Source of the DNA: Acinetobacter equi
GTDB lineage: Bacteria > Pseudomonadota > Gammaproteobacteria > Pseudomonadales > Moraxellaceae
Assembly (NCBI RefSeq): GCF_001307195.1
Contig: NZ_CP012808.1
Location: 1,798,001-1,862,000 of the forward strand
Reading direction: 5' to 3'
Length of the DNA stretch: 64,000 nucleotides
A program made the position numbers and the translations under genes. The notes below the pieces were generated by a model that was not told the DNA's origin, searched no databases, and worked only from the letters and a program-made list of their open reading frames with translations. Positions 1 to 64,000 of this stretch are shown piece after piece (position 1 is the stretch's first letter; each line of letters begins with the position of its first letter).

Positions 1-230
1 TCTTGCCCTAAAAAATCATTCAGTGCTTTAATTTTACGTGTAGACGCTGGTATTTTTTTTAAATCTGGAATATGCGTCAGTTGTTCAGATTTAAGCTGTG
101 TATTCATTAATGTATTTTGTATGCCTAATTGCTCAAATGCTGAAATTAAGTTGCTATTTTGGTTTGGCTGGTTTTGATTTGTAGTGTTTGCTGATAAAGA
201 GGAATTAACTTGATCGAGTTTTTGCGTCAC
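1..230 (-). CDS. partial hypothetical protein, N-terminal part only
   Basis: A reading frame on the minus strand stays open from a GTG at 228-230 to the left edge, so only about 76 N-terminal residues are visible. The segment is rich in Asn, Gln and Ser and then becomes more basic, ending in a stretch with Lys-Lys-Ile-Pro and Arg-Lys-Ile-Lys. I see no signal peptide, membrane segment or family motif. It is divergent from ampG, with about 180 bases of AT-rich sequence between them that could hold both promoters. I do not recognise the protein. The GTG start is the best visible choice, but an internal ATG cannot be excluded. Confidence 0.45.
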   Translation of the reverse strand, partial: MTQKLDQVNSSLSANTTNQNQPNQNSNLISAFEQLGIQNTLMNTQLKSEQLTHIPDLKKIPASTRKIKALNDFLGQ

Positions 231-414
231 TGTGAAATCCAAAACAAAAATATTAATGATAGGTTTTTAAGGTATACAGGTTTACATAGAAAATTCAAGC
301 CAGAATAAAGATTTTATCTAGAATTTTTTATATAGTTTTGGCAATTATTGTTGAAAGAATTCTCATTAAGGGGTTGAATAGCAGACATTCATATTGCCGA
401 AAACAACTAGAGTA

Positions 415-2553
415 ATGACAACGTCTTCACAAGGCTGGAAAGCCGCCTTTACTGCATTTTTAGATCGCCGTGCGCTGATCATGTTATTTCTGGGTTTTTC
501 AGCCGGAATTCCTATTTTACTTATTTTCTCAAGCTTGTCTCTGTGGTTAGGAGAAGCAGGTATTGAAAAGAGTGCAGTGACATTTTTTAGTTGGGCAGCT
601 TTAGGTTATTCCTTTAAATTTGTTTGGGCACCATTGATTGATGAATTACCTGTTCCATTTTTAACAAAAACTTTAGGGCGTCGACGCGCATGGTTGCTTA
701 TTGCACAAATTTTAATTATTGGTGCAATATCAATTATGGCATTTTCTGATCCATCATTGGGGCAGGCTCATCTGTATCAAATGGCGGTTGGAGCAGTATT
801 ATTAGGTTTTTCTGCGGCGACTCAAGATATTGTGATTGATGCTTATCGTATTGAATTAGCTGAAACACAAATGCAGACTATTTTGGCATCTACATATAAT
901 GCTGGTTATAGAATCGGGATGATTGTTGCAGGCGCAGGCGCATTATTTTTAGCAGCGTATCTTGGTACAGCAAAAGGAAATTATATTTATGATGCTTGGA
1001 AATATACTTATTTAGCAATGGCCGGGGTGATGGTTATTGGTGTTATTACAACACTAATTGTGCGTGAGCCTCAGGTCGATAGAGTTAAAAAATCATATAA
1101 AAAATCAGATTATTATCGATTAGTTATTGTATTTTTCTTTGCAGTATTAGGTTTCGTTTGTTCTTATATTTATGGTGATAATCTTGTTTCTATAATAAAA
1201 ACATCCTTAGGTATTAAAGATTCTTTTGCATTATTTGGTTTAGAAGCTTTACGTTTTATTGGTTCAGGTGCAATCGCATTGTTACTTGGCTCTGTGCTTG
1301 TAAAAATGGGTGCCGTTAATAAGCAGATGGCTTATGAAACGTGGGTCAATCCAATTGCAGATTTCTTTAGACGTTATGGGGTTAAATTAGCACTTGTTCT
1401 ATTGCTACTGATTGGTTTTTATCGTATTTCAGACATTATTTCAGGTGTTATTTCAAATGTCTTTTATCAAGATTTAAACTTTACTAAAGAGCAAATTGCT
1501 GAAGCTGTAAAAGTATATGGTGTTATCTTTAGCTTGATTGGCGGTTTCTTAGGTGGATTGCTTGCACAACGTATGAACATTATGAAATTAATGTTTGTCG
1601 GGGCAGTGCTAGCAAGCGCAACAAATTTAGTGTTTATTGGTTTAGTGAAATCGGGGCATTCATTAGGTGATGTTGTTGTTCAGGTTGGTTCTGAACAATA
1701 TGTCGCACAGCCAGATGAAGTGGGACAGTGGACAGTACAAGTTCCATCTCAAGTGTTAGCACAAGATCATCAAATTAATGTTCATACTTATTATGCCGAT
1801 GATAAATCAACTCAAAGAGATATTCAGTTACCGTATTTGATAGAGCAAAATCAGCCACAAATTCATTTATTGCCAATTACTTCAGATGATCATATTTCTG
1901 CAAAAGAAGCTAAGCAAAGTATTGTTGTTAAAGGTCAGCTAACAGGTATTACTGTTGATCAGTTAGAGGCTGACAAGCCAGTGATTTTAAAGTTAGATGG
2001 TCAAGAATTTACGGCTAAAGTTGATTCAAATAATATTTTTAGTGGAGCAATAGATGGTAAGGTTTTACAAGCATCATCAACCAAGAAAATTACAGCAATT
2101 GCTCAGTTAAAAGAAAATACCCAAGTATTACAAGCTCAACGACCGTATCAATTGGTGAGTGAAAAACAAAGTTTAGATGTTGATATTCAGCCAATTATGC
2201 CGATAAAAGCAGATCAAGGTGATGTTGAAATTAAAGGTAAGGTCATTAAAGAATATAGTTCTTTATGGCTTTATTTTGCGATTGTGGTTGATAATTTAGC
2301 TGCTGGTTTAGCAGGAGCAGCATTTATTGCATTTTTATCAAGTTTAACGAGTGTTTCTTTTACTGCTGTGCAATATGCTATTTTTAGTTCACTTATGACA
2401 TTAACACCTAAAATTTTAGGTGGTTATTCAGGTACTATAGTAACTAAAATTGGTTATCCAGATTTCTTTTTAATGACAACCTTAATTGGTATTCCAATTT
2501 TATTCTTAGTTGTATGGGTTGGAAAGTTATTGAAAGAACATCAAAAATTGTAA
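415..2553 (+). CDS. ampG: AmpG-type muropeptide permease (MFS) with large extracytoplasmic insert
   Basis: Inner-membrane major facilitator transporter of the AmpG family, which imports anhydromuropeptides released by cell-wall turnover and so feeds recycling and beta-lactamase signalling. The N-terminal MFS segments, with motifs such as FKFVWAPLIDELP and GRRRAWL followed by ATQDIVIDAYR, match AmpG. About 712 residues is much longer than E. coli AmpG (about 490). The extra length is a hydrophilic block at about residues 417-612, between two membrane segments, that reads like two Ig-like beta domains. The last helices follow at about 614-710. A TTG lies in frame at 394, but I prefer the ATG at 415 because the family N-terminus begins there. 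gloA follows after 25 bases, probably on the same transcript. Confidence 0.88.
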   Translation: MTTSSQGWKAAFTAFLDRRALIMLFLGFSAGIPILLIFSSLSLWLGEAGIEKSAVTFFSWAALGYSFKFVWAPLIDELPVPFLTKTLGRRRAWLLIAQILIIGAISIMAFSDPSLGQAHLYQMAVGAVLLGFSAATQDIVIDAYRIELAETQMQTILASTYNAGYRIGMIVAGAGALFLAAYLGTAKGNYIYDAWKYTYLAMAGVMVIGVITTLIVREPQVDRVKKSYKKSDYYRLVIVFFFAVLGFVCSYIYGDNLVSIIKTSLGIKDSFALFGLEALRFIGSGAIALLLGSVLVKMGAVNKQMAYETWVNPIADFFRRYGVKLALVLLLLIGFYRISDIISGVISNVFYQDLNFTKEQIAEAVKVYGVIFSLIGGFLGGLLAQRMNIMKLMFVGAVLASATNLVFIGLVKSGHSLGDVVVQVGSEQYVAQPDEVGQWTVQVPSQVLAQDHQINVHTYYADDKSTQRDIQLPYLIEQNQPQIHLLPITSDDHISAKEAKQSIVVKGQLTGITVDQLEADKPVILKLDGQEFTAKVDSNNIFSGAIDGKVLQASSTKKITAIAQLKENTQVLQAQRPYQLVSEKQSLDVDIQPIMPIKADQGDVEIKGKVIKEYSSLWLYFAIVVDNLAAGLAGAAFIAFLSSLTSVSFTAVQYAIFSSLMTLTPKILGGYSGTIVTKIGYPDFFLMTTLIGIPILFLVVWVGKLLKEHQKL

Positions 2554-2578
2554 ATGAAATAGAAAAGGATGATAGACA

Positions 2579-2980
2579 ATGCGTATGCTCCATACCATGT
2601 TACGTGTAGGCAATTTAGAACAATCTTTAAAGTTCTATACTGAAGTGCTCGGTATGCAATTGTTACGTAAACGCGACTATGAAGAAGGGCGTTTTACCTT
2701 AGCATTTGTAGGTTACGGTGATGAAGACTCGACAACTGTTCTTGAATTAACGCATAACTGGGATACAGAAAAATATGACTTAGGTAATGCTTATGGTCAT
2801 ATTGCGATTGCTGTTGATGATGCTTATAAGGCATGTGAAGAAATTAAAGCTCGCGGTGGTAATGTTGTTCGTGAAGCAGGTCCTATGAAAGGTGGTGTAA
2901 CTGTTATTGCCTTTGTTGAAGATCCAGATGGTTATAAAATTGAATTGATTCAGCAAGACGTAAATGCAAAAAATAATTAA
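2579..2980 (+). CDS. gloA: lactoylglutathione lyase (glyoxalase I)
   Basis: Glyoxalase I, a cytosolic metalloenzyme that converts the methylglyoxal-glutathione hemithioacetal to S-lactoylglutathione. The protein is 133 residues, the usual length of the short Ni/Zn type. All four metal ligands are at the expected E. coli positions: His5, Glu56, His74 and Glu122. The start RMLHTMLRV and the C-terminal [11 protein letters not shown] are diagnostic. The ATG is preceded by an AAGGATGA ribosome site. It lies 25 bases after ampG and is followed by a hairpin terminator, so the pair probably forms a two-gene unit; no functional link between the two is known to me. Confidence 0.96.
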
Positions 2981-3039
2981 GTTGCATACACATATAAAAT
3001 AGTGAACATTTCTTGAAAATGGTCGCTTTTTTTAGAAAG

Positions 3040-3088
3040 CCCAGTAAGATGTTTATCAAATGATAAATTAACCTTATTGGGTTTTTTA
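3040..3088 (+). terminator. rho-independent terminator after gloA
   Basis: CCCAGTAAG at 3040-3048 pairs with CTTATTGGG at 3073-3081 (one G-T pair), with a second inner stem TTTATC/GATAAA. A run of six T follows. It closes the ampG-gloA unit just before the next gene. Confidence 0.75.
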
Positions 3089-3115
3089 TCGGATTGAGAA
3101 AAGGATGATAGGGAT

Positions 3116-4096
3116 ATGTTGAAGTTTTTAGCACTGGATCGATTTACAATTTTAATTTTTGTAATGGTATTGTTGGCGACGTTTTTACCAGTGTCAGGAC
3201 AAGCGGCAGATATTTTTGGTATTTTAACTATTATTGCAATTGCAATATTATTCTTTTTACATGGGGCTAAACTTTCTCGAGAAGCAGTGATTCAAGGTAT
3301 AAAACATTGGAAATTACATGTCCTTGTTTTTACATTTACTTTCGCCTTATTTCCAATTTTAGGTTTACTTGCTAAACCTGTATTAGTACCAATGCTAAGA
3401 CAAGAGCTTTATTGGGGCTTTTTGTTTATGTGCTGCTTACCATCAACGGTACAGTCATCTATTGCGTTTACTTCAGTTGCAAAAGGGAATGTCGCGAGTG
3501 CGGTATGTAGTGCATCATTTTCAAATATTATAGGGATGTTTATTACGCCAATTTTGGTGAGTTTATTTATTTTTGGACAAGCACAAAATGATTATGATGC
3601 AACATCTTCCATTTTAAATATTCTTTTGTTGCTACTTGTGCCTTTTATTTTAGGGCAAATTTTAAGACCTTATGTTTTTCCGAAAATGCAAAAAATTCCA
3701 AGCATTGTGAAAGCATTTGATCAGGGTAGTATTTTAATGGTGGTTTACGGTGCTTTCAGTAGTGCAGTTGTTGCAGGTCTATGGCATGAAGTAGATGGTA
3801 ATACATTATTTTTATTGATTTTGGTATGTTCAATTTTATTAACAATTGTCATGCTACTTGCACATTATGTTCCTAAATGGTTAGGTTTTAATGTTCCAGA
3901 CCAAAAAGCAATTTTCTTTTGTGCATCTAAAAAAACACTTGCAAGTGGTGTACCTATGGCGCAAGTTTTATTTATTGGTCAGCCTTTAGGAATGATTGTA
4001 TTACCTATTATGATTTTTCATCAAATTCAACTAATGGTCTGTGGCATTATTGCTAATTATTGGGCAAATCGCACCTCATCGGAACCTTTAGAATAA
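3116..4096 (+). CDS. bile acid:sodium symporter (SBF-like) family transporter
   Basis: A polytopic inner-membrane protein of 326 residues with about ten hydrophobic segments. It resembles the SBF-like branch (PF13593) of the bile acid:Na+ symporter superfamily. Family features include an early short Gly-Ala-Lys-Leu (HGAKLS) motif, LPSTVQSSIAFTSVAKGN near residue 115-130, and CASKKTLASGVPMAQ near residue 270. The true substrate of bacterial members is mostly unknown, so no transported compound is claimed. The ATG follows an AAGGATGATAGGG ribosome site. It sits alone between the gloA terminator and the rpmE promoter. Confidence 0.85.
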   Translation: MLKFLALDRFTILIFVMVLLATFLPVSGQAADIFGILTIIAIAILFFLHGAKLSREAVIQGIKHWKLHVLVFTFTFALFPILGLLAKPVLVPMLRQELYWGFLFMCCLPSTVQSSIAFTSVAKGNVASAVCSASFSNIIGMFITPILVSLFIFGQAQNDYDATSSILNILLLLLVPFILGQILRPYVFPKMQKIPSIVKAFDQGSILMVVYGAFSSAVVAGLWHEVDGNTLFLLILVCSILLTIVMLLAHYVPKWLGFNVPDQKAIFFCASKKTLASGVPMAQVLFIGQPLGMIVLPIMIFHQIQLMVCGIIANYWANRTSSEPLE

Positions 4097-4126
4097 TTAG
4101 CAAATCTTTAAAGATTCACGTATAAT
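4097..4126 (+). promoter_or_regulatory. sigma-70-type promoter for rpmE
   Basis: A perfect TATAAT at 4121-4126 with TTAGCA at 4097-4102 and an 18-base spacer. It lies immediately after the transporter stop codon and about 170 bases before rpmE, implying a long leader transcript. Confidence 0.55.
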
Positions 4127-4134
4127 ATTGCCCA

Positions 4135-4298
4135 ACTTGTTGTGCTTAGCCCTGACGGTATCCGTTTCGGTGGGCCAAAAGAATGGTCTGTTATGGTGTT
4201 GATCTGCTATGTAATTTATTACATGCCTTTTCCTCATTACGAGAGTGGTCAATTGCGATGACAGCGGAACCTTCTTTAATTTAATGGAGTAATCGACG
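4135..4298 (+). promoter_or_regulatory. long structured 5' leader of rpmE (possible L31 autoregulatory leader)
   Basis: About 160 untranslated bases separate the predicted transcription start from rpmE. The stretch is richer in G and C than its surroundings. It contains self-complementary pieces, for example ATGTAATTTATTACAT at about 4209-4224 and a GCCC/GGGC pairing near 4149-4175. Ribosomal-protein leaders bound by their own protein are known in gammaproteobacteria, including a candidate class before L31. Assignment to that class is inference, since no covariance model could be run. Confidence 0.4.
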
Positions 4299-4523
4299 AT
4301 GCGCGCCGATATTCACCCAAAATATGAAACATTAGTTGCTACTTGCTCTTGCGGTAACGTAATTGAAACTCGTTCAGCTCTTGGTAAAGAAACTATTTAC
4401 CTTGACGTATGTTCAGCTTGCCACCCATTTTACACTGGTAAGCAAAAGAACGTTGATACTGGCGGTCGTATTGACAAGTTCAAACAACGTTTTGCTGGTA
4501 TGTCACGCTCTGTTAAGCGTTAA
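4299..4523 (+). CDS. rpmE: 50S ribosomal protein L31 (zinc-binding type)
   Basis: Bacterial ribosomal protein L31 of the 50S subunit, which helps bridge the subunits at the central protuberance. It is 74 residues and carries the four zinc ligands of the C+ type: Cys16 and Cys18 (CSC), then Cys38 and Cys41 (CSAC). [20 protein letters not shown] is the family signature. The start is supported by TGGAG upstream (TTTAATGGAGTAATCGACG). The gene is a single unit between its own promoter and a strong terminator. The zinc form is normally paired in genomes with a zinc-free paralogue used when zinc is scarce; none is seen here. Confidence 0.97.
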
Positions 4524-4533
4524 TACCCAAAGT

Positions 4534-4562
4534 AAAAAAACGAGCGAAAGCTCGTTTTTTTA
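4534..4562. terminator. bidirectional terminator between rpmE and the PilZ gene
   Basis: CGAGC at 4541-4545 pairs with GCTCG at 4550-4554, flanked by A-run and T-run on both sides. It can therefore end transcription of rpmE rightward and of the epmB-PilZ unit leftward. Confidence 0.9.
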
Positions 4563-4586
4563 TGTCTAAAAAATACTAAAAATGAT

Positions 4587-6314
4587 TTATTTTAATGAGT
4601 CCCATAAATCTTGATTTTTAACTTCATTGAGTTGCTTTTGAATAAAACTATTTAAAATAGGTTTCTGTTGTTCATTTAATAATTCAAAATCAAAACAAGT
4701 AAAGCTTTGTGTTATCAGTTTTGGTTTTGCCAAGTAAACTTTAAGCTCTTGATTTTTTAGGTGTAATAAAATTGTTTGCTTTTCATTAATTATATTCATG
4801 CCAGACACAACAAGGTGCGTAGAAACTTCGCCTAATTGTGTGGTTTGCATGAGCAAGGCAGGATGATAGATACTTTGTTCATTTGCTTGTAGGTGAATAG
4901 CACATGGTGCAATATCTTGAGCTAGAATTTCCAAGCCCATTTCAATACTTTTTTCACTTGATTGTTTAATCCAACGAATAACTCCACCACGCCATGGGCT
5001 TTGAGAATTTTCTTGAACAAGAATAAATTCACCTGTTTTGAGTGTTTTTGGTGTTTCACCTGTCCATTTTATACGATAGCCATTTACACTAATATCGAGT
5101 ACATCAACTTGATAGATTTTTTTAGTTTCACGATCTAGAGATCTTAATTTCTTATTTGCAATAGGGCTCTCGAGTGTAACAAAAGATGGTTCATAATCAC
5201 TATCATCATAGTGATTTAAATCAAGTGTTTCGTTAAAGTCTTTGTTTTTAGATAAATAGAAGTGAGCGACGTTTAAACCAAAACAAATTTTAATTTTTGC
5301 AGAGTATTCATAACGTTCATGACGACGTTCTGCATTTGTTGTTAATAAATTATGAATATGGAAATGTAATGCCGGTGTTAAAAATTTCTTTTCATTTTCT
5401 GAAAGATTATTTTTATTTCTACCTTCATTTGCACTGAGATATTCAAGTAAATTTTGAGTTGCAATAAAGATGTTAGGAATAAATTTTAGATCTTGGTGTG
5501 TATTATAGATAGGTGCTAAATCTTTTTTAGAATCAACAATGTAACGGGTAAATAAATTTTCTTTTTGCGTAATTTGAACAAGTGAAGCCCAATCGAAAGT
5601 ACATAAATACAAACCTTGAATTTCAGATGGTCGAATCTGATTATTATTGAAAATATCTAATAATAAGAGTTGAGCATATGCTTGAGTGATGGTTTGAATT
5701 TGATATTGTGTGCCCTGTAGAAAATTAATATTAGCAGTATGATAATTATTCATCATTGCAAAATTCATTAACTGATGGGCAATTAACCACTGATTAGGAA
5801 AAGGGGTGCTATATAAAACTTGTTGCTGATACAGTAATAAACTTAACTGTTGTAAAGCATAGTAACTAGCAACGATACGTGCTGTTTGAAAGTTTTTCTT
5901 AATTTTATATGAAAAAATTGAAAATGATTGTTTGAATAGAATTTCATGACTATGTAAAGCAATACTAATATAAATATTTGTGAATTGGGTTCTTAATAAA
6001 AGAGCCAATTCAATAATTTGTTCATGACGATCACTCGTAATGAGTGACTGATTAAAATAGTTTTTTTCTAAACTATTTAATGTACTTTCAATGGCAGGAT
6101 GAATTGCCTGAATCAAATCGAAACGTAGTGTTTCCTGACATTTTAATTTTGAAATTTCAATGATCGCATTGAACAACGCTTTTGAGAGGCTTCCTAGTGG
6201 AAGCGTATTCAAACTATTTGCCCACTCTTGAATACTTTTGACTGAGCTTTTACAAAAACTAAGCTGATCTAGTGTTAATTCATTAGGTGTGAGTAAAATT
6301 TTTGATGTTTTCAT
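4587..6314 (-). CDS. PilZ-domain protein with long N-terminal region
   Basis: A 575-residue protein whose C-terminal part carries the two c-di-GMP binding signatures of PilZ domains. These are RxxxR at Arg391-Arg395 and DxSxxG at Asp407-Ser409-Gly412, followed by a beta-rich stretch (GEFILVQEN, WRGGVIRWIK). The first 330 residues are mostly helical and lack a recognisable domain or membrane segments, so the protein is probably cytosolic. The most likely role is a c-di-GMP effector, though the output is unknown. It lies 21 bases downstream of epmB on the same strand and ends at a bidirectional terminator, so co-transcription with epmB is likely. Confidence 0.75.
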   Translation of the reverse strand: MKTSKILLTPNELTLDQLSFCKSSVKSIQEWANSLNTLPLGSLSKALFNAIIEISKLKCQETLRFDLIQAIHPAIESTLNSLEKNYFNQSLITSDRHEQIIELALLLRTQFTNIYISIALHSHEILFKQSFSIFSYKIKKNFQTARIVASYYALQQLSLLLYQQQVLYSTPFPNQWLIAHQLMNFAMMNNYHTANINFLQGTQYQIQTITQAYAQLLLLDIFNNNQIRPSEIQGLYLCTFDWASLVQITQKENLFTRYIVDSKKDLAPIYNTHQDLKFIPNIFIATQNLLEYLSANEGRNKNNLSENEKKFLTPALHFHIHNLLTTNAERRHERYEYSAKIKICFGLNVAHFYLSKNKDFNETLDLNHYDDSDYEPSFVTLESPIANKKLRSLDRETKKIYQVDVLDISVNGYRIKWTGETPKTLKTGEFILVQENSQSPWRGGVIRWIKQSSEKSIEMGLEILAQDIAPCAIHLQANEQSIYHPALLMQTTQLGEVSTHLVVSGMNIINEKQTILLHLKNQELKVYLAKPKLITQSFTCFDFELLNEQQKPILNSFIQKQLNEVKNQDLWDSLK

Positions 6315-6335
6315 CGCTGTTATGTCACCACATGG

Positions 6336-7352
6336 TCAATACGTTGTAACTCCAAAAAGCGGTGTTTTATTTTGCTCACCTGCAATTTCTCTTACTAATT
6401 TAGGTACTAAATACCCTGGTAAATTGGCTAAAACGTCTTTATAAATTTGATCAATCACTTTGGGGTTAAGATCGAAATGATGCGCACCTTTTACTTTATC
6501 TAATACATGTAAATAGTAAGGCATAATACCCGCATCAAATAAGCGGTAACTTAAGTTACACAATGCTTGTACCGAATCATTAACACCTTTGAGTAAAACT
6601 GCTTGATTCAGAACAGTGATATTTTCCTTTACAAGTGAATTAATTTTAGCGCATGTAAAATCATCTAATTCATTTGCATGATTGGAGTGTACCACCAGAA
6701 TAATACGTAGCCTACTATTTTTAAAGATAGAAATAAGCTCGTCATCAATTCGATTTGGAATCACAATTGGAACACGTGAATGAACGCGGAGATATTTTAG
6801 TTGGTTGACTGTTTCTAAACGATCAATCCATAATTTAAGTTTGCGATTGGATAAAGTTAACGGATCACCACCACTAAGAATTACCTCATTAATATTTGAT
6901 TGAGTTTCTATATAGTTTTTAATGTTTATCCAATCATCATTTTTAGGTAAATTTTCTTGATAAGGAAAGTGGCGACGAAAACAATATCGACAATGAACAG
7001 CACAAGCACCAGTTAATGTCAGTAAAAATCGTGATTTATATTTATGTAAAACACCAGGTTGTTGGTTTGCTTGTTCCTCACCCAATGGATCTGTGACAAA
7101 ATCTGCATGATCTTCTAATTCTAAATGATGTGGTAATACTTGTAATAATAATGGATCAAAAATATTTGATTTTTCTATTTTATTTGCAAATGCACGGGGC
7201 ACACGTAATTTGAATTGTTCAGATGCTAAAATAGCACCAGATAATAATTGATCAGGAGCAAGTTTTAATATTTCTAAAAGCTCTAAAGGATCTGTAATAA
7301 GGTCACTTAGTTGAGTTTGCCAGTTTTGCTCTTGGTACAAATAGTTTATCAT
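6336..7352 (-). CDS. epmB: EF-P beta-lysylation enzyme EpmB (lysine 2,3-aminomutase-like radical SAM)
   Basis: Radical SAM aminomutase that converts (S)-alpha-lysine to (R)-beta-lysine, the substrate EpmA attaches to EF-P. The 4Fe-4S cluster cysteines are Cys117, Cys121 and Cys124 (CxxxCxxC in GACAVHCRYCF). PLP-binding and aminomutase motifs such as VILSGGDPLTL and RVHSRVPIVIP are present. An open frame continues to 7514. I choose the ATG at 7352 because the protein then begins MINYLYQEQNWQTQLSDLI, matching the E. coli start and length (338 residues). The target gene efp is divergent next door, a conserved arrangement that supports the call. Confidence 0.92.
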   Translation of the reverse strand: MINYLYQEQNWQTQLSDLITDPLELLEILKLAPDQLLSGAILASEQFKLRVPRAFANKIEKSNIFDPLLLQVLPHHLELEDHADFVTDPLGEEQANQQPGVLHKYKSRFLLTLTGACAVHCRYCFRRHFPYQENLPKNDDWINIKNYIETQSNINEVILSGGDPLTLSNRKLKLWIDRLETVNQLKYLRVHSRVPIVIPNRIDDELISIFKNSRLRIILVVHSNHANELDDFTCAKINSLVKENITVLNQAVLLKGVNDSVQALCNLSYRLFDAGIMPYYLHVLDKVKGAHHFDLNPKVIDQIYKDVLANLPGYLVPKLVREIAGEQNKTPLFGVTTY

Positions 7353-7733
7353 GTTGGTTGTTTGAACATAATGCGAAGTGCGCGAGTTATAGCGAGCTAA
7401 ACTCGGAGACTTATATTGTGGAAGATAGAATAAGCTGTGCAAACTAGAGAATGGTCTATCCATTGTCAAGTCAGCGTGATGATATTTCAAAATTTTACAA
7501 CGAAAATATGCCAAATAAGCGGTATGTTGGGTTATCCGGGTAATAGATAAACAGTAAAACTACTGACTATCTAAATTTTACATTGATTCGCTATGTATTG
7601 CTCATTTAAAATGCTGATCATGAAAATGCATATATTGCATACAATTGATTAAAATTGTTGTAATACTCAATCTTAATGTCCAGTATTCTGCGCATTATAT
7701 AATTTAAGTTAGTAAGTTTGGAGTGTGCCAGTC
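7353..7733. promoter_or_regulatory. epmB-efp divergent intergenic region with efp promoter
   Basis: About 380 bases separate the two divergent starts. A TATAAT at 7698-7703 lies about 30 bases before the efp start, with only a weak -35 (TTAATG at 7673-7678). GGAG at 7720-7723 is the efp ribosome site. The epmB-proximal part stays open in the epmB frame up to 7514, but its residues do not resemble the family. Confidence 0.5.
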
Positions 7734-8303
7734 ATGGCCTATTATTCTACGAATGATTTCAAGTCAGGCCTAAAGGTTATGCTTGATGGTAACCCATGTT
7801 CAATCATGGAAAACGAATATGTTAAGCCGGGTAAAGGGCAAGCTTTTAACCGTGTAAAACTACGTAACTTACGTTCTGGTAAAGTTTTAGAAAAAACATT
7901 TAAATCAGGTGATTCATTAGAAGCCGCTGACATTGTTGAAGTAGAAATGGACTACTTATATAACGATGGTGAAATGTGGAACTTCATGGATCCTGTAACA
8001 TTTGAGCAAATCGCTGCAGATAAAGTTGCAATGGGCGATGCTGCAAAATGGTTAAAAGATGATTCAAATGAAAAATGTACAATTATGTTATTTAATGGTG
8101 TTCCATTAAACGTAAGTGCGCCTAATTTCGTTGTATTGAAAATTGTTGAAACTGATCCAGGTGTTCGTGGTGATACATCTGGCGGTGGTGGTAAACCAGC
8201 TAAACTTGAAACAGGTGCAGTTGTACGTGTTCCATTATTTGTTCAACAAGAAGAAAGCGTTCGTGTAGATACTCGAACTGGTGAATATTTAGAACGTGCA
8301 TAA
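7734..8303 (+). CDS. efp: elongation factor P
   Basis: Translation factor that binds between the P and E sites of the ribosome and relieves stalling at polyproline stretches. The protein is 189 residues when started at the ATG at 7734; a GTG at 7725 would add three residues, but the GGAG at 7720-7723 is best placed for 7734. The modified lysine is Lys34 in KPGKGQ, the E. coli position. Its modification enzyme EpmB is encoded divergently, consistent with beta-lysylation. KOW/S1-like domains span the length, ending [13 protein letters not shown] strong terminator follows. Confidence 0.97.
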
Positions 8304-8330
8304 TGGTTGAATAATAGACTATTATGATAA

Positions 8331-8356
8331 GGGATGATGTAAATCATCCCTTTTTT
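8331..8356 (+). terminator. terminator after efp
   Basis: GGGATGAT at 8331-8338 pairs with ATCATCCC at 8343-8350, followed by six T. Confidence 0.9.
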
Positions 8357-8478
8357 AATGCCAAAGTATTAGAGTAAATGATAATAATAGGAGTAAAGTC
8401 GCATAAATAGAAATCACAGTGCCTCATATCAATAAAATTGTGCTGATTAATTTAAATATGTAAGTTAGAGGGATTGAC

Positions 8479-10581
8479 ATGGACTCAGTTCAACAGAAGT
8501 CATCAATGGCTTCAAAAATAATATGGCTACTTGTCGCTATATTAGGTGCCGTATCATTTGGAATACTAGCGATTAGCCGAGGAGAGCATGTAAATGCCGT
8601 TTGGTTAATTTTAGCTGCAGCTTGTGTTTATAGTATTGCTTATCGGTTCTATAGTTTATTTATTGCCAATAAAGTTTTTGAATTAAATGAACGTCGTTTA
8701 ACACCAGCCCATCGTATGAATGATGGTTTAGATTATGTTCCAACAAATAAAAGTGTTTTATTTGGGCACCACTTTGCCGCTATTGCAGGTGCTGGTCCCT
8801 TGGTTGGTCCAATTTTAGCTGCACAAATGGGTTATTTGCCTGGAACAATCTGGCTGTTGGTTGGTGTTGTTTTAGCAGGTGCAGTTCAAGACTTTTTAGT
8901 TCTTTTTATTTCGACTCGTCGAGATGGTCGTTCATTAGGTGAAATGGCAAAACAAGAGCTAGGTTCTTTTGCTGGAATTATCGTTATGCTTGGTGCACTA
9001 GGCGTGATGATTATCATTTTAGCGGTACTTGCACTTGTGGTTGTAAAGGCATTAACAAATAGCCCGTGGGGTGTATTTAGTATTGCAGCAACAGTACCAA
9101 TTGCAATTTTTATGGGCATTTATATGCGATATATTCGCCCAGGTCGAATTGCAGAAGTTTCTATCATTGGTTTCGTTCTGATGATGGCAGGTATTATTTA
9201 CGGTGGAGATGTAGCACAACATCCTTACTGGGGACCATTCTTTACATTATCAGGTACAGAGTTAACTTGGTGGTTAATTGGATATGGTTTCGTTGCATCA
9301 GTATTACCCGTTTGGTTGTTATTGGCTCCGCGTGATTACTTATCTACATTCTTAAAAATTGGTGTCATTGCGGGTCTTGCAATTGGTATTTTATTTGCAA
9401 TGCCAGAAATGAAAATGCCAGCCATTACTCAATTTGTGGATGGTACAGGTCCTGTTTTTGCTGGTTCATTATTCCCATTCTTATTTATTACAATTGCCTG
9501 TGGTGCTATTTCAGGTTTCCACGCCTTGGTTTCTTCTGGAACAACGCCAAAACTTGTGAATAACGAAAAAGATATTCGCATGATTGGTTATGGCGGTATG
9601 TTAATGGAATCTTTTGTTGCAATTATGGCTTTAGTCTGTGCAACAATTTTAGATCCAGGTGTATATTTTGCGATTAACTCCCCAGCAGCATTATTAGGTA
9701 CAACCGTTGAGTCTGCAGCAGAAGCGGTAAGAAATTTAGGTTTTGTAGTAACACCTGAAGCATTAACTTTACTTGCCCAAGAGGTTGGTGAAAACTCAAT
9801 TTTATCTCGTACTGGTGGTGCACCGACCTTTGCAATTGGTATGGCGCATATCATTACTGAGATATTTAACAGCCGTGAAATGATGGCATTTTGGTACCAC
9901 TTTGCCATTTTATTTGAAGCATTATTTATTTTAACAGCTGTAGATGCTGGTACTCGTGCATGCCGTTTTATGGTGCAAGATACTGTTGGTATTGTGATTC
10001 CTGCTGTAAAAAATTCACATAACCTTTTTGGTAATATGTTGGGTACAGCTGTAGCAGTTGCTGGATGGGGCTTCTTTGTTTATCAAGGTGTGGTTGATCC
10101 ATTAGGCGGTATTAATAGCTTATGGCCACTCTTTGGTATTGGTAACCAAATTCTTGCAGCAATGGCATTGATTTTGGGTACAGTAATTCTATTCAAAATG
10201 AAAAAGCAGAAATATGTTTGGGTTACTATTATTCCGACAGTATTCTTATTTATTACTTCAATGACAGCGGGTTGGCAGAAAATTTTCCACGAAAATCCAA
10301 AAATTGGTTTCTTAGCACAAGCAGATCGTTTCTCTGATGCTATTGCTCGTGGTGAAATTTTGAAACCAGCAACTTCAATGGCCGAAATGCAAAATATTGT
10401 ATTATCAAATCAAATTAATGCAGCATTATGTGCATTCTTTATGATTGTAGCTGTAGTTATGCTAATTGCTGCAATTGGAGTTATTCGCCGTGCACTTGCA
10501 AATCCTGAACCATCAGTAAATGAAGCAGAAGCTATTTATGTTGATCCTGCTGAATTAGAGCCACCAAAAGCAGCTCATTAA
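8479..10581 (+). CDS. cstA: carbon starvation protein A (CstA/BtsT) peptide or pyruvate transporter
   Basis: A 700-residue polytopic inner-membrane protein of the CstA family (PF02554), with about 16-18 hydrophobic segments. Diagnostic stretches include GHHFAAIAGAGPLVGPILAAQMGY (about residues 96-119), VQDFLVLFISTRRDGRSLGEMA and SGFHALVSSGTTPK. E. coli relatives are CstA (peptide uptake in starvation) and BtsT (pyruvate/H+ symport). Which substrate applies here cannot be told from sequence. The start ATG follows AGAGGGATTGAC. A small YbdD/YjiX protein follows after 13 bases, the usual partner arrangement. The gene is separated from efp by a terminator and about 120 AT-rich bases. Confidence 0.92.
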   Translation: MDSVQQKSSMASKIIWLLVAILGAVSFGILAISRGEHVNAVWLILAAACVYSIAYRFYSLFIANKVFELNERRLTPAHRMNDGLDYVPTNKSVLFGHHFAAIAGAGPLVGPILAAQMGYLPGTIWLLVGVVLAGAVQDFLVLFISTRRDGRSLGEMAKQELGSFAGIIVMLGALGVMIIILAVLALVVVKALTNSPWGVFSIAATVPIAIFMGIYMRYIRPGRIAEVSIIGFVLMMAGIIYGGDVAQHPYWGPFFTLSGTELTWWLIGYGFVASVLPVWLLLAPRDYLSTFLKIGVIAGLAIGILFAMPEMKMPAITQFVDGTGPVFAGSLFPFLFITIACGAISGFHALVSSGTTPKLVNNEKDIRMIGYGGMLMESFVAIMALVCATILDPGVYFAINSPAALLGTTVESAAEAVRNLGFVVTPEALTLLAQEVGENSILSRTGGAPTFAIGMAHIITEIFNSREMMAFWYHFAILFEALFILTAVDAGTRACRFMVQDTVGIVIPAVKNSHNLFGNMLGTAVAVAGWGFFVYQGVVDPLGGINSLWPLFGIGNQILAAMALILGTVILFKMKKQKYVWVTIIPTVFLFITSMTAGWQKIFHENPKIGFLAQADRFSDAIARGEILKPATSMAEMQNIVLSNQINAALCAFFMIVAVVMLIAAIGVIRRALANPEPSVNEAEAIYVDPAELEPPKAAH

Positions 10582-10594
10582 AAGGGGATATGAA

Positions 10595-10897
10595 ATGAAC
10601 CTTAAGTTTGCAAAAAATGGAAAGGCTGTAATTTATAAAATCATTAAGATGACCATTATGTCGCAAAAAGACCTAATTCTAAATCCAAAGAATTGGTCTA
10701 GAATTGCAACATTGTGGCAACGACTACAGCAAAGTTTTCGTTTAATGGTTGGTGTTCCTGATTATCAAAATTATTTGGAACATATGAAAAAACATCATCC
10801 TGACTTAGAAGCAATGGATGCAAAAACATTCTATCGTTATTGCGTGGATAGTCGTTATCCAAGTGCAGGCAGTAGTATGAAAAAATGTCCATGCTAA
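10595..10897 (+). CDS. YbdD/YjiX family small protein, CstA partner
   Basis: Small protein of the PF04328 family that nearly always follows cstA or btsT and is thought to assist the transporter. The conserved core runs from about residue 35, with MVGVPDYQNYLEHMKKHHPD and the C-terminal RYCVDSRYPSAGSSMKKCPC. It has 100 residues from the ATG at 10595, somewhat longer than the usual 65-75. That start has a good AAGGGG ribosome site. An internal ATG at 10658 would give a more typical length. Spacing of 13 bases from cstA suggests one transcript. Confidence 0.88.
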   Translation: MNLKFAKNGKAVIYKIIKMTIMSQKDLILNPKNWSRIATLWQRLQQSFRLMVGVPDYQNYLEHMKKHHPDLEAMDAKTFYRYCVDSRYPSAGSSMKKCPC

Positions 10898-10927
10898 GTG
10901 TGAAAATATAAGTTTTTAATTCAAAAA

Positions 10928-10952
10928 GCCAGATGAAATATCTGGCTTTTTT
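10928..10952 (+). terminator. terminator after cstA operon
   Basis: GCCAGAT at 10928-10934 pairs with ATCTGGC at 10940-10946, followed by TTTTTTA. A-rich sequence on the other side may let it work for the convergent barrel gene too. Confidence 0.88.
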
Positions 10953-10973
10953 ATTCAATGATCTTGAATTAAT

Positions 10974-11654
10974 TTAAAAAGAATATGCAATCCCAGCTTT
11001 AGCAACGGGATGCCATTTAAAAAAGAAATTATCATTTAATTCATAATGTGTGAATTTTGGATCTGCTTTTACTTCATTGTTATTAATATGAGTTAAGCGA
11101 ACAGTAGGTGAGCCTGTATAATATATGCCAATTTCAAAGAAGCCACTCCAATTCAAATTAAATTTTGGTGACAGTCCTACACCTAAATAAGGTGCAATGG
11201 GGTTTCCATAATCCAATAATCCTTTTGCATCAATCTCAAAGTTTTTAGGAATAAATTTATTTAATTGACTAGGGCGTGCTTCTCCAACTTTAAAATTTTG
11301 ATGAATATCATAATTATCACCAATGTACCCAATTCCTATAGTGGTATGAAAAGCCTGTAACCAGTTATTGGGACTATATGTCCATGGTCGAAAAGTTGTG
11401 TTGATATATGTTCTATTATTATTCATTTCAATGTTATAGCGAATTCCATTAATTTTTATATTATTTTTCCAGTTTACCTGACCACCATTATAACCTAGAG
11501 CAAGACTTATATAAGGATTAACATTATAGATAATGGCTCCACCATAACCAGATAAACCACCTTCAGTTCGAATAGAAAAATCTGTTGTAGCATAAGCTAA
11601 TGTCGATGAAACAGTTAGTAAGTTTGTTACGCAAATGAGTAGGATGCTTTTCAT
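10974..11654 (-). CDS. outer-membrane beta-barrel protein
   Basis: A 226-residue exported protein. The first 22 residues form a signal peptide (MKSILLICVTNLLTVSSTLA, then YA). The rest is alternating polar and aromatic residues with many Asn and Gly, and it ends in Phe (AGIAYSF), the usual outer-membrane insertion signal. Segments such as APYLGVGLSPKFNLNWSGFFEIGIYYTG resemble strands of 8-stranded OmpA/OmpW-like barrels. No periplasmic OmpA domain is present. Function is unknown. It is convergent with the cstA operon and has a long AT-rich region upstream. Confidence 0.75.
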   Translation of the reverse strand: MKSILLICVTNLLTVSSTLAYATTDFSIRTEGGLSGYGGAIIYNVNPYISLALGYNGGQVNWKNNIKINGIRYNIEMNNNRTYINTTFRPWTYSPNNWLQAFHTTIGIGYIGDNYDIHQNFKVGEARPSQLNKFIPKNFEIDAKGLLDYGNPIAPYLGVGLSPKFNLNWSGFFEIGIYYTGSPTVRLTHINNNEVKADPKFTHYELNDNFFFKWHPVAKAGIAYSF

Positions 11655-12160
11655 TATTGAGCCTTATCAATGTTTATATGTTATAAAGTTTGAGTTTTAA
11701 ATTTTTATTATTAATTTTGATAATTTAAGACACTAATATATTAGTAACATTAATAATTGTTAAGATTGTAAGATATTGTTTTTAAAATTATTTTTAAATG
11801 TAAAAGATTAAGGGTACTCGCATGATATTTAAATATAAATTACATAAAAAATCACATAAATATAACAGATATTAAATTTTGTTCTAAAAAGTAAAAAAGA
11901 AAATAATAGAGTCTTTCATAAGTTACTTTTTAATCTAATAAGAATCATAGAACTTGAATCAAAAGACAAGAAGTATAAGACTTAGAGCCCTTTACTGATT
12001 AATAAGAATACAATTATGAAAGAGGGGCAGTATATTATTTACTTTATGGAGTGAATTTCTTTAAATGTGTTTAAAATAAGATCAATGACAAGGATGCTAA
12101 AAAATCTAGGAAAAAGCACTTGTTTTACATCTTAAAATTGAATATGATTCTGCACACTTT
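11655..12160. other. AT-rich intergenic region before tRNA-Val
   Basis: About 500 bases with very low GC. No open frame of plausible size, ribosome site or family match is visible. It presumably contains promoters for the barrel gene (leftward) and for the tRNA (rightward), but no clear -35/-10 pair stands out. Confidence 0.5.
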
Positions 12161-12237
12161 AGGTGTATAGCTCAGTTGGTTAGAGCGCTACGTTGACATC
12201 GTAGAGGTCTCCAGTTCGAATCTGGATATACCTACCA
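12161..12237 (+). tRNA. tRNA-Val (anticodon GAC), 3' half supplied by prophage
   Basis: A complete 77-base cloverleaf with encoded CCA. The acceptor stem AGGTGTA pairs with TATACCT. The D arm is GCTC/GAGC, the anticodon arm is CTACG-TTGACAT-CGTAG with anticodon GAC (valine codons GUC/GUU), and the T arm is TCCAG-TTCGAAT-CTGGA. A prophage integrase is encoded just downstream and a second copy of the 3' half sits at 33,179. The present T arm therefore probably came from the phage, while the displaced host T arm (AGCAG-TTCGAGT-CTGCT) lies at the far end. Confidence 0.95.
12188..12209 (+). repeat. attL core (22-base direct repeat with attR)
   Basis: The repeat covers the tRNA anticodon stem-loop and variable region and is identical to 33179-33200. 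Beyond it the two ends remain similar but not identical for about 150 bases. The perfect block therefore marks the likely strand-exchange region over the anticodon arm. Confidence 0.9.
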
Positions 12238-12260
12238 AGATTCAAAGCCAGAAATGGTAA

Positions 12261-12299
12261 GGGTTTTAAGCGAAATCAGTAGCTTAAAGCCCTTTTTTT
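12261..12299 (+). terminator. terminator of tRNA-Val at attL
   Basis: GGGTTTTAAGC at 12261-12271 pairs with GCTTAAAGCCC at 12282-12292 (one G-T), followed by seven T. A diverged copy lies at attR (33252-33290). Confidence 0.88.
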
Positions 12300-12373
12300 A
12301 TGTCTATAATAATATATGTTAATATCTGCCTATTCGGCTTAAAGGGCGAATTAAGCCGATTCTGCCGAATAAT

Positions 12374-12413
12374 TTACGTCAAATTTACGTCAAGAATTTT
12401 GAGTTTTACGTCA
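12374..12413 (+). promoter_or_regulatory. three TTACGTCA repeats, putative integrase arm-type sites
   Basis: TTACGTCA occurs at 12374-12381, 12385-12392 and 12406-12413, all in the same orientation and 11 and 21 bases apart, that is about one and two helical turns. Two more copies with the same 11-base spacing lie near the right end (33125 and 33136). The last left copy ends in the A of the int ATG. This fits arm-type binding sites of a tyrosine integrase that could also repress its own gene; this is inference. Confidence 0.65.
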
Positions 12414-13423
12414 TGAAAATACCAAAACCTAGAAAGCGTGGTGAAGCTTATTACATCGAGATCATGATTGATGGAAAACGCTCATCTGCAACTCGTGACA
12501 CAGCCAAAGAATGTGAACAATGGGCAGCACAAAAAATACTTGAAGCTAAAGCAAATAAATTGGCAGAAGACCAAGGTGTAAAACAGCATTACCCATTTAA
12601 AACACTTTTTTATAAATACTACGATGAAGTGGGTAAAAAGCTTCGCGGTTCAATTTATGTAAAAGAACAATTAAAACCATTTGAAGAAAAGTTTGGTGCA
12701 CTGGCAGAAATGTCGATTCATGAAATTACACCAAAGCATTTAACTGCCTGGAGAAACAAACGAGCAAAAGAAGTGGGAGCGAATACCTTACTTCGTGAAA
12801 TGGCTTTATATAGTTCTGTTTTTAGTTATGCAGTAAAGGAGCTATTTTTGCTTGATGTGAATCCGTGGACCAATGTCAAAAAACCAGTAAAGCCTAAAGC
12901 TCGTCATCGTCGTATTCGAGATAATGAAATACAGTTAATTCTTGAATCATTAAATTACAGTGAAGGGCAGACACCAACTGAACCAGATCATTATGTTGCA
13001 TGGGCATTTTTATTTGCACTTGAAACAGCAATGCGTCGTGGTGAAATTCTTGGTATTCAAATGACAGATATTTTTGATCGTCATGTACATTTACCAAAAA
13101 CAAAAAATGGTGATGCTCGTAATGTGCCATTAACTAAAAAGGCATTAGCTCTTTTAGATCTGATTGAACATGATGGACCTAAACTTATTCCACAGTCAGA
13201 AAATGCATTTAGATTAATGTGGGAAAGAAGAAAGGCGAAAGTAGGATTAGAAGATATTCATTTTCATGATGCACGACATGAAGCGATTACAAGATTTGTG
13301 AATAATCAAAAATTGCCTGTTGAGGTATTAGCGAAAGTGACAGGGCATAAGAACATTAAAGTGTTAGTGAATACTTATTACAATCCTGATGTGAATGATA
13401 TTGCAGATATGTTGGATGCGTAA
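12413..13423 (+). CDS. int: prophage tyrosine integrase
   Basis: Site-specific recombinase of 336 residues that joins phage and host att sites. Catalytic residues visible are Arg208 (ETAMRRGEIL), the beta-hairpin Lys near 229-231, His285-x-x-Arg288 (HDARHE), His312 (TGHKN) and Tyr322 or Tyr323. The first 45 residues form a small basic beta-rich arm-binding domain, and about 60-150 a SAM-like core-binding domain. It lies immediately inside attL and reads away from the tRNA. The ATG at 12413 overlaps a TTACGTCA repeat. The protein appears intact, so integrase activity may persist although the prophage is deleted. Confidence 0.95.
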   Translation: MKIPKPRKRGEAYYIEIMIDGKRSSATRDTAKECEQWAAQKILEAKANKLAEDQGVKQHYPFKTLFYKYYDEVGKKLRGSIYVKEQLKPFEEKFGALAEMSIHEITPKHLTAWRNKRAKEVGANTLLREMALYSSVFSYAVKELFLLDVNPWTNVKKPVKPKARHRRIRDNEIQLILESLNYSEGQTPTEPDHYVAWAFLFALETAMRRGEILGIQMTDIFDRHVHLPKTKNGDARNVPLTKKALALLDLIEHDGPKLIPQSENAFRLMWERRKAKVGLEDIHFHDARHEAITRFVNNQKLPVEVLAKVTGHKNIKVLVNTYYNPDVNDIADMLDA

Positions 13424-13458
13424 AATAAGGGGTATACATAAAATGTACCCCCTTTGAT

Positions 13459-13740
13459 TTAATTCTTTCTTGGTCGTCTATTTTTTGATGTCTTCTGCCC
13501 TAAAATTAAATGAGCTTCATCAGGTTTGTATTTACATTTTCGCCCAACACCACGATTAATAGATACAAGTCTATCTCGAACAGTATCTTCACTAATTCCA
13601 TACTTAACAGCTAATTCCTGTGGCGATACAAATTCAGGACTTACATCTTTAATGGCCACAACTTTTGCACCACCAGCAACTTCAGCACCAATAAAAAGTT
13701 GAGGTACATCACCAGTGACAGTAATTTGATACACTCCCAT
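13459..13740 (-). CDS. small phage HTH protein (possible excisionase or regulator)
   Basis: A 93-residue protein starting at the ATG at 13740. The C-terminal half contains a helix-turn-helix-like stretch (SPQELAVKYGISEDTVRDRLVSIN, about residues 37-60) followed by a very basic tail (SKNRRPRKN). The N-terminal half (GVYQITVTGDVPQLFIG) looks beta-stranded. Its start overlaps the stop of the upstream methyltransferase remnant as TGATG, suggesting translational coupling. It is convergent with int. Position beside int and size would fit an excisionase or small regulator, but no specific family is recognised. Confidence 0.6.
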   Translation of the reverse strand: MGVYQITVTGDVPQLFIGAEVAGGAKVVAIKDVSPEFVSPQELAVKYGISEDTVRDRLVSINRGVGRKCKYKPDEAHLILGQKTSKNRRPRKN

Positions 13741-14174
13741 CAACAAACCTCCTTCAAACGTTCCACCTTTATAAATGTCATCCAATGTGTATTGGCACGT
13801 TTTCCACTAATGTGGCCAAACAAAGGTTTTTGATCTGTTAGCTTTAAAATTTCAGAAACCTTAATTTGAGTTTCATTCCATTTAAAAATCAAAACACCAT
13901 CAGTGGCCAACACACGGAAACATTCTGAAAAGCCTTTTCTTAAATCTTCACGCCAATCATTTTCAAGCTTTCCATATTTCAGGGCCAACCAAGATTGCTT
14001 GCCTGCACGTACTAAGTGTGGCGGATCAAAAACGACTAATTTAAATTGGCCATCATCAAAAGGCATATTACGAAAGTCCATTTCAACATCTGGACTAACT
14101 TCTAATGAGCGACCATCACAAAGAATATGGTTTTCAGTTCTAATATCGCCAAAAACAACATTTTCATTTTGAGA
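13740..14174 (-). pseudogene. 5'-truncated phage class I SAM methyltransferase
   Basis: The minus-strand frame reads as the C-terminal two thirds of a phage methyltransferase, with FGDIRTE, a DPP catalytic motif in VVFDPPHLVRAG, FRVLATDGVLIFKWNE and a C-terminal HISGKRANTHWMTF. The N-terminal SAM-binding motif I is missing. Upstream of about 14174 the frame continues to a chance ATG at 14228, but those residues are the antisense of the capsid gene, not a methyltransferase. The gene was therefore cut by a deletion joining it head to head to the capsid gene. A short chimeric protein might still be made but should lack cofactor binding. Confidence 0.8.
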
Positions 14175-14229
14175 GTTTAAAACCCAGGTTGATGCTGTAA
14201 AAGCGATTGCCGAAGAATACAAAGGCAAA

Positions 14230-15300
14230 ATGGCTCACAACGACAAAATTACAGCTGAAGCAAAAGCCCAAGCTGATGATGCCTTAACAAAACTGAATGA
14301 AACTAAAAGCCAGTTGCAAGATTTGGCTCAAAAAATGTCACGTCGACAAAATGATGGTGATCCTGAAGTTAAATCAGGTGGTCGTGAATTTGTTGAAAGT
14401 GCTGAATATAAAGCTGCAGCTGAATCGGAATTTAAAGGTATTACTCGTCGTGAGCTTAAAAATACGATTGGTACCACTGAAGTGGCAGGGAATATTCAAC
14501 CAACTAATCTTGGTTTGATTTTACCAAATCAACAGCGTTTAACAATTCGTGATCTGCTTGCTGGTGGGAAAATGTCTGGCAACTCTCTTGAATATGTTCA
14601 GGAAGCTGGCTTTACCAATAATGCAGCAGTGGTAGCTGAAAAAGGCAATAAACCTGAATCTGCAATCACTTTTGAAGACAAAGACGCAAAAGCTGTTGTA
14701 ATTGCTCATTGGTTAAAGGTCACTACTCAGATGCTGAGTGACGCTCCTGCGCTTGAGTCATACATTAACAACCGTTTACGTCATGGACTTGATATTAAAC
14801 TTGAAAATCAAATCCTTAAAGGTGATGGGACATCAGGGAATATCGCAGGTCTTCTAACACAAGCCACTGAATACGCTCCTCCTGCTGGTGTCACTGGTGC
14901 CAATATGTTTGATGTGTTGCGCTACGCGATGCTTCAAGTTGTTTTAGCGGATGATTATGCAAATGGTCATGTTCTTAACCCTATCGATTGGGCAATCATG
15001 GAGACCACTAAAGATGAAAATGGACGCTATTTGATTGGTGATCCTCAATCTAAAGCAGTTCCTACGCTTTGGGGCTTGCCAGTGGTCCAAACTCAAGCGA
15101 TGGATGCTGGTAGTTTCTTGACAGGAGCATTTAATACTGCTGCTCAATACTTTGAGCGTTGGGGAGCGTCTGTGCAGCTAGGATTGACTGGTGATGATTT
15201 CACATCAAACAAACGTACAATCCTTGCTGAAACTCGTGGTGCATTAGCTGTGTATCGTCCTGAATCATTAATCTATGGTTCTTATGTTCCTAGTCCTTAA
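14230..15300 (+). CDS. phage major capsid protein, HK97 fold, 5' end lost
   Basis: HK97-type capsid subunit (PF05065). The N-terminal coiled region (about residues 1-55) is the scaffold-like delta domain. The mature shell domain begins near TTEVAGNIQPTNLG, with ITFEDKDAKAVVIAHWLKVT and GTSGNIAGLL as typical stretches. The open frame extends upstream of the ATG as KTQVDAVKAIAEEYKGK to a stop at 14170-14172, which reads as genuine capsid sequence without its start codon. The first residues and the native ribosome site were thus removed by the deletion; AAAGG before the ATG at 14230 may allow partial expression. Terminase, portal and protease genes that should precede it are absent. Confidence 0.85.
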   Translation: MAHNDKITAEAKAQADDALTKLNETKSQLQDLAQKMSRRQNDGDPEVKSGGREFVESAEYKAAAESEFKGITRRELKNTIGTTEVAGNIQPTNLGLILPNQQRLTIRDLLAGGKMSGNSLEYVQEAGFTNNAAVVAEKGNKPESAITFEDKDAKAVVIAHWLKVTTQMLSDAPALESYINNRLRHGLDIKLENQILKGDGTSGNIAGLLTQATEYAPPAGVTGANMFDVLRYAMLQVVLADDYANGHVLNPIDWAIMETTKDENGRYLIGDPQSKAVPTLWGLPVVQTQAMDAGSFLTGAFNTAAQYFERWGASVQLGLTGDDFTSNKRTILAETRGALAVYRPESLIYGSYVPSP

Positions 15301-15309
15301 TTGCTGATT

Positions 15310-15337
15310 GAAAGAGCAGGCATATGTCTGCTCTTTC
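15310..15337 (+). terminator. hairpin between capsid and connector genes
   Basis: A perfect 10-base stem, GAAAGAGCAG (15310-15319) with CTGCTCTTTC (15328-15337), and an 8-base loop. There is no T-run, so it may attenuate, process or stabilise RNA after the highly expressed capsid gene rather than terminate fully. Confidence 0.55.
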
Positions 15338-15349
15338 GGAGTACTAATC

Positions 15350-15532
15350 ATGAAATACATAGTGAAGCGTCCGCATTTTGGTGATAAAGACTTCAAAGTG
15401 GGTGATATTCGCGAAGCCAAACCTAATGAAGTTGCACACCTGGTAAAAAATGGAATTTTAAAAGAATTACCAGAAGAAGTAACAGAAACAAAGCAGATAA
15501 AACCCCGTTCAACAAAGGCGAAATCAGAATGA
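15350..15532 (+). CDS. small phage head-region protein
   Basis: A 60-residue protein between the capsid and connector genes, started at the ATG at 15350 behind GGAG. It opens MKYIVKRPHFGDKDFKVGD and ends in a Lys/Ser/Thr-rich tail (PRSTKAKSE). Its stop overlaps the next start as ATGA, so translation is coupled. Small proteins of this shape are common after HK97-type capsids and are often annotated as hypothetical or head fibre-like. No function is assigned. Confidence 0.7.
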   Translation: MKYIVKRPHFGDKDFKVGDIREAKPNEVAHLVKNGILKELPEEVTETKQIKPRSTKAKSE

Positions 15533-15816
15533 TTGACCTCGATCGAGCTAAATTGCATTGTCGTGTAGATCATGATGATGAAGATGAAATATTTCGAGAC
15601 TTAATTGCTGAAGCGGATGAAGTTATTGAAAATGATTTAGATCGTAAAATCATCATAAATGAAGCCGATCGAAGCAATGATTGTGATTTATTGGATAATA
15701 AATGGTTGGATTCAGCTCGGCTTATATATATTCAATATCGCTATAGTCGTAGCCTAGAAGATAAGCCTCAAGCGTATTTAAGTTTGTTGCAAAAATTTCG
15801 CATCATGGGAGTTTAG
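15529..15816 (+). CDS. phage head-tail connector protein (gp6-like)
   Basis: A 95-residue protein resembling the HK97 gp6 / YqbG family of head-tail adaptors that dock under the portal ring. The pattern IDLDRAKLHCRVDHDDEDEIFRDLIAEADEVIENDLDR is characteristic: DLxxAKxHLRVDxxxED followed by a helix. Its ATG overlaps the preceding stop, and the head-closure gene starts right after its stop codon. It belongs to the morphogenesis operon. Confidence 0.82.
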   Translation: MIDLDRAKLHCRVDHDDEDEIFRDLIAEADEVIENDLDRKIIINEADRSNDCDLLDNKWLDSARLIYIQYRYSRSLEDKPQAYLSLLQKFRIMGV

Positions 15817-16179
15817 ATGGTGGATTTATCAGAAAAACTACCTCACCGCATCCGAATAGAATCATTCGTTGAAACCCAAGACCAAAAAACAGGTCACATC
15901 ACTGAAGAATGGTCAGAATTTACAACTGTTTGGGGAAAACATGAAGGTTTATCCACAAAAGATATTCTTCAAGCTCAAGCTATTAATTCAACTATGTCGG
16001 CACGTTGCAAGATTCGCTATAGCAAGAAAGCAATTCAGATTGATTCGACTATGCGAGTGTTGTTCCGTGGCAAATATTGGAAAATTGATGGTGATCCAAT
16101 GCCCGATAATGAAAGCGGTCTTGAGTGGATTACTTTGAACCTTGCTGAAGGTGAAGCATCATGGCAACCTCAGACTTAA
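15817..16179 (+). CDS. phage head closure protein
   Basis: A 120-residue member of the SPP1 gp16-like head-closure family (PF05521), which plugs the connector after DNA packaging. Diagnostic is LPHRIRIESFVETQDQKTGHITEEWSEFTTVWGKHEGL: an opening beta strand, Gly, then a Trp-Xaa-Xaa-hydrophobic pattern and a Trp-Gly. Later VLFRGKYWKIDGDP is also typical. The next gene starts 18 bases before this one ends, in another frame. Confidence 0.85.
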   Translation: MVDLSEKLPHRIRIESFVETQDQKTGHITEEWSEFTTVWGKHEGLSTKDILQAQAINSTMSARCKIRYSKKAIQIDSTMRVLFRGKYWKIDGDPMPDNESGLEWITLNLAEGEASWQPQT

Positions 16180-16643
16180 AAATTGATGGTCTTGATGAAT
16201 TCAACAAAAAAATTGCAGAACTCACCGATATTAAAAAAGTAAGATCAAGAGCTAATTCATCTGCTCGTAAAGCAATGCAACTTGTTCAAATGGTTGCAAT
16301 GATTGGTGCATCTCGAATTGATGACCCTGCAACAAGAGAAGCGATTCAAGAAAATATTGTAGTTCGTGCAGGAAAAACACGAAGTATTAATGAAATTCGT
16401 ATGCGAGTTGGTGTGTTGGGTGGTGCTGCGGTAAATGGTAGATCAGATAGAGCTAAACTTTCAGCTTTACCAGGTGGTGAAACGGTTTACTGGCGTTATT
16501 TAGAGTTTGGCACATCCAAGATGCCAGCAGTACCATTTATGCGACCAGCTTTGTCTGAAAACATTCAAAAAGTTACAGATGAATTTGCAAAGACATTTAT
16601 GAAGTCCATCGAGACTGCAATAGCGAAAGGCAAAATATCATGA
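16161..16643 (+). CDS. HK97 gp10-family tail completion protein
   Basis: A 160-residue protein of the HK97 gp10 family (PF04883), a neck/tail-completion component. The N-terminal DLKIDGLDEFNKKIAEL and the C-terminal YWRYLEFGTSKMPAVPFMRPAL (residues about 109-131) are the family's characteristic ends. It overlaps its neighbours on both sides (18 and 4 bases), typical of tightly packed tail operons. Confidence 0.88.
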   Translation: MATSDLKIDGLDEFNKKIAELTDIKKVRSRANSSARKAMQLVQMVAMIGASRIDDPATREAIQENIVVRAGKTRSINEIRMRVGVLGGAAVNGRSDRAKLSALPGGETVYWRYLEFGTSKMPAVPFMRPALSENIQKVTDEFAKTFMKSIETAIAKGKIS

Positions 16644-17014
16644 CAGCACCAATCTTTGAATTGCTTAATGCAGATGATGAAGTTAAGTCATTTTTGAAGT
16701 CAGGCAATATTTTAAGAGCTTATGAATTTGGCTTAGCACCTGATAAACCTAAAACACCATATTTGGTGTGGCAAGATATTTCAGGTAACCCACAAAATAA
16801 TCTTGATTGTCCTGCATTAACTGATCATATCTCTATTCAAATTGATATTTACACACATGATGTTCGTGATTTAGCAATGATAAAAAACGCTGCACGACGA
16901 GCATTAGAACAAGATAATTCATGCACGATTACAGGTTTACGTGGCAATAGTCGTGAACATGATACAAAGCTTTATCGAACTGGTTTTGATAGCAACTGGT
17001 TTGTTGATCGTTAA
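16640..17014 (+). CDS. tail completion protein, DUF3168 family
   Basis: A 124-residue protein with features of DUF3168 (PF11367, lambda gpU / SPP1 gp17 type tail terminator). It has a short N-terminal helix, TPYLVWQDISGNPQNN near residue 38, ISIQIDIYTHDVRDLAMIKNAARRAL, and a closing YRTGFDSNWFV. It overlaps the upstream gene by 4 bases (ATGA). A strong terminator follows, splitting the head/neck genes from the tail tube gene. Confidence 0.83.
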   Translation: MTAPIFELLNADDEVKSFLKSGNILRAYEFGLAPDKPKTPYLVWQDISGNPQNNLDCPALTDHISIQIDIYTHDVRDLAMIKNAARRALEQDNSCTITGLRGNSREHDTKLYRTGFDSNWFVDR

Positions 17015-17031
17015 TTAAATAATTTTCATAT

Positions 17032-17056
17032 AGCACCCAATCGGGTGCTTTTTTTA
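17032..17056 (+). terminator. terminator after DUF3168 gene
   Basis: AGCACCC (17032-17038) pairs with GGGTGCT (17043-17049), followed by seven T. Confidence 0.9.
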
Positions 17057-17118
17057 TGCCTATTTATTATTCCAAATGCATTCAATAAATAGGTTAACCA
17101 CAACTCAAGGAGTTAAAC

Positions 17119-17637
17119 ATGAATGCAAAAATTGAAGTTTTAAAAATTGTTGATGTTGAGAATGGTGTTCCAAAAACCACAACTATGCAAATAGCATTAG
17201 GGTTGGGAATTCAGCATAAATCTGTCATTCAGTTGGTACGAAGTTACAAATCTGATTTTTCAGAGTTTGGCCCATTGGCATTTGAAATGCGGATGGGTGC
17301 TCCATTGCCCCAAGGTGGTTATGGGCATTCTTTGCAATATGCAGTTCTAAATGAACAGCAAGCAACTTTACTTCTAATCTATATGCGTAATAGTCCAAGA
17401 GTTCGTGAGTTTAAAAAAGCATTAGTAAAAGCATTCTTTGAAGCACGTACATTATTACAAACAGATTATTTTGCACTTATTCAACAACGAGAAGCACTAA
17501 ACGCAAAACTTGAATGTGAAAAAGATATTGCTAGTGCATGTGGTCGTGGCTTGGCAGGATGGAAAAAACAACGTGATTGTTTAACAACAGCAATAGCCAA
17601 TGTAGATCGACAAATTCAACCATGCTTATTTGAATAA
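17119..17637 (+). CDS. Rha-like phage regulatory protein (moron)
   Basis: A 172-residue protein resembling the Rha family (PF09669), phage proteins implicated in growth control in certain hosts. The N-terminal part has a winged-helix-like pattern (TTTMQIALGLGIQHKSVIQLVRSYKSDF), then LNEQQATLLLIYMRNSPRVREFKKALVKAFFEAR, the family hallmark. The C-terminal part is a helical region with two cysteines. It has a strong AAGGAG ribosome site and is boxed in by two terminators (17032-17056 and 17658-17680) inside the structural operon. That makes it an independently transcribed accessory gene. Confidence 0.82.
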   Translation: MNAKIEVLKIVDVENGVPKTTTMQIALGLGIQHKSVIQLVRSYKSDFSEFGPLAFEMRMGAPLPQGGYGHSLQYAVLNEQQATLLLIYMRNSPRVREFKKALVKAFFEARTLLQTDYFALIQQREALNAKLECEKDIASACGRGLAGWKKQRDCLTTAIANVDRQIQPCLFE

Positions 17638-17657
17638 ATAAATTTTATTAAACCCAT

Positions 17658-17680
17658 ACCTCCTTAACGGAGGTTTTTTT
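17658..17680 (+). terminator. terminator after Rha-like gene
   Basis: ACCTCC (17658-17663) pairs with GGAGGT (17669-17674), followed by TTTTTT. Confidence 0.88.
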
Positions 17681-17706
17681 ATGCCTAAAAAGAGGAGTAG
17701 CTACTC

Positions 17707-18177
17707 ATGGCACGTATTAAAGCGCAAGGTACACAGGTATTTGCGGTAGTTGATGGCGCAGTGGTGCGTTTCTCATGTCCTAAAGCATTTTCATTTGGTG
17801 AGGATGCATTCACAAAAATTGATGCTACTTGTCTAGATGCTGATACCAAAGATTATGAACGTGGTTTACGTGATCCGGGTGAAGGTTCAATTCAAATTGA
17901 TTTGGATGATGAAAATGCAAGTCATCTACAGTTAATTGAATTAGCGGATTCAGGTGAAAAAATTGAATGGTATGTTGGCTCAAGTCACTCAAAAGCACCT
18001 CCAACTTATGAAGCTGTTTCGGGTATTGAGTTACCAGAAGATCGTATTTGGTGGTCATTCAAAGGTTATTTAAATCCATCTGCACCAACAACAGAACAGG
18101 ATACTTTAGTAAGTTATACATTCACTTTAGTTCGCACATCTAAAGTTGTGACAACTCCACGTACGGTGACTTCATAA
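17707..18177 (+). CDS. phage major tail tube protein
   Basis: A 156-residue protein forming the tail tube. Evidence is position (before the tail chaperone and tape measure genes), length, and a beta-rich pattern: GTQVFAVVDGAVVRFSCPKAFSFGEDAFTKIDATCLDADTKDYERGLRDPGEGSIQIDLDDEN is typical of lambda gpV-like tube proteins. Its stop overlaps the start of the chaperone gene by one base. AGAGGAG is the ribosome site. Confidence 0.88.
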   Translation: MARIKAQGTQVFAVVDGAVVRFSCPKAFSFGEDAFTKIDATCLDADTKDYERGLRDPGEGSIQIDLDDENASHLQLIELADSGEKIEWYVGSSHSKAPPTYEAVSGIELPEDRIWWSFKGYLNPSAPTTEQDTLVSYTFTLVRTSKVVTTPRTVTS

Positions 18178-18647
18178 TGGCTAAAAAGAAAGAAATTAAA
18201 CAGGTTGAAGCGCCTATTAAGCTTGCTATCAATGACTTTTTAAAGTTATCAAATGATGCTGTATCTGAGCTTGTGGAAAAGGAGGTTTTCTTTTTCCATG
18301 AAGATAAAGAATATAGTGTGGATGTAGGTATTAAGATTTTGTCATATGATGAAGTTGTTAACTTGATGCGTGGAAAAGATGCTCAAAAAACACTTATGTC
18401 TGATTTAATTAAATCTCGTATCGCAGCATCAATTTTTAATAAAGAAACTAAAAAGCCTCTTTTCTCCAATAATGATGTTGGAAAAATTCTCCCTAGTCTT
18501 ATGGATGCTTTACACAAAGCATCTGATGAGGTGAATGATTTTTCGGGAAAGTATCTGATGGAAAAATTGATGAAGAAGAATTCTGGTGTGAACTCGTCAT
18601 CAACGGAATCGGTGGAAGAACAATCACAGAAGCCAAGCGAAGAATAA
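18177..18647 (+). CDS. tail assembly chaperone, short form (gpG-like)
   Basis: A 156-residue protein corresponding to lambda gpG, which with its frameshifted long form guides tail tube assembly around the tape measure. Placement between tube and tape measure genes and a mostly helical, Lys/Glu-rich sequence support this. Codons 124-125 sit on a lambda-type slippery heptamer GGGAAAG (18545-18551) in the correct phase. After it the zero frame continues with a low-complexity Ser/Glu tail to the stop at 18645-18647, while the -1 frame gives a conserved-looking extension. Confidence 0.85.
   Translation: MAKKKEIKQVEAPIKLAINDFLKLSNDAVSELVEKEVFFFHEDKEYSVDVGIKILSYDEVVNLMRGKDAQKTLMSDLIKSRIAASIFNKETKKPLFSNNDVGKILPSLMDALHKASDEVNDFSGKYLMEKLMKKNSGVNSSSTESVEEQSQKPSEE
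18545..18551 (+). other. programmed -1 frameshift slippery site GGGAAAG
   Basis: Zero-frame reading is G-GGA-AAG, exactly the X-XXY-YYZ phase required. The heptamer is identical to the one used in the lambda G-T overlap. The -1 frame is open across the whole downstream gap. Confidence 0.88.
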
Positions 18648-18874
18648 GTAATACGGAATTTCAAATTTGGAGAGCTTATCGTGAAAAACGAGGCTCTCTT
18701 TTTACTGCAAGACGTATTGAACAATCGATTGGTGGATTATCGGCACTTTATGTATCTTTAAAAGGTGTAAAAGATGTTGATCCATATAGCTTCATGCCAC
18801 ATGAGCAAAAACCACAACAGGTTGAAATGTCGCTTGAGGAATATATGATGCAGCAGTTTGGGGAAGGGAATTAA
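18551..18874 (+). CDS. gpT-like C-terminal extension made by -1 ribosomal frameshift (gpGT)
   Basis: Shifting -1 at GGGAAAG (18545-18551) opens a frame of 107 codons to a TAA at 18872-18874, giving a 232-residue fusion. The extension starts VSDGKIDEEEFWCELVING, continues with TEAKRRISNTEFQIWRAYRE and RIEQSIGGLSALYVSLKG, and closes with a Glu/Met-rich tail. It has no start codon of its own near the junction and lies between two genes that would otherwise be separated by about 290 bases. In lambda only a few percent of ribosomes shift, giving a G:GT ratio needed for tail assembly; the same role is inferred here. Confidence 0.88.
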   Translation, partial: VSDGKIDEEEFWCELVINGIGGRTITEAKRRISNTEFQIWRAYREKRGSLFTARRIEQSIGGLSALYVSLKGVKDVDPYSFMPHEQKPQQVEMSLEEYMMQQFGEGN

Positions 18875-18938
18875 CTTAGGTTAGTTTCTTTTTCAACTAA
18901 TATTTAGTATTTTAAGGTCATTCTTAAAGGATGATTTT

Positions 18939-19379
18939 ATGAAAAAAATATTAGGGTTGTGTTTTGTGGTTGGTTTAGTTGGGTGTACATCAATTCAAGT
19001 GAATAATGCTACTGGGTTTAATCCAAATAGTATAAGACAAGTTTGTATTGTTAATAATCCAAAAGTAATTATTAAAGATTTTGATAGTTTGGTTGAGAAA
19101 AGTTTCGCTCGTTATGACATAGGTACAAAAGTTATTAAAGATTCTGATGATATGAGCCTATGCCAAACAATCCTAAACTATACAGCTTTAAGATCATGGG
19201 ATATGGCACCTTACATGGTTTCTGCTCAGTTCAATTTAATTCAAAATGGAAAACAAGTTTCTGAAGCATCGTTTAGATTAAAAGGTAATGGTGGGTTAGC
19301 ACCAAATAAATGGCGTAGCACTGAAACCAAGATCAATGAATTGGTAGATCAGTTACTTGAAAAAACTCCTAAGAAGTGA
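18939..19379 (+). CDS. Sbal_3080-type lipoprotein (phage moron)
   Basis: A 146-residue lipoprotein. The signal peptide ends in lipobox LVGC with Cys16 as the lipidated residue. The mature part begins TSIQVNNATGFNPNSIRQVCIVNNPKV and contains a conserved-looking SLCQTILNYTALRSWDMAPYM, resembling the small Sbal_3080 lipoprotein family, which I recall by name only. It sits between the tail chaperone and tape measure genes with the next small exported protein and a terminator, so it is likely expressed separately from the structural genes. Such lipoproteins can alter the lysogen's surface, for example by blocking phage adsorption, but no role is shown. Confidence 0.75.
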   Translation: MKKILGLCFVVGLVGCTSIQVNNATGFNPNSIRQVCIVNNPKVIIKDFDSLVEKSFARYDIGTKVIKDSDDMSLCQTILNYTALRSWDMAPYMVSAQFNLIQNGKQVSEASFRLKGNGGLAPNKWRSTETKINELVDQLLEKTPKK

Positions 19380-19393
19380 GTAGTGGGATAGTC

Positions 19394-19741
19394 ATGAAAA
19401 AAATTATTATTGGATTGTGTTTTGCTTTAAGTTTTCAGCTAACAAATGCTAGTACCATGCCTATAGAAGAACAAGAGGAAAAGTTGGGTTTTTGCAAAGA
19501 AGTCTTAGGTGCAGCTATATTTAATAGTGTGTTGGAAACGGTGTGTGATTTTGATGGGGGTGTCAAAGATAAGTTGAAAAATATCTATGATTCAGCTGAT
19601 TGTAGAGAGATTGTTCCACAGGAAACGGTTGAAAATTTATCAAGAGATGTATTGCAAGACTCAAGAGATAGATACAAGGTTTTTGGGGAAAAGAAATTTT
19701 GCGAGGATAATTTAAGAGGTTATTCTGATTTAATGGATTAA
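19394..19741 (+). CDS. small exported protein of unknown function (phage moron)
   Basis: A 115-residue protein starting at the ATG at 19394; a GTG at 19376 in frame is less likely because it would precede the signal peptide. Residues 1-19 form a signal peptide (MKKIIIGLCFALSFQLTNA). The mature part is acidic with four cysteines (GFCKE, TVCDFD, DCRE, KFCEDN) that could form two disulfides in the periplasm. It follows the lipoprotein gene by 14 bases and is closed by a terminator, so the two exported proteins form a small cassette. No family is recognised. Confidence 0.7.
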   Translation: MKKIIIGLCFALSFQLTNASTMPIEEQEEKLGFCKEVLGAAIFNSVLETVCDFDGGVKDKLKNIYDSADCREIVPQETVENLSRDVLQDSRDRYKVFGEKKFCEDNLRGYSDLMD

Positions 19742-19760
19742 AGAGAATCAATTAATTATT

Positions 19761-19784
19761 ACCGCCCTTTAGGCGGTTTTTTTA
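19761..19784 (+). terminator. terminator after the exported-protein pair
   Basis: ACCGCC (19761-19766) pairs with GGCGGT (19772-19777), followed by seven T. It lies immediately upstream of the tape measure gene. Confidence 0.9.
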
Positions 19785-19799
19785 CGCCTAGAGGTTTAT

Positions 19800-22700
19800 A
19801 TGAGTACAAAACTCGGAACATTAACGCTTGATTTAGTTGCAAAAATCAGCAACTTTTCAGAACCAATGAAAAAAGCAGGTGATACTGCTCAAAAAGAATC
19901 TAAACGTATTGAATCAAGTATTAACTCTGCAACAAAAGCTATTACTGCTTTGGGTGCTACAGCATTAGCTGGCTTAACTGTGGGTGCTGTAATTGAAAGT
20001 GCAGATGCTTACGGTCAAATGGCTGCACGAATTAGAAATGCAACAAAAGATACAGAAGAGTATGATTTAGTACAAAAAAGACTGCTAAATACAGCGAATG
20101 GAACATATCGCGCCTTAGGTGAGGCTCAAGAAGTTTATTTGGGTCTTTCAGGGGGGTTAAAAGAATTAGGATATAACACTCAACAGGTTTTGGATATTTC
20201 TGATTCTTTATCTTATTCATTTGTACACAATGCTACTTCTGCTGATAAAGCACAATCTGCAATGAGTGCGTACGGTAAGGTTTTAGATAAGGGTAAGGTT
20301 GAGGCTGATTCTTGGTTCTCAATCATGGCAGCAGTACCAAATATTCTAGATGATGTTGCCAAGGCAACTAATAAACTGCCTTCCGAAATTCGTAAACTAG
20401 GAGCTGAAGGAAAATTAGCTGCTGAAGACTTAAATAAAGGTTTTCTACTATCAAGAGATGCAAACCAAGCATTAGCTGATGCAATGGAAAACTCGCTTGC
20501 TGATGGTATGTTTGCTTTAAAGAATGGATTTAGTGTTCTTGTTGGTGAGGCAAATATGGCTACAGGTGCCACAAGCACATTAGCCGCAGGATTGGCAACA
20601 GTTGGTGATGTTTTAGTATTAGCCTCTGATAATTTAGATGTTCTTGCTGTTGCTGGCGGTACTGCTGCGGCTGTTTTAGCACTAAAAATGACACCTGCAA
20701 TTTGGTTGAGTGGAAAGGCTTTTGTGTCATCTTCTATTGATGCCTTAAAATACCAAGTAGCTGTTACTCGCTTGTCTGCACAAATATCGATAACATCTAC
20801 AACCATGACAATCATGGGTGGTGCTGCTCGTGGTGCGTTGGCTGTTTTGGGTGGTCCAGTAGGATTAGTCTTAACTGTTGCAACCGTTGCTGCAAGTTAT
20901 GCTTTATTTCGTGATAAAACAAAAGATTCAACAGTTTCTTTGCGTGAAAACAATGAAACCGTGGAAGAAGCAATTAAGAAATATACTGAGTTAGATAAGA
21001 TTAAACGAGCAGGGCAATTAGTTGAAGAACGTGAAAAGTTAGAAGAATTAACTGATGCATATGGAAATGCAAATAATGCATTAATCTCATATGCATGGAG
21101 AATGACACGCAGCACTGATATGACCACAACACAAGCTAGGGAATTTAATAGCTTGGTTGGTAAGTATAAGTCTGGTGAGATTACACTTGAACAATTATCT
21201 GATGCAGTGGGTAAAAATACCAATTTTACTCAAAAGCAAAAAGATGAGTTCATTAAACATGCTTCTAGTCTTCGCAGTTCTTCTGATGCGATGAATACCC
21301 AAAAAGGATTTGTTGAAAAGCTAATTGATTTAAATCCAAAATTAGCAAAGTCTCATGATGGAATTACAAGTGCAATTGATCGCCAAAAAAATGCATATGC
21401 ATCTTTATCTGAACAGCAAAAGAAAGTGTATGACAGCATAGATAAGCAGTTACAGCGTGAGAAATATATTCAACTAAATGTTTCAAATGGAACAATGAGT
21501 CGTGAACAAGCGGAATATTTTGCAGATAAACGCATTGAGGCTGGCATACCTTTTAATGAAAAATTATCTAAAGTTATGTACACGCAAATTGAAGCAGGGC
21601 GTACTTTAGAAAAGCAAAATGAAGCAAGATTAGAGTCTGAGAAAAAGTCTTTAGAAGCCCAAAAGAAAAAGGCTGAGTTTGCTGAAAAGAATTATTCTTA
21701 CAGCAAGTCAGATTTACAAATTCTTGAAAGAGTTTCTAAATTAAATGCAGAGCATAGCTTAAATAAAATCAGTGCAAAGCAAGGTGTACCTGATAATTTG
21801 GTTGCTGCAATAATAGCGCAAGAGTCTGGTGGGTTAATTAATGCTAAAAGCCCAACAGGTGCTATTGGACCAGGACAAACGACTAGTATCTTTAGAAAGC
21901 AATATGGCTTGTCTGTAGCTGATTCTTATGATGTTAAAAAGGTTGCCGAAGCTATAACAACGGATTTAGCAAAGTCCTTTGAGGTTTTTGGAAATTGGAA
22001 AGACGCAGTTACAGCCTATAACGCTGGTGTGGCTGGTACAAAAAGCTTAAATGCAAAAGGTTTTACAGGTTCTGCCGCAAAAACAAAAGAAGCAAGAAAT
22101 TATGCGCCATCGGTTGATAAGTTTTTTGCTGGTTTAAATGGCTCATCTTCAAAAAGTTTAGGGTTTTCTTCTCAGGAAGCGGTTTTAAGCATTAAAGAGC
22201 TTGGTGAATACTGGGAAAATGTTGAAGCAGAAAAAGCAAAATCTCTAGCTCGACAAAAAACGGTAATGCAGGCTTATTATTCTGAAGAGGAGGCAATGGC
22301 TGAAGCTCATGAACAGGCTAAAGTTGAAATTGAAAAGGCTTTTGCTGGTAATAAAGAGTTAATAGCTGAATATTTAGCAAAGCAAGAAAAAGCCTATCAA
22401 AAAGATGTGAATGCTTTTAAAGAAGCTCAACATCAAAAAGCTATTTCAGCTTATGAGGCAGTTTATAACCCTTTAGCTAATATGCAAAGCATTGGCATGA
22501 ATGCAACTGCTATGGCTACTTTAAGTCCTGCAGAGTATCAAAAATGGGAGTTAAATAACCAACATCAAGCAGGGTATTCGCAGTTAGCTGATAGTTTTTC
22601 TCTTACTCAGCAAGCAATTAATGACAGTGAATATATTTCTGAGACAGAGAAATATGCACAGCTTGAAGCAATTTATGAGCAGTATCTTCAAAATAAAGCT

Positions 22701-23345
22701 TCACTTGCTGAGCAGTATGCAGTTGAAGAGCAAAAGCTTATTCAAAGTCAACATGATGCTCAAATGGGTATTTGGCAAGATTTGCTTACCAGAACAGGTA
22801 CCGTATTTAGCCAAATGGCTGAAATGGTAAAAAACACCTCTGGCGAATCAAGCGCAGCATATAAGGCAATGTTTTTAACCAATCAAGCTATTTCAATGGC
22901 TCAAGCTTTGATTAATACCGAGGTTGCAGCAACAAAAGCCATGGCGGAAGGTGGGATGATTGCAGGTATTCCAATGGCAACAGCAATTCGAGCTTTAGGT
23001 TATGCTTCTGTTGGAATGATTGGTGCACAAACTATTGCAGGTATGGCTCACGATGGTATCGACAACGTACCAAAAGAAGGCACATGGCTGTTAGATAAAG
23101 GTGAGCGAGTTGTTGATAGCCGAACCAACTCTGATTTGAAAAACTATCTTTCTAATCAGAAACAACAAGCTCCACAAATCACAATCAATAATAATGCTAA
23201 CGCTGATGTTCAGACTCGTCAGAACTCAGATGGCAGTATTGATATTGATTTAGTTGAAAGACAGCTCGCTAACAGATTAAGTAATGCAAACAGTGTTATT
23301 TCCAAATCACTTAAACAGAATACAACAGCGTCACGGAGACGATAA
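19800..23345 (+). CDS. tail tape measure protein with lytic transglycosylase domain
   Basis: An 1181-residue tape measure protein that sets tail length and is ejected into the host envelope. The N-terminal region starts TKLGTLTLDLVAKISNF, typical of phage tape measures. It is followed by hydrophobic Ala/Gly-rich segments (about 45-65, 275-300, 340-365) and long Lys/Glu/Ala coiled coils (about 590-650, 810-880). An SLT-type lytic transglycosylase domain spans about 655-770, with the catalytic Glu675 in AAIIAQESGG and the closing AVTAYNAGVAG. This would cut peptidoglycan during DNA entry. The C-terminus (about 1025-1100) resembles tape measure ends. Its stop overlaps the next start. Confidence 0.92.
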   Translation: MSTKLGTLTLDLVAKISNFSEPMKKAGDTAQKESKRIESSINSATKAITALGATALAGLTVGAVIESADAYGQMAARIRNATKDTEEYDLVQKRLLNTANGTYRALGEAQEVYLGLSGGLKELGYNTQQVLDISDSLSYSFVHNATSADKAQSAMSAYGKVLDKGKVEADSWFSIMAAVPNILDDVAKATNKLPSEIRKLGAEGKLAAEDLNKGFLLSRDANQALADAMENSLADGMFALKNGFSVLVGEANMATGATSTLAAGLATVGDVLVLASDNLDVLAVAGGTAAAVLALKMTPAIWLSGKAFVSSSIDALKYQVAVTRLSAQISITSTTMTIMGGAARGALAVLGGPVGLVLTVATVAASYALFRDKTKDSTVSLRENNETVEEAIKKYTELDKIKRAGQLVEEREKLEELTDAYGNANNALISYAWRMTRSTDMTTTQAREFNSLVGKYKSGEITLEQLSDAVGKNTNFTQKQKDEFIKHASSLRSSSDAMNTQKGFVEKLIDLNPKLAKSHDGITSAIDRQKNAYASLSEQQKKVYDSIDKQLQREKYIQLNVSNGTMSREQAEYFADKRIEAGIPFNEKLSKVMYTQIEAGRTLEKQNEARLESEKKSLEAQKKKAEFAEKNYSYSKSDLQILERVSKLNAEHSLNKISAKQGVPDNLVAAIIAQESGGLINAKSPTGAIGPGQTTSIFRKQYGLSVADSYDVKKVAEAITTDLAKSFEVFGNWKDAVTAYNAGVAGTKSLNAKGFTGSAAKTKEARNYAPSVDKFFAGLNGSSSKSLGFSSQEAVLSIKELGEYWENVEAEKAKSLARQKTVMQAYYSEEEAMAEAHEQAKVEIEKAFAGNKELIAEYLAKQEKAYQKDVNAFKEAQHQKAISAYEAVYNPLANMQSIGMNATAMATLSPAEYQKWELNNQHQAGYSQLADSFSLTQQAINDSEYISETEKYAQLEAIYEQYLQNKASLAEQYAVEEQKLIQSQHDAQMGIWQDLLTRTGTVFSQMAEMVKNTSGESSAAYKAMFLTNQAISMAQALINTEVAATKAMAEGGMIAGIPMATAIRALGYASVGMIGAQTIAGMAHDGIDNVPKEGTWLLDKGERVVDSRTNSDLKNYLSNQKQQAPQITINNNANADVQTRQNSDGSIDIDLVERQLANRLSNANSVISKSLKQNTTASRRR

Positions 23346-23821
23346 TGCACAAATTATTGTACTGCTCGACTCAATCAGGCTATTCAGCCCAAATTGGTGA
23401 TGGTGTTATTTCTCAAGATTTGGAAGGTGGTGCACCACGATTTAGACGAGCCTTAAAAGGCACATATCACACAGCATCGGTGCAATGGGTTGTTAAAGAA
23501 AAAGGCTATCAATATTTGATGGCTTTTTATCGTGTGTGGGCAAGAAACCCAAATCAACGATTTTTAGCAAAACTTTGTATTGATAATGCGACTGTTGAAG
23601 ACTACCAGTGTTATTTTTCAGGAACTCCAAAGCTAAATAATAAAGATGGTGGTGTTTATACGGTTTCGGCTGAACTTCGAGTTAAACCACTCAATATCAA
23701 TCCTGATATGGATGATTTAATCGTCAGTGCTGGTGATGAAGGTGTGGATCTAAATGAACTTTGGAATCCGCTTGAAAAACTAGTCAATGAAAGCCTACCT
23801 GATGCATTGGAGAAACTATGA
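23345..23821 (+). CDS. phage minor tail protein
   Basis: A 158-residue protein directly after the tape measure gene, whose start overlaps the upstream stop (TAATG) and whose end overlaps the next gene by 4 bases. It has a conserved-looking N-terminal beta region with RFRRALKGTYHTASVQWVVKEKGYQYLMAFYR and YQCYFSGTPKLNNKDGGVYTVSAELRVKP. By position it corresponds to the lambda gpM-type distal tail component. No motif gives a specific function. Confidence 0.75.
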   Translation: MHKLLYCSTQSGYSAQIGDGVISQDLEGGAPRFRRALKGTYHTASVQWVVKEKGYQYLMAFYRVWARNPNQRFLAKLCIDNATVEDYQCYFSGTPKLNNKDGGVYTVSAELRVKPLNINPDMDDLIVSAGDEGVDLNELWNPLEKLVNESLPDALEKL

Positions 23822-24303
23822 CGGATTACACAGCATTTTTTCTTAATAATTCAGGTGGGGTTGTTCAACTTGAATGCCTTGAAATATCACACCCAAGTTT
23901 TTCTAAAACCTTTCGTTATATTCGGAATGATGAAGATGGGATGATTATTGGTGGTCTTTCCTATAAGTACCAACCTATGTCAATCAAACGATCTAATGTG
24001 ACGAATGATTTAGAGCAACGGTTATCTATTACGCTTGCTGATATGGAAGATGAATTTATGAATGCGATTGAAAACATTCGTACTTCATCTAGTCCAAGAG
24101 TAAAACCAAAGATTGTTTTTAAAATCTATCGTGATGATGATTTATCAGCACCAATGATTGAAATGCAAACTTTGGAAGTTCCAACAATATCTAAAGACAG
24201 CACAGGGCTTGTGACATTTGATGCTCAAGCACCTGAATTGAACGCAGTTAGAACAGGTCGCCTTTATACCTTTGAAGATTATCCGTTATTACGTGGAATT
24301 TAA
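23818..24303 (+). CDS. tail protein, DUF1833 family
   Basis: A 161-residue protein matching DUF1833 (PF08875) features. It opens with an aromatic beta strand, LECLEISHPSFSKTFRYIRN, then YKYQPMSIKRSNVTNDLEQRLSITLADM and a final Arg-Leu-Tyr (GRLYTFEDYPLLRGI). By order it takes the place of lambda gpL at the tail tip. It is coupled to the previous gene by a 4-base overlap, and followed by a structured non-coding stretch. Confidence 0.83.
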   Translation: MTDYTAFFLNNSGGVVQLECLEISHPSFSKTFRYIRNDEDGMIIGGLSYKYQPMSIKRSNVTNDLEQRLSITLADMEDEFMNAIENIRTSSSPRVKPKIVFKIYRDDDLSAPMIEMQTLEVPTISKDSTGLVTFDAQAPELNAVRTGRLYTFEDYPLLRGI

Positions 24304-24471
24304 GGCAAAAAAAACCCACTGTATGCTCTCATATACAATGGGTCGTGTAAGAATCTTAACTATTCTTGGGGGTGTTAAGATTGAATTAAATCTTAGCAAT
24401 AACCATGGAAGAATTTATGTAGGTAATATTGCTGAATTGTTTATTCATGTAATTTTCAAGTGAAAAATATT
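24304..24471 (+). other. structured non-coding gap in the tail-tip operon
   Basis: Two inverted repeats lie here: ACCCACTGTAT with ATACAATGGGT at about 24313-24342, and a perfect AATCTTAAC (24352-24360) with GTTAAGATT (about 24374-24382). The open frame crossing the gap has no convincing start or ribosome site and does not look like a protein. It may be a remnant of a lost small gene or an RNA element. Confidence 0.45.
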
Positions 24472-24792
24472 ATGTCTATCGACAACTTATTAGATCGTAC
24501 ATGGTCCAAAGGCTACACATGTAATGAATTTGCTTGTGAAGCGTGGAAGCAAATTACAGGTAAAGACTTAAGCAAACGGATTTATAAAGTATTAAACGGT
24601 AAAGGTCGATTTAAAAGACTGGAAGAACCTATTTCGCCTTGTTTGGTTTTATTTAAAAACGATGATCGAAGCCCTACTCATGTAGGGCTTTTTTATTGCG
24701 ACAAACTTTTGCATTTAACGCCTCGTGGTGTGCAATTCATACCACTTGAAGTGGTAGCTATGCACTTTAAAGAAGTGAGATATTACACATGA
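24472..24792 (+). CDS. NlpC/P60-like tail peptidoglycan peptidase, minimal
   Basis: A 106-residue protein from the ATG at 24472; an in-frame GTG at 24460 would add four residues. It resembles a minimal NlpC/P60 cysteine peptidase such as the C-terminal domain of lambda gpK. The nucleophile is probably Cys17 in GYTCNEFACEAW, and the His lies in PTHVGLFYCDKLLHL. It is much shorter than typical NlpC/P60 domains and the third polar residue is not obvious, so activity is uncertain. It overlaps the TipJ gene by 4 bases, the usual gpK-gpI-gpJ location. Confidence 0.65.
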   Translation: MSIDNLLDRTWSKGYTCNEFACEAWKQITGKDLSKRIYKVLNGKGRFKRLEEPISPCLVLFKNDDRSPTHVGLFYCDKLLHLTPRGVQFIPLEVVAMHFKEVRYYT

Positions 24793-27659
24793 AAAAAGTC
24801 ATCATCATACGTGATCAGTTTGCTAAAGATAAAATCGAAGCTTATGTTGATGATGTGTGTAAGTATTTGGCTGAACAGTTTGATGTATTCCCTGAAAATG
24901 CACAGATTTATCATAATCAGATTTCTGAACAAACAAATATCACACCTAAAACAGAAGCAGATATTGAGCGTTTAAAACAATTAGATGGTGTATTTTGGGT
25001 TGTGATTCACCCTGCTTGGTGGATGGTTGTCTTTTGGGTGGTTACCGCTGTTATGGCGGCATATAGCGTATATATGATCGCTACAATGCCCAAACAAAAT
25101 GGACAAGGTTCTGTCGGCTCATCAAATAACGAACTGGCAAATCGATCTAATAAAGCGCGAGTTAAAAGTCGGATCCCTGATATTTTTGGTACTGTTCTTT
25201 CATTCCCTGATCTGATTGCGGAAATCTATACCTATTATGAAAATGGCATTGAAATTGAAGAATGTCTAATGGTTATTGGCCGTGGATATTATGATGTTCA
25301 TGAATGTAAAGATGGCGATACTGCAATTGAGGGAATTGAAGGTGCTTCAATCAGTGTTTATGATCCGAATGTATCAATCACTAGCAACACAACAATTTAT
25401 CGTACAGGCACAGCATTCACTACGGCACCAAGAGCTGTAAGAAAATCAGATGCCATCAATGGTCAATCTTTAGTACAGCCAAATGATTTAAGCCTTGAGT
25501 CCAGTTCATTATATTTTATGACTGGTGGTGTGATTAGAAGCACAGCAAATATCGATTTCACTACTTATTTTAAAGTAGGTGATGGCATTGCAATTACTGG
25601 TGCTGCTTTCGGGATTAATGATGCTTCACTTTCAGGTACGGCTGTATTAACGCCTGATTTTAAAGTTATTGTGCAAAGTAGTGTTGATATTGAGGCTTAT
25701 GATGCCTACAAGGGATTATTACTCAATGGTGCCTTATTTGAATATATTGTTGAAGAAACTACTATTGATCCTGAAACAGAAGAATCTACAACTGTTGTGG
25801 TAGAGCGAGCAACTCGTGATGCATCTGGTCAGTATGAAGTGAGTAGTGTGACTCGAATTCAAAGTGGTTCGATTTATACCTACACAATTCAATTATCTAA
25901 TCCAAAACAAGTAAATTACAGTTGGAATGATATTTCTGAAAATCAAACGATTAGTGCAGGTATTACACTTAATCTAAATGCTAATTCCATGACACTTGAT
26001 GATATTTACTCTATCAGTGCGATTAGCTCAACTCAAATTACTCTTGCAAATGCTGCTACCGTAAATGCCGAATGGTTGAAACTTCCAACAATGTTTAATG
26101 GTAGTACACAAGGCAGACAAGCCAATGTTGATTTAGAAATTGTGGCCAATAAATGGGTTGGTTGGTTTAACTTAGATTTTGATCAAGCTACACAAGCTGT
26201 ATTTAATGTGTATGCACCGCAAGGGATGTATGCAACAACAGATTCAGGTGGTGAGCGAGAAGCTGGTTGTACAATCACGGTGCAATATCAAATGCTTGAT
26301 GAAAATAAAAATCCAGTGGGTGAAATTGTCACAAGGGAATGGGAGATTTGGAATAAAACCAAATCAAGTTTTGGGCGTACAGCTCGTTATGATTTACCAA
26401 GTAAAGGTAGCTTTCGTTTTCGACTTGCTAAGACTTATGCAAAGCAAAATAACCGACCTGTTACCGAAGTAAAAATTAAAAGTGTTTATGCAACTTATGC
26501 TTCTTCAAAACGTAATTATCCTGATGTGACTGTTTTACGTTTAAAAACGGTTGCAACTGATGGGGCATTATCAGTTAAAGAACGTAAATTAAATTGTCTT
26601 GTTACTCGTAAACTTAAAACAGATGGTACTGGTGCTTTAGTTGCTACGCGTGATGCAGGGCAAGCACTGATTAATATGGCTTTGGATCAATATGTTGGGA
26701 GACGTTCTAGCTCTGAATTAGATATTGCTCAAATTAAGTCTGAAATTCAAAAGGTGAAGAATTACTTTGGTTCTGATGTTGCAACTGAATTCAACTATAC
26801 CTTTGATGATGACAACTTAAGTTTTGAAGAAATGGCAGGAATGGTTGCTTCAGCATGTTTTTGTGAGACTTATCGCTATGGCAATAAGTTACGAATGAAG
26901 TTTGAAGGACCACAAGATAATTCAGTTCTTTTATTCAATCATCGTAATAAAGTACCCGGTAGTGAAAAGCGTACTTTTAGTATCGGTATTGATAAAGATT
27001 ATGATGGTGTTGAGCTTGAATACACATCACCAGATGATGATCTTAAAACAACTTATTCAATCCCTGAAGATGGTTCAGCACGTAATCCTTTAAAGATTAC
27101 AACTTCGGGCATTCGCAATCATGCAGTTGCTAAAACAAGGGCGTGGAGAGAATGGAATAAGCTTTTATATCAGAATTTGAGTTGTGAGTTTGATGCGCTT
27201 GACGAATCTAATTTATTGGTTAGAAATGATCGTATTTTAGTTGCTGATAATACAGAGCTTAAAACTCGTGATGGTCAGGTGGAGTATGTTGATGGATTAA
27301 CATTGAAGTTATCTCAATTTATTGAAGATCCTTATTCAAAACAATTTGGCAATGTTGAGATAATGGAAGGCAAGACCTATTACATCTACTTGCAAATGCA
27401 AAATGCAACAATAGATATGATTAGTTGTGTTGCTGGTAATGAGCCAGATGAAGTTATTTTGAGTCGTGCACCTCTTCAATCTCTTGTTATTGATGAGGAT
27501 CGCTATATCAAGACAACCTATTTACTAGTCGAAGCTCAAGAAGCAGATAAACAAGCATTCTTACTCACCGAAGCTAGTCCTAATGATGAGATGACGAATA
27601 AGCTGACATGCATTAACTACGATTCTCGTTATTACGAAAAAGATAAAGCATTTATTTAA
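24789..27659 (+). CDS. TipJ-family tail tip / host-specificity protein
   Basis: A 956-residue protein at the position of lambda gpJ. Residues about 73-97 form a hydrophobic segment (WWMVVFWVVTAVMAAYSVYMIA), as found in gpI-like tail assembly proteins, suggesting the gpI part is fused or lost. Then SRIPDIFGTVLSFPDLIAEIYTYY and ECLMVIGRGYYDVHE give the TipJ signature. The middle has beta-rich repeats, and the end contains a phage tail hub-like region (about 640-830: RRSSSELDIAQIKSEI, EEMAGMVASACFCETYR). A terminator follows. It likely contacts the receptor or supports the fibre. Confidence 0.85.
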   Translation: MKKVIIIRDQFAKDKIEAYVDDVCKYLAEQFDVFPENAQIYHNQISEQTNITPKTEADIERLKQLDGVFWVVIHPAWWMVVFWVVTAVMAAYSVYMIATMPKQNGQGSVGSSNNELANRSNKARVKSRIPDIFGTVLSFPDLIAEIYTYYENGIEIEECLMVIGRGYYDVHECKDGDTAIEGIEGASISVYDPNVSITSNTTIYRTGTAFTTAPRAVRKSDAINGQSLVQPNDLSLESSSLYFMTGGVIRSTANIDFTTYFKVGDGIAITGAAFGINDASLSGTAVLTPDFKVIVQSSVDIEAYDAYKGLLLNGALFEYIVEETTIDPETEESTTVVVERATRDASGQYEVSSVTRIQSGSIYTYTIQLSNPKQVNYSWNDISENQTISAGITLNLNANSMTLDDIYSISAISSTQITLANAATVNAEWLKLPTMFNGSTQGRQANVDLEIVANKWVGWFNLDFDQATQAVFNVYAPQGMYATTDSGGEREAGCTITVQYQMLDENKNPVGEIVTREWEIWNKTKSSFGRTARYDLPSKGSFRFRLAKTYAKQNNRPVTEVKIKSVYATYASSKRNYPDVTVLRLKTVATDGALSVKERKLNCLVTRKLKTDGTGALVATRDAGQALINMALDQYVGRRSSSELDIAQIKSEIQKVKNYFGSDVATEFNYTFDDDNLSFEEMAGMVASACFCETYRYGNKLRMKFEGPQDNSVLLFNHRNKVPGSEKRTFSIGIDKDYDGVELEYTSPDDDLKTTYSIPEDGSARNPLKITTSGIRNHAVAKTRAWREWNKLLYQNLSCEFDALDESNLLVRNDRILVADNTELKTRDGQVEYVDGLTLKLSQFIEDPYSKQFGNVEIMEGKTYYIYLQMQNATIDMISCVAGNEPDEVILSRAPLQSLVIDEDRYIKTTYLLVEAQEADKQAFLLTEASPNDEMTNKLTCINYDSRYYEKDKAFI

Positions 27660-27676
27660 AATTTAAACCTTATAAG

Positions 27677-27699
27677 GCACTCGAAAGAGTGCTTTTTTT
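27677..27699 (+). terminator. terminator after tail-tip gene
   Basis: GCACTC (27677-27682) pairs with GAGTGC (27687-27692) over a GAAA tetraloop, followed by seven T. Confidence 0.9.
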
Positions 27700-27716
27700 A
27701 TGCCTGGAGAAAAGCA

Positions 27717-29252
27717 ATGGGGATTGTTACGGTCGATAAACTAGAGAATGCTGATAAAGATGCAGATGCTCTTGATACGTTTATCAATGGTGCAGACACA
27801 GCGACAGTCACAACACGTAAAAGTAAGAAATATCCAACACTTGCCAACGCTGTAAAACAAGTAATTGAAACTGGTGGATTTGAACCATTTGCTACTGAAA
27901 CAGCTTTGCTTGCAAGCAGACCAACTATTACCAAGAAAGCAGCCAAGGCTTTAGATACTAAAAAAGTTTGGTTGTGGGATGGCACTCAATGGAATGATAC
28001 TGGGTTGAGTGAATATGATTTGGCTAAGAGAGATATAAACAAAGTATCTCAAAAAGTGGATACCAAGCTAACCATCAAGTACGACTTTCATTCGATAGAA
28101 AACACACCATCATTTGTTGTTATCAATGAGGATTTAAAAGTAATTAATACATTAGCACCTAATATTGTTATGGATTTTCATTCAGATGCTAGCGAATCCG
28201 ATCTTTTTTTTGCGGATGAAAATTTAAAAGAACTTAAGCCCCAACAAGAAGGTTCAGGGTTGGATGTTGAAAACATTCCAAACAACGAACAAGGACTTGG
28301 AGAACCTTATGTTGATAATCATTATTTAAAAGTATCTCGTAAAGATTATCCAAACTATTACTTCAACACATCGCAATCAGTAATCACGCATGCTGATGAT
28401 GTGTACGCTTTTTATGACAACTTAATGTCACAGAATCCTGATTACATCACAAAGACCACACTAGGTGCAGACACAGAAGGATACCCGATTTACGGATACA
28501 CTTTCACGCCACCACCAAAACTGTATTGGGGTGGTCATACTGCTGAAAGTGTTCAACCACCTGAAATTGTAATAACTTCTGGTGTGCATGGTGCTGAAAA
28601 AATGGGAATCATTGCAGGAATGTCTTTCTTTGATAATCTGGTGAATTACTGGAATACGGAAGAGTATTACGACAAGTTGCGCTTCTCTTGTAAATTTACA
28701 ATTTACCCAGCTTGTAACCCTTACGGTATTCGCTCAAATACTCGTGGTAATGTAAACGGTGTTGATTTAAATCGTAACTTTGATGTGAATTGGGATGGCG
28801 CTGGAAGTACAGATCCATCTGATGTGAACTATAAAGGTTCGGCACCTTTTTCTGAAATAGAGACGCAATTATTAGCAACAATTCCCGACTTACACCCAAA
28901 TGCAAATCTATTTATGGACTTACATCAGCAAGGTGAAGTGTATTTATTTTGGTTTGGGACAATCTTAGATCAAACAATTACAACAGTTGTTGAGTCTTTG
29001 AATGATATGACAACGTATCTCTACAAGCATATAAAACCTGAATCAGACTTACAACAAACGCTATGTCGTCTTGCATACAATGGTGAAGGCACACTTGCTC
29101 GATATTTTCAGCTTGTAAAAAACAAAGCAACTATCTTGATTGAAATGTCGTCATCAAACCACCCAATGCTGACAGGGAAATGGGTTGATGCTCGAAAAGT
29201 TGCAGAAAAATCTATCGTAACAGTCGTTAAAAACTTCATAAAAAATGTTTAG
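27717..29252 (+). CDS. tail fibre with C-terminal M14 zinc carboxypeptidase domain
   Basis: A 511-residue protein just after TipJ. Residues 1-110 look like a phage fibre anchor (GIVTVDKLENADKDADALDTF and a VWLWDGTQWNDTG repeat). From about 220 onward it carries a full set of M14 metallocarboxypeptidase residues: zinc ligands His291 and Glu294 (SGVHGAEKMG) and His403 (FMDLHQQGE), substrate Arg353 in DLNRNF, the PFSEIETQ element at 377-384, and catalytic Glu476 (ILIEMSS). The domain seems complete and active. It could trim host surface peptides or the stem peptide of peptidoglycan during infection; substrate is unknown. Ribosome site GGAG at 27703. Confidence 0.85.
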   Translation: MGIVTVDKLENADKDADALDTFINGADTATVTTRKSKKYPTLANAVKQVIETGGFEPFATETALLASRPTITKKAAKALDTKKVWLWDGTQWNDTGLSEYDLAKRDINKVSQKVDTKLTIKYDFHSIENTPSFVVINEDLKVINTLAPNIVMDFHSDASESDLFFADENLKELKPQQEGSGLDVENIPNNEQGLGEPYVDNHYLKVSRKDYPNYYFNTSQSVITHADDVYAFYDNLMSQNPDYITKTTLGADTEGYPIYGYTFTPPPKLYWGGHTAESVQPPEIVITSGVHGAEKMGIIAGMSFFDNLVNYWNTEEYYDKLRFSCKFTIYPACNPYGIRSNTRGNVNGVDLNRNFDVNWDGAGSTDPSDVNYKGSAPFSEIETQLLATIPDLHPNANLFMDLHQQGEVYLFWFGTILDQTITTVVESLNDMTTYLYKHIKPESDLQQTLCRLAYNGEGTLARYFQLVKNKATILIEMSSSNHPMLTGKWVDARKVAEKSIVTVVKNFIKNV

Positions 29253-29262
29253 GAATTAAAAA

Positions 29263-30018
29263 ATGATTACATATCAAATTATTGAAGGCGCAAAGGCAAG
29301 TAAGAATGCTAAGAAATTCACACCAAGTCCAGAAGGTGTTGCAATGGCGAATATTCCTGGTTGGGAATTGCTGATCGATCCTGATCATGTAACCAGTAGC
29401 ACAGTTCAAAATCGCTGTATCCGTAATACTTTTTGTGAGTTGGTATCAGGGAGTATCAACCTTGGAACATTTGCAAATGGTCAAAAAGCTTTTAATCCAA
29501 CCGATGCTCTACCAATTCGTATTAACCCGAATTTAGAATTTCCAATTGATGCATGGTCACTTATTTTTGTAGCTAAGCCTGATGTAAAAACTGGTGTTGA
29601 TTTAAACACCATTATCACAGCTAATACTTATACAGCAGATAAGATCACACCAAGTGTGGCTTTTTCAGCATCAACCACAACCTTCCGCATCATGAAAGGT
29701 GGTGCATTGTCTGATTTAGAGAGACGATTAACATACACACCAAGTGTTCCATTATCGGAAAAAGTGAGTGTTTATATTGTTACAGGTTCAATTGCAAATG
29801 GTTTAGCAATCTATCAAGATGGGGTGCTTGTAGCAAGCAACTCAAATAAGGACTTGATAAATGATCAATGGCAAGCTGGTGAATGGAATATATTGCGTGG
29901 AGCGCGTGGTTTATTCGGCATGATTGGTTTACTTTCTATTGATCTGAATGACCCTTTAAATGCTGAATACAGGAATCAGATGAATGATTTTTTAATGCAA
30001 AAATACGCCATCGTATAA
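29263..30018 (+). CDS. putative tail protein with concanavalin-like lectin fold
   Basis: A 251-residue protein 10 bases after the M14 fibre, probably on the same transcript. Its second half (about 95-235) has the strand pattern of LamG/concanavalin-type domains, with DAWSLIFVAKPD, KVSVYIVTGSIANGLAIYQDGVLVA and a final GLFGMIGLLSIDLNDPLNAEYRNQMNDFLMQKYA helix. Such domains bind carbohydrates and occur in phage receptor-binding proteins. I recognise no named family, so the lectin idea is inference from strand pattern. A hairpin follows. Confidence 0.6.
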   Translation: MITYQIIEGAKASKNAKKFTPSPEGVAMANIPGWELLIDPDHVTSSTVQNRCIRNTFCELVSGSINLGTFANGQKAFNPTDALPIRINPNLEFPIDAWSLIFVAKPDVKTGVDLNTIITANTYTADKITPSVAFSASTTTFRIMKGGALSDLERRLTYTPSVPLSEKVSVYIVTGSIANGLAIYQDGVLVASNSNKDLINDQWQAGEWNILRGARGLFGMIGLLSIDLNDPLNAEYRNQMNDFLMQKYAIV

Positions 30019-30034
30019 ATCAGCAAGCTTTAGA

Positions 30035-30060
30035 TACCCCTAGCTTAAAGCTAGGGTATA
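30035..30060 (+). terminator. hairpin after the fibre genes
   Basis: CCCTAGCT (30038-30045) pairs with AGCTAGGG (30049-30056) with AT pairs outside. No strict T-run follows, only AT-rich sequence with a second weak stem around 30070-30090. Confidence 0.6.
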
Positions 30061-30166
30061 TAAAGTAATAATTATTATTTTGAATAATAATAAGTGTTTT
30101 TATATTGGAAGTTAAATATAAAAAAATGATAGGCTATTGATATTATTATTTATATTAGATGGCTTT

Positions 30167-31162
30167 ATGTACACGGAAATTATTCGAGATATTCAAAAAG
30201 ATAAACTATCCCCTTTATCAATGAAAGACTCCACAGCTTCGCATCTATATGGTTTTTATCAGGCTTGTAAGGAATTGGGGTTAGAATATGAGAAACATAA
30301 AAATCATTTTTTAATTAAAAGCCCATATAACGATTCATATATTGGTGGCGTTTCAGGCATGGTGAGTAGTTTTGTATCTAGTTTTGCATTGCGTGTCTGT
30401 GGGGATAAAGAATTAACTCATAAAATTTTGGCTGCAAATGACATTCAAGTACCTAAACAATATTCTTTTTCTAAAAATGATTTAGATGGTGCTATTGAGT
30501 GCTTTAAAAAATATAATTTAACAGTTGTAAAGCCTTCGGATGGCTCTGGCGGTAAAGGTATTACAATTGGAGTAAATGGTATTGATGAGTTTAAAAAAGC
30601 ATTTCAATATGCGGTTGAAAATACAGGTCAAAACGGACGAGTATTAGTTGAGGAAAAAATTGATGGCTTTGATATAAGGGTTATTGTTGTTAATGGAAAA
30701 TTTGATTGTGCTATTTGTCGAATTCCAGCACATGTAATTGGTGATGGGGTTAAAACAGTGGCTCAACTTGTGAGTGAAAAAAATGAGGCAAGAAGCAAGC
30801 ATCCTCATCATAAGGCTTTTCCAATAATAATTAAGCCCTCTCTAGATGAGAGAATTGTCCCTCACGAAGGTGAGATATTATTTTTAAGTAGTGCGGCTAA
30901 TATTCATCAAGGTGGAGAAGCATTGGATGTTACTGAATATGTAGGTAATGATATTCGAAATTTATCTATAAAGGTTGCTAAGTCTGTACGTGGTTTAAAT
31001 GTTGTAGGAATTGATTTCTATCTGAAGGATTTCAAAGATCCTACAGCCGCTTATGTTTTAGAACTAAATACAGCAGCTAATTTTTCTATACATTATTTCC
31101 CTTATTATGGGAAAAAAAGAAATCCTGCTTTAGCTATTGTTAAAGATATGTTGGCTATGTAA
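30167..31162 (+). CDS. ATP-grasp ligase (phage accessory gene)
   Basis: A 331-residue ATP-grasp enzyme from the ATG at 30167; an in-frame TTG at 30137 would add ten hydrophobic residues. The ATP-grasp core shows LTVVKPSDGSGGKGITIGV (about 120-138), RVLVEEKIDGFDIRVIVVNGK (about 165-185) and the Mg-binding end VVGIDFYLKD and VLELNTAANFSIHYFP. It resembles the cyanophycin-synthetase / glutathione-ligase group that joins an acyl-phosphate to an amine. The substrate is unknown. It lies between two hairpins and is more AT-rich than the tail genes, so it looks like an independently acquired moron between fibre and lysis genes. Confidence 0.78.
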   Translation: MYTEIIRDIQKDKLSPLSMKDSTASHLYGFYQACKELGLEYEKHKNHFLIKSPYNDSYIGGVSGMVSSFVSSFALRVCGDKELTHKILAANDIQVPKQYSFSKNDLDGAIECFKKYNLTVVKPSDGSGGKGITIGVNGIDEFKKAFQYAVENTGQNGRVLVEEKIDGFDIRVIVVNGKFDCAICRIPAHVIGDGVKTVAQLVSEKNEARSKHPHHKAFPIIIKPSLDERIVPHEGEILFLSSAANIHQGGEALDVTEYVGNDIRNLSIKVAKSVRGLNVVGIDFYLKDFKDPTAAYVLELNTAANFSIHYFPYYGKKRNPALAIVKDMLAM

Positions 31163-31189
31163 AAAATTAACCCAACAAATCCAAACACA

Positions 31190-31221
31190 CCCCGACTTTT
31201 AATAAAGATCGGGGTTTTTTA
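31190..31221 (+). terminator. terminator after ATP-grasp gene
   Basis: CCCCGA (31190-31195) pairs with TCGGGG (31209-31214), followed by six T. Confidence 0.85.
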
Positions 31222-31244
31222 TTACCAAAATTTTAGGAAAAACG

Positions 31245-31502
31245 ATGTCTGAAAAAGTTCATTTATTCGCGGAAACTTCTGCAGCAGCAATTGGCTCTAA
31301 AGCTTCATTTGGTGGAGGTGCTGCAAGTTTTGTTGCCTTCTTTGCTGGTATTAATTGGATTGGTTGGTTATCGCTTGGAATTGCAATTTTAGGTTTGATT
31401 ATTAATGCCTATTTTTCTTGTCAGCGCAATCACCGTGAAAAAGAAATCCATCGCTTAAAAGTAAAACAATTAAAGGATCAGTGTGATGCAAAACAAGACT
31501 AA
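31245..31502 (+). CDS. phage holin
   Basis: An 85-residue membrane protein at the head of the lysis cassette. It has two predicted membrane segments (about 24-38 FGGGAASFVAFFAGI and 42-58 WLSLGIAILGLIINAYF) followed by a charged cytoplasmic tail (QRNHREKEIHRLKVKQLKDQ), the layout of small class II holins. The endolysin gene begins before its stop codon (overlap of about 17 bases). It would permeabilise or depolarise the inner membrane and so activate the SAR endolysin. Confidence 0.83.
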   Translation: MSEKVHLFAETSAAAIGSKASFGGGAASFVAFFAGINWIGWLSLGIAILGLIINAYFSCQRNHREKEIHRLKVKQLKDQCDAKQD

Positions 31503-31992
31503 ATATTTAGCAGTAGTTTTAACCGCTTCACTTGGTTTCTTTGTCGGCTTAGAAAAATACGAAGGCTTTTCTGCTAAACCATATAAAGATACTGGTGGAG
31601 TGGTCACACAAGGTATTGGCTCAACAGTCAAGCCTGATGGCTCAAAAATCAAAATGACCGACAAGCCGATTGACCGTAAAACTGCACAGGAATGGGCGAA
31701 AGCTCATGTATCGAAAGATGAGACAGCATTTAAAAAGTCATTACAAGGCGTGAAACTATCCCAGACTGAATATGACGTTTATCTCGATTTTACATACAAC
31801 TTTGGGCAAGCAAATTGGAATAAGTCTGCAATGCTTACTAATTTAAAATTAGGGCGATATGAGCAGGCTTGTAAGTCTCTTTTACTCTATAGATATGTTA
31901 AGAAAAAAGATTGTTCAATCCGATCCAATAACTGTTGGGGTGTTTGGGTGCGTCAGAAAGAACGCTACGACAATTGTATGGGGGCGCAATGA
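31486..31992 (+). CDS. SAR-type endolysin, GH24 lysozyme
   Basis: A 168-residue lysozyme of the T4/P21 type that cleaves the glycan strands. Numbered from this ATG, the catalytic triad is Glu26 (YEGF), Asp35 (YKDTGG) and Thr41, with the 9- and 6-residue spacings of T4 lysozyme. The N-terminus is a weakly hydrophobic segment (YLAVVLTASLGFFVGL), which fits a signal-arrest-release anchor. A GTG at 31483 is an alternative start. The C-terminal part has several Cys. It overlaps the holin gene upstream and the Rz gene downstream (ATGA). Confidence 0.92.
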   Translation: MQNKTKYLAVVLTASLGFFVGLEKYEGFSAKPYKDTGGVVTQGIGSTVKPDGSKIKMTDKPIDRKTAQEWAKAHVSKDETAFKKSLQGVKLSQTEYDVYLDFTYNFGQANWNKSAMLTNLKLGRYEQACKSLLLYRYVKKKDCSIRSNNCWGVWVRQKERYDNCMGAQ

Positions 31993-32498
31993 AAATAATC
32001 ATTCAAGAATTTATAGCGAAGTTCTACCAGGTAATCATTTTAATTTTATTAGCCATAATTTTAGTTCTATCCATTTTTGGAGGTGTTCAGACTTGGCGAG
32101 CATCTTCATTAAAAACCGATTACCAATTGCTGAATGCTAAATACAAAACCGAAGTTGCCGAAGCAAAAGCATTAACCGAACAAGCTAAAGCCGAAGCTAG
32201 AACTAAAGAAAAAGAATGGTCCGATAAACTTTTAGAAGTAGAGAAAGCTCACAATGCAAAAATGCAAGAAATCATTATTGATGTTAATAATGCTAAGTCC
32301 GCTGTTGATGGCATGTCAAAGCAACTCGATACAGCCACAAAGCGTATGTCCACAGCTTCCAAAGAAACCATTATTGAGTACGCCAATACCAACAGTGACG
32401 TACTCAAAGAATGCATTGGACAATATCAATACGTGGCAGAACAAGCAGATAAACACGCAGCTGATGCAAAACGATTAAGTGATGCTTGGCCTAAGTAG
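31989..32498 (+). CDS. Rz-like inner-membrane spanin
   Basis: A 169-residue protein with one N-terminal membrane anchor (about residues 10-33, QVIILILLAIILVLSIFGGV) and a long periplasmic coiled coil rich in Lys, Glu and Ala (about 45-125), the i-spanin layout. A separate lipoprotein frame is nested in its 3' half in the +1 frame. Together they bridge and fuse the two membranes at the last step of lysis. The start at 31989 overlaps the endolysin stop by four bases; an upstream ATG in frame (31935) lies inside the endolysin gene and is not favoured. Confidence 0.87.
   Translation: MKIIIQEFIAKFYQVIILILLAIILVLSIFGGVQTWRASSLKTDYQLLNAKYKTEVAEAKALTEQAKAEARTKEKEWSDKLLEVEKAHNAKMQEIIIDVNNAKSAVDGMSKQLDTATKRMSTASKETIIEYANTNSDVLKECIGQYQYVAEQADKHAADAKRLSDAWPK
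32254..32478 (+). CDS. Rz1-like outer-membrane spanin lipoprotein, nested in Rz
   Basis: A 74-residue lipoprotein fully embedded in the Rz gene in the +1 frame. The signal peptide MQKCKKSLLMLIMLSPLLMAC ends in lipobox LMAC with Cys21 as the lipidated residue. The mature part is rich in Pro, Gln and Ser (SVCPQLPKKPLLSTPIPT), typical of o-spanins. The nested arrangement matches the classic Rz/Rz1 pair. Such genes are commonly missed in annotation. Confidence 0.85.
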   Translation: MQKCKKSLLMLIMLSPLLMACQSNSIQPQSVCPQLPKKPLLSTPIPTVTYSKNALDNINTWQNKQINTQLMQND

Positions 32499-32520
32499 AA
32501 ATAAAAGGATAACAGAAATG

Positions 32521-33006
32521 TTAATTTGTATTTTTATTTGAAGCTTTAAACCACCTATAGAAACCAAAGGCTGAAAGAGCAGATAGTATAATTACACATA
32601 CAATTGTCAAAGTTAACCAAAAGTTTCTTAATTTAAGCTGAAGATTAGTTAATTTTTCTGATTCTTCAGCTTGGATTTTTAATAGATCTATTTCTTTATG
32701 TATAGAATCTAGATTTTCAATATTATCAAAATAATGTTTGATTTCTGACATTTGAAGTTGAGGATCTCTATTATTTGTTCTTACAAGAGTGTCAAACCTA
32801 TCGTTTCTTAAGCTATTTACTTCAGAATATCTTTTAACTGCTGTACCAAATATAGCAATATCTTTATCTAATTTGATTAGCATGATTTCAGCTTTTTCAT
32901 AGTTTTTAAGACAAATATCAGCCACATACACCATGGCGACAATACCACCAATCGCTAAAAATTTATTTAAGGAGTCTGTTGGTATTGTTAGAGACACTTT
33001 TCTCAA
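32521..33006 (-). CDS. two-TM coiled-coil membrane protein (right-end accessory gene)
   Basis: A 161-residue protein on the opposite strand to the whole late operon, the last gene before attR. It has a membrane segment at about 14-33, a soluble middle with a predicted coiled coil at about 85-127, and a second membrane segment at about 130-150, then a basic Lys/Asn tail. No enzymatic motif or family is recognised. Reverse-oriented genes just inside attR are often expressed from the lysogen and can block superinfection, but that is inference from position only. Confidence 0.65.
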   Translation of the reverse strand: MRKVSLTIPTDSLNKFLAIGGIVAMVYVADICLKNYEKAEIMLIKLDKDIAIFGTAVKRYSEVNSLRNDRFDTLVRTNNRDPQLQMSEIKHYFDNIENLDSIHKEIDLLKIQAEESEKLTNLQLKLRNFWLTLTIVCVIILSALSAFGFYRWFKASNKNTN

Positions 33007-33124
33007 TCCATAATATTATTCAAATTCTGAAACATTCTACCAAAAACTCAAGGGATACAGATTCTAAGTTTCAATGATATAATAGCTTTACACGGCTAAT
33101 TGCAGACTGTGGATAAACTTGCAT

Positions 33125-33143
33125 TTACGTCAAACTTACGTCA
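33125..33143 (+). promoter_or_regulatory. two TTACGTCA repeats near attR, putative arm-type sites
   Basis: TTACGTCA at 33125-33132 and 33136-33143, 11 bases apart and in the same orientation as the three copies near attL. Paired repeats at both ends of the element fit integrase arm sites. Confidence 0.65.
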
Positions 33144-33178
33144 TATTAATATAACTAACTGATTTTATTTAAAAGATA

Positions 33179-33228
33179 CTACGTTGACATCGTAGAGGTC
33201 AGCAGTTCGAGTCTGCTTATACCTACCA
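33179..33228 (+). repeat. attR with displaced 3' half of tRNA-Val
   Basis: The first 22 bases equal attL. The following T arm (AGCAG-TTCGAGT-CTGCT), acceptor strand TATACCT and CCA form the 3' part of a tRNA-Val but lack the 5' half, so this is a fragment. It is probably the original host 3' end. Confidence 0.88.
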
Positions 33229-33251
33229 AAATTCAAAGCTATATATAGTAA

Positions 33252-33290
33252 GGGTTTTAAGCAAAAACAGAGGCTTAAAGCCCTTTTTTT
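33252..33290 (+). terminator. terminator copy at attR
   Basis: GGGTTTTAAGC (33252-33262) pairs with GCTTAAAGCCC (33273-33283), followed by seven T. It is the diverged twin of the attL terminator, that is, the host copy originally behind tRNA-Val. Confidence 0.85.
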
Positions 33291-33484
33291 ATGCCTATAA
33301 TAAGATATGTTAATATCAGCCTATTCGGCTTAAATGGTCGAATAAGTCATTAATGAATAGTGGTTATGCATGTAATTTACTGCTACAAAATATATATTTA
33401 TAGCTTTGTAATAATTAAATTCGATTCAAATAATAATCTTAGTTATAGATTATAATAGGTAAAATTTTCAGAAGCTTAGAATAA

Positions 33485-34430
33485 ATGACATCATTTAGCA
33501 CTTTTGGCAGTCTTATATTGTTAAGCTTGTCACTTTCTTTGTCTGCTGCACCGCTAAATCAACAATACTTATCTTAGCCATTAACTGGGAATGGTGGTGA
33601 ACCTGTTACTTTAATTCGTAAAGGAGTGGGTAAAGATAGAGTTGTACAAGGGCTTGCTATTGACCCTACACATAAATTTATCTATAGCAGTAATGTGACC
33701 GGTAATCCAGAAAAAGGGGTAATTAATCGGTTTCATATGAAAAGTTCACATGTTCTATATGCTTATAGATGCACAGCTTCCATTTGCATATATTGGACAT
33801 CAAGGGATTACTGTTGATGCGGATTCAGGGACTTTATATACATCCACTGGTTCTGCAGTAAAAAATCATGGATGGTACATAACAAAATTTACCTATAATA
33901 AAAATGAGATACCAACTGATTTTAAAGTAATACGAATATTTGATAATTCTTATAGCAAAAAAATTAGTGCTATGCCTTCAATATCACCAGACAATAAAAT
34001 ATTAGCGATTCGAGCTAGAAAAAATCAAAAAAACTATGTCCGAATTTATGACTTTAATGAATTCAAGAAAAATGAAGATCAAGCAGATAAGCTTCCCTAT
34101 AATGAATGGATTGTTGATGATGGATTGACTAAAGATAATTATCCATTTCAAGCAATTACTACAGATGGAAAATATATTTATTTAATGAGTGGTAAATCAG
34201 ATAAACTTCCTAAAAGACTGTATATTTATGACCTGAAAGGGAAAATTGTTCAAAAAATAGATAATCTCAGAATAGGTTATGATGATGCATTTGATTTTAG
34301 TCAATCTGGTGCTTGGGAACCCGAAGGTCTAGCTATAGACAATAAAAGTAAGGAGTTACTACTTTTCTTTGCATTAGGAGATGCAGGTAGTCGCATTGGT
34401 CGTATCTTTAGAATGAAAATACAGGATTAA
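33485..34430 (+). pseudogene. decayed secreted beta-propeller protein (phytase/esterase-like)
   Basis: A signal-peptide start (MTSFSTFGSLILLSLSLSLSA, from 33485) runs into a TAG at 33575-33577. The same frame continues as PLTGNGGEPVTLIRKGV, GKDRVVQGLAIDPTHKFIYSSN until about 33745. There a frameshift moves the coding to another frame, from IDAQLPFAYIGHQGITVDAD to the end at 34430. Motifs such as GLAIDPTHKFIYSS, SISPDNKILAIRAR and SGAWEPEGLAIDNKSKELLL repeat like blades of a beta-propeller and resemble the esterase-like phytase family. With one stop and one frameshift the gene is very likely dead. Confidence 0.78.
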
Positions 34431-34496
34431 ATTAAAATTTATATTAGATTTCTTCCATCAATTATGTTGAATGAAAGAAATCTAATAATTTATAGT

Positions 34497-35900
34497 TTAA
34501 GCGATTTTTGATGAAAGTACTCGATTGTTATCGCTAGAAATTTTTCGATAACTTGCGGCTCTATGATGGTCGGACAAAAGAGGACCGTGACCGAATAGTT
34601 TTTCACGTAAAGTTCCATCTTTATAATCAGTTTGGTAAACACCTCTACGTTGTAATTCAGGAACAATAAACTCAACAATATCTTCAAATGATTGATGCGC
34701 TAAAATATATGCTAGATTGAAACCATCAATGCCCGTTTCTTCAACCCACTCTTGTAAACGGTCTGCTACCGTAGCTGGTGAGCCAACTATAACAGGTCCA
34801 TTTCCACCAACACTTGTCCAATTTGCTACCTCTTCAATAGTCCAAATTTTCTCTGGATCTGCATCTACATAAGATTGAAGCATAGATTGAATTGCGTTAG
34901 TTTGAATGTATTCAACTTGATCTGTTGGCTTAAATTGAGAGAAATCTACACCAGACCAACCAGATGCTAAGGTTAAGCCACCATCATAACTTCCATATTG
35001 TTGATATTCTTTAAATTTAGCTTGAGCTTTTTCATCAGTTTCATCAACAACAATAGCTAACATGGTATAAATAAGTACAGAGTTTGAATCTTTTCCTTCT
35101 TGAATTAAATTTTGTCTTATACCCTGAGCCAGTTTTTTAACTGCAATTTTTGTTGGTGCGGAAATAAAAACACATTCAGCATTTTGGCTTGCAAACTTTT
35201 GACCGCGAGAAGATGCTCCAGCTTGATATAGAACAGGAGTACGCTGTGGAGAAGGTTCACAAATATGAATACCAGGTACTGAAAAATATCTACCTTCATG
35301 GTGAATTGGGTGAATTTTTGTATGATCTGCAAAAATCCCTTTCTCCTTATCACGTAGGACAGCATCAGATTCCCAAGACCCTTCCCAAAGTTTATAGAGA
35401 ACTTCTAAGTATTCATCAGCAATGTCATAACGCTCATCATGACTGACTTGAGTTTTTAAGCCTAAATTTTTAGAGCCACTTTCAAGATAAGATGTCACAA
35501 TATTCCAACCGACACGTCCTTTGGTTAAATGGTCTAAAGTACTCATACGACGTGCAAAAGGGTAAGGGTGCTCAAAAGAAATAGAGGTTGTTACACCAAA
35601 TCCAAGATGTTTTGTCACGGCAGCCATTGCGGGCACAATTTGTAATGGGTCATTGACAGGAACTTGTACAGCACCAGTTAATGCATGCTCAGCAGAGCCA
35701 TGATAAATATCATAAATACCTAAAACATCAGCAATAAAGATACCATCGAATTTTCCACGTTCTAAAATTTTCGCTAAATCTGTCCAATATTCTAAATCTT
35801 TATATTCTGTAGAACGATCTGAAGGGTGGCGCCATAATCCTGGAGATTGATGTGCAACGCAATTCATTTCAAAAGCATTAAATCTAATTTGTTTAGTCAT
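34497..35900 (-). CDS. LLM-class flavin-dependent monooxygenase (NtaA/SnaA/DszA family)
   Basis: A 467-residue TIM-barrel flavoenzyme of the bacterial luciferase superfamily, the NtaA/DszA branch, which uses FMNH2 supplied by a separate reductase. Family features include FDGIFIADVLGIYD near 53-66, FEHPYPFARRMSTLDHLTKGRVGWNIVTSYLESG (about 109-142), the PSPQRTPVLYQAGASSRGQKFA nucleotide-binding region (about 215-236) and a C-terminal GTPATVADRLQEW-like element. Relatives oxidise EDTA/NTA, organosulfur compounds or pristinamycin; the substrate here is unknown. No partner reductase is adjacent. It is a single gene. Confidence 0.88.
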   Translation of the reverse strand: MTKQIRFNAFEMNCVAHQSPGLWRHPSDRSTEYKDLEYWTDLAKILERGKFDGIFIADVLGIYDIYHGSAEHALTGAVQVPVNDPLQIVPAMAAVTKHLGFGVTTSISFEHPYPFARRMSTLDHLTKGRVGWNIVTSYLESGSKNLGLKTQVSHDERYDIADEYLEVLYKLWEGSWESDAVLRDKEKGIFADHTKIHPIHHEGRYFSVPGIHICEPSPQRTPVLYQAGASSRGQKFASQNAECVFISAPTKIAVKKLAQGIRQNLIQEGKDSNSVLIYTMLAIVVDETDEKAQAKFKEYQQYGSYDGGLTLASGWSGVDFSQFKPTDQVEYIQTNAIQSMLQSYVDADPEKIWTIEEVANWTSVGGNGPVIVGSPATVADRLQEWVEETGIDGFNLAYILAHQSFEDIVEFIVPELQRRGVYQTDYKDGTLREKLFGHGPLLSDHHRAASYRKISSDNNRVLSSKIA

Positions 35901-36217
35901 AAGATTCTTTAAAATATGAGAAATAGTTTTTGATTATCTTACCGATCAAAATCAATAATTTTTAATAATAAAAAAAACAATATTTAGCAGATATGATATT
36001 TATGAAAATAAATTATTAACTTATAAAAAACATAACTTAGCATTCATTTAATATTTAAGATCTTATTTTGTAAGCGATAAATAGAACGTTATTGTGATTT
36101 TTTATTTGATAAATTCTTAGCTATAAAAGAAAAAGCAAAATATTATTCTATTCAAAGAGTAGTCCTAGATATTACTTTTTCTTTTATGTCAAAGCTTTGT
36201 AATGGAGCTTTGATTTA
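35901..36217. other. AT-rich intergenic region with SPFH terminator hairpin
   Basis: Mostly very AT-rich sequence with no plausible ORF. TCAAAGCT (36188-36195) and AGCTTTGA (36205-36212) form a perfect 8-base stem just after the stop of the SPFH gene and could end its transcript. The promoter of the LLM gene should lie in its left part, without a clear consensus. Confidence 0.5.
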
Positions 36218-37060
36218 TTAGTTTAATTTACCAATACTGGTGAATTTATCTGGAACAATCACCATTGTATTGAGTGTTCCTTGTTCAGCAGCTTTAAGCA
36301 GTGCTTCAGCCTTTGTTTTCTCAGCTTCAGCACGAAGAAGATCAACATATTTATCTGATGCATTTTCTGCTAAAACTCTTTTAATTTCAGTTTCAACTCG
36401 AGCTGTTTCAAGCTCATTTTGTTTGGTCTTCAACGCATTTTGTGAATTTACAATTGCTAAAGATGAATCTAGGATAGATTTTGGTGGAGACACTTTTAAA
36501 ATGTTAATTTCATTAACTTTAACAAAGCGGTCTTTACCTTGGACTTTTAATTTTAGGTTAATACTATTTTTGATTTCTGTTTCAATTGTTGCACGATTAT
36601 CATTAACTGCAAGTGCTTTATATTTACTTACTACATCGTTAATAGCTGAATTTGCGACATATTGAACATATTGTCCAAGTAGATAAACATCACCATCCTC
36701 CGTGACAATGTGTTGTGCTTTTTCAGTTTTATATGCAATAGCTGCATTTTCAGGAACAATACCGTAATTCACTTTGAGTTGAAAATCTTGCATAGGAATT
36801 TTCTCTACGACAATCGGTTGAGAATCAACGTTTAATACAAGATTTCTTTTAGAAACTTTAATGACGTCACCAATCAATGTTTGGTGTAAGCCTTGTCCCA
36901 AAACAGTATCTTCAATTTCACCACTAAATGTTTGACGAATGCCTGTGTCTGCATCAGTGATACGAATAAAGCTACGAGATAGTATTATTAAAAAAATAAT
37001 AAGTAATAAAACTGAAATGGTCAAAAATATAGTAGTTTGGCTTATTTTGATTTGTTGCAT
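36218..37060 (-). CDS. SPFH/band-7 domain membrane protein (prohibitin-like)
   Basis: A 280-residue protein with one N-terminal membrane helix (about 10-29, FLTISVLLLIIFLIILSRSF) and an SPFH domain (about 33-205). Prohibitin-type features include DADTGIRQTFSGEI, QDFQLKVNYGIVPENAA and a final Ala/Glu-rich coiled coil (about 205-260, ALKTKQNELETARVETEIKRVL). SPFH proteins form ring-like scaffolds and are often tied to membrane proteases, but no HflKC or FtsH gene lies nearby. It appears monocistronic. Confidence 0.82.
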   Translation of the reverse strand: MQQIKISQTTIFLTISVLLLIIFLIILSRSFIRITDADTGIRQTFSGEIEDTVLGQGLHQTLIGDVIKVSKRNLVLNVDSQPIVVEKIPMQDFQLKVNYGIVPENAAIAYKTEKAQHIVTEDGDVYLLGQYVQYVANSAINDVVSKYKALAVNDNRATIETEIKNSINLKLKVQGKDRFVKVNEINILKVSPPKSILDSSLAIVNSQNALKTKQNELETARVETEIKRVLAENASDKYVDLLRAEAEKTKAEALLKAAEQGTLNTMVIVPDKFTSIGKLN

Positions 37061-37262
37061 ATAGGAAAAACCTTGATAAAAATAAAGTTTTGTTTGTATT
37101 TAAATGTGATCAATTTGTTCTTAATGAGTAATTAAGCCAATTTTCTTTATATTATAGCTTTGATTTTTATTAGAAGGCTAATTTTATAAGATCGATATAG
37201 TTAAATAATCGGTTTTTACTTTGATAGTAATTATAAAGCGATTCATCAAGTTTCGAGTACAT

Positions 37263-37295
37263 CAATAAGAAAGGCTATAACGCACTTTCTTATTG
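37263..37295. terminator. hairpin after tas
   Basis: CAATAAGAAAG (37263-37273) pairs perfectly with CTTTCTTATTG (37285-37295). It lies 20 bases beyond the tas stop; no good T-run follows on the minus strand, so termination is only likely. Confidence 0.5.
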
Positions 37296-37314
37296 AGTTG
37301 TATATTAATGAAAA

Positions 37315-38364
37315 TTAAGGTGCAGGATTCGGTTGTTGTTTGTGAATTTTTGCAATCTCATCTAAAATTTCCTGATTTAGATTAATTTCAAAAGCATCAA
37401 TATTTTCTTTAAGTTGATCTAAATTTGTGGCACCAATAATTGTTGATGTCACGAAAAATTGTTGCTTAATAAATGCTAGTGCTAATTGTGTAAGACTTAA
37501 ATTATATTTTTCAGCGAGTAGCGCGTATTGCTCAGTGGCCCATTCACTTTCAGGATTAGAATAACGACTAAATCGTGAAAATAGAGTGACTCGAGCATTT
37601 GCAGGACGAGCCCCATTTCTGAATTTTCCTGTTAAATAACCAAATGCTAAAGGTGAATATGCTAATAAGCCAACACCTTCATATTTTGCAATTTCCGCCA
37701 TTCCAATTTCGTAAGTGCGATTTAATAGGCTATATGGATTTTGCACACTTACGAATTTTTCTAAACCAAGTTTTTCAGCAAGGTGTAAAAATTTCATTGT
37801 GCCCCAAGGTGTTTCATTTGATAAACCAATGTAACGAATACGACCATTTTTAATTTCATTTGAAAGAGCAGCCAATGTTTCTTCTAATGCTGTAATTTCA
37901 TGATCATTCTTAGCGTCATTATTGCTATAACCTAATTTCCCAAAGAAATTTGTTGGGCGTTGAGGCCAGTGTAATTGGTATAAATCGATATAATCTGTTT
38001 GTAAGCGTTGAAGTGATTGATCAATTGCAGATTCAATCTCACTTGCAATAAATTTTGTTTTTCCATCTCGAATATGTGCACCGCCTTGTGATGGACCTGC
38101 AATTTTAGATGCTAGAAATAATTTGTCTCGACCGCCATGTTTTGCAATCCAATTACCAATAATAGTTTCTGTTGAACCTTGTGTTTCAGGCTTAGGTGGA
38201 ACAGGATACATTTCTGCAGTATCCCAAAAAAATAATCCACGTTCTAAAGCATAATCAAGCTGTTGAAATGCCTCATTTTGTGTGTTTTGTTCGCCAAAAG
38301 TCATTGTGCCTAAACAAATTTCAGGAACCAAAATTCCTGTATTAGATAGGGGCTTAAATTGCAT
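37315..38364 (-). CDS. tas: Tas-type NADP(H)-dependent aldo/keto reductase
   Basis: A 349-residue cytosolic aldo/keto reductase closest in pattern to E. coli Tas. The tetrad is present: Asp48, Tyr53 (DTAEMYPVPP), Lys87 (LASKIAG) and His132 (LYQLHWPQRP). The MYPVPP motif and the VSVQNPYSLLNRTYEIGMAEI stretch are typical of Tas. NADPH binding is suggested by the C-terminal STIIGATNLDQLKENIDAF. The physiological substrate is unclear in the family. It is monocistronic, with its own upstream gap of about 165 bases. Confidence 0.9.
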   Translation of the reverse strand: MQFKPLSNTGILVPEICLGTMTFGEQNTQNEAFQQLDYALERGLFFWDTAEMYPVPPKPETQGSTETIIGNWIAKHGGRDKLFLASKIAGPSQGGAHIRDGKTKFIASEIESAIDQSLQRLQTDYIDLYQLHWPQRPTNFFGKLGYSNNDAKNDHEITALEETLAALSNEIKNGRIRYIGLSNETPWGTMKFLHLAEKLGLEKFVSVQNPYSLLNRTYEIGMAEIAKYEGVGLLAYSPLAFGYLTGKFRNGARPANARVTLFSRFSRYSNPESEWATEQYALLAEKYNLSLTQLALAFIKQQFFVTSTIIGATNLDQLKENIDAFEINLNQEILDEIAKIHKQQPNPAP

Positions 38365-38486
38365 GCTAATGTCCTATAAAAACAATGGAGTTTATTTACT
38401 ATGGAATAAGCTAAATGATTAGAGAATATAATTGAAATCACAAATTATGAGATCGTTCTAATTTTTATAAAAATACAAACATAAAA

Positions 38487-38511
38487 AAAGCAAATCCTAA
38501 GATTTGCTTTT
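38487..38511. terminator. bidirectional terminator after crp
   Basis: AGCAAATC (38489-38496) pairs with GATTTGCT (38501-38508), with A-run on the left and T-run on the right, and so serves the minus-strand crp gene. Confidence 0.85.
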
Positions 38512-38531
38512 TATCACTCATTTATGCAATT

Positions 38532-39236
38532 TTATTCAACATCATTTGTGAATTCAGGCTCTTCATGAGATTCTAAAGATGCATCAAAAATTAAAATTGC
38601 TTTACCATCAGTTTCAATCATACCTTGTTCTTCAAGCGCTTTAAGAACACGGCCAACCATTTCACGTGAGCAGCCTACAATTCGACCAATTTCTTGGCGT
38701 GTAATACGAATTTGACGGCCATTTGGTAAAATCATTGCTTCAGGTTGAGTCGATAAGTCGATTAAACAACGTGCGATACGACCAGAAACATCGATGAATG
38801 CTAAGTCTGTTACTTTACGAGTTGTATTTTTAAGACGACGTACAAGCTGAGCGAATACAGCGTAGCTTAAGTCAGGATATTGCTTGCTTAAATCATGGAA
38901 GTTTTCATAAGTAATTTCAGCAATCTCACATACTTCACGAGTACGTACTTCAGCAGTACGTTGTGGATTTGCTTCAAAAAGACCCATTTCCCCAAAGAAA
39001 TCACCAGGATTCAAATAAGCTACAACGATCTCACGGTCATCATCTTCACGAAGAATGATAGATACAGAACCTTTTAAGATTAAGTATAAAGACTTAGAGT
39101 CTGAACCTGGATCGATAATTGTTGTACGTTTTGGATAACGATTAATATAAGCGCGTTTTAATAATGCTTTTACTGACTCTGGTAATTGACCCGGAGATAG
39201 TGCATCAGTGCTAAGTTGTGAAAAGTTTGAAGTCAT
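38532..39236 (-). CDS. crp: CRP/Vfr-family cAMP-dependent global regulator
   Basis: A 234-residue transcription factor. The N-terminal cyclic-nucleotide domain carries the cAMP pocket FGEMGLFEANPQRTAEVRT, with Glu83 and Arg93-Thr94. A dimer helix is followed by a winged HTH at about 178-200 (ITRQEIGRIVGCSREMVGRVL), nearly identical in pattern to CRP and Vfr. The open frame begins at 39275, but the family N-terminus indicates the ATG at 39236. An OsmC-family gene is divergent, mirroring the E. coli crp-yhfA neighbourhood. Their shared 171-base gap may hold CRP sites controlling both. Confidence 0.93.
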   Translation of the reverse strand: MTSNFSQLSTDALSPGQLPESVKALLKRAYINRYPKRTTIIDPGSDSKSLYLILKGSVSIILREDDDREIVVAYLNPGDFFGEMGLFEANPQRTAEVRTREVCEIAEITYENFHDLSKQYPDLSYAVFAQLVRRLKNTTRKVTDLAFIDVSGRIARCLIDLSTQPEAMILPNGRQIRITRQEIGRIVGCSREMVGRVLKALEEQGMIETDGKAILIFDASLESHEEPEFTNDVE

Positions 39237-39407
39237 GCTAACGGTTCCGAATTGGATAAATAATAGATCGCACAAGACCTAGTATGAACTTGTCACACAG
39301 AAGAGATGAAAATTCTTTTCAACTCAATCGATGAAATTCCTTATCAGCTCAAATTATGTTAGTGTACAGGTACCATGTAAATTTATAGCTTTTTTTAGGG
39401 ACTTGCA

Positions 39408-39830
39408 ATGCAAACGAGTGTTCATTGGCTAGAGAATGTTGCTTTTGAGGCAAAATCAGAGAGCGGGCATAGCATAATTATGGATGGATCTCCTGAATAT
39501 GGCGGTGAAAACCGTGGTCCACGTCCTATGGAAATGATATTAATGGGACTTGGTGGTTGTGCTTCGTTTGATATTGTGACGATATTAAAGAAATCTAGAC
39601 AAGACGTGACAAGTGTTGAGTGTTTTATTAAAGCTGATCGTGCTGATACAATTCCTGCAGTATTTACTAAAATTCATCTCCATTTTGTCGTGAAAGGCAA
39701 CTCTGTCAAAGAAAAGCAAGTTTCTAAAGCTGTTGAACTTTCAGCCGAAAAGTACTGTTCAGCGAGCAAAATGTTAGCGGATGGTGGGGTTAATATTTCA
39801 CATGATTTTGAGATTGTGGAATTAAGTTAA
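39408..39830 (+). CDS. OsmC-family protein (YhfA-like)
   Basis: A 140-residue OsmC/Ohr-fold protein. The paired cysteines are Cys51 (GLGGCASFD) and Cys117 (EKYCSASKML), the redox pair of peroxide-reducing family members. The N-terminal RGPRPMEMILMGLGGC is characteristic of the YhfA branch. It is divergent from crp as in E. coli. A peroxidase or persulfide-related role is possible. A strong terminator follows. Confidence 0.87.
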   Translation: MQTSVHWLENVAFEAKSESGHSIIMDGSPEYGGENRGPRPMEMILMGLGGCASFDIVTILKKSRQDVTSVECFIKADRADTIPAVFTKIHLHFVVKGNSVKEKQVSKAVELSAEKYCSASKMLADGGVNISHDFEIVELS

Positions 39831-39860
39831 AATAATTGTAATAAAATGTAAAAATCACCA

Positions 39861-39889
39861 AGGTCGGATTGAATCCGACCTGTTTTTTT
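39861..39889 (+). terminator. terminator after OsmC-family gene
   Basis: AGGTCGGAT (39861-39869) pairs with ATCCGACCT (39873-39881), followed by GTTTTTTT. Confidence 0.9.
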
Positions 39890-40002
39890 AGAATTAAAAG
39901 ATAATTTTGAATACTCATTCGTTGTTTATTGTAATGATAAGTGGAATTTTTGAATGTTTGAGTAACAGAAGAGGTGAATAAAATATAGAAGATTAGACTT
40001 GA

Positions 40003-40030
40003 CTTGAAAAAAATAAATTAGCACGCATAT
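40003..40030 (+). promoter_or_regulatory. distal sigma-32-like promoter of clpB
   Basis: CTTGAAA at 40003-40009 and CGCATAT at 40024-40030 with a 14-base spacer. It resembles the heat-shock consensus CTTGAAA/CCCCATNT. It is a near-duplicate of the proximal promoter 88 bases downstream. Confidence 0.5.
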
Positions 40031-40090
40031 TACAACCAAAATCCAACGATTTTAATTAGAATAACTATATGAAAAATATATGAATAATTT

Positions 40091-40117
40091 CTTGAAAAAA
40101 ATAAATAGCTCCCATAT
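40091..40117 (+). promoter_or_regulatory. proximal sigma-32-like promoter of clpB
   Basis: CTTGAAA at 40091-40097 and CCCATAT at 40111-40117 with a 13-base spacer, a close match to the RpoH consensus and about 40 bases upstream of the ATG. Heat-shock control of clpB is the norm in proteobacteria. Confidence 0.75.
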
Positions 40118-40157
40118 ATTGATTAAGTTAAAAAATTGGTTGTGAGGAATAAGAAGA

Positions 40158-42737
40158 ATGCGTTTTGAAAAATTTACAAATCGCCTGCAACAAACTCTCT
40201 CCGATGCTCAGTCTTTAGCAATGAGTAAAGACCATACAGCAATTGAAGGGATTCATATTTTAAGTACGTTGTTAGATGAAGCATCAAACATTAGCTTGTT
40301 ACAACAAGCTGGAGCAAATTTAAGAGATTTACAAGTAAAGTTGAATCAAGCTTTACAAGATGCTCCAACAATCGCAAATCCGACAGGTGATATTCATTTA
40401 AGTCCAGATGCAGTAAAAGCATTAAATCTTGCAGATAGTTTTGCGCAAAAGGCAGGGGACGAGTTTTTATCTACAGACTGGGTCATGCTCGGATTGGCAG
40501 AAGTTGGTGCAACGAAAGCAATTTTAAGTAGTATCGGTTTAACATCAGAGCAATTAAAAACAGCGATTAATAAAGTTCGAGGTGATGAAAAAGTGATGAG
40601 CAATAATCATGAAGATCAACGTGATTCACTCAATAAATACACGATTGATTTAACAGAACGTGCTGCTGCAGGAAAACTTGATCCTGTTATTGGCCGTGAT
40701 GATGAAATTCGTCGTACGATTCAAGTTTTATCACGTCGTACTAAAAATAATCCTGTGTTAATTGGTGAGCCAGGTGTTGGTAAAACCGCAATTGTTGAAG
40801 GTTTAGCACAGCGTATTATTAATCGTGAAGTACCTGAAAGTTTACAGGGTAAACGTGTTTTATCTTTAGATTTAGGTTCATTGCTTGCTGGTGCTAAATA
40901 TCGTGGTGAATTTGAAGAGCGTCTAAAAGCGGTCTTAAATGATTTAGCAAAACAAGATGGTCAAGTGATTCTCTTTATTGATGAGCTTCATACATTGGTT
41001 GGCGCAGGTAAGGGCGATGGCGCAATGGATGCTGGTAATATGCTTAAACCAGCGCTTGCACGTGGTGAATTACGCTGTGTTGGTGCAACGACTTTAGATG
41101 AGTATCGTCAATATATTGAAAAAGATGCTGCTTTAGAACGTCGTTTCCAAAAAGTACAGGTTGATGAACCAAGTGTTGAAGATACCATTGCAATTTTACG
41201 TGGTTTGAAAGAACGTTATGAAGTACATCATGGTGTGAAAATTTTAGACTCTGCGATTATTGCAGCAGCAAAAATGTCACATCGTTATATCACTGATCGT
41301 CAATTACCAGATAAAGCAATTGATTTGATTGATGAGGCAGCTTCACGTATCAAAATGGAACTGGATTCTAAACCAGAGCCATTAGATAAACTTGAACGTC
41401 GTTTAATTCAATTGAAACTTCAATTGGAAGCAGTGAAAAAAGATGAAGATGCAGGCAGTAAAGCTGAAGTCGATCATCTTGAGAGTCAAATTTCTGAAGT
41501 TGAAAGAGAATATAGTGATTTAGAAGAGATCTGGATTGCTGAAAAACGTTTAGTACAAGGTGATCAACAAACTCAGGCTGAATTAGATCAAGCACGTATA
41601 GCAATGCAAAAAGCGCAACGTGAAAATGATTTAGCTGAAATGGCACGTTTGCAATATGGGATTATTCCAGAACTAGAAAAACGTTTAAGTGAAGAAGAGG
41701 TTGCTGAAGAAAAAGCAGAACCAAAACTTTTACGTAATAAAGTAACGGATAATGAAATTGCAGAAGTAGTGAGTGCCGCAACAGGTATTCCTGTAGCGAA
41801 AATGATGCAAGGTGAGCGTGAGAAACTACTTCATATGGAAGATTTCTTACATAACCGTGTTGTTGGTCAAGATGAGGCAGTTGTTGCAGTATCGAATGCT
41901 GTGCGTCGTTCACGTGCAGGTTTATCAGATCCAAATCGTCCGAGTGGTTCATTCTTGTTCCTAGGACCAACTGGGGTAGGTAAAACTGAATTAACGAAAG
42001 CATTAGCGAATTTCTTATTTGACAGTGATGATGCGATGATTCGTATTGATATGTCAGAGTTTATGGAAAAGCATTCGGTGAGTCGTTTAGTTGGTGCACC
42101 TCCAGGCTATGTAGGCTATGAAGAAGGTGGTTTATTAACTGAAGCTGTACGTCGTAAACCTTATAGCGTTGTGTTATTTGATGAAGTTGAAAAAGCACAT
42201 CCTGATGTTTTCAATATCTTATTACAAGTGTTGGATGATGGGCGTTTAACAGACTCGCAAGGTCGTGTAGTTGACTTTAAGAATACTGTAATTGTGATGA
42301 CATCTAACTTAGGTTCACAAGATGTACGTGAATTAGGTGAAGGTGCAACAGAAGATGAAGTTCGTACAGTTGTGATGAATGCTGTAGGACAACACTTCCG
42401 TCCTGAATTTGTGAACCGTATTGATGAATTGGTCATCTTCCATTCACTTCAAAAAGCACAAATTCGCGGTATTGCAGATATTCAATTAGATCGTTTACGT
42501 TCACGTTTAAGCGAAAAAGATATGCGCTTAACGATTGATGATACGGCATTTGATCAATTGATTGATGCAGGTTTTGATCCAGTTTACGGTGCTCGTCCAT
42601 TAAAACGTGCAATTCAACAACAAGTTGAAAATACGTTAGCTCAGAAAATATTAGCGGGTGATTTTATACCTGGTGATAATATTCTGATTAAATCAGAGAA
42701 TGGTCATTTGGTCTTTGATAAAGTGAAATTAAGCTAA
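40158..42737 (+). CDS. clpB: ATP-dependent disaggregase ClpB
   Basis: An 859-residue Hsp100 chaperone that, with DnaK, threads aggregated proteins through its hexamer. It has an N-terminal Clp repeat domain (about 1-145), AAA+ domain 1 with Walker A GEPGVGKT at 203-210 and Walker [11 protein letters not shown], a coiled-coil middle domain (about 410-530, [11 protein letters not shown]), and AAA+ domain 2 with GPTGVGKT at 603-610 and YVGYEEGG. Absence of an IGF loop and presence of the middle domain separate it from ClpA. It is monocistronic with sigma-32-like promoters upstream and a bidirectional terminator downstream. Confidence 0.97.
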
Positions 42738-42757
42738 ATCAAACGGCACAATAAAAA

Positions 42758-42783
42758 AACCTAGCTTCGGCTAGGTTTTTTTA
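42758..42783. terminator. bidirectional terminator between clpB and rlmKL
   Basis: ACCTAGC (42759-42765) and GCTAGGT (42770-42776) with a UUCG tetraloop, flanked by A-run and T-run. It serves both convergent genes. Confidence 0.92.
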
Positions 42784-42814
42784 TTGCTTAAATGATTGAA
42801 ATAATCAACCAATA

Positions 42815-45019
42815 TTAAACAGGGTGGTGGGTGATTTTCCAAGCACGGTGAATTTTTTGATTACGTTTGAAATCAGGACCAATGGTTTCATTACTGATTT
42901 CTTTAACATCAAACATCGCTTCAATTTCTTCATCCATCTCAAAACCACGGTAGTTATTTGAGAAATACAAAGTACCTTCAGTTGTTAAGCGGTTCATTGC
43001 ACGTTTAAGTAATGAAACATGATCACGTTGTACGTCAAAAGTACCGTAGAACTTTTTAGAGTTAGAGAATGTTGGTGGATCAATAAAGATTAAGTCATAT
43101 TGTTCATGACCTTCTTTCAACCATTCAAAGCAATCACTCGCAAAGAATTGATGCTGTTCATCGGCATGATCTACAGTTAAACCATTGAGCACAAAGTTTT
43201 CTTTTGACCAGTTTAAGTAGGTATTTGATAAATCGACACTTGTTGTACTTGCTGCACCACCTAAAGCTGCATGTAAGCTCGCTGTAGAGGTATAACTATA
43301 TAGATTAAGGAAATGCTTACCTTTTGCTTCTGCTGCAATGCGTAGACGCATTTGGCGGTGATCTAGGAATAGACCTGTATCTAAATAGTCAGTTAAGTTA
43401 ACTAAAATTTTAGCTTTGCCTTCTTGAACGATAAAACGTTTAGATGCAGTACTTTGTTTTGCGTACTGTGTTTTACCTTCTTGACGAGCACGTGTTTTAA
43501 TAAAAATTGCATCACGTCCTAAACCTGTTACAGCACGAATACTTGCAAGTGCTAAATTAAAGCGTTTTTTTGCTTTTTCAGGATCAATCGTTTTAGGTGG
43601 TGCATATTCTTGAACATGTAAACGATCACCATACAAATCTACTGCAACATTGAAGTCGGGTAAATCTGCATCGTATAAACGTAAACAATAAACACCATCT
43701 TTTACAGCCCACTTTTTCAATGTTTGCATATTTTTTTGCAGACGATTGGTAAAGTCTTCAGCACCTTCAATTGCTTCGAACTGCTGTGGTTGCCAATTTT
43801 CTAAGAATGGGCGAACAACAGAGGCAGGTTTTATTTTACCAACACGTGTATAGATTGGTAATTTACCATTCATTAAACGTAAGGTTTGTGTTTCATTGAA
43901 TGCAAGGACATCAGCTTGTTCAATTTGAGCAGCAATAACCGCAGCAGTTTGATTTGGGAAATGCTTTTGCAATAAAGCTGATAAACCTAAGTAAAAAGCA
44001 CGATTTGATGCTTTATCACCTAAACGTTCACCATATGGAGGGTTTGTTACGATAAATGATTTTTTGCCTTCAGCTTGGAAGTTTGGCCAATCTGCTAAAG
44101 TACGTTCTTCAATTTGAATTTGGTCAAGTATAGATTCAAAACCAGCGGCAATAATATTTTGCTTAGTGGCTTTAATTGCTTCCCAATCTGCATCAAAAGC
44201 ATAAAATTTAGGAAGTGGTTGAGTAAGTGCTGTTTGATGTCGCTCTGCTGCTTCAGCTTTAATATTCATCCATAATTCATTGTCATGACCATTCCAACCA
44301 TTAAAACCGAAACGTCGTACGAGACCTGGTGCACGATCCGTTAAAATCATTAAAGATTCGATAATAAACGTACCAGAACCACACATTGGATCTAAAATAA
44401 TATCTGGCTGAATATCATTGATTTTAGCTTTTTGTAAAATTGCAGCAGCTAAGTTTTCTTTAATCGGTGCATCTGTCATAAAGCGACGGTAGCCACGTTT
44501 ATGTAATGAATCACCTGATAAATCCAAGCAATAAGTATGTTCTTTTTTACCAGCAAGAATGAACATGGTAATTTCAGGTTGTTTGGTATCAATACTTGGA
44601 CGCTTACCAACAGCTTCCATGAATGAGTCAACAACACCATCCTTAGCACGAAGCGTCGCGAATTGTGTATTTACTTTAATATCACGTTCTACGTGTAAAC
44701 GAATTGCAAAAGTACTTTGTGGTGCAAATATAAGTGACCAATCAAAGCTAATTGCACCTTCATAAAGCTCTTCAGCGACATCACGAGCATCATGAGAAAA
44801 CTCAATTTCATGAACATGAATTGGCATGAGTACACGAGAAGCCAAACGTGACCACATACAGATGCGGTACGCATCTTCGAGTTGACCTTTGAAAACCAAA
44901 CGACCAGGCAAAACTTCAATGTCTTGGATGCCTAAACCTTGTAATTCTTCTTGAAGTAGGGTTTCAAGTCCAACTGCACAGGTTACCCAATACGTAGAAA
45001 GACGTGGTTTTGATGTCAT
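42815..45019 (-). CDS. rlmL: bifunctional 23S rRNA methyltransferase RlmKL
   Basis: A 734-residue fused enzyme that makes m2G2445 (RlmL part) and m7G2069 (RlmK part) in 23S rRNA. The order is THUMP domain (about 45-155), first methyltransferase with DPMCGSGTFIIES and NPPYGERLG (about 324), then a second methyltransferase with RFIVQEGKAKILVNL, LNLYSYTSTASLHA and DPPTFSNSKKF (about 645). The open frame reaches 45046, but MTSKPRLSTYWVTC at 45019 matches the family start. It is monocistronic and convergent with clpB. Confidence 0.95.
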   Translation of the reverse strand: MTSKPRLSTYWVTCAVGLETLLQEELQGLGIQDIEVLPGRLVFKGQLEDAYRICMWSRLASRVLMPIHVHEIEFSHDARDVAEELYEGAISFDWSLIFAPQSTFAIRLHVERDIKVNTQFATLRAKDGVVDSFMEAVGKRPSIDTKQPEITMFILAGKKEHTYCLDLSGDSLHKRGYRRFMTDAPIKENLAAAILQKAKINDIQPDIILDPMCGSGTFIIESLMILTDRAPGLVRRFGFNGWNGHDNELWMNIKAEAAERHQTALTQPLPKFYAFDADWEAIKATKQNIIAAGFESILDQIQIEERTLADWPNFQAEGKKSFIVTNPPYGERLGDKASNRAFYLGLSALLQKHFPNQTAAVIAAQIEQADVLAFNETQTLRLMNGKLPIYTRVGKIKPASVVRPFLENWQPQQFEAIEGAEDFTNRLQKNMQTLKKWAVKDGVYCLRLYDADLPDFNVAVDLYGDRLHVQEYAPPKTIDPEKAKKRFNLALASIRAVTGLGRDAIFIKTRARQEGKTQYAKQSTASKRFIVQEGKAKILVNLTDYLDTGLFLDHRQMRLRIAAEAKGKHFLNLYSYTSTASLHAALGGAASTTSVDLSNTYLNWSKENFVLNGLTVDHADEQHQFFASDCFEWLKEGHEQYDLIFIDPPTFSNSKKFYGTFDVQRDHVSLLKRAMNRLTTEGTLYFSNNYRGFEMDEEIEAMFDVKEISNETIGPDFKRNQKIHRAWKITHHPV

Positions 45020-45448
45020 GTAGATTTTCCAAAAGCGATAATGCAATCGGGTATTTTAACGTATTTTGAGTGATTTGGGCGTAAGAAGTTTTATACAGAT
45101 GCATTAAGTTGCAAATTGATTTGTCTTTTAAATCCTATAAATGGATAAATTGGCAAATATCAATATAAATAACTTTAAAATCAAGAGAAAAATTGTCTGT
45201 ATAAAAAGAGTGGTATGTAATTTGCTTAATAAAATATGCCTTCAAATAAAAAATTAAGATAGATGACAGATCTTGGCGATGTGAAAACCACGAATAAAGA
45301 TAGAAATAAAATGGCAAATAAAAATGTATCTGATTAAGAAGAATAAATGGATACATGGAAAAGAATTAGGCTTTGAATTATGGGGGATTCAAAGCCTAAC
45401 TTTTTCATCATTTTACGCAGGGTAGTTCACAGTTGAACTGCCTTTTTT
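45020..45448. other. intergenic region between rlmKL and dacC
   Basis: About 430 AT-rich bases. A perfect hairpin GGCTTTGAAT (45369-45378) with ATTCAAAGCC (45387-45396) and a second stem GGTAGTTCA/TTGAACTGCC (about 45420-45441) are likely dacC terminators. The rlmKL promoter should be near 45,030-45,100. A minus-strand frame at 45135-45356 is not credible. Confidence 0.55.
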
Positions 45449-46759
45449 TTAAGAATGGATAGGATAAGTCTTTGCTGTAGGTTGAGTAGTTGCACCAAAC
45501 GAAAATAAGTTTGAAAACCACATAATAATACGTTCAAAAAAGCTAGCTTCAGCAATATTGACATTTTGCTCAATAGGAATTGCTTTGAGCAATTGATTGT
45601 TTTGGTAAACATTAACAGTAACAAGATTCATCATTTGAGCGAGTGGAGCTACAAGTTCTTTTTGATTAAATTGGATATCAATATTTGTTTGAGTATTTTT
45701 GAGAGGCTCTATGGTGGCGATTTGATGATTAAGATTCGTCATAATACGCTGTGATGCCACATTGTAGTCGAGTAAATTAATTGGTGTAGATGTCCCATAA
45801 AGAGAAGTAGTTACAATTTTAGGTTGATTACTTTCTACTTTAAACATTTTTAATGTTGATTGAATTACTGGAAGTTCAGCAATAATTTGATGATTTTTAA
45901 TTACAACTTCATCACGTGTGTATACATATGCTAAATCTAGGAGTTTATGCGCGACCTCTGCACGTTTTTGAGCATTTTTAGAACCCATAACTACTACAAT
46001 TAAACGGCGTTCAGGAAGTTCTGCATTACCTGTCGGACGATGTGCTGTAAGTGCTAAGTTATAACCAGCTGCTTTGGTAAATCCAGTTTTTAAACCATCA
46101 ACACTAGGATCAAATTTTAATGCTAAATTTGTCGCTCTATGAAAGCGTTGATTATAGCTAAAACTTGGCATAACAGAATAATGTAAATATTCAGGTGTTT
46201 CTATAGTGACAGCTTGACCAAGCAAAGCCATATCGTGTGCTGAAGAGAAATGGTCATCCATTGTGACACCCGCTGGATTAGAAAAATGTGAATTTTTCAT
46301 TCCAAGCGCTTTTGCTTCTTGATTCATTCTTTTTAAAAATGCTGGAACACTACCTGAAATACGCTCTGCTAATGTAACAGCTGCATCATTTGCAGACATA
46401 ACAATTAAGCCTGCGAGCAGCTGGTCTACTGAAATTTTTTCTCCAGGTTTTAGATACATTTGAGATTCATCCCATTGCACTGTATTAACCACAGGAGTTG
46501 CAGTGATAATTTCATCCTTAGATAAACGACCCGCTTCAATTTCTTTTAAAGCGATATACGCGACCATCATTTTCGTCATTGATGCAGGAGCACGTTGAAC
46601 ATGACTATTATGTTCAGCAATGATCTGACCAGACTGCGGATCTAGAATAGTCCAAGCTTCAGCTTCAACGGATTCAGGGACGATATTAAATAGGGCAGCA
46701 TGGCTAAGATGACTTAGAAATAAACAGAATGCTGCAATAACGTAGATGAAGGCTTTCAA
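45449..46759 (-). CDS. dacC: D-alanyl-D-alanine carboxypeptidase (PBP5/6-type, DacC)
   Basis: A 436-residue low-molecular-weight penicillin-binding protein that trims the terminal D-Ala from peptidoglycan stem peptides in the periplasm. The signal peptide is residues 1-21. The catalytic motifs are Ser60-Met-Thr-Lys63, Ser122-Ala-Asn124 and Lys224-Thr-Gly226. A C-terminal beta domain follows (about 290-390), and the end ERIIMWFSNLFSF is the amphipathic membrane anchor typical of PBP5/6. It is monocistronic and divergent from the M61 peptidase gene. Beta-lactams acylate the active serine. Confidence 0.94.
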   Translation of the reverse strand: MKAFIYVIAAFCLFLSHLSHAALFNIVPESVEAEAWTILDPQSGQIIAEHNSHVQRAPASMTKMMVAYIALKEIEAGRLSKDEIITATPVVNTVQWDESQMYLKPGEKISVDQLLAGLIVMSANDAAVTLAERISGSVPAFLKRMNQEAKALGMKNSHFSNPAGVTMDDHFSSAHDMALLGQAVTIETPEYLHYSVMPSFSYNQRFHRATNLALKFDPSVDGLKTGFTKAAGYNLALTAHRPTGNAELPERRLIVVVMGSKNAQKRAEVAHKLLDLAYVYTRDEVVIKNHQIIAELPVIQSTLKMFKVESNQPKIVTTSLYGTSTPINLLDYNVASQRIMTNLNHQIATIEPLKNTQTNIDIQFNQKELVAPLAQMMNLVTVNVYQNNQLLKAIPIEQNVNIAEASFFERIIMWFSNLFSFGATTQPTAKTYPIHS

Positions 46760-46939
46760 AGGGGTTCCTTGGTGTTGTCAAGTCATGACAATGTAATGCG
46801 ATAATGCTGCGAATCGTATGCCTTTTTTTATTTAATGACTAGTCAAAGTTGATGACTTTTAAAGCAGTTCGGCAAAGCAAGTAAAAAAAATGATAAGCTA
46901 TCTCTTAAGTTCTATTTTTATATTTTTGTATTGCCTATT

Positions 46940-48643
46940 ATGTTGCATTATCAAATCGAATTCGACGATTATCGTCAGCATCTTATTCACGTGACTTTAC
47001 GCTTTTTAGCAGATCCAACACAGGTACTTTCATTGCCGACTTGGATTCCTGGAAGTTATTTAATTCGTGAATTTTCTAAGCATATCGAAAGTGTAAAAGC
47101 ATATGATGAAGCTGGTCGTGTTTTAAAGATTCATAAATTTGAAAAGAATAAATGGCGCTTATTCAATACAGATCATGAACTGATTACGGTTGAATATGAC
47201 GTTTATGCGTATGATCTTTCAGTTCGTGGTGCATACGTAGATCAAAATCGTTTATATGTAAATCCTGCATGTGCGTGTTTAGGTTTAGAAGGTCAAGAAT
47301 CTAAAGCAATTGAAGTTGAAGTTTTCTTACCTGATGAATTAAAGCACTTCCAAATTGCGACAGGACTTAAAACGAAAAGTTTGGTGAAAGGTCGTTATAC
47401 GTTATATGCAGATAATTATGCTGAATTAATTGATGCACCATTTGAGTTAGCTGAACAGACACGCTTTAGTTTTGAAGCAAATGGTATTGCACATGAGTTT
47501 GTTGTATCTGGTCAGCATGCGATGAATGAACAGCGTATGAAACAAGATATTGAAAGAATCTGTGCAACAGAAATTTCAATGTTTGGTTCAGCACCATTTA
47601 ATGACTATACCTTTATGACAATGGCAACTGGTAATAGTTATGGTGGTTTGGAACATCCAAATAGTACAAGTTTAATTACACCACGTAGTGATTTGCCAAA
47701 AGCTAATGAACCTGAAGAACCTTCTGAAGATTATCAACGCTTTTTAGGTTTATGTAGTCATGAATATTTTCATTCATGGTTAGTGAAATTTATTCGTCCA
47801 GAAAACTTTGTGAATTATGATTTAAATAAAGAAGGCTATACGTCTTTACTTTGGATTTTTGAAGGATTCACATCTTATTATGATGATTTAATTTTGTTAA
47901 GAAGTGGTGTGATTGATCAAGCTTCTTATTTGAAATTATTAAAAGCACAAATTGATCGCTATTTACAAAATCCAGGTCGTTTCGTTCAAACTGTTGCCGA
48001 ATCAAGTTTTGATGCTTGGGTAAAGTTTTATCGTCAAGATGAAAACTCAAATAATGCTGGTACAAGCTATTACAACAAAGGCTGTTTAGTGGCTTTATGT
48101 TTAGATTTAGGCTTACGTTTACGTGGTTCTAGCTTAGATGAATTAATGCGTAAATTGTATGAAAATGCACAGAAAGGTATTCAAGTACATGAGCGTACAA
48201 TTTATGAATTATGCCAAGAGTTAACAGGTGATAATTGGATTGAGCAAGTTAATCATTTGATTAATACAACAGATGAATTGCCACTTGATCAATTACTACC
48301 AGAATTTGGTATTCAGTATCAAATTAAGGATGAAAAATCACTTCCTTTTGGTTTAAAAGTTATTGAAAAACCAGAAGGTGTTTTAGTACAACAAGCACGC
48401 CGTGATGGTTCAGCAACACTTGCAGGTTTGTCTGCGAATGATGTGATTATTGCAATTGATGGCGTTAAGGCAACAAGCAAATTATTAGAGACATATGCAC
48501 AAACTGAAGGCACGTATACAATTTTTGCTTTCCGTCGTGATGAATTAATGCAGTTTGAAGTGAATGCTGGAAAAGTTGGCTTAGCTTCAGTGGTATTAAA
48601 TGTTGAAGATCAAGCGAAAGCTGAGCGTTGGCTAAATGCATAA
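46940..48643 (+). CDS. M61-family metallopeptidase with PDZ domain
   Basis: A 567-residue glycyl-aminopeptidase-like enzyme. The gluzincin motif is His274-Glu275-x-x-His278 (SHEYFHSW) with the downstream Glu in LLWIFEGFTSYYDDL. An N-terminal beta domain (about 1-165, LHYQIEFDDYRQHL) and a C-terminal PDZ domain (about 470-560, GSATLAGLSANDVIIAIDGVKA) complete the M61 layout. No signal peptide is visible, so it is probably cytoplasmic. The ATG at 46940 is chosen over a TTG at 46931. A terminator follows. Confidence 0.9.
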   Translation: MLHYQIEFDDYRQHLIHVTLRFLADPTQVLSLPTWIPGSYLIREFSKHIESVKAYDEAGRVLKIHKFEKNKWRLFNTDHELITVEYDVYAYDLSVRGAYVDQNRLYVNPACACLGLEGQESKAIEVEVFLPDELKHFQIATGLKTKSLVKGRYTLYADNYAELIDAPFELAEQTRFSFEANGIAHEFVVSGQHAMNEQRMKQDIERICATEISMFGSAPFNDYTFMTMATGNSYGGLEHPNSTSLITPRSDLPKANEPEEPSEDYQRFLGLCSHEYFHSWLVKFIRPENFVNYDLNKEGYTSLLWIFEGFTSYYDDLILLRSGVIDQASYLKLLKAQIDRYLQNPGRFVQTVAESSFDAWVKFYRQDENSNNAGTSYYNKGCLVALCLDLGLRLRGSSLDELMRKLYENAQKGIQVHERTIYELCQELTGDNWIEQVNHLINTTDELPLDQLLPEFGIQYQIKDEKSLPFGLKVIEKPEGVLVQQARRDGSATLAGLSANDVIIAIDGVKATSKLLETYAQTEGTYTIFAFRRDELMQFEVNAGKVGLASVVLNVEDQAKAERWLNA

Positions 48644-48654
48644 ATAATATTTTA

Positions 48655-48687
48655 GATGCCTTTCATTGAGATGGAAGGCATCTTTTT
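48655..48687 (+). terminator. terminator after M61 gene
   Basis: GATGCCTT (48655-48662) pairs with AAGGCATC (48675-48682), followed by TTTTT. Confidence 0.85.
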
Positions 48688-48703
48688 AATCAAAAATAAA
48701 AAA

Positions 48704-49051
48704 TTAATTTTCTGAAATTAATTGAATAGATACATCATATTTATTAAATTCTTTAAGTATCTCTAAAATCAATTGCTGAGTTTTTTCTTCTTGTAAATTA
48801 AGTATAACTTCTTGATTTAATATGCCATTAAAGGCTTCGATATTTAAAATTTCCCAGCAATTTTCCGTATTTGTTGCTTGAATAACTAAACGTCGAATTT
48901 GGATTTCTTGATCGGCTTGTCGTGGAATAACATGAGTAATGGCGAGAATATGAGTTAAATCATCTTTAGTGCTGACAAATGTAATGACCCAGTTTCCGAC
49001 TTTACTCAGTTGTGTTGGCTGGTCGAATGGTTCAAATTTTAAGTAAAGCAT
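48704..49051 (-). CDS. hypothetical protein
   Basis: A 115-residue protein without signal peptide or membrane segment. It is mixed alpha/beta with several Gln, Glu and Ile: LYLKFEPFDQPTQLSKVGNW at the start and ILNLQEEKTQQLILEILKEFNKYDVSIQLI near the end. No family is recognised. Its stop lies about 20 bases from the terminator of the convergent M61 gene. About 270 AT-rich bases separate it from the exonuclease gene, with no other feature seen there. Confidence 0.7.
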   Translation of the reverse strand: MLYLKFEPFDQPTQLSKVGNWVITFVSTKDDLTHILAITHVIPRQADQEIQIRRLVIQATNTENCWEILNIEAFNGILNQEVILNLQEEKTQQLILEILKEFNKYDVSIQLISEN

Positions 49052-49323
49052 GATCTGGACATAGATAATAAAAAGACATTTATTTATATACGTAAATAGA
49101 GAATAAAGAAAATGAGCTAAAGTCGGATAAAATTGGTAAATATTTCTGTAAATATTAAACCTTTATAAATAAATTATAAAAATCAATATTATGTAATTAT
49201 TTTAAATGTCAATAATAAAAAAATGATCTAAAAAATGACTAAATTAAACGTTTATTTATATAAAAGATTTCTTTCACTTATTTTTCTAGTATGAAAATAA
49301 GTGAAAGAAATTATGAGAGTAGA

Positions 49324-50022
49324 CTATAACGTTGAAATAGCAGTATTTTCTAATGCTTTACGTAAATATGGGTCAAGCTCATCTTGGCGTAGTAACCATT
49401 GAACATAATCTTGTGGTAAATCTACAATTAATGTTCCTTTGTGTTTTCCAAAATTTACAGTACGTGGAATACGTGCATCTTCTGATGCTTCATATAATGC
49501 TTCAATATTATTAATTTTTAAGTGATGCACGATATGCATCAAAATATTTGCCGTTAAAATAATGTCCATATCTGCACGGTGTGCTTTACGAATCATTTCA
49601 CGTGCTTTTTCACTTCCTTTACTGATCATATAAATTAAAGCAGAAATATTATGTGCTTCAGCATCAGGCCAAACTTTACGAGCTAGGGCAAGGGTACAAA
49701 TCGCTTTAATTGAAGATGTATCTACACCACATTTTTGAATAGCACGAATATCGTAATCAATGTTATGACCAATAATATATTGTGTTTCTGCTGGGAGTTT
49801 AAATGTTGTGTAATGAGGCTGGTCTGCTAAGTCTGTTTCTAGAATATGATGAACAGCCATTGCAGCATAAGAAATAGGCTCATCTGCTTGATACAACTGA
49901 TCAAAAAGTTGAGATTTATCTAATGTAATTTTAGCGTCATTAATTTCAATAGGGGCGTAAGCAATTTCGATAGGTTGACCATTTAATGTATGGGTTTCTG
50001 TATCTAAAATGATTGCGTGCAT
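49324..50022 (-). CDS. DEDDh 3'-5' exonuclease, ExoX-like
   Basis: A 232-residue exonuclease of the DnaQ superfamily. Exo I is Asp7-x-Glu9 (ILDTETHT), exo II lies in GHNIDYDIRAI, and exo III is the HRADMD motif, giving the DEDDh set. The C-terminal part (NFGKHKGTLIVDLPQDYVQWLLRQ, about 193-216) is the extra domain seen in E. coli exodeoxyribonuclease X, which acts in mismatch and other repair pathways. Start at the ATG at 50022. No operon partner is evident. Confidence 0.85.
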   Translation of the reverse strand: MHAIILDTETHTLNGQPIEIAYAPIEINDAKITLDKSQLFDQLYQADEPISYAAMAVHHILETDLADQPHYTTFKLPAETQYIIGHNIDYDIRAIQKCGVDTSSIKAICTLALARKVWPDAEAHNISALIYMISKGSEKAREMIRKAHRADMDIILTANILMHIVHHLKINNIEALYEASEDARIPRTVNFGKHKGTLIVDLPQDYVQWLLRQDELDPYLRKALENTAISTL

Positions 50023-50268
50023 AACCTATGCCAATAAGCGAAAGAAATTTAATTTACCATTATCAAATCTATAGAACAAATATTTTCAGAAATAAGTATT
50101 TTATATTGATTTTTTTAGACCATTTAGATGAAATTAGAAAAAATGAATCATTATATTATCCTATGGTATTTAAAATTAAAATAAATATTAAAAATGAGAA
50201 TGTTAGAAACCATATTGAATCACAGCAGACGTTTTGAATAAAGGTCTGCTGTTATTTATAATCATATT

Positions 50269-50727
50269 TCAGCGTAGTTTTGGTTGGCTAAATTGAATAG
50301 GTATACTTACATTGTCTTCTGGAAAAATTTTTAGTAACTGATTATATGCATTTAATGTTTGAGAAAAGTTCTTGAATTTTATGTGAACTATTTTCATATG
50401 ATCATAATATTCGATAGAATCAGATAAAGAAAGAATATGCGATGCTTGTGTTTTAAATTTATTTTGAGAAACCTCAGTAATAATAACAACTGTCTCACCG
50501 ATGCCAACAGCGCCTTGATCATTAATTAAATAAATTTGATCAGGTATGTTTGAGGGAATTATGTCATAAATTTCTTGATTCAATTTGATTTTTGAACTTT
50601 TAAGTTGTGCATGTTCCTTTTTAGTTAATAGTTGTCCTATAGATAGTTGTGTTTGTGCATAGCTATATGCAGGCATTAAAAAAAGAATCGATATTAAATT
50701 GATTTTAGCTAAATTTATAATTTTCAT
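50269..50727 (-). CDS. small exported protein downstream of the S8 protease
   Basis: A 152-residue protein with a signal peptide (KIINLAKINLISILFLMPAYSYA) and a mature beta/alpha pattern: TQLSIGQLLTKKEHAQLKSSKIKLNQEIYDIIPSNIPDQIYLIND, then IVHIKFKNFSQTLNAYNQLLKIFP. It lies only 10 bases after the subtilase gene on the same strand, so the two are almost surely co-transcribed. Secreted proteases often come with an inhibitor or chaperone of this size. That role is suggested only by context; no inhibitor family is recognised. Confidence 0.7.
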   Translation of the reverse strand: MKIINLAKINLISILFLMPAYSYAQTQLSIGQLLTKKEHAQLKSSKIKLNQEIYDIIPSNIPDQIYLINDQGAVGIGETVVIITEVSQNKFKTQASHILSLSDSIEYYDHMKIVHIKFKNFSQTLNAYNQLLKIFPEDNVSIPIQFSQPKLR

Positions 50728-50737
50728 ATCCATTTCC

Positions 50738-52711
50738 TTAAGATGATGTTTTTGGAATCACTCGATATTCGACTTTAAGTGGATCTTGTGCACTAACCTC
50801 TGATGTACAAGTACCTTTATCACCACTTATAGCAAAAATCTCCCATTGCCCATTTGCTTTTTCATCGTGGAATGCATAGCTACCCAAACTATAATTCTGA
50901 ACTTTTGATATGCCTGATTTATAATAAATATTGTAGGGGATAGAGAGCGTTGAAATAATACCAGATGGTGATTTCACAAATATTCCTACACTTCCAGCAC
51001 AAATTGGCCCCGATAACCTTAACTGAAATTGATCAATTGTATTTCCTTGATTCATTGAAATAATACCTAAGCGGGTGACTTGACCATAATTCAAATGATG
51101 TATGTTAGGAAAAGCATTTGAAAATTGTGGAATTTGTAATCTAGATGGCAAAGTGCCAGCTTTATATGTTTTTGCGAGTTCTACAGCAGCAGTAGCATCA
51201 ACTAAACCAAAGCCATACCAGTTAGAATATTGAGAGCCAGCATTATTTGTTTGCCAACCAAATTCTAAAGATACTTGAGTAGCACCATCTTTGATGTCAT
51301 TTTTAGTACCCGTTGAATTTAAAAGTAGCCCTGTTTTTAAGTCGACTAAGCGATTTGCCTGACTTCTTGAAACATAATTAAGATCAATTTTGCGTGAGGT
51401 TCTTTTTAATATTTCACGAACATCGCGCCAAGTTAAATTAGGATTTACTTGTAAGATTAATGCCGTGACTGCGCTTACTGAAGGGGTTGCAGCAGATGTA
51501 CCATTCATTTGTGAGTAATCACATTTGGCATTATTGAGTATTCTATTAAGTTTAGATAATCCTCGAGAAAAGAGATTATCAGTTGAATCACTGCGACTAT
51601 AGCCATATACACAACCTTGTAAATCTGTTGAAAATATTGATGGACCTTGAGTCTTATGGTTCTGTAAAAGGAAGTGTCGGAGTCTAGCTACACCCTCACC
51701 ATATTCACCACCTAAACCTGATTCACCTGCTAAGCCTGTCACCCAATTCACAGCCCCTGCATTTGAATAACTTGCTTTTATTCCTTTCGTATTTGCAGCT
51801 GCAATAATTATTGTTGTTGGTTCTAGTGTTTGAATTTCATGAGCAGGATTTTCACAACTTAATATATTTTGAAACTGCGGAAGACAATCGCGGATAGCAG
51901 ATGTAGATTGAGTGTCAGCAATGAACTCATTACCTGCTGCTTTTAAAAGGATAGCTCCTTTATTTTGTCGCAGATATTGTAAGTTCCTTAGAACTAATAA
52001 CTCTATGTTTCTATCATTATAAGAAGGAGGAGTTATTGGATTTCGACCAAAAGAAGCATTGAAAATATCAACATTTTGAGAAAATGGAGCCCCTCCATAA
52101 GCAGCGATAGTGTCTTTTAATGTATTTGTTGAAATATAATTGGCACCCCCTAAATTGGCCCTAGATGCTATCCCCATTATTCCTTTTCCATTTTGAGCAG
52201 CAGCAATAATTCCAGCAACATTAGTTCCATGAGCATCATTTTTATTTTCATCTAGTAATGGTGGTGTTGGATCATTGCTTCGATTTTGGAAATTATAAGT
52301 CATATCAAGCTTAATATTTGAGCTTAAATCTTCATGCTTAATATCAATACCGTCATCTAAAATAATAATATTAATTCCTTGTCCTTTAATTCCTTGTCTG
52401 TGCAGATTTTCTACATTTAAATCGTAATTTTGAGGATCTGCATCATTCTTCCAAATACTTTTAAATTTTTTAAAGAAGCTTTCTTGATAATTTAGAGCCC
52501 ATTGGAAAGTATAAAGAGGCTCTGTTCGACCTGTTTTACAAGCATATGCTCCAGTTTCGATACAGTTTATATTAGTGACTTCTCTATTCGAATTGTTAGA
52601 TGATTGACTTGCATTTGTAACGGGATTGTTTTTTGCCTGATCTTGTGATGAACCGCCACATGCAGATAACATAATACTTGCAATTGTATAAGTGAGTAAT
52701 TTTATTTTCAT
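50738..52711 (-). CDS. S8 (subtilisin/kexin-like) lipoprotein protease with P domain
   Basis: A 657-residue serine protease. The lipobox LSAC gives lipidated Cys18. The triad is Asp119 (IIILDDGID), His161 (DAHGTNVAGI) and Ser405 (NGTSAATPS), with oxyanion Asn260 (AAGNEF). The DDGIDIKHEDL motif is of the kexin/proprotein convertase type. The last 130 residues (from about 525, RLGIISMNQGNTIDQFQLRLSGPICAGSVGIFVKSPSG) read as a P/Homo-B domain, common in convertases. It is probably anchored in the outer membrane or released. It has a long AT-rich upstream region. Low GC and a lipoprotein neighbour suggest an accessory surface locus. Confidence 0.88.
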   Translation of the reverse strand: MKIKLLTYTIASIMLSACGGSSQDQAKNNPVTNASQSSNNSNREVTNINCIETGAYACKTGRTEPLYTFQWALNYQESFFKKFKSIWKNDADPQNYDLNVENLHRQGIKGQGINIIILDDGIDIKHEDLSSNIKLDMTYNFQNRSNDPTPPLLDENKNDAHGTNVAGIIAAAQNGKGIMGIASRANLGGANYISTNTLKDTIAAYGGAPFSQNVDIFNASFGRNPITPPSYNDRNIELLVLRNLQYLRQNKGAILLKAAGNEFIADTQSTSAIRDCLPQFQNILSCENPAHEIQTLEPTTIIIAAANTKGIKASYSNAGAVNWVTGLAGESGLGGEYGEGVARLRHFLLQNHKTQGPSIFSTDLQGCVYGYSRSDSTDNLFSRGLSKLNRILNNAKCDYSQMNGTSAATPSVSAVTALILQVNPNLTWRDVREILKRTSRKIDLNYVSRSQANRLVDLKTGLLLNSTGTKNDIKDGATQVSLEFGWQTNNAGSQYSNWYGFGLVDATAAVELAKTYKAGTLPSRLQIPQFSNAFPNIHHLNYGQVTRLGIISMNQGNTIDQFQLRLSGPICAGSVGIFVKSPSGIISTLSIPYNIYYKSGISKVQNYSLGSYAFHDEKANGQWEIFAISGDKGTCTSEVSAQDPLKVEYRVIPKTSS

Positions 52712-53076
52712 AATAATATCCTTGTAAAAATAATTACAATTTTTATTAAAAATATTATTGTTTTTATTTTTATTTAATTCATTGGTAATTATTTATTGTT
52801 ATTTGGTGGGTTTTGTTAAATAGGGGAAGTTGATAAAGTATTTTTGAAGTTTTAAATAAATAATTTTTTATTAAGGTGTTTTATGTAAGTGTATGATTGT
52901 ATATTTGTTTAATTTTTTTTCAAAAATACTTTTATTGAATTATAGAGTTTTAAAAAAAAATAAAATTGTGATGATTTTTACATTATCCTTTTTTTTGAAA
53001 ACAAATATAAAACTATTTTTTTAAATAAACTATTTAGTATTTATTTCTCTCATTAATAAATAGTAGAGGTGCTATT
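52712..53076. other. very AT-rich divergent intergenic region
   Basis: About 365 bases with long A and T runs between the divergent protease and lipoprotein-hydrolase genes. No ORF or clear consensus promoter is visible. Such curved AT-rich DNA is typical of H-NS-type silencing targets, which is inference. Confidence 0.45.
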
Positions 53077-54378
53077 ATGAAAAATATAATAGCCATGACT
53101 ATGTGTTCATTAGTTCTATTAATAGGATGTAAATCTGAAAATAGAAATAACCAATTAAATGGGCGTCAGCCTGCTAATGTTTTACAAAATAGCCCCCCAA
53201 CACAAGTAATTAGTAACCAGCAAAGAGATGCTTTAGTAAATAATGAACAGATTACCTACAAGATTGAGAATCCTGTAGTTTCTGTCTCATCTTATGCAAA
53301 TATTAGTGATGATCTTGTACTTGCTCCTGTTAGCTCGGAAAGAACATTACTCACCTATAAAATGTCAGGTGTAAATGGAAAAGAAACAACAGCAACTACA
53401 TTAGTATTTGTACCAAAGGGTACTGTTCCAAAAGAAGGTTGGTCTACAGTTGTTTGGGCTCACGGAACTACAGGAGTTGCTGATAAATGTGCTCCTAGTA
53501 AACAGGGTTTAAAAGGGACTGAGGTTTTTATTGCAATGCTCTTGGCAGCTGGATACGTTGTTGTTGCTCCAGATTATGAAGGATTAGGTAGTCCTGGGAA
53601 TCATCCTTACTTAAATTTAAAAAGCGAAGCATATTCGATTACAGATGCAGTTGTAGCAACACATACCTATTTAACTAGGAATGGAGGAAAGCTTTCTAAA
53701 AAATGGTTGAGTATTGGGCATTCGCAGGGAGGTCATGCAGTTCTTGGTGCGGCTCAGTATGCATCACGAGCTAATCTAGATTATAAAGGTACAATTGCGA
53801 TTGCACCCGCATCTAATTTAGAGAAAATATTGATTGATAAGACAAAACTTGCTCAAGGTCAGCTGCCAGTAATGCAAATTCCTATTTATGCAAGTTTAGA
53901 TTCCTTCACTTCATTAATTGCAGCTGGAACACAGGGGCATCACAATACAATTTCATATGGTGAAATATTTAAATCACATCTAGCTGATGTTGCACCTATA
54001 GCAGAGCGAGAATGTGTGGCAGAAATAATGGCTGAGATGAGCTCTAAAATGACGCAACATGCTACACTTAATCTAAATTCTTTAGCTGGGTATGGGCGTT
54101 TACAAGATAACTTTTTCAAAAATTTAAAAATTAGGCAATTTATAGATAAAGATTTACAGCCTTTAACTGTGAAAGTGGATACGCCTATTATTTTGTATCA
54201 TGGTGGGGTAGACACAATTATTCCTATTGCAGCAACGGATTTACTTTATGCCAATGCTACAAAATTAGGAACAAGAGTAAGTTATAAAAAATCCATGATT
54301 TGGGATCATTTTACTGTATATACCAATAATCACTTAGTTTTCTTACAAGATGTAAAAACATTAATGCCAATTCAATAA
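53077..54378 (+). CDS. alpha/beta-hydrolase lipoprotein (secretory lipase-like)
   Basis: A 433-residue lipoprotein with lipobox LIGC (Cys18). The hydrolase core has an oxyanion loop WAHGTTG near 129-134, AAGYVVVAPDYEGLGSPGNHPY (about 155-175) and the nucleophile elbow GHSQGG (Ser about 214). The acid is probably Asp in YHGGVDTIIP (about 374) and the base His in WDHFTVYT (about 409). It resembles the LIP secretory lipase / feruloyl esterase-like group. It is divergent from the S8 lipoprotein protease, so both may be co-regulated surface hydrolases. A terminator follows. Confidence 0.82.
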   Translation: MKNIIAMTMCSLVLLIGCKSENRNNQLNGRQPANVLQNSPPTQVISNQQRDALVNNEQITYKIENPVVSVSSYANISDDLVLAPVSSERTLLTYKMSGVNGKETTATTLVFVPKGTVPKEGWSTVVWAHGTTGVADKCAPSKQGLKGTEVFIAMLLAAGYVVVAPDYEGLGSPGNHPYLNLKSEAYSITDAVVATHTYLTRNGGKLSKKWLSIGHSQGGHAVLGAAQYASRANLDYKGTIAIAPASNLEKILIDKTKLAQGQLPVMQIPIYASLDSFTSLIAAGTQGHHNTISYGEIFKSHLADVAPIAERECVAEIMAEMSSKMTQHATLNLNSLAGYGRLQDNFFKNLKIRQFIDKDLQPLTVKVDTPIILYHGGVDTIIPIAATDLLYANATKLGTRVSYKKSMIWDHFTVYTNNHLVFLQDVKTLMPIQ

Positions 54379-54394
54379 GTTGATTTTACTCAGG

Positions 54395-54428
54395 ATGCTC
54401 ATTTTTTTATAAACATGAGCATTTTTTA
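54395..54428 (+). terminator. terminator after lipoprotein hydrolase
   Basis: ATGCTCAT (54395-54402) pairs with ATGAGCAT (54415-54422), followed by TTTTTT. Confidence 0.82.
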
Positions 54429-54439
54429 TCGCAAACTGT

Positions 54440-54480
54440 GTAAAGTTTACGCTCAAAATAAGATAACTTCATGTTACAAT
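54440..54480 (+). promoter_or_regulatory. glyA promoter region with GTAAA-G-TTTAC palindrome
   Basis: TACAAT at 54475-54480 is a good -10; the -35 is weak (about 54452-54457). A perfect 11-base palindrome GTAAAGTTTAC at 54440-54450 sits just upstream and could be an operator. Confidence 0.45.
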
Positions 54481-54532
54481 ACGCGCCAATCTTAGCACGG
54501 CTTAAAAGCCCTAAATTTATAGGACCTCGCTA

Positions 54533-55786
54533 ATGTTTGCCAACATCTCTATTGCTGAATTTGACCCAGAATTAGCTCAAGCAATTTCAAATGAAGATGC
54601 TCGTCAAGAAGCTCATATTGAGTTAATTGCTTCAGAAAACTACTGTTCTCCAGCAGTTATGGAAGCTCAAGGATCAAAACTCACTAACAAATATGCGGAA
54701 GGCTATCCAGGCAAACGCTACTATGGCGGTTGTGAATATGTTGATATTATTGAACAAGTCGCAATTGACCGTGCTAAAGAACTCTTTGGCGCAGATTATG
54801 CAAACGTTCAGCCACACGCTGGTTCACAAGCAAACTCAGCAGTTTACTTAGCTTTACTTAATCCAGGCGATACTGTTCTTGGAATGAGCTTAGCACATGG
54901 TGGTCATTTGACTCATGGTGCTAAAGTAAGTTTCTCTGGTAAAACATATAATGCGATTCAATACGGTTTAAATCCTGAAACAGGTGAAATCGATTATGAA
55001 GAAGTTGAGCGTTTAGCGATTGAACATAAGCCACGTATGATTGTTGCTGGTTTTTCTGCTTATAGTCAAATTGTTGATTGGCAACGTTTCCGTGAAATTG
55101 CGGATAAAGTTGGCGCTTACTTATTTGTAGATATGGCTCACGTTGCTGGTCTTGTTGCTGCTGGTGTTTACCCAAGTCCAGTTCAAATTGCTGACGTAAC
55201 AACAACGACTACTCATAAAACACTTCGTGGACCACGTTCTGGTTTAATCCTTGCAAAAGCAAACGAAGAAATTGAGAAAAAATTACAGTCAGCTGTATTC
55301 CCTGGTAACCAAGGTGGTCCTTTAGTTCACGCTGTTGCTGCTAAAGCAATTTGCTTTAAAGAAGCAATGGCTCCAGAATATAAAGAATATCAGCAACAAG
55401 TTGTTAAGAACGCTCAAGCAATGGCTGAAGTTCTTATTGCTCGTGGTTATGATATTGTTTCTGGCGGTACAAAAAACCATTTATTCTTATTATCTTTAAT
55501 TAAACAAGATATTACGGGTAAAGAAGCTGATGCATGGTTAGGTGCTGCTCACATTACTGTAAACAAAAATTCTGTTCCAAATGATCCACGCTCTCCATTT
55601 GTAACTTCTGGTATCCGTATTGGTACACCAGCAGTAACAACACGTGGTTTTGGTGAAGCAGAAGTTCGTGAACTTGCAGGCTGGATCGCAGATATTCTAG
55701 ATGCAAAAGGTGATGAAGCTGTTATTAATACTGTTAAGGCAAAAGTTGAAGCGGTATGTGCTAAATTCCCAGTTTATGCAAAATAA
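54533..55786 (+). CDS. glyA: serine hydroxymethyltransferase
   Basis: A 417-residue PLP enzyme that converts serine and tetrahydrofolate to glycine and methylene-THF, the main source of one-carbon units. The PLP lysine is Lys229 in [14 protein letters not shown], the same number as in E. coli. The early [33 protein letters not shown] block is a family hallmark. It has full length and a clear promoter. It is monocistronic with a strong terminator. Confidence 0.98.
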
Positions 55787-55803
55787 ATAAACTCTGATTG
55801 AGA

Positions 55804-55831
55804 AAGCCTCCTCTCAAGGAGGCTTTTTTTA
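55804..55831 (+). terminator. terminator after glyA
   Basis: AAGCCTCCT (55804-55812) pairs with AGGAGGCTT (55817-55825), followed by T-run. Confidence 0.92.
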
Positions 55832-55946
55832 TACTGTGAAATGTTTAAATATTCATGTACATTTACAAGATAATTTAATTTAAAACACGAAGTTAAAAGT
55901 TGAATAATAATTCAATGAGCATACTCATAAATTAAGGATTTTCTGT

Positions 55947-56351
55947 ATGACTAAACCAAATATTATTGTTTCAGAACAAGACTTGAATCGTTTAGAGACA
56001 ATGCTTGAACATCAAAAGGTATTAACAGATACCATGAAGCACCTAGAAGATGAGTTGGCACGTGCGGATGTTGTTGGAGCAAAAGATGTTCCATCGAATG
56101 TTGTGACGATGAATGCAAAAGTTGAAATTACCATTGCACCATCAACTGAATCTACTGAGGTGACATTGGTTTATCCTCATGATTTTACAGGTGATAAAGG
56201 ACAGGTCAATATTTTAGCTCCAGTTGGTGCTGCAATTCTAGGGTTGGCAGAGGGTCAAGATATTGAATGGCCACAACCAGATGGTCATATCATGAAGGTT
56301 CGCATTGAAAAAGTAATTTATCAGCCAGAGCGTGAGGGAAATTACTTATAA
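55947..56351 (+). CDS. rnk: nucleoside diphosphate kinase regulator Rnk
   Basis: A 134-residue GreA/GreB-like protein. It has a short N-terminal coiled coil (about 8-42) and a C-terminal FKBP-like domain with VTLVYPHDFTGDKGQVNILAPVGAAILGLAEGQDIEWPQPDG, the Rnk pattern. Rnk binds RNA polymerase and affects nucleotide pools; its coiled coil is shorter than in Gre factors and lacks the acidic tip that induces cleavage. It is monocistronic with a terminator. Confidence 0.88.
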   Translation: MTKPNIIVSEQDLNRLETMLEHQKVLTDTMKHLEDELARADVVGAKDVPSNVVTMNAKVEITIAPSTESTEVTLVYPHDFTGDKGQVNILAPVGAAILGLAEGQDIEWPQPDGHIMKVRIEKVIYQPEREGNYL

Positions 56352-56394
56352 AAGTCTTATTTATATAGGTATTTTTAGAGTATGTAATATAAAG

Positions 56395-56419
56395 GAAGTC
56401 CTGACGAGGGCTTCTTTTT
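56395..56419 (+). terminator. terminator after rnk
   Basis: GAAGTCCT (56395-56402) pairs with AGGGCTTC (56407-56414), with one G-T pair, followed by TTTTTA. Confidence 0.8.
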
Positions 56420-56564
56420 ATAAAAATAAAATTGATAATATTGGGTATAAGATTACATCAGTTCTAAAGTTATTATTCAAAATAATGATATCGTTTCAAA
56501 AAGCTACTCGAACATGATGATAAAATACGTAATATAAGAATGATTCTATTGGATTATTTAAGAT

Positions 56565-57350
56565 ATGCCACAAATGATTGTTTTGATACCAATTAAAGAT
56601 ATTATGCTTGATCGCGAAAAAATATTAGTGATTCAGCGTGATGATTTATTGTTAGTATTAAATGATCAATATCATTTGAATCATTATGCAGATCATATTG
56701 TTCAGGCTCAAGCACAGCGTTTGAGTGGAGTAGATCCTTATCTAACTAATCAACTTAGTCAAACAATTGAGCAATTAATACAAGTTTTATCTGATTCAAA
56801 AAAATATCTAAAAGTTAGGAAGTTTAATGCACTTCAAAAATGGTTGGGTATTGATATTGAATATGGAGCAGGTCAAATTGAGTATTATAAAAAGCTAGAA
56901 TTTTTATTGGCAAAAGCGAATCAACTGAGTCAAAAATTACAAATAGAAATAGAGAAATCAAGAAAAAGAATTGAGGAAATACATTTATATCGTGATGAAA
57001 TGGCTCATTATATTAGTGCTGCTGAAAGTTTTTTAAATGAATATCCAAAATTTGTTAAAGATATTCATCCATTAGATAATTTTAGTGAGCGACTATCTAA
57101 AAAAATAATGAGTTTGATGACTTTACAGGCAAATAATGATATTGCTATTACTCAAATGCAACTGTCAGAACAAATAGCATTTACTTTATTAGACCGTTTT
57201 AATGAAGCACAGCAAATTCTTATTCCAGCATGGCAATACTATGTAAAGCAAAGTCATCAGAGTGTATCAAAAACTGATTTAGAAAAATTAGATCATACTC
57301 GTCAAGATTTAATTTCGACTTTGAAAAAGTCTTTAGAAAAAATAACATAA
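56565..57350 (+). CDS. coiled-coil protein of the TelA operon (short TelA-like)
   Basis: A 261-residue, mostly helical protein with no membrane segment, first gene of a three-gene operon (next start 19 bases on). Parts echo the TelA protein that follows: paired helices, SERLSKKIMSLMTLQANNDIAITQMQLSEQIAFTLLDRFNEAQQILIPAWQYYV matches the TelA stretch with an Ile-Pro-Ala-Trp (IPAW) motif near residue 227, and a closing helix. It may be a shortened TelA paralogue acting as a partner. No enzymatic motif is seen. Confidence 0.7.
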   Translation: MPQMIVLIPIKDIMLDREKILVIQRDDLLLVLNDQYHLNHYADHIVQAQAQRLSGVDPYLTNQLSQTIEQLIQVLSDSKKYLKVRKFNALQKWLGIDIEYGAGQIEYYKKLEFLLAKANQLSQKLQIEIEKSRKRIEEIHLYRDEMAHYISAAESFLNEYPKFVKDIHPLDNFSERLSKKIMSLMTLQANNDIAITQMQLSEQIAFTLLDRFNEAQQILIPAWQYYVKQSHQSVSKTDLEKLDHTRQDLISTLKKSLEKIT

Positions 57351-57369
57351 TTCATCATAAAGGTAGCAT

Positions 57370-58497
57370 ATGGTTAATACTGAAAAGTACGATATTGTGG
57401 CAACTGAATTTTCAGTTGAACAAAGTAAAGAAAAATTTAATCAACTCAATTTAAAAGAAATTGGGCTAAATGAACATGATTTTGAAAAAGTTATGGCTGC
57501 TCGTAAAGATTTACAGGATTTAAATTATCATGCAATTGCAGAGTATGGAAAAAACATTGCTCAACAAACGGCAACATATACTGATGAATTGTTAGGGCTT
57601 GTTCAAAATAAAGATTTAGAAGAAACAGGACAAAAACTGAATGAAGTGGTACAAGTTGCGCAACAGTTAAATACGTCAAGTATTTTAAATCAGAAAAAAA
57701 ATTCGAGCTTTTTAGGTAAAATAATGAATAAAATCAAAGGTGCTAAAAACAACTTTGATATGGCATTTAATACAACAAAAGAACAATTAGATGTTCTAGT
57801 GAAAGAAATTGAAACCTCTCAGTCGGGATTAAAAGCTCGAGTAGAAACATTAGATAAAATGTTTATTGGGGTGGAAAATGAATATAAAGAGCTTGGTATT
57901 TATATTGCAGCAGGGAAAATTAAGCAGCAAGAGATTCAAGCTGAAATTAGTCAACTGACAGCACTAGAACAAGACCAAACAATTGTTCAAAAAATTTATG
58001 ATTTAAATCATTTGGCAAATAATTTGGAAAAAAGAGTAAGTGATTTTCAAATTTTACAGCATTCAGCAATGCAATCATTACCAATGATTCGTATTATTCA
58101 ATCAAATAATTTAATGCTGGTAGATAAGTTTTATGCCATTAAAAATATTACTATTCCAGCATGGAAAAACCAAATTAGTTTAGCTATCTCGTTAAATGAG
58201 CAGAAAAATAGCGTGCAACTTGCGAATAATATCGATGATGCAACCAATGAAATTTTACGTCGAAATGCAGATTTACTACACCAAAACTCTGTAGATACAG
58301 CACGTGCGAATCAGCGTTCAGTGATTGATATTGAAACTTTAGAGCATGTACAAAATACGTTAATCAATACAGTAAATGATGTGATTCAAATTCAAAAAGA
58401 AGGTATGCAAAAGCGTTTTGAGGCAACAGAACGTCTAAAAACTTTACAGAATAATTTGAATCAATTAATCATTGAGTCAAATGTTAAAAAATCTTAA
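57370..58497 (+). CDS. TelA-family toxic anion resistance protein
   Basis: A 375-residue helical protein of the TelA family (PF05816), named for tellurite resistance but found in many stress loci with unclear function. Typical are long amphipathic helices with VETLDKMFIGVENEYKELGIYIAAGKIK near 158-185 and SAMQSLPMIRIIQSNNLMLVDKFYAIKNITIPAWKNQISLAI near 232-275. It lies between the short TelA-like gene and a membrane protein gene, with 19-20 base gaps. A membrane-stress role is likely but not shown. Confidence 0.87.
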   Translation: MVNTEKYDIVATEFSVEQSKEKFNQLNLKEIGLNEHDFEKVMAARKDLQDLNYHAIAEYGKNIAQQTATYTDELLGLVQNKDLEETGQKLNEVVQVAQQLNTSSILNQKKNSSFLGKIMNKIKGAKNNFDMAFNTTKEQLDVLVKEIETSQSGLKARVETLDKMFIGVENEYKELGIYIAAGKIKQQEIQAEISQLTALEQDQTIVQKIYDLNHLANNLEKRVSDFQILQHSAMQSLPMIRIIQSNNLMLVDKFYAIKNITIPAWKNQISLAISLNEQKNSVQLANNIDDATNEILRRNADLLHQNSVDTARANQRSVIDIETLEHVQNTLINTVNDVIQIQKEGMQKRFEATERLKTLQNNLNQLIIESNVKKS

Positions 58498-58517
58498 GTG
58501 AAATTAAGGAGCTATCA

Positions 58518-59432
58518 TTGTCGCTAGAAAAATATGCAATTGATCCAATCAAAATTGAAAGTGGTATTGTTCAAATAAAAAAACGGACTCAACGACTCGA
58601 TATTTATATGATTTGTACGGGTACTATTTTTTTAGCTTCAATGGTTGCTTTATTTTTACAGCAAGATTTTGTTTATGGATTCTTTGGTTTAACAATAGAG
58701 CTAAAACAACTTCATATTCCTGTTAGTGCAGATGGTAATTTAGCAAATTTACATGCACAACCAGACTATTTTATGAATTTATTATCTTGGTTTGGTTGGT
58801 TTATTCTTAAGTTATTTGTTTCATTTATTGGCTCTTTTTTTATTATACGTTTTATAAAAAGATTCCAGTTTTTTGCACGTCGTTTTAAATCTTTTATCTT
58901 AAAATTTGTTGCATGGTTAATTGCATTTATTTTGCTGTGGTCAGTGCTTACTTATATTCAATATGAGCGTAAAGATAAAGACCTTCAAGCATATGCAAAA
59001 GTAATCGCTTATGACCAAGATTTACAACAAAGTGAATTAGCACAATATTTAAAAACAACAACTTTGGATTCTACTGTTCAGGCTTACTTACTCGCTCAAG
59101 TAGCTTTATTACATCAACCTGTAGATAAAGATGCTGCTATTCCATATATTTTAGATTTGATTAATTCAGAAAAAAATAATTCTGAATTTTTTCAGTATGG
59201 ATTTAAACCAGAACAATTGTGGACTATGCAATATCAGACCTATGGTAAAGCCTTAACTCCAATGGCAGAAACTGTGGAAAAACAAGTGTTACAAGCCAAT
59301 CGCATAAGTAAATTGGTACAGTATTTTATCATTGTTATTGGCATTTTTTCTGTGGGATTAACCATTTTAATATTTTTATTATCATGGAATTTAAAGAAAC
59401 GGATAGGTAGAATAGAGAAAAATTTATTTTAA
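58518..59432 (+). CDS. multi-pass membrane protein of the TelA operon
   Basis: A 304-residue protein starting with TTG at 58518; there is no nearby ATG in frame, and AAGGAG lies seven bases before it. It has membrane segments at about 31-48, 87-110, 128-147 and 266-291, with a soluble helical domain at about 150-262 (LTYIQYERKDKDLQAYAKVIAYDQDLQQSEL). No family is recognised. Co-transcription with the two TelA-type genes suggests it anchors them at the inner membrane. Confidence 0.75.
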   Translation: MSLEKYAIDPIKIESGIVQIKKRTQRLDIYMICTGTIFLASMVALFLQQDFVYGFFGLTIELKQLHIPVSADGNLANLHAQPDYFMNLLSWFGWFILKLFVSFIGSFFIIRFIKRFQFFARRFKSFILKFVAWLIAFILLWSVLTYIQYERKDKDLQAYAKVIAYDQDLQQSELAQYLKTTTLDSTVQAYLLAQVALLHQPVDKDAAIPYILDLINSEKNNSEFFQYGFKPEQLWTMQYQTYGKALTPMAETVEKQVLQANRISKLVQYFIIVIGIFSVGLTILIFLLSWNLKKRIGRIEKNLF

Positions 59433-59552
59433 ATGAGAAGTTTTATTTAAAAAACCGATTGTAAGTATAAAAACAAACTGTTTTACCTGTGTTTATAAAT
59501 TGCTTAACATAGCATCATTCAATAAATACTTACTCCTTTGGAGATGTTAGCA

Positions 59553-61118
59553 ATGTTAGATCAAAATACTTCAGCTCAATTAAAAGCTCTTTTAGAACGC
59601 CTTGAAGGTCCTATCGAATTAGTTGCAACTTTAGATGCATCAGACAAATCTACAAAAATTAAAGAACTTGTAGAAGAAATTGCTGCACTTTCAAATTTAG
59701 TAACTGCTCGTTTTGATGGTAAAAATAAACGTGCACCAAGCTTTGGTGTTGCAAAAGCAGGTGAAGAACCACGTGTATTCTTTGCAGGCTTACCAATGGG
59801 GCATGAATTTACATCTTTGATCTTAGCATTGTTACAAACTTCTGGTTATGCACCTAAAGTATCTGATGAAGTATTAGCTTCTATCAAAGGCTTAGGCATT
59901 AAATCTGATTTTGATGTATTTGTATCTTTAAGCTGCCATAACTGTCCAGATGTTGTACAAGCATTAAACTTAATTGCAATTTATAACCCTGGTACAACTG
60001 CAACTATGATTGATGGTGCATTCTTCCAAGATGAAGTTGAAGAACGCAAAATCATGGCTGTACCAATGGTATTCCAAGACAATGAACACATTGGTCAAGG
60101 TCGTATGACTTTGGAAGAGATTGTTGCAAAATTAGATACTAATTCTGCTGCTAAAGATGCTGAAAAGTTAAATGCAAAAGAAGCATTTGATGTACTTGTG
60201 ATTGGTGGTGGACCTGCAGGGAATACTTCTGCAATCTATGCTGCACGTAAAGGTATCCGTACAGGTATCGTTGCTGAGCGCATGGGTGGTCAAGTTATGG
60301 ATACTATGGATATCGAAAACTTCACATCGGTGCAGAAGACTCAAGGTCCTAAATTTGCTGCTGAAATGGAAGCACACGTACGTGAATACGGCGTAGATAT
60401 CATGAACTTACAACGTGTATCTGATATTAAGGGTGCAGATCAAACAGCAAATGGTTTGGTAGAAGTAACTTTAGAAAATGGTGCGAAACTAGAATCTAAG
60501 ACAGTTATTCTTTCAACTGGTGCTCGTTGGAGAGAAATGAATGTTCCTGGTGAGCAAGAATACCGTACACGTGGTGTTGCATACTGCCCACACTGTGATG
60601 GTCCATTGTTCAAAGGTAAACGTGTTGCTGTAATTGGTGGTGGTAACTCTGGTGTTGAAGCTGCAATTGACCTTGCTGGTATTGTTGAGCATGTAACATT
60701 GGTTGAGTTTGATACTAAATTACGTGCTGACCAAGTTCTTCAAGATAAATTGAATAGCTTACCAAACACAACTGTAATCAAAAATGCATTATCTACAGAA
60801 GTGGTTGGTGATGGTTCACAAGTAACAGCACTTAAATATAAAGATCGTGCAACTGATGAAATTAAATCAATTGAACTTGCTGGTATCTTTGTCCAAATTG
60901 GTTTGTTACCAAACACTGATTTCTTAAAAGAAACAGCAGTTGAGCTTTCAAACCGTGGTGAGATTGTAATCAATGAACGTAATGAAACAAATGTAAAAGG
61001 TGTATTTGCAGCAGGTGACTGTACAACAGTTCCTTATAAACAAATCATCATTGCAACAGGTGAAGGCGCTAAAGCATCACTTTCAGCATTTGATTACATT
61101 ATCCGTTCAGGTCAATAA
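59553..61118 (+). CDS. ahpF: alkyl hydroperoxide reductase subunit F
   Basis: A 521-residue flavoprotein that passes electrons from NADH to the peroxiredoxin AhpC. The N-terminal double-thioredoxin domain has Cys128-His-Asn-Cys131. The C-terminal thioredoxin-reductase-like part has the FAD motif VIGGGPAG, the redox pair Cys345-Pro-His-Cys348 (same numbers as E. coli) and [16 protein letters not shown] at the end. The ATG at 59553 has GGAG nine bases before; a TTG at 59538 is in frame but not favoured. ahpC is not adjacent in this window. Two terminators follow before lipA. Confidence 0.96.
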
Positions 61119-61175
61119 TCTATAGGGGCTACAGATTATGTAGTCCTTGGTATTTTTAAAAATTTACGTTTTATA

Positions 61176-61209
61176 GGAGTTTGGGTGCTAACCCCAAGCT
61201 CCTTTTTTG
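61176..61209 (+). terminator. terminator after ahpF
   Basis: GGAGTTTGGG (61176-61185) pairs with CCCAAGCTCC (61193-61202, one G-T), followed by six T. Confidence 0.82.
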
Positions 61210-61315
61210 TTTTTGCATAATTTTAAATGTCTTATGGAGATATTCTTTTTCTCTTGGCTATGTTGTTTGATCTATCCTAAATTATAAAATTTTCAAATTG
61301 ATGTTTAGAAGTAAT

Positions 61316-61344
61316 AAAAAGCCCTCTATTTAGAGGGCTTTTTA
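61316..61344. terminator. bidirectional terminator at lipA end
   Basis: AAAAGCCCTCTA (61317-61328) and TAGAGGGCTTTT (61331-61342) form a perfect stem with flanking A and T runs, serving lipA on the minus strand. Confidence 0.88.
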
Positions 61345-61359
61345 TTTTAAATATTCAAA

Positions 61360-62373
61360 TTAAGCTTCAATCGTTTGAACCGCAATTTTTTTAGCCGGAT
61401 CAGTTTTACGGCGTACTGCTGGTACAGGTTCACCATAGTATTGACGATCAGCAAAGTAACTTGAACGTACCATTGGTGCAGCCCAAATGTTACGGAAACC
61501 AAGCTTTTGACCATGTGCTGTATAACGCTCAAATTCTTCAGGAGATACAAAGCGGTCAATTGGTGCATGTTCTTTAGAAGGTTGTAAGTATTGACCAATC
61601 GTTACATAGTCAACACCATGTGCATGCAGATCATCAAGTAATGAAATCACTTCTTCTTCAGTTTCACCAATACCAACCATTAAGCCACATTTTGTTGGCA
61701 CATCTGGGCAGTATTCTTTAAACATTTTTAACAAGTTTAAAGAGTGTTGGTAATCAGAACCTGGACGCATTGCTTTGTATAAACGTGGCACTGTTTCAAT
61801 ATTATGGTTGAATACATCTGGAGGGCATTCAGTCATAATACGAAGTGCGATATCCATACGACCACGGAAGTCAGGCACTAAAATTTCTAATAATGTTTTA
61901 GGGCTGAGTTCACGTGCTTCTTTAATGCAGTCAACAAAATGCTGTGCACCACCATCTGCTAAATCATCACGGTCAACAGAAGTGATTACTGCATACTTTA
62001 AGTTTAGATTTGCAATGGTTTCAGCCATATGGCGAGGTTCATCTGGATCTAATGCATTTGGACGACCATGTGCAACATCACAGAAAGGACAACGGCGTGT
62101 ACAGATATCACCCATAATCATGAAGGTTGCTGTACCACCACCAAAGCATTCTGGGAGGTTAGGACAAGCTGCTTCTTCACAAACAGTATGAAGTTTTTGT
62201 GCACGTAGGGTTGTTTTAATACGTTGCACTTCTTCCGGTGCAGACATTTTCACGCGAATCCAATCTGGCTTGCGTGGTGTTTCAACCGTAGGAACAACTT
62301 TTACAGGAATACGAGCGACTTTTTCTGCGCCACGAAGTTTAACGCCCTGTTCAGGTTTACGGTTTTCTGACAT
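61360..62373 (-). CDS. lipA: lipoyl synthase
   Basis: A 337-residue radical SAM enzyme that inserts two sulfurs into octanoyl groups on E2 and GcvH proteins. The auxiliary cluster cysteines are Cys65, Cys70 and Cys76, and the radical SAM cluster is Cys91-x3-Cys95-x2-Cys98 (CTRRCPFC). The C-terminal RSSY motif is present ([12 protein letters not shown]). The frame extends to 62409, but the ATG at 62373 has GGAAAAG before it and gives the usual family start. lipB is not in the window. Confidence 0.96.
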
Positions 62374-62584
62374 ATTTAACTTTTCCACTGTTTTGACGGG
62401 GGAGTACATAGATATATTCTAATAGATATTATAACTGAGAACGCGAAAAATTGGGAAAATAAGAGTATTCATATAAAAAATGTGGATATCACCTAATATA
62501 TACTAGGTAAATACAGCAAATTAGTATGATTTGAGTCATAATATAACTAAGGCAGATGATTGAAATAAAATTGAGGAGCGTTGA

Positions 62585-64000
62585 ATGCCACGTAAAAAAG
62601 AGGTCGTTGGTGGAGCGTTCGTAAAATACGATGCGGTAGTTCTTGGTTCTGGTCCTGCGGGTGAAGGTGCAGCAATGAAACTTGCCAAATCAGGTAAGCG
62701 AGTTGCAATTGTTGATATGCGAGAGCAGTTGGGTGGTAACTGTACACATGTAGGTACAATTCCAAGTAAAGCTTTACGTCAAACTGTTTCAAGTATTATT
62801 CGCTATCAACGTGATCCAATGTTCCAGAAAGTGGGAGAATGGAAGCACTTTACAATGAAACAAGTGTTGCGTAATGCGCACAAAGTGATTCAGCAACAAG
62901 TCGATACGCATTCACGATTCTATGATCGTAATAAGATTGATATCTATCATGGTCGTGCATACATTCAAGACAAAAATACAGTTCTCGTTTTTAGTCCAGA
63001 TGGAATTAAAGAAACTTTAATCTTTAAGCAACTTGTTATTGCAACAGGTTCACGTCCTTATCGTCCTGAAATTTTAGATTTTAATCATCCACGCGTATTT
63101 GATTCAGATAAAATTTTAGATCTAGATTTCACAATCCGTAAAATTATTATTTACGGTGCAGGTGTAATTGGATGTGAATATGCATCTATCTTTATTGGTC
63201 TAGATCATAAAGTTGATTTAATTAATACTCAGCCTAAATTACTGAGCTATTTAGATGATGAAATTTCTGATGCATTGTCTTATCACTTACGTGAACAGGG
63301 TGTATTAATTCGCCATAATGAACAAATTGATCATTTAGAGACTTTTGATGATCATGTTGTTCTACATTTGCAAAGTGGTAAGAAAATTAAAGCAGATGCG
63401 ATTCTTTGGTGTAATGGCCGTTCAGGCAACACAGATGGTCTAGGTCTTGAAAATGTAGGCTTAAAACCAAATAGTCGTGGGCAATTGGCTGTAAATGATC
63501 AATATCAAACAGAAATAGACAATATCTATGCTGCTGGTGATGTAATTGGTTGGCCATCGCTTGCTTCTGCTGCATATGACCAAGGCCGTTGTGCAGGTGC
63601 AAATATGAGTGGTGAAGTAGATGTTGCACCAGTAACAGATATTCCTACTGGTATTTATACCATTCCAGAAATTTCTTCAATTGGTAAAACTGAACAGCAA
63701 TTAACGGAAGAAAAAATTCCGTATGAAGTTGGTCAGTCATCTTTCCGTTATTTAGCGCGTGCGCAAATTACGGGTGATACAGTGGGTGAATTAAAAATTT
63801 TATTCCATCGTGAAACCTTAGAAATTTTAGGCGTTCATTGTTTTGGTAATAATGCTTCAGAAATTATCCATATTGGTCAGGCTGTTATGAATAGCCCGAA
63901 CAATACAATTAAGTATTTTGTTGAAACAACATTTAACTATCCAACGATGGCGGAAGCTTATCGTGTAGCGACTTTAAATGGCATGAACCGTTTATTCTAA
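62585..64000 (+). CDS. sthA: soluble pyridine nucleotide transhydrogenase
   Basis: A 471-residue cytosolic flavoprotein (Si-specific transhydrogenase) that moves hydride between NADPH and NAD+. The FAD motif [10 protein letters not shown] lies near residue 18-27. The disulfide-reductase signature is present but the second redox Cys is replaced by Thr ([13 protein letters not shown]), the mark of SthA rather than lipoamide dehydrogenase. The second Rossmann motif [13 protein letters not shown] lies near 196-208. The end, NGMNRLF, with TAA at the very last three bases, shows the gene is complete. GAGGAG precedes the ATG. It is divergent from lipA. Confidence 0.95.

What the first reader, a model, noticed from the sequence alone, without database searches (positions are those of the whole stretch)
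27717..31162. Fibre-linked M14 carboxypeptidase next to a lectin-like protein and an ATP-grasp ligase: possible peptide-editing cassette
The gene after TipJ encodes a fibre-type N-terminus followed by an M14 carboxypeptidase domain with every active-site residue kept (His291, Glu294, His403, Arg353, Glu476). A lectin-like protein and then an ATP-grasp ligase of the cyanophycin/glutathione-ligase type follow before the lysis genes. Peptidase plus ATP-grasp pairs elsewhere (for example RimK-type systems) add and remove amino acids. A tail that trims host surface or wall peptides, paired with a ligase that modifies host or virion proteins, would be a new phage-host strategy. The ligase sits between hairpins, so the link may be only positional.
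Basis: partly seen in the sequence, partly recalled or inferred. Interest (0 to 1): 0.72.

Follow-up and report, generated by a model that had tools for sequence, protein, structure and literature searches.

The report
Carboxypeptidase tail fibre, capsule-ligase-like cargo gene
A virus remnant in an Acinetobacter-type chromosome carries a tail fibre tipped with an intact zinc carboxypeptidase, a sugar-binding-type partner protein and a separate enzyme gene related to ones that attach small molecules to bacterial capsule sugars, so the virus family may both strip and rewrite its host's coat.

Summary
Observation confirmed, with corrections. 27717-29252 is a tail fibre with an intact M14 (carboxypeptidase A-type) domain; 29263-30018 is a ConA/LamG-fold protein; the ATP-grasp ligase starts at ATG 30167, not 30137.

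The M14 + ligase cassette is only partly supported. Fibre and lectin-like gene are a fixed pair (4 of 4 M14-fibre prophages found in 175 genomes of the genus). A ligase follows in 2 of those 4 and occurs once without M14 (18 complete slots, one-sided p = 0.11). In the window hairpins bound it, like a separate cargo gene.

A wider reading fits better. The same fibre anchor carries interchangeable surface-acting domains (M14, S11, GDSL, GH43, CotH). Three prophages have different ATP-grasp ligases here; one has two whose relatives lie in a Kps capsule locus of the genus. The host's own Kps locus encodes a TupA-like ligase. A TupA-like domain amidates capsule glucuronate in Campylobacter, and prophages convert A. 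baumannii capsules.

I read the pair as a tail enzyme for amide-linked groups on a surface polymer plus a probable capsule-converting ligase. That both act on one bond is apt but unproven. The prophage looks defective (no terminase or portal found).

The parts
27717..29252 (+). tail fibre, 511 aa: conserved anchor (about residues 1-120), spacer, M14 carboxypeptidase domain
28392..29249 (+). M14 (carboxypeptidase A-type) catalytic domain with H291, E294, N352-R353, H403, E476
29263..30018 (+). ConA/LamG-like jelly-roll protein, 251 aa, fixed partner of the M14 fibre
30167..31162 (+). stand-alone ATP-grasp carboxylate-amine ligase, 331 aa; putative metal ligands D283, E299, N301 conserved
30027..30066 (+). 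hairpin between lectin-like gene and ATP-grasp gene
   Evidence: z -4.0
31189..31221 (+). intrinsic-terminator-like hairpin and T run after the ATP-grasp gene
   Evidence: z -3.95; not listed by the scan
27674..27695 (+). terminator-like hairpin between tail tip gene and fibre gene
   Evidence: z -2.2
24789..27659 (+). TipJ-type tail tip protein, 956 aa
   Evidence: phrog_469 E 1.2e-243
31245..31502 (+). holin
31483..31992 (+). endolysin (phage lysozyme)
31989..32498 (+). Rz-like spanin (ORF opens at 31935; ATG 31989)
12413..13423 (+). prophage integrase next to tRNA-Val (12161-12237)
14230..15300 (+). major head protein; no ORF of terminase or portal size between it and the integrase

Best explanation
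The locus is the receptor-module exchange slot of a siphovirus-type prophage. Shown: one conserved fibre anchor carries swappable, mostly enzyme-like domains; here it is an intact M14 carboxypeptidase, followed by a jelly-roll lectin-like protein in all four M14-fibre loci; the space around the fibre, up to the lysis genes, holds ATP-grasp ligases in three prophages, and in the window the ligase gene is bounded by hairpins. Inferred: the tail enzyme removes an amide-linked residue with a free carboxylate from a surface polymer, most likely an amino-acid-decorated capsule or glycopeptide, during adsorption. Inferred: the ligase, expressed in the lysogen, uses ATP to join an amine or amino acid to a carboxylate of the host's capsule or its sugar precursor, so that the lysogen's coat is altered (lysogenic conversion, receptor masking). 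Forming and cutting such amides are the opposite chemistries of the two enzyme classes. Whether they address the same bond in the same host is not shown.
For: M14 fold and invariant active site. Among 20 fibres with the same anchor: M14 in 4, GDSL in 3, S11 in 1, CotH in 1, GH43 in 1, weak alpha/beta hydrolase in 1, DUF7265 in 2, no Pfam hit in 5, not scanned 2 (the M14 of three by the m14 profile). Phage fEg-Aba01 has a matching anchor with an acetylesterase (SASA) domain, then a protein its record calls ConA-like, then holin (Pfam itself gave no hit for that second protein). ATP-grasps at the fibre: window, G111:C27, G111:C14. [quoted passage not shown] A Kps-type capsule locus of the genus (G163) contains a TupA-like ATP-grasp, DUF6270 and an ATP-grasp beside two Capsule_synth (KpsC/KpsS-type) proteins, WecB/WecC-type enzymes and glycosyltransferases. 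The C14 prophage ATP-grasp is 37% identical over 358 aa to that capsule ATP-grasp, its TupA is 31% to that TupA and 62% over 77 aa to a broken TupA beside G111's own kps genes; a DUF6270 occurs in another fibre locus. The host has a syntenic Kps locus with the TupA-like ligase and WecB/WecC (ManNAcA) genes, plus TviB and a TviC-like enzyme in its second polysaccharide locus. The window ligase's Rhodobacteraceae relatives (40% and 37%) lie next to a group-1 glycosyltransferase. Literature passages: a TupA-like ATP-grasp domain amidates capsular glucuronate in Campylobacter (PMC11800379); prophage genes alter A. baumannii capsule (PMC6586298, PMC9241936, PMC12053666). Halomonas phage YPHTV-1: M14 tail gene, then genes annotated O-antigen ligase and O-acetyltransferase.
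Against: M14-ATP-grasp association is not significant (2 of 4; p 0.11), and of the 5 slots with M14 fibre or ligase 4 come from one genome (G111). The window ligase itself is only 27% identical to the G163 capsule ATP-grasp and its alignment covers 205 aa; its closest curated model is cyanophycin synthetase. The host Kps locus shows no A1-profile ATP-grasp. No promoter stands out: 19 sites in the region against 25.6 expected by chance. Five of 20 anchor fibres have no recognised domain. Peptidoglycan or protein remains a possible M14 substrate. The prophage looks defective, so the fibre may no longer be under selection.
Confidence: 0.5

Rival explanations
1. The M14 fibre is a wall-directed enzyme: it trims peptidoglycan stem peptides at the entry site, like murein tripeptide amidase MpaA. 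The neighbouring ligase is unrelated.
For: MpaA is the best NCBIfam match although far below cut-off (25.9 against 157 bits). In G082 the fibre carries an S11 D,D-carboxypeptidase-like domain and the slot has free S11 and M14 genes. In Stenotrophomonas phage BUCT702 a gene annotated peptidoglycan DD-metalloendopeptidase lies two genes before the M14 gene.
Against: Of 9 non-M14 anchor fibres with any Pfam hit only 1 (S11) is of a wall-peptidase family; the rest are GDSL 3, CotH, GH43, weak alpha/beta hydrolase and DUF7265 2. The fixed jelly-roll partner suggests a surface ligand. Structural neighbours at the top are carboxypeptidases A/B/O, though MpaA not being listed excludes nothing.
Confidence: 0.22
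2. The ATP-grasp gene is a free-riding moron that makes a peptide-type metabolite or modifies a protein (RimK, cyanophycin or R2K style), with no tie to the capsule or the fibre.
For: Closest models are cyanophycin synthetase, GshAB and RimK. Hairpins bound the gene; its GC3 (0.19) is below that of fibre (0.29) and lectin-like gene (0.27) and a little below tail tip, tape measure and holin genes (0.22-0.23). R2K ATP-grasp ligases in phages have been proposed to modify host proteins (PMC4431377, PMC7824862, passages).
Against: Three different ATP-grasp arrangements sit at the same fibre position, one beside a glycosyltransferase and a TupA homologue. Of 6 ORFs in 175 genomes with E below 1e-8 to the window ligase, 3 are at fibres (window included) and 1 is in a Kps capsule locus; the other 2 are a 916-aa frame whose context was not examined and an acylphosphatase fusion near adenylosuccinate lyase.
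Confidence: 0.25
3. The ligase modifies the phage's own fibre or lectin-like protein (for example C-terminal amino acid addition), and the M14 domain edits virion proteins.
For: Adjacent position and late-gene surroundings.
Against: The fibre-lectin pair exists without the ligase in 2 of 4 prophages.
Confidence: 0.05

Closest known systems
Phage tail-cluster 'zinc carboxypeptidases' (PHROG 4722; Staphylococcus phages StB20/StB12, Bacillus phages Page/Moonbeam, Halomonas phage YPHTV-1, Stenotrophomonas phage BUCT702)
   Same: M14 domain in a protein of the tail gene cluster of a tailed phage; 27-36% identity over the matched part
   Different: no match to the window's anchor, lectin-like protein or ATP-grasp profile in the six stretches read; none of their annotations names an ATP-grasp gene
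PghP/PghL poly-gamma-glutamate hydrolases of phage origin
   Same: zinc, carboxypeptidase-like fold, phage-derived enzyme against an amide-bonded capsule (PMC6506827, passages); StB20 has a gene annotated poly-gamma-glutamate hydrolase in the same tail cluster as its M14 gene
   Different: another family (MEROPS M86, per PMC6506827); not among the window protein's Pfam hits
TupA-like and other ATP-grasp ligases of capsule loci (Campylobacter Cj1438 C-terminal domain; Kps locus of G163)
   Same: ATP-grasp fold, carboxylate-amine ligation, company of glycosyltransferases; homologues at a sister prophage's fibre
   Different: the window ligase is CphA/RimK-like, with no TupA hit in Pfam and only 27% identity to the G163 capsule ATP-grasp
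Prophage capsule-conversion genes of A. baumannii (atr29/atr30, wzyPh1, epaA-epaB)
   Same: prophage gene changes the lysogen's capsule (PMC6586298, PMC9241936, PMC12053666, passages)
   Different: acetylation, polymer linkage or epimerisation, not amide ligation; their place within the prophage relative to the fibre was not given in the passages read

Membership tests
Peptidase family M14 (carboxypeptidase A type) | HxxE...H zinc ligands and catalytic Glu | tested here: met
   H291, E294, H403, E476 invariant in 15 of 15; Pfam 100.2 bits against cut-off 21.6
Peptidase family M14 (carboxypeptidase A type) | NR(N) motif binding the C-terminal carboxylate | tested here: met
   N352-R353 invariant, aligned to the CPA motif; residue role recalled
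Peptidase family M14 (carboxypeptidase A type) | carboxypeptidase fold | tested here: met
Peptidase family M14 (carboxypeptidase A type) | zinc-dependent release of C-terminal residues | not testable with these tools
   needs enzyme assay
ATP-grasp ligase | ATP-grasp domain with Lys pair, glycine loop and metal ligands | tested here: met
   K81, K122, G129, G131, D283, E299, N301 invariant in 10 of 10; RimK, ATP-grasp_3 and others above Pfam cut-offs; residue roles assigned from recalled ATP-grasp chemistry
Cyanophycin synthetase | full two-ligase protein (ATP-grasp plus C-terminal Mur-ligase domain) | tested here: not met
   331 aa; TIGR02068 179 bits against cut-off 850; domain make-up of the full enzyme recalled
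RimK family | score over the NCBIfam RimK-family cut-off | tested here: not met
   64.7 bits against 143.4; the Pfam RimK domain cut-off is passed
TupA-like capsule amidating ligase | PF14305 match | tested here: not met
   absent from window protein hits at E up to 0.1; present in sister prophage L044 and in the host Kps locus
ConA/LamG lectin-like fold | jelly-roll fold | tested here: met
   pLDDT 84.4; tailspike and ConA-like matches; glycan binding not tested
Lysogenic capsule-conversion cargo | changes capsule chemistry of the lysogen | not testable with these tools
   needs capsule chemistry with and without the gene
Dedicated M14 + ATP-grasp cassette | significant co-occurrence across related prophages | tested here: inconclusive
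   2 of 4 M14 slots, 3 of 18 slots with ligase, p 0.11; relatives few and not independent

The most novel reading that the evidence does not exclude
A write-and-erase pair for capsule amides: the prophage's ATP-grasp ligase adds an amino acid or amine to carboxylates of the host's Kps or Wzy polysaccharide (the host encodes WecB/WecC, TviB, a TviC-like enzyme and a TupA-like ligase), while the tail fibre's M14 carboxypeptidase hydrolyses amino-acid amides of that class when infecting. It would be a peptide-bond counterpart of the known pairing of O-antigen-cutting tailspikes with O-antigen-modifying prophage genes (recalled, P22-like phages), with cargo ligases moving between kps loci and prophage fibre slots.
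Probability: 0.2. Interest if true: 0.82.

Novelty: new variant of a known kind. Interest (0 to 1): 0.52.

Why it matters
If right, amino-acid decoration of capsules becomes a phage receptor determinant with its own tail enzyme and its own prophage-borne writer. The listings of the paper searches made here (open-licence library only, listings not all read) showed no paper describing such a pair. It would add amide ligation to the known prophage routes of capsule change (acetylation, polymer linkage, epimerisation), affect how capsule type is predicted from genomes, and give a tool enzyme for removing amino acids from polysaccharides. It also makes one thing testable now: which capsules carry the amides that TupA-like ligases, present in 30 of 175 genomes of the genus, should make.

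Tried and rejected
Close relatives in viral contigs: none confirmed with the fibre, the ligase, or alignments A1 and A2. Near-identical phage DNA for 14000-34500: none. The 9 phage records matching the ATP-grasp are unannotated Listeria, Enterococcus or unnamed records; that they are host gshAB-like DNA is my inference from host genus and 27-30% identity, not tested; they are not counted as phage evidence. Lectin-like protein in the phage collection: no match. Lectin family across 348 family genomes: 3 genomes (G000, G111, and G034 with a fragment holding a stop).

Counting rules: two slots at contig ends (L075, L079) were left out of the 18; L075 has a GDSL fibre and a DUF6270 gene. L043 (G111:C27) has no tail tip gene on its contig but its slot is complete downstream; it was found by the M14 search. 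Three further tail-tip matches at contig ends were not fetched whole (G030:C14, G090:C25, G111:C22). L083's fibre was not scanned by Pfam; the script labels it after L082. G111 gives 4 of the 18 slots, so the counts are not independent. Sixteen fetched tail-tip loci without this fibre anchor showed no A1-profile ATP-grasp among the + strand ORFs printed to about 9.5 kb downstream and are not in the 18. Free-standing M14 ORFs of G076, G120 and G155 had no tail tip or fibre match nearby and are not counted.

Considered and dropped: that the window ligase is an orthologue of the capsule ATP-grasp (27% only); that contig-length coincidences (20035 for P0002 and P0031; 6072 for P0041 and P0030) prove linkage - suggestive only, since contig names were not shown; substrate-pocket prediction from recalled CPA numbering, too weak; a TupA/M14-fibre association by genome (2 of 2), too few cases and G111's chromosomal copy is broken.
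Full report

Setting. The region is a prophage: integrase next to tRNA-Val, a methyltransferase-like ORF (about 162 aa), major head protein, connectors, tape measure, tail tip, fibre, lectin-like, ligase, holin, endolysin, Rz. No terminase or portal gene lies between integrase and head gene, so the prophage is probably defective; terminase elsewhere in the genome was not searched for. No second copy of the last 14-30 bases of the tRNA was found in the window.

Census. Tail tip relatives (E up to 1e-30) occur in 29 of 175 genomes of the genus. Thirty-six loci including the window were read; 20 carry a fibre with the window's anchor. Their domains: M14 4, GDSL 3, S11 1, CotH 1, GH43 1, weak alpha/beta hydrolase 1, DUF7265 2, no Pfam hit 5, not scanned 2. 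Isolated phage fEg-Aba01 shows the same layout with an acetylesterase domain and a partner its record calls ConA-like. The M14 domain therefore occupies a position often filled by other surface-acting enzymes. The lectin-like family follows the M14 fibre in 4 of 4; a fifth member (G111:C6) is cut off on the fibre side.

Ligases at the fibre. Of 18 complete slots, 3 have ATP-grasp genes: the window, G111:C27 (758 aa, two ATP-grasp parts plus acylphosphatase) and G111:C14 (TupA-like upstream of the fibre, RimK-like downstream, then GT-D and GH10). M14 and ligase coincide in 2 (p 0.108). The cassette idea in its strict form is thus not supported.

Link to capsule. G163 has a Kps-type locus with Poly_export, WecB- and WecC-type enzymes, glycosyltransferases, TupA-like ATP-grasp, DUF6270, an ATP-grasp and two Capsule_synth proteins. 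G111:C14's ATP-grasp is 37% identical to that ATP-grasp over 358 aa; the prophage TupA and the L075 DUF6270 are 31% and 32% identical to their capsule-locus counterparts. G111's own kps region holds a broken TupA stretch 62% identical over 77 aa to the prophage one. The window's host has the syntenic Kps locus with TupA (64% to G163's); DUF6270 and the ATP-grasp are not between its TupA and GT2 genes. Its Wzy-type locus has TviB (above cut-off) and a TviC-like epimerase (below cut-off). TupA-like ATP-grasps occur in 30 of 175 genomes. The window ligase's nearest named relatives in the genome collection, in Tabrizicola (40%) and an uncultured Rhodobacter (37%), lie beside a group-1 glycosyltransferase and a beta-helix protein; in Tabrizicola ParA/ParB-type genes precede them. 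A 42% relative is named from Vibrio metschnikovii, context unknown.

Literature (passages only, unless stated). The TupA-like domain of Cj1438 amidates capsular glucuronic acid (PMC11800379). The title of a K17 paper states a D-alanine amide of GalNAcA in an A. baumannii capsule; it was seen only in reference lists. Prophage-borne genes alter A. baumannii capsule (PMC6586298, PMC9241936, PMC12053666; PMC13228068 by search listing and an empty term search). R2K ATP-grasps in phages are proposed to modify host proteins (PMC4431377, PMC7824862), which supports a rival. Iyer et al. 2009 on amidoligases could not be read.

Mechanism. A carboxypeptidase needs an amide to a residue with a free carboxylate; an ATP-grasp ligase makes amides through an acyl phosphate (established chemistry, recalled). 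Uronic-acid amino-acid amides would fit both. Shown: anatomy, intact active sites, domain exchange on one anchor, capsule-locus homology of a sister prophage's ligases. Inferred: substrates, expression in the lysogen, receptor role. That the ligase acts on other targets or the M14 on the wall remains open at roughly 0.25 and 0.22.

Noticed in passing
window 12413-14230: Integrase, then a roughly 162-aa DNA methyltransferase-like ORF, then directly the major head protein: early genes, terminase and portal are missing here, so the prophage looks deleted.
   Followed up: partly
L044 (G111:C14) 6900-14652: TupA-like ATP-grasp, second ATP-grasp, GT-D glycosyltransferase and a GH10-family protein around a fibre without a recognised domain.
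   Followed up: partly
L055 (G082:C2) 9439-13928: Fibre with an S11 D,D-carboxypeptidase-like domain, plus free S11 and free M14 genes before the lysis genes.
   Followed up: partly
L072 (G082:C22) 11300-13282: Tail fibre carrying a CotH kinase domain (E 4e-13), unusual for a receptor module.
   Followed up: no
L135 and L100 against L060: Syntenic Kps capsule loci in two species differ by presence of DUF6270 plus an ATP-grasp gene between TupA and a GT2 gene.
   Followed up: partly
L043 9252-11528: 758-aa protein with two ATP-grasp parts and a C-terminal acylphosphatase domain; a 357-aa relative (51% over 331 aa) sits near adenylosuccinate lyase in G117 (L059).
   Followed up: partly
L067 (Halomonas phage YPHTV-1): M14 gene followed by genes annotated O-antigen ligase and O-acetyltransferase inside the tail gene cluster.
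   Followed up: no
L065 (Staphylococcus phage StB20): M14 tail protein and a gene annotated poly-gamma-glutamate hydrolase lie close together, one gene between them.
   Followed up: no
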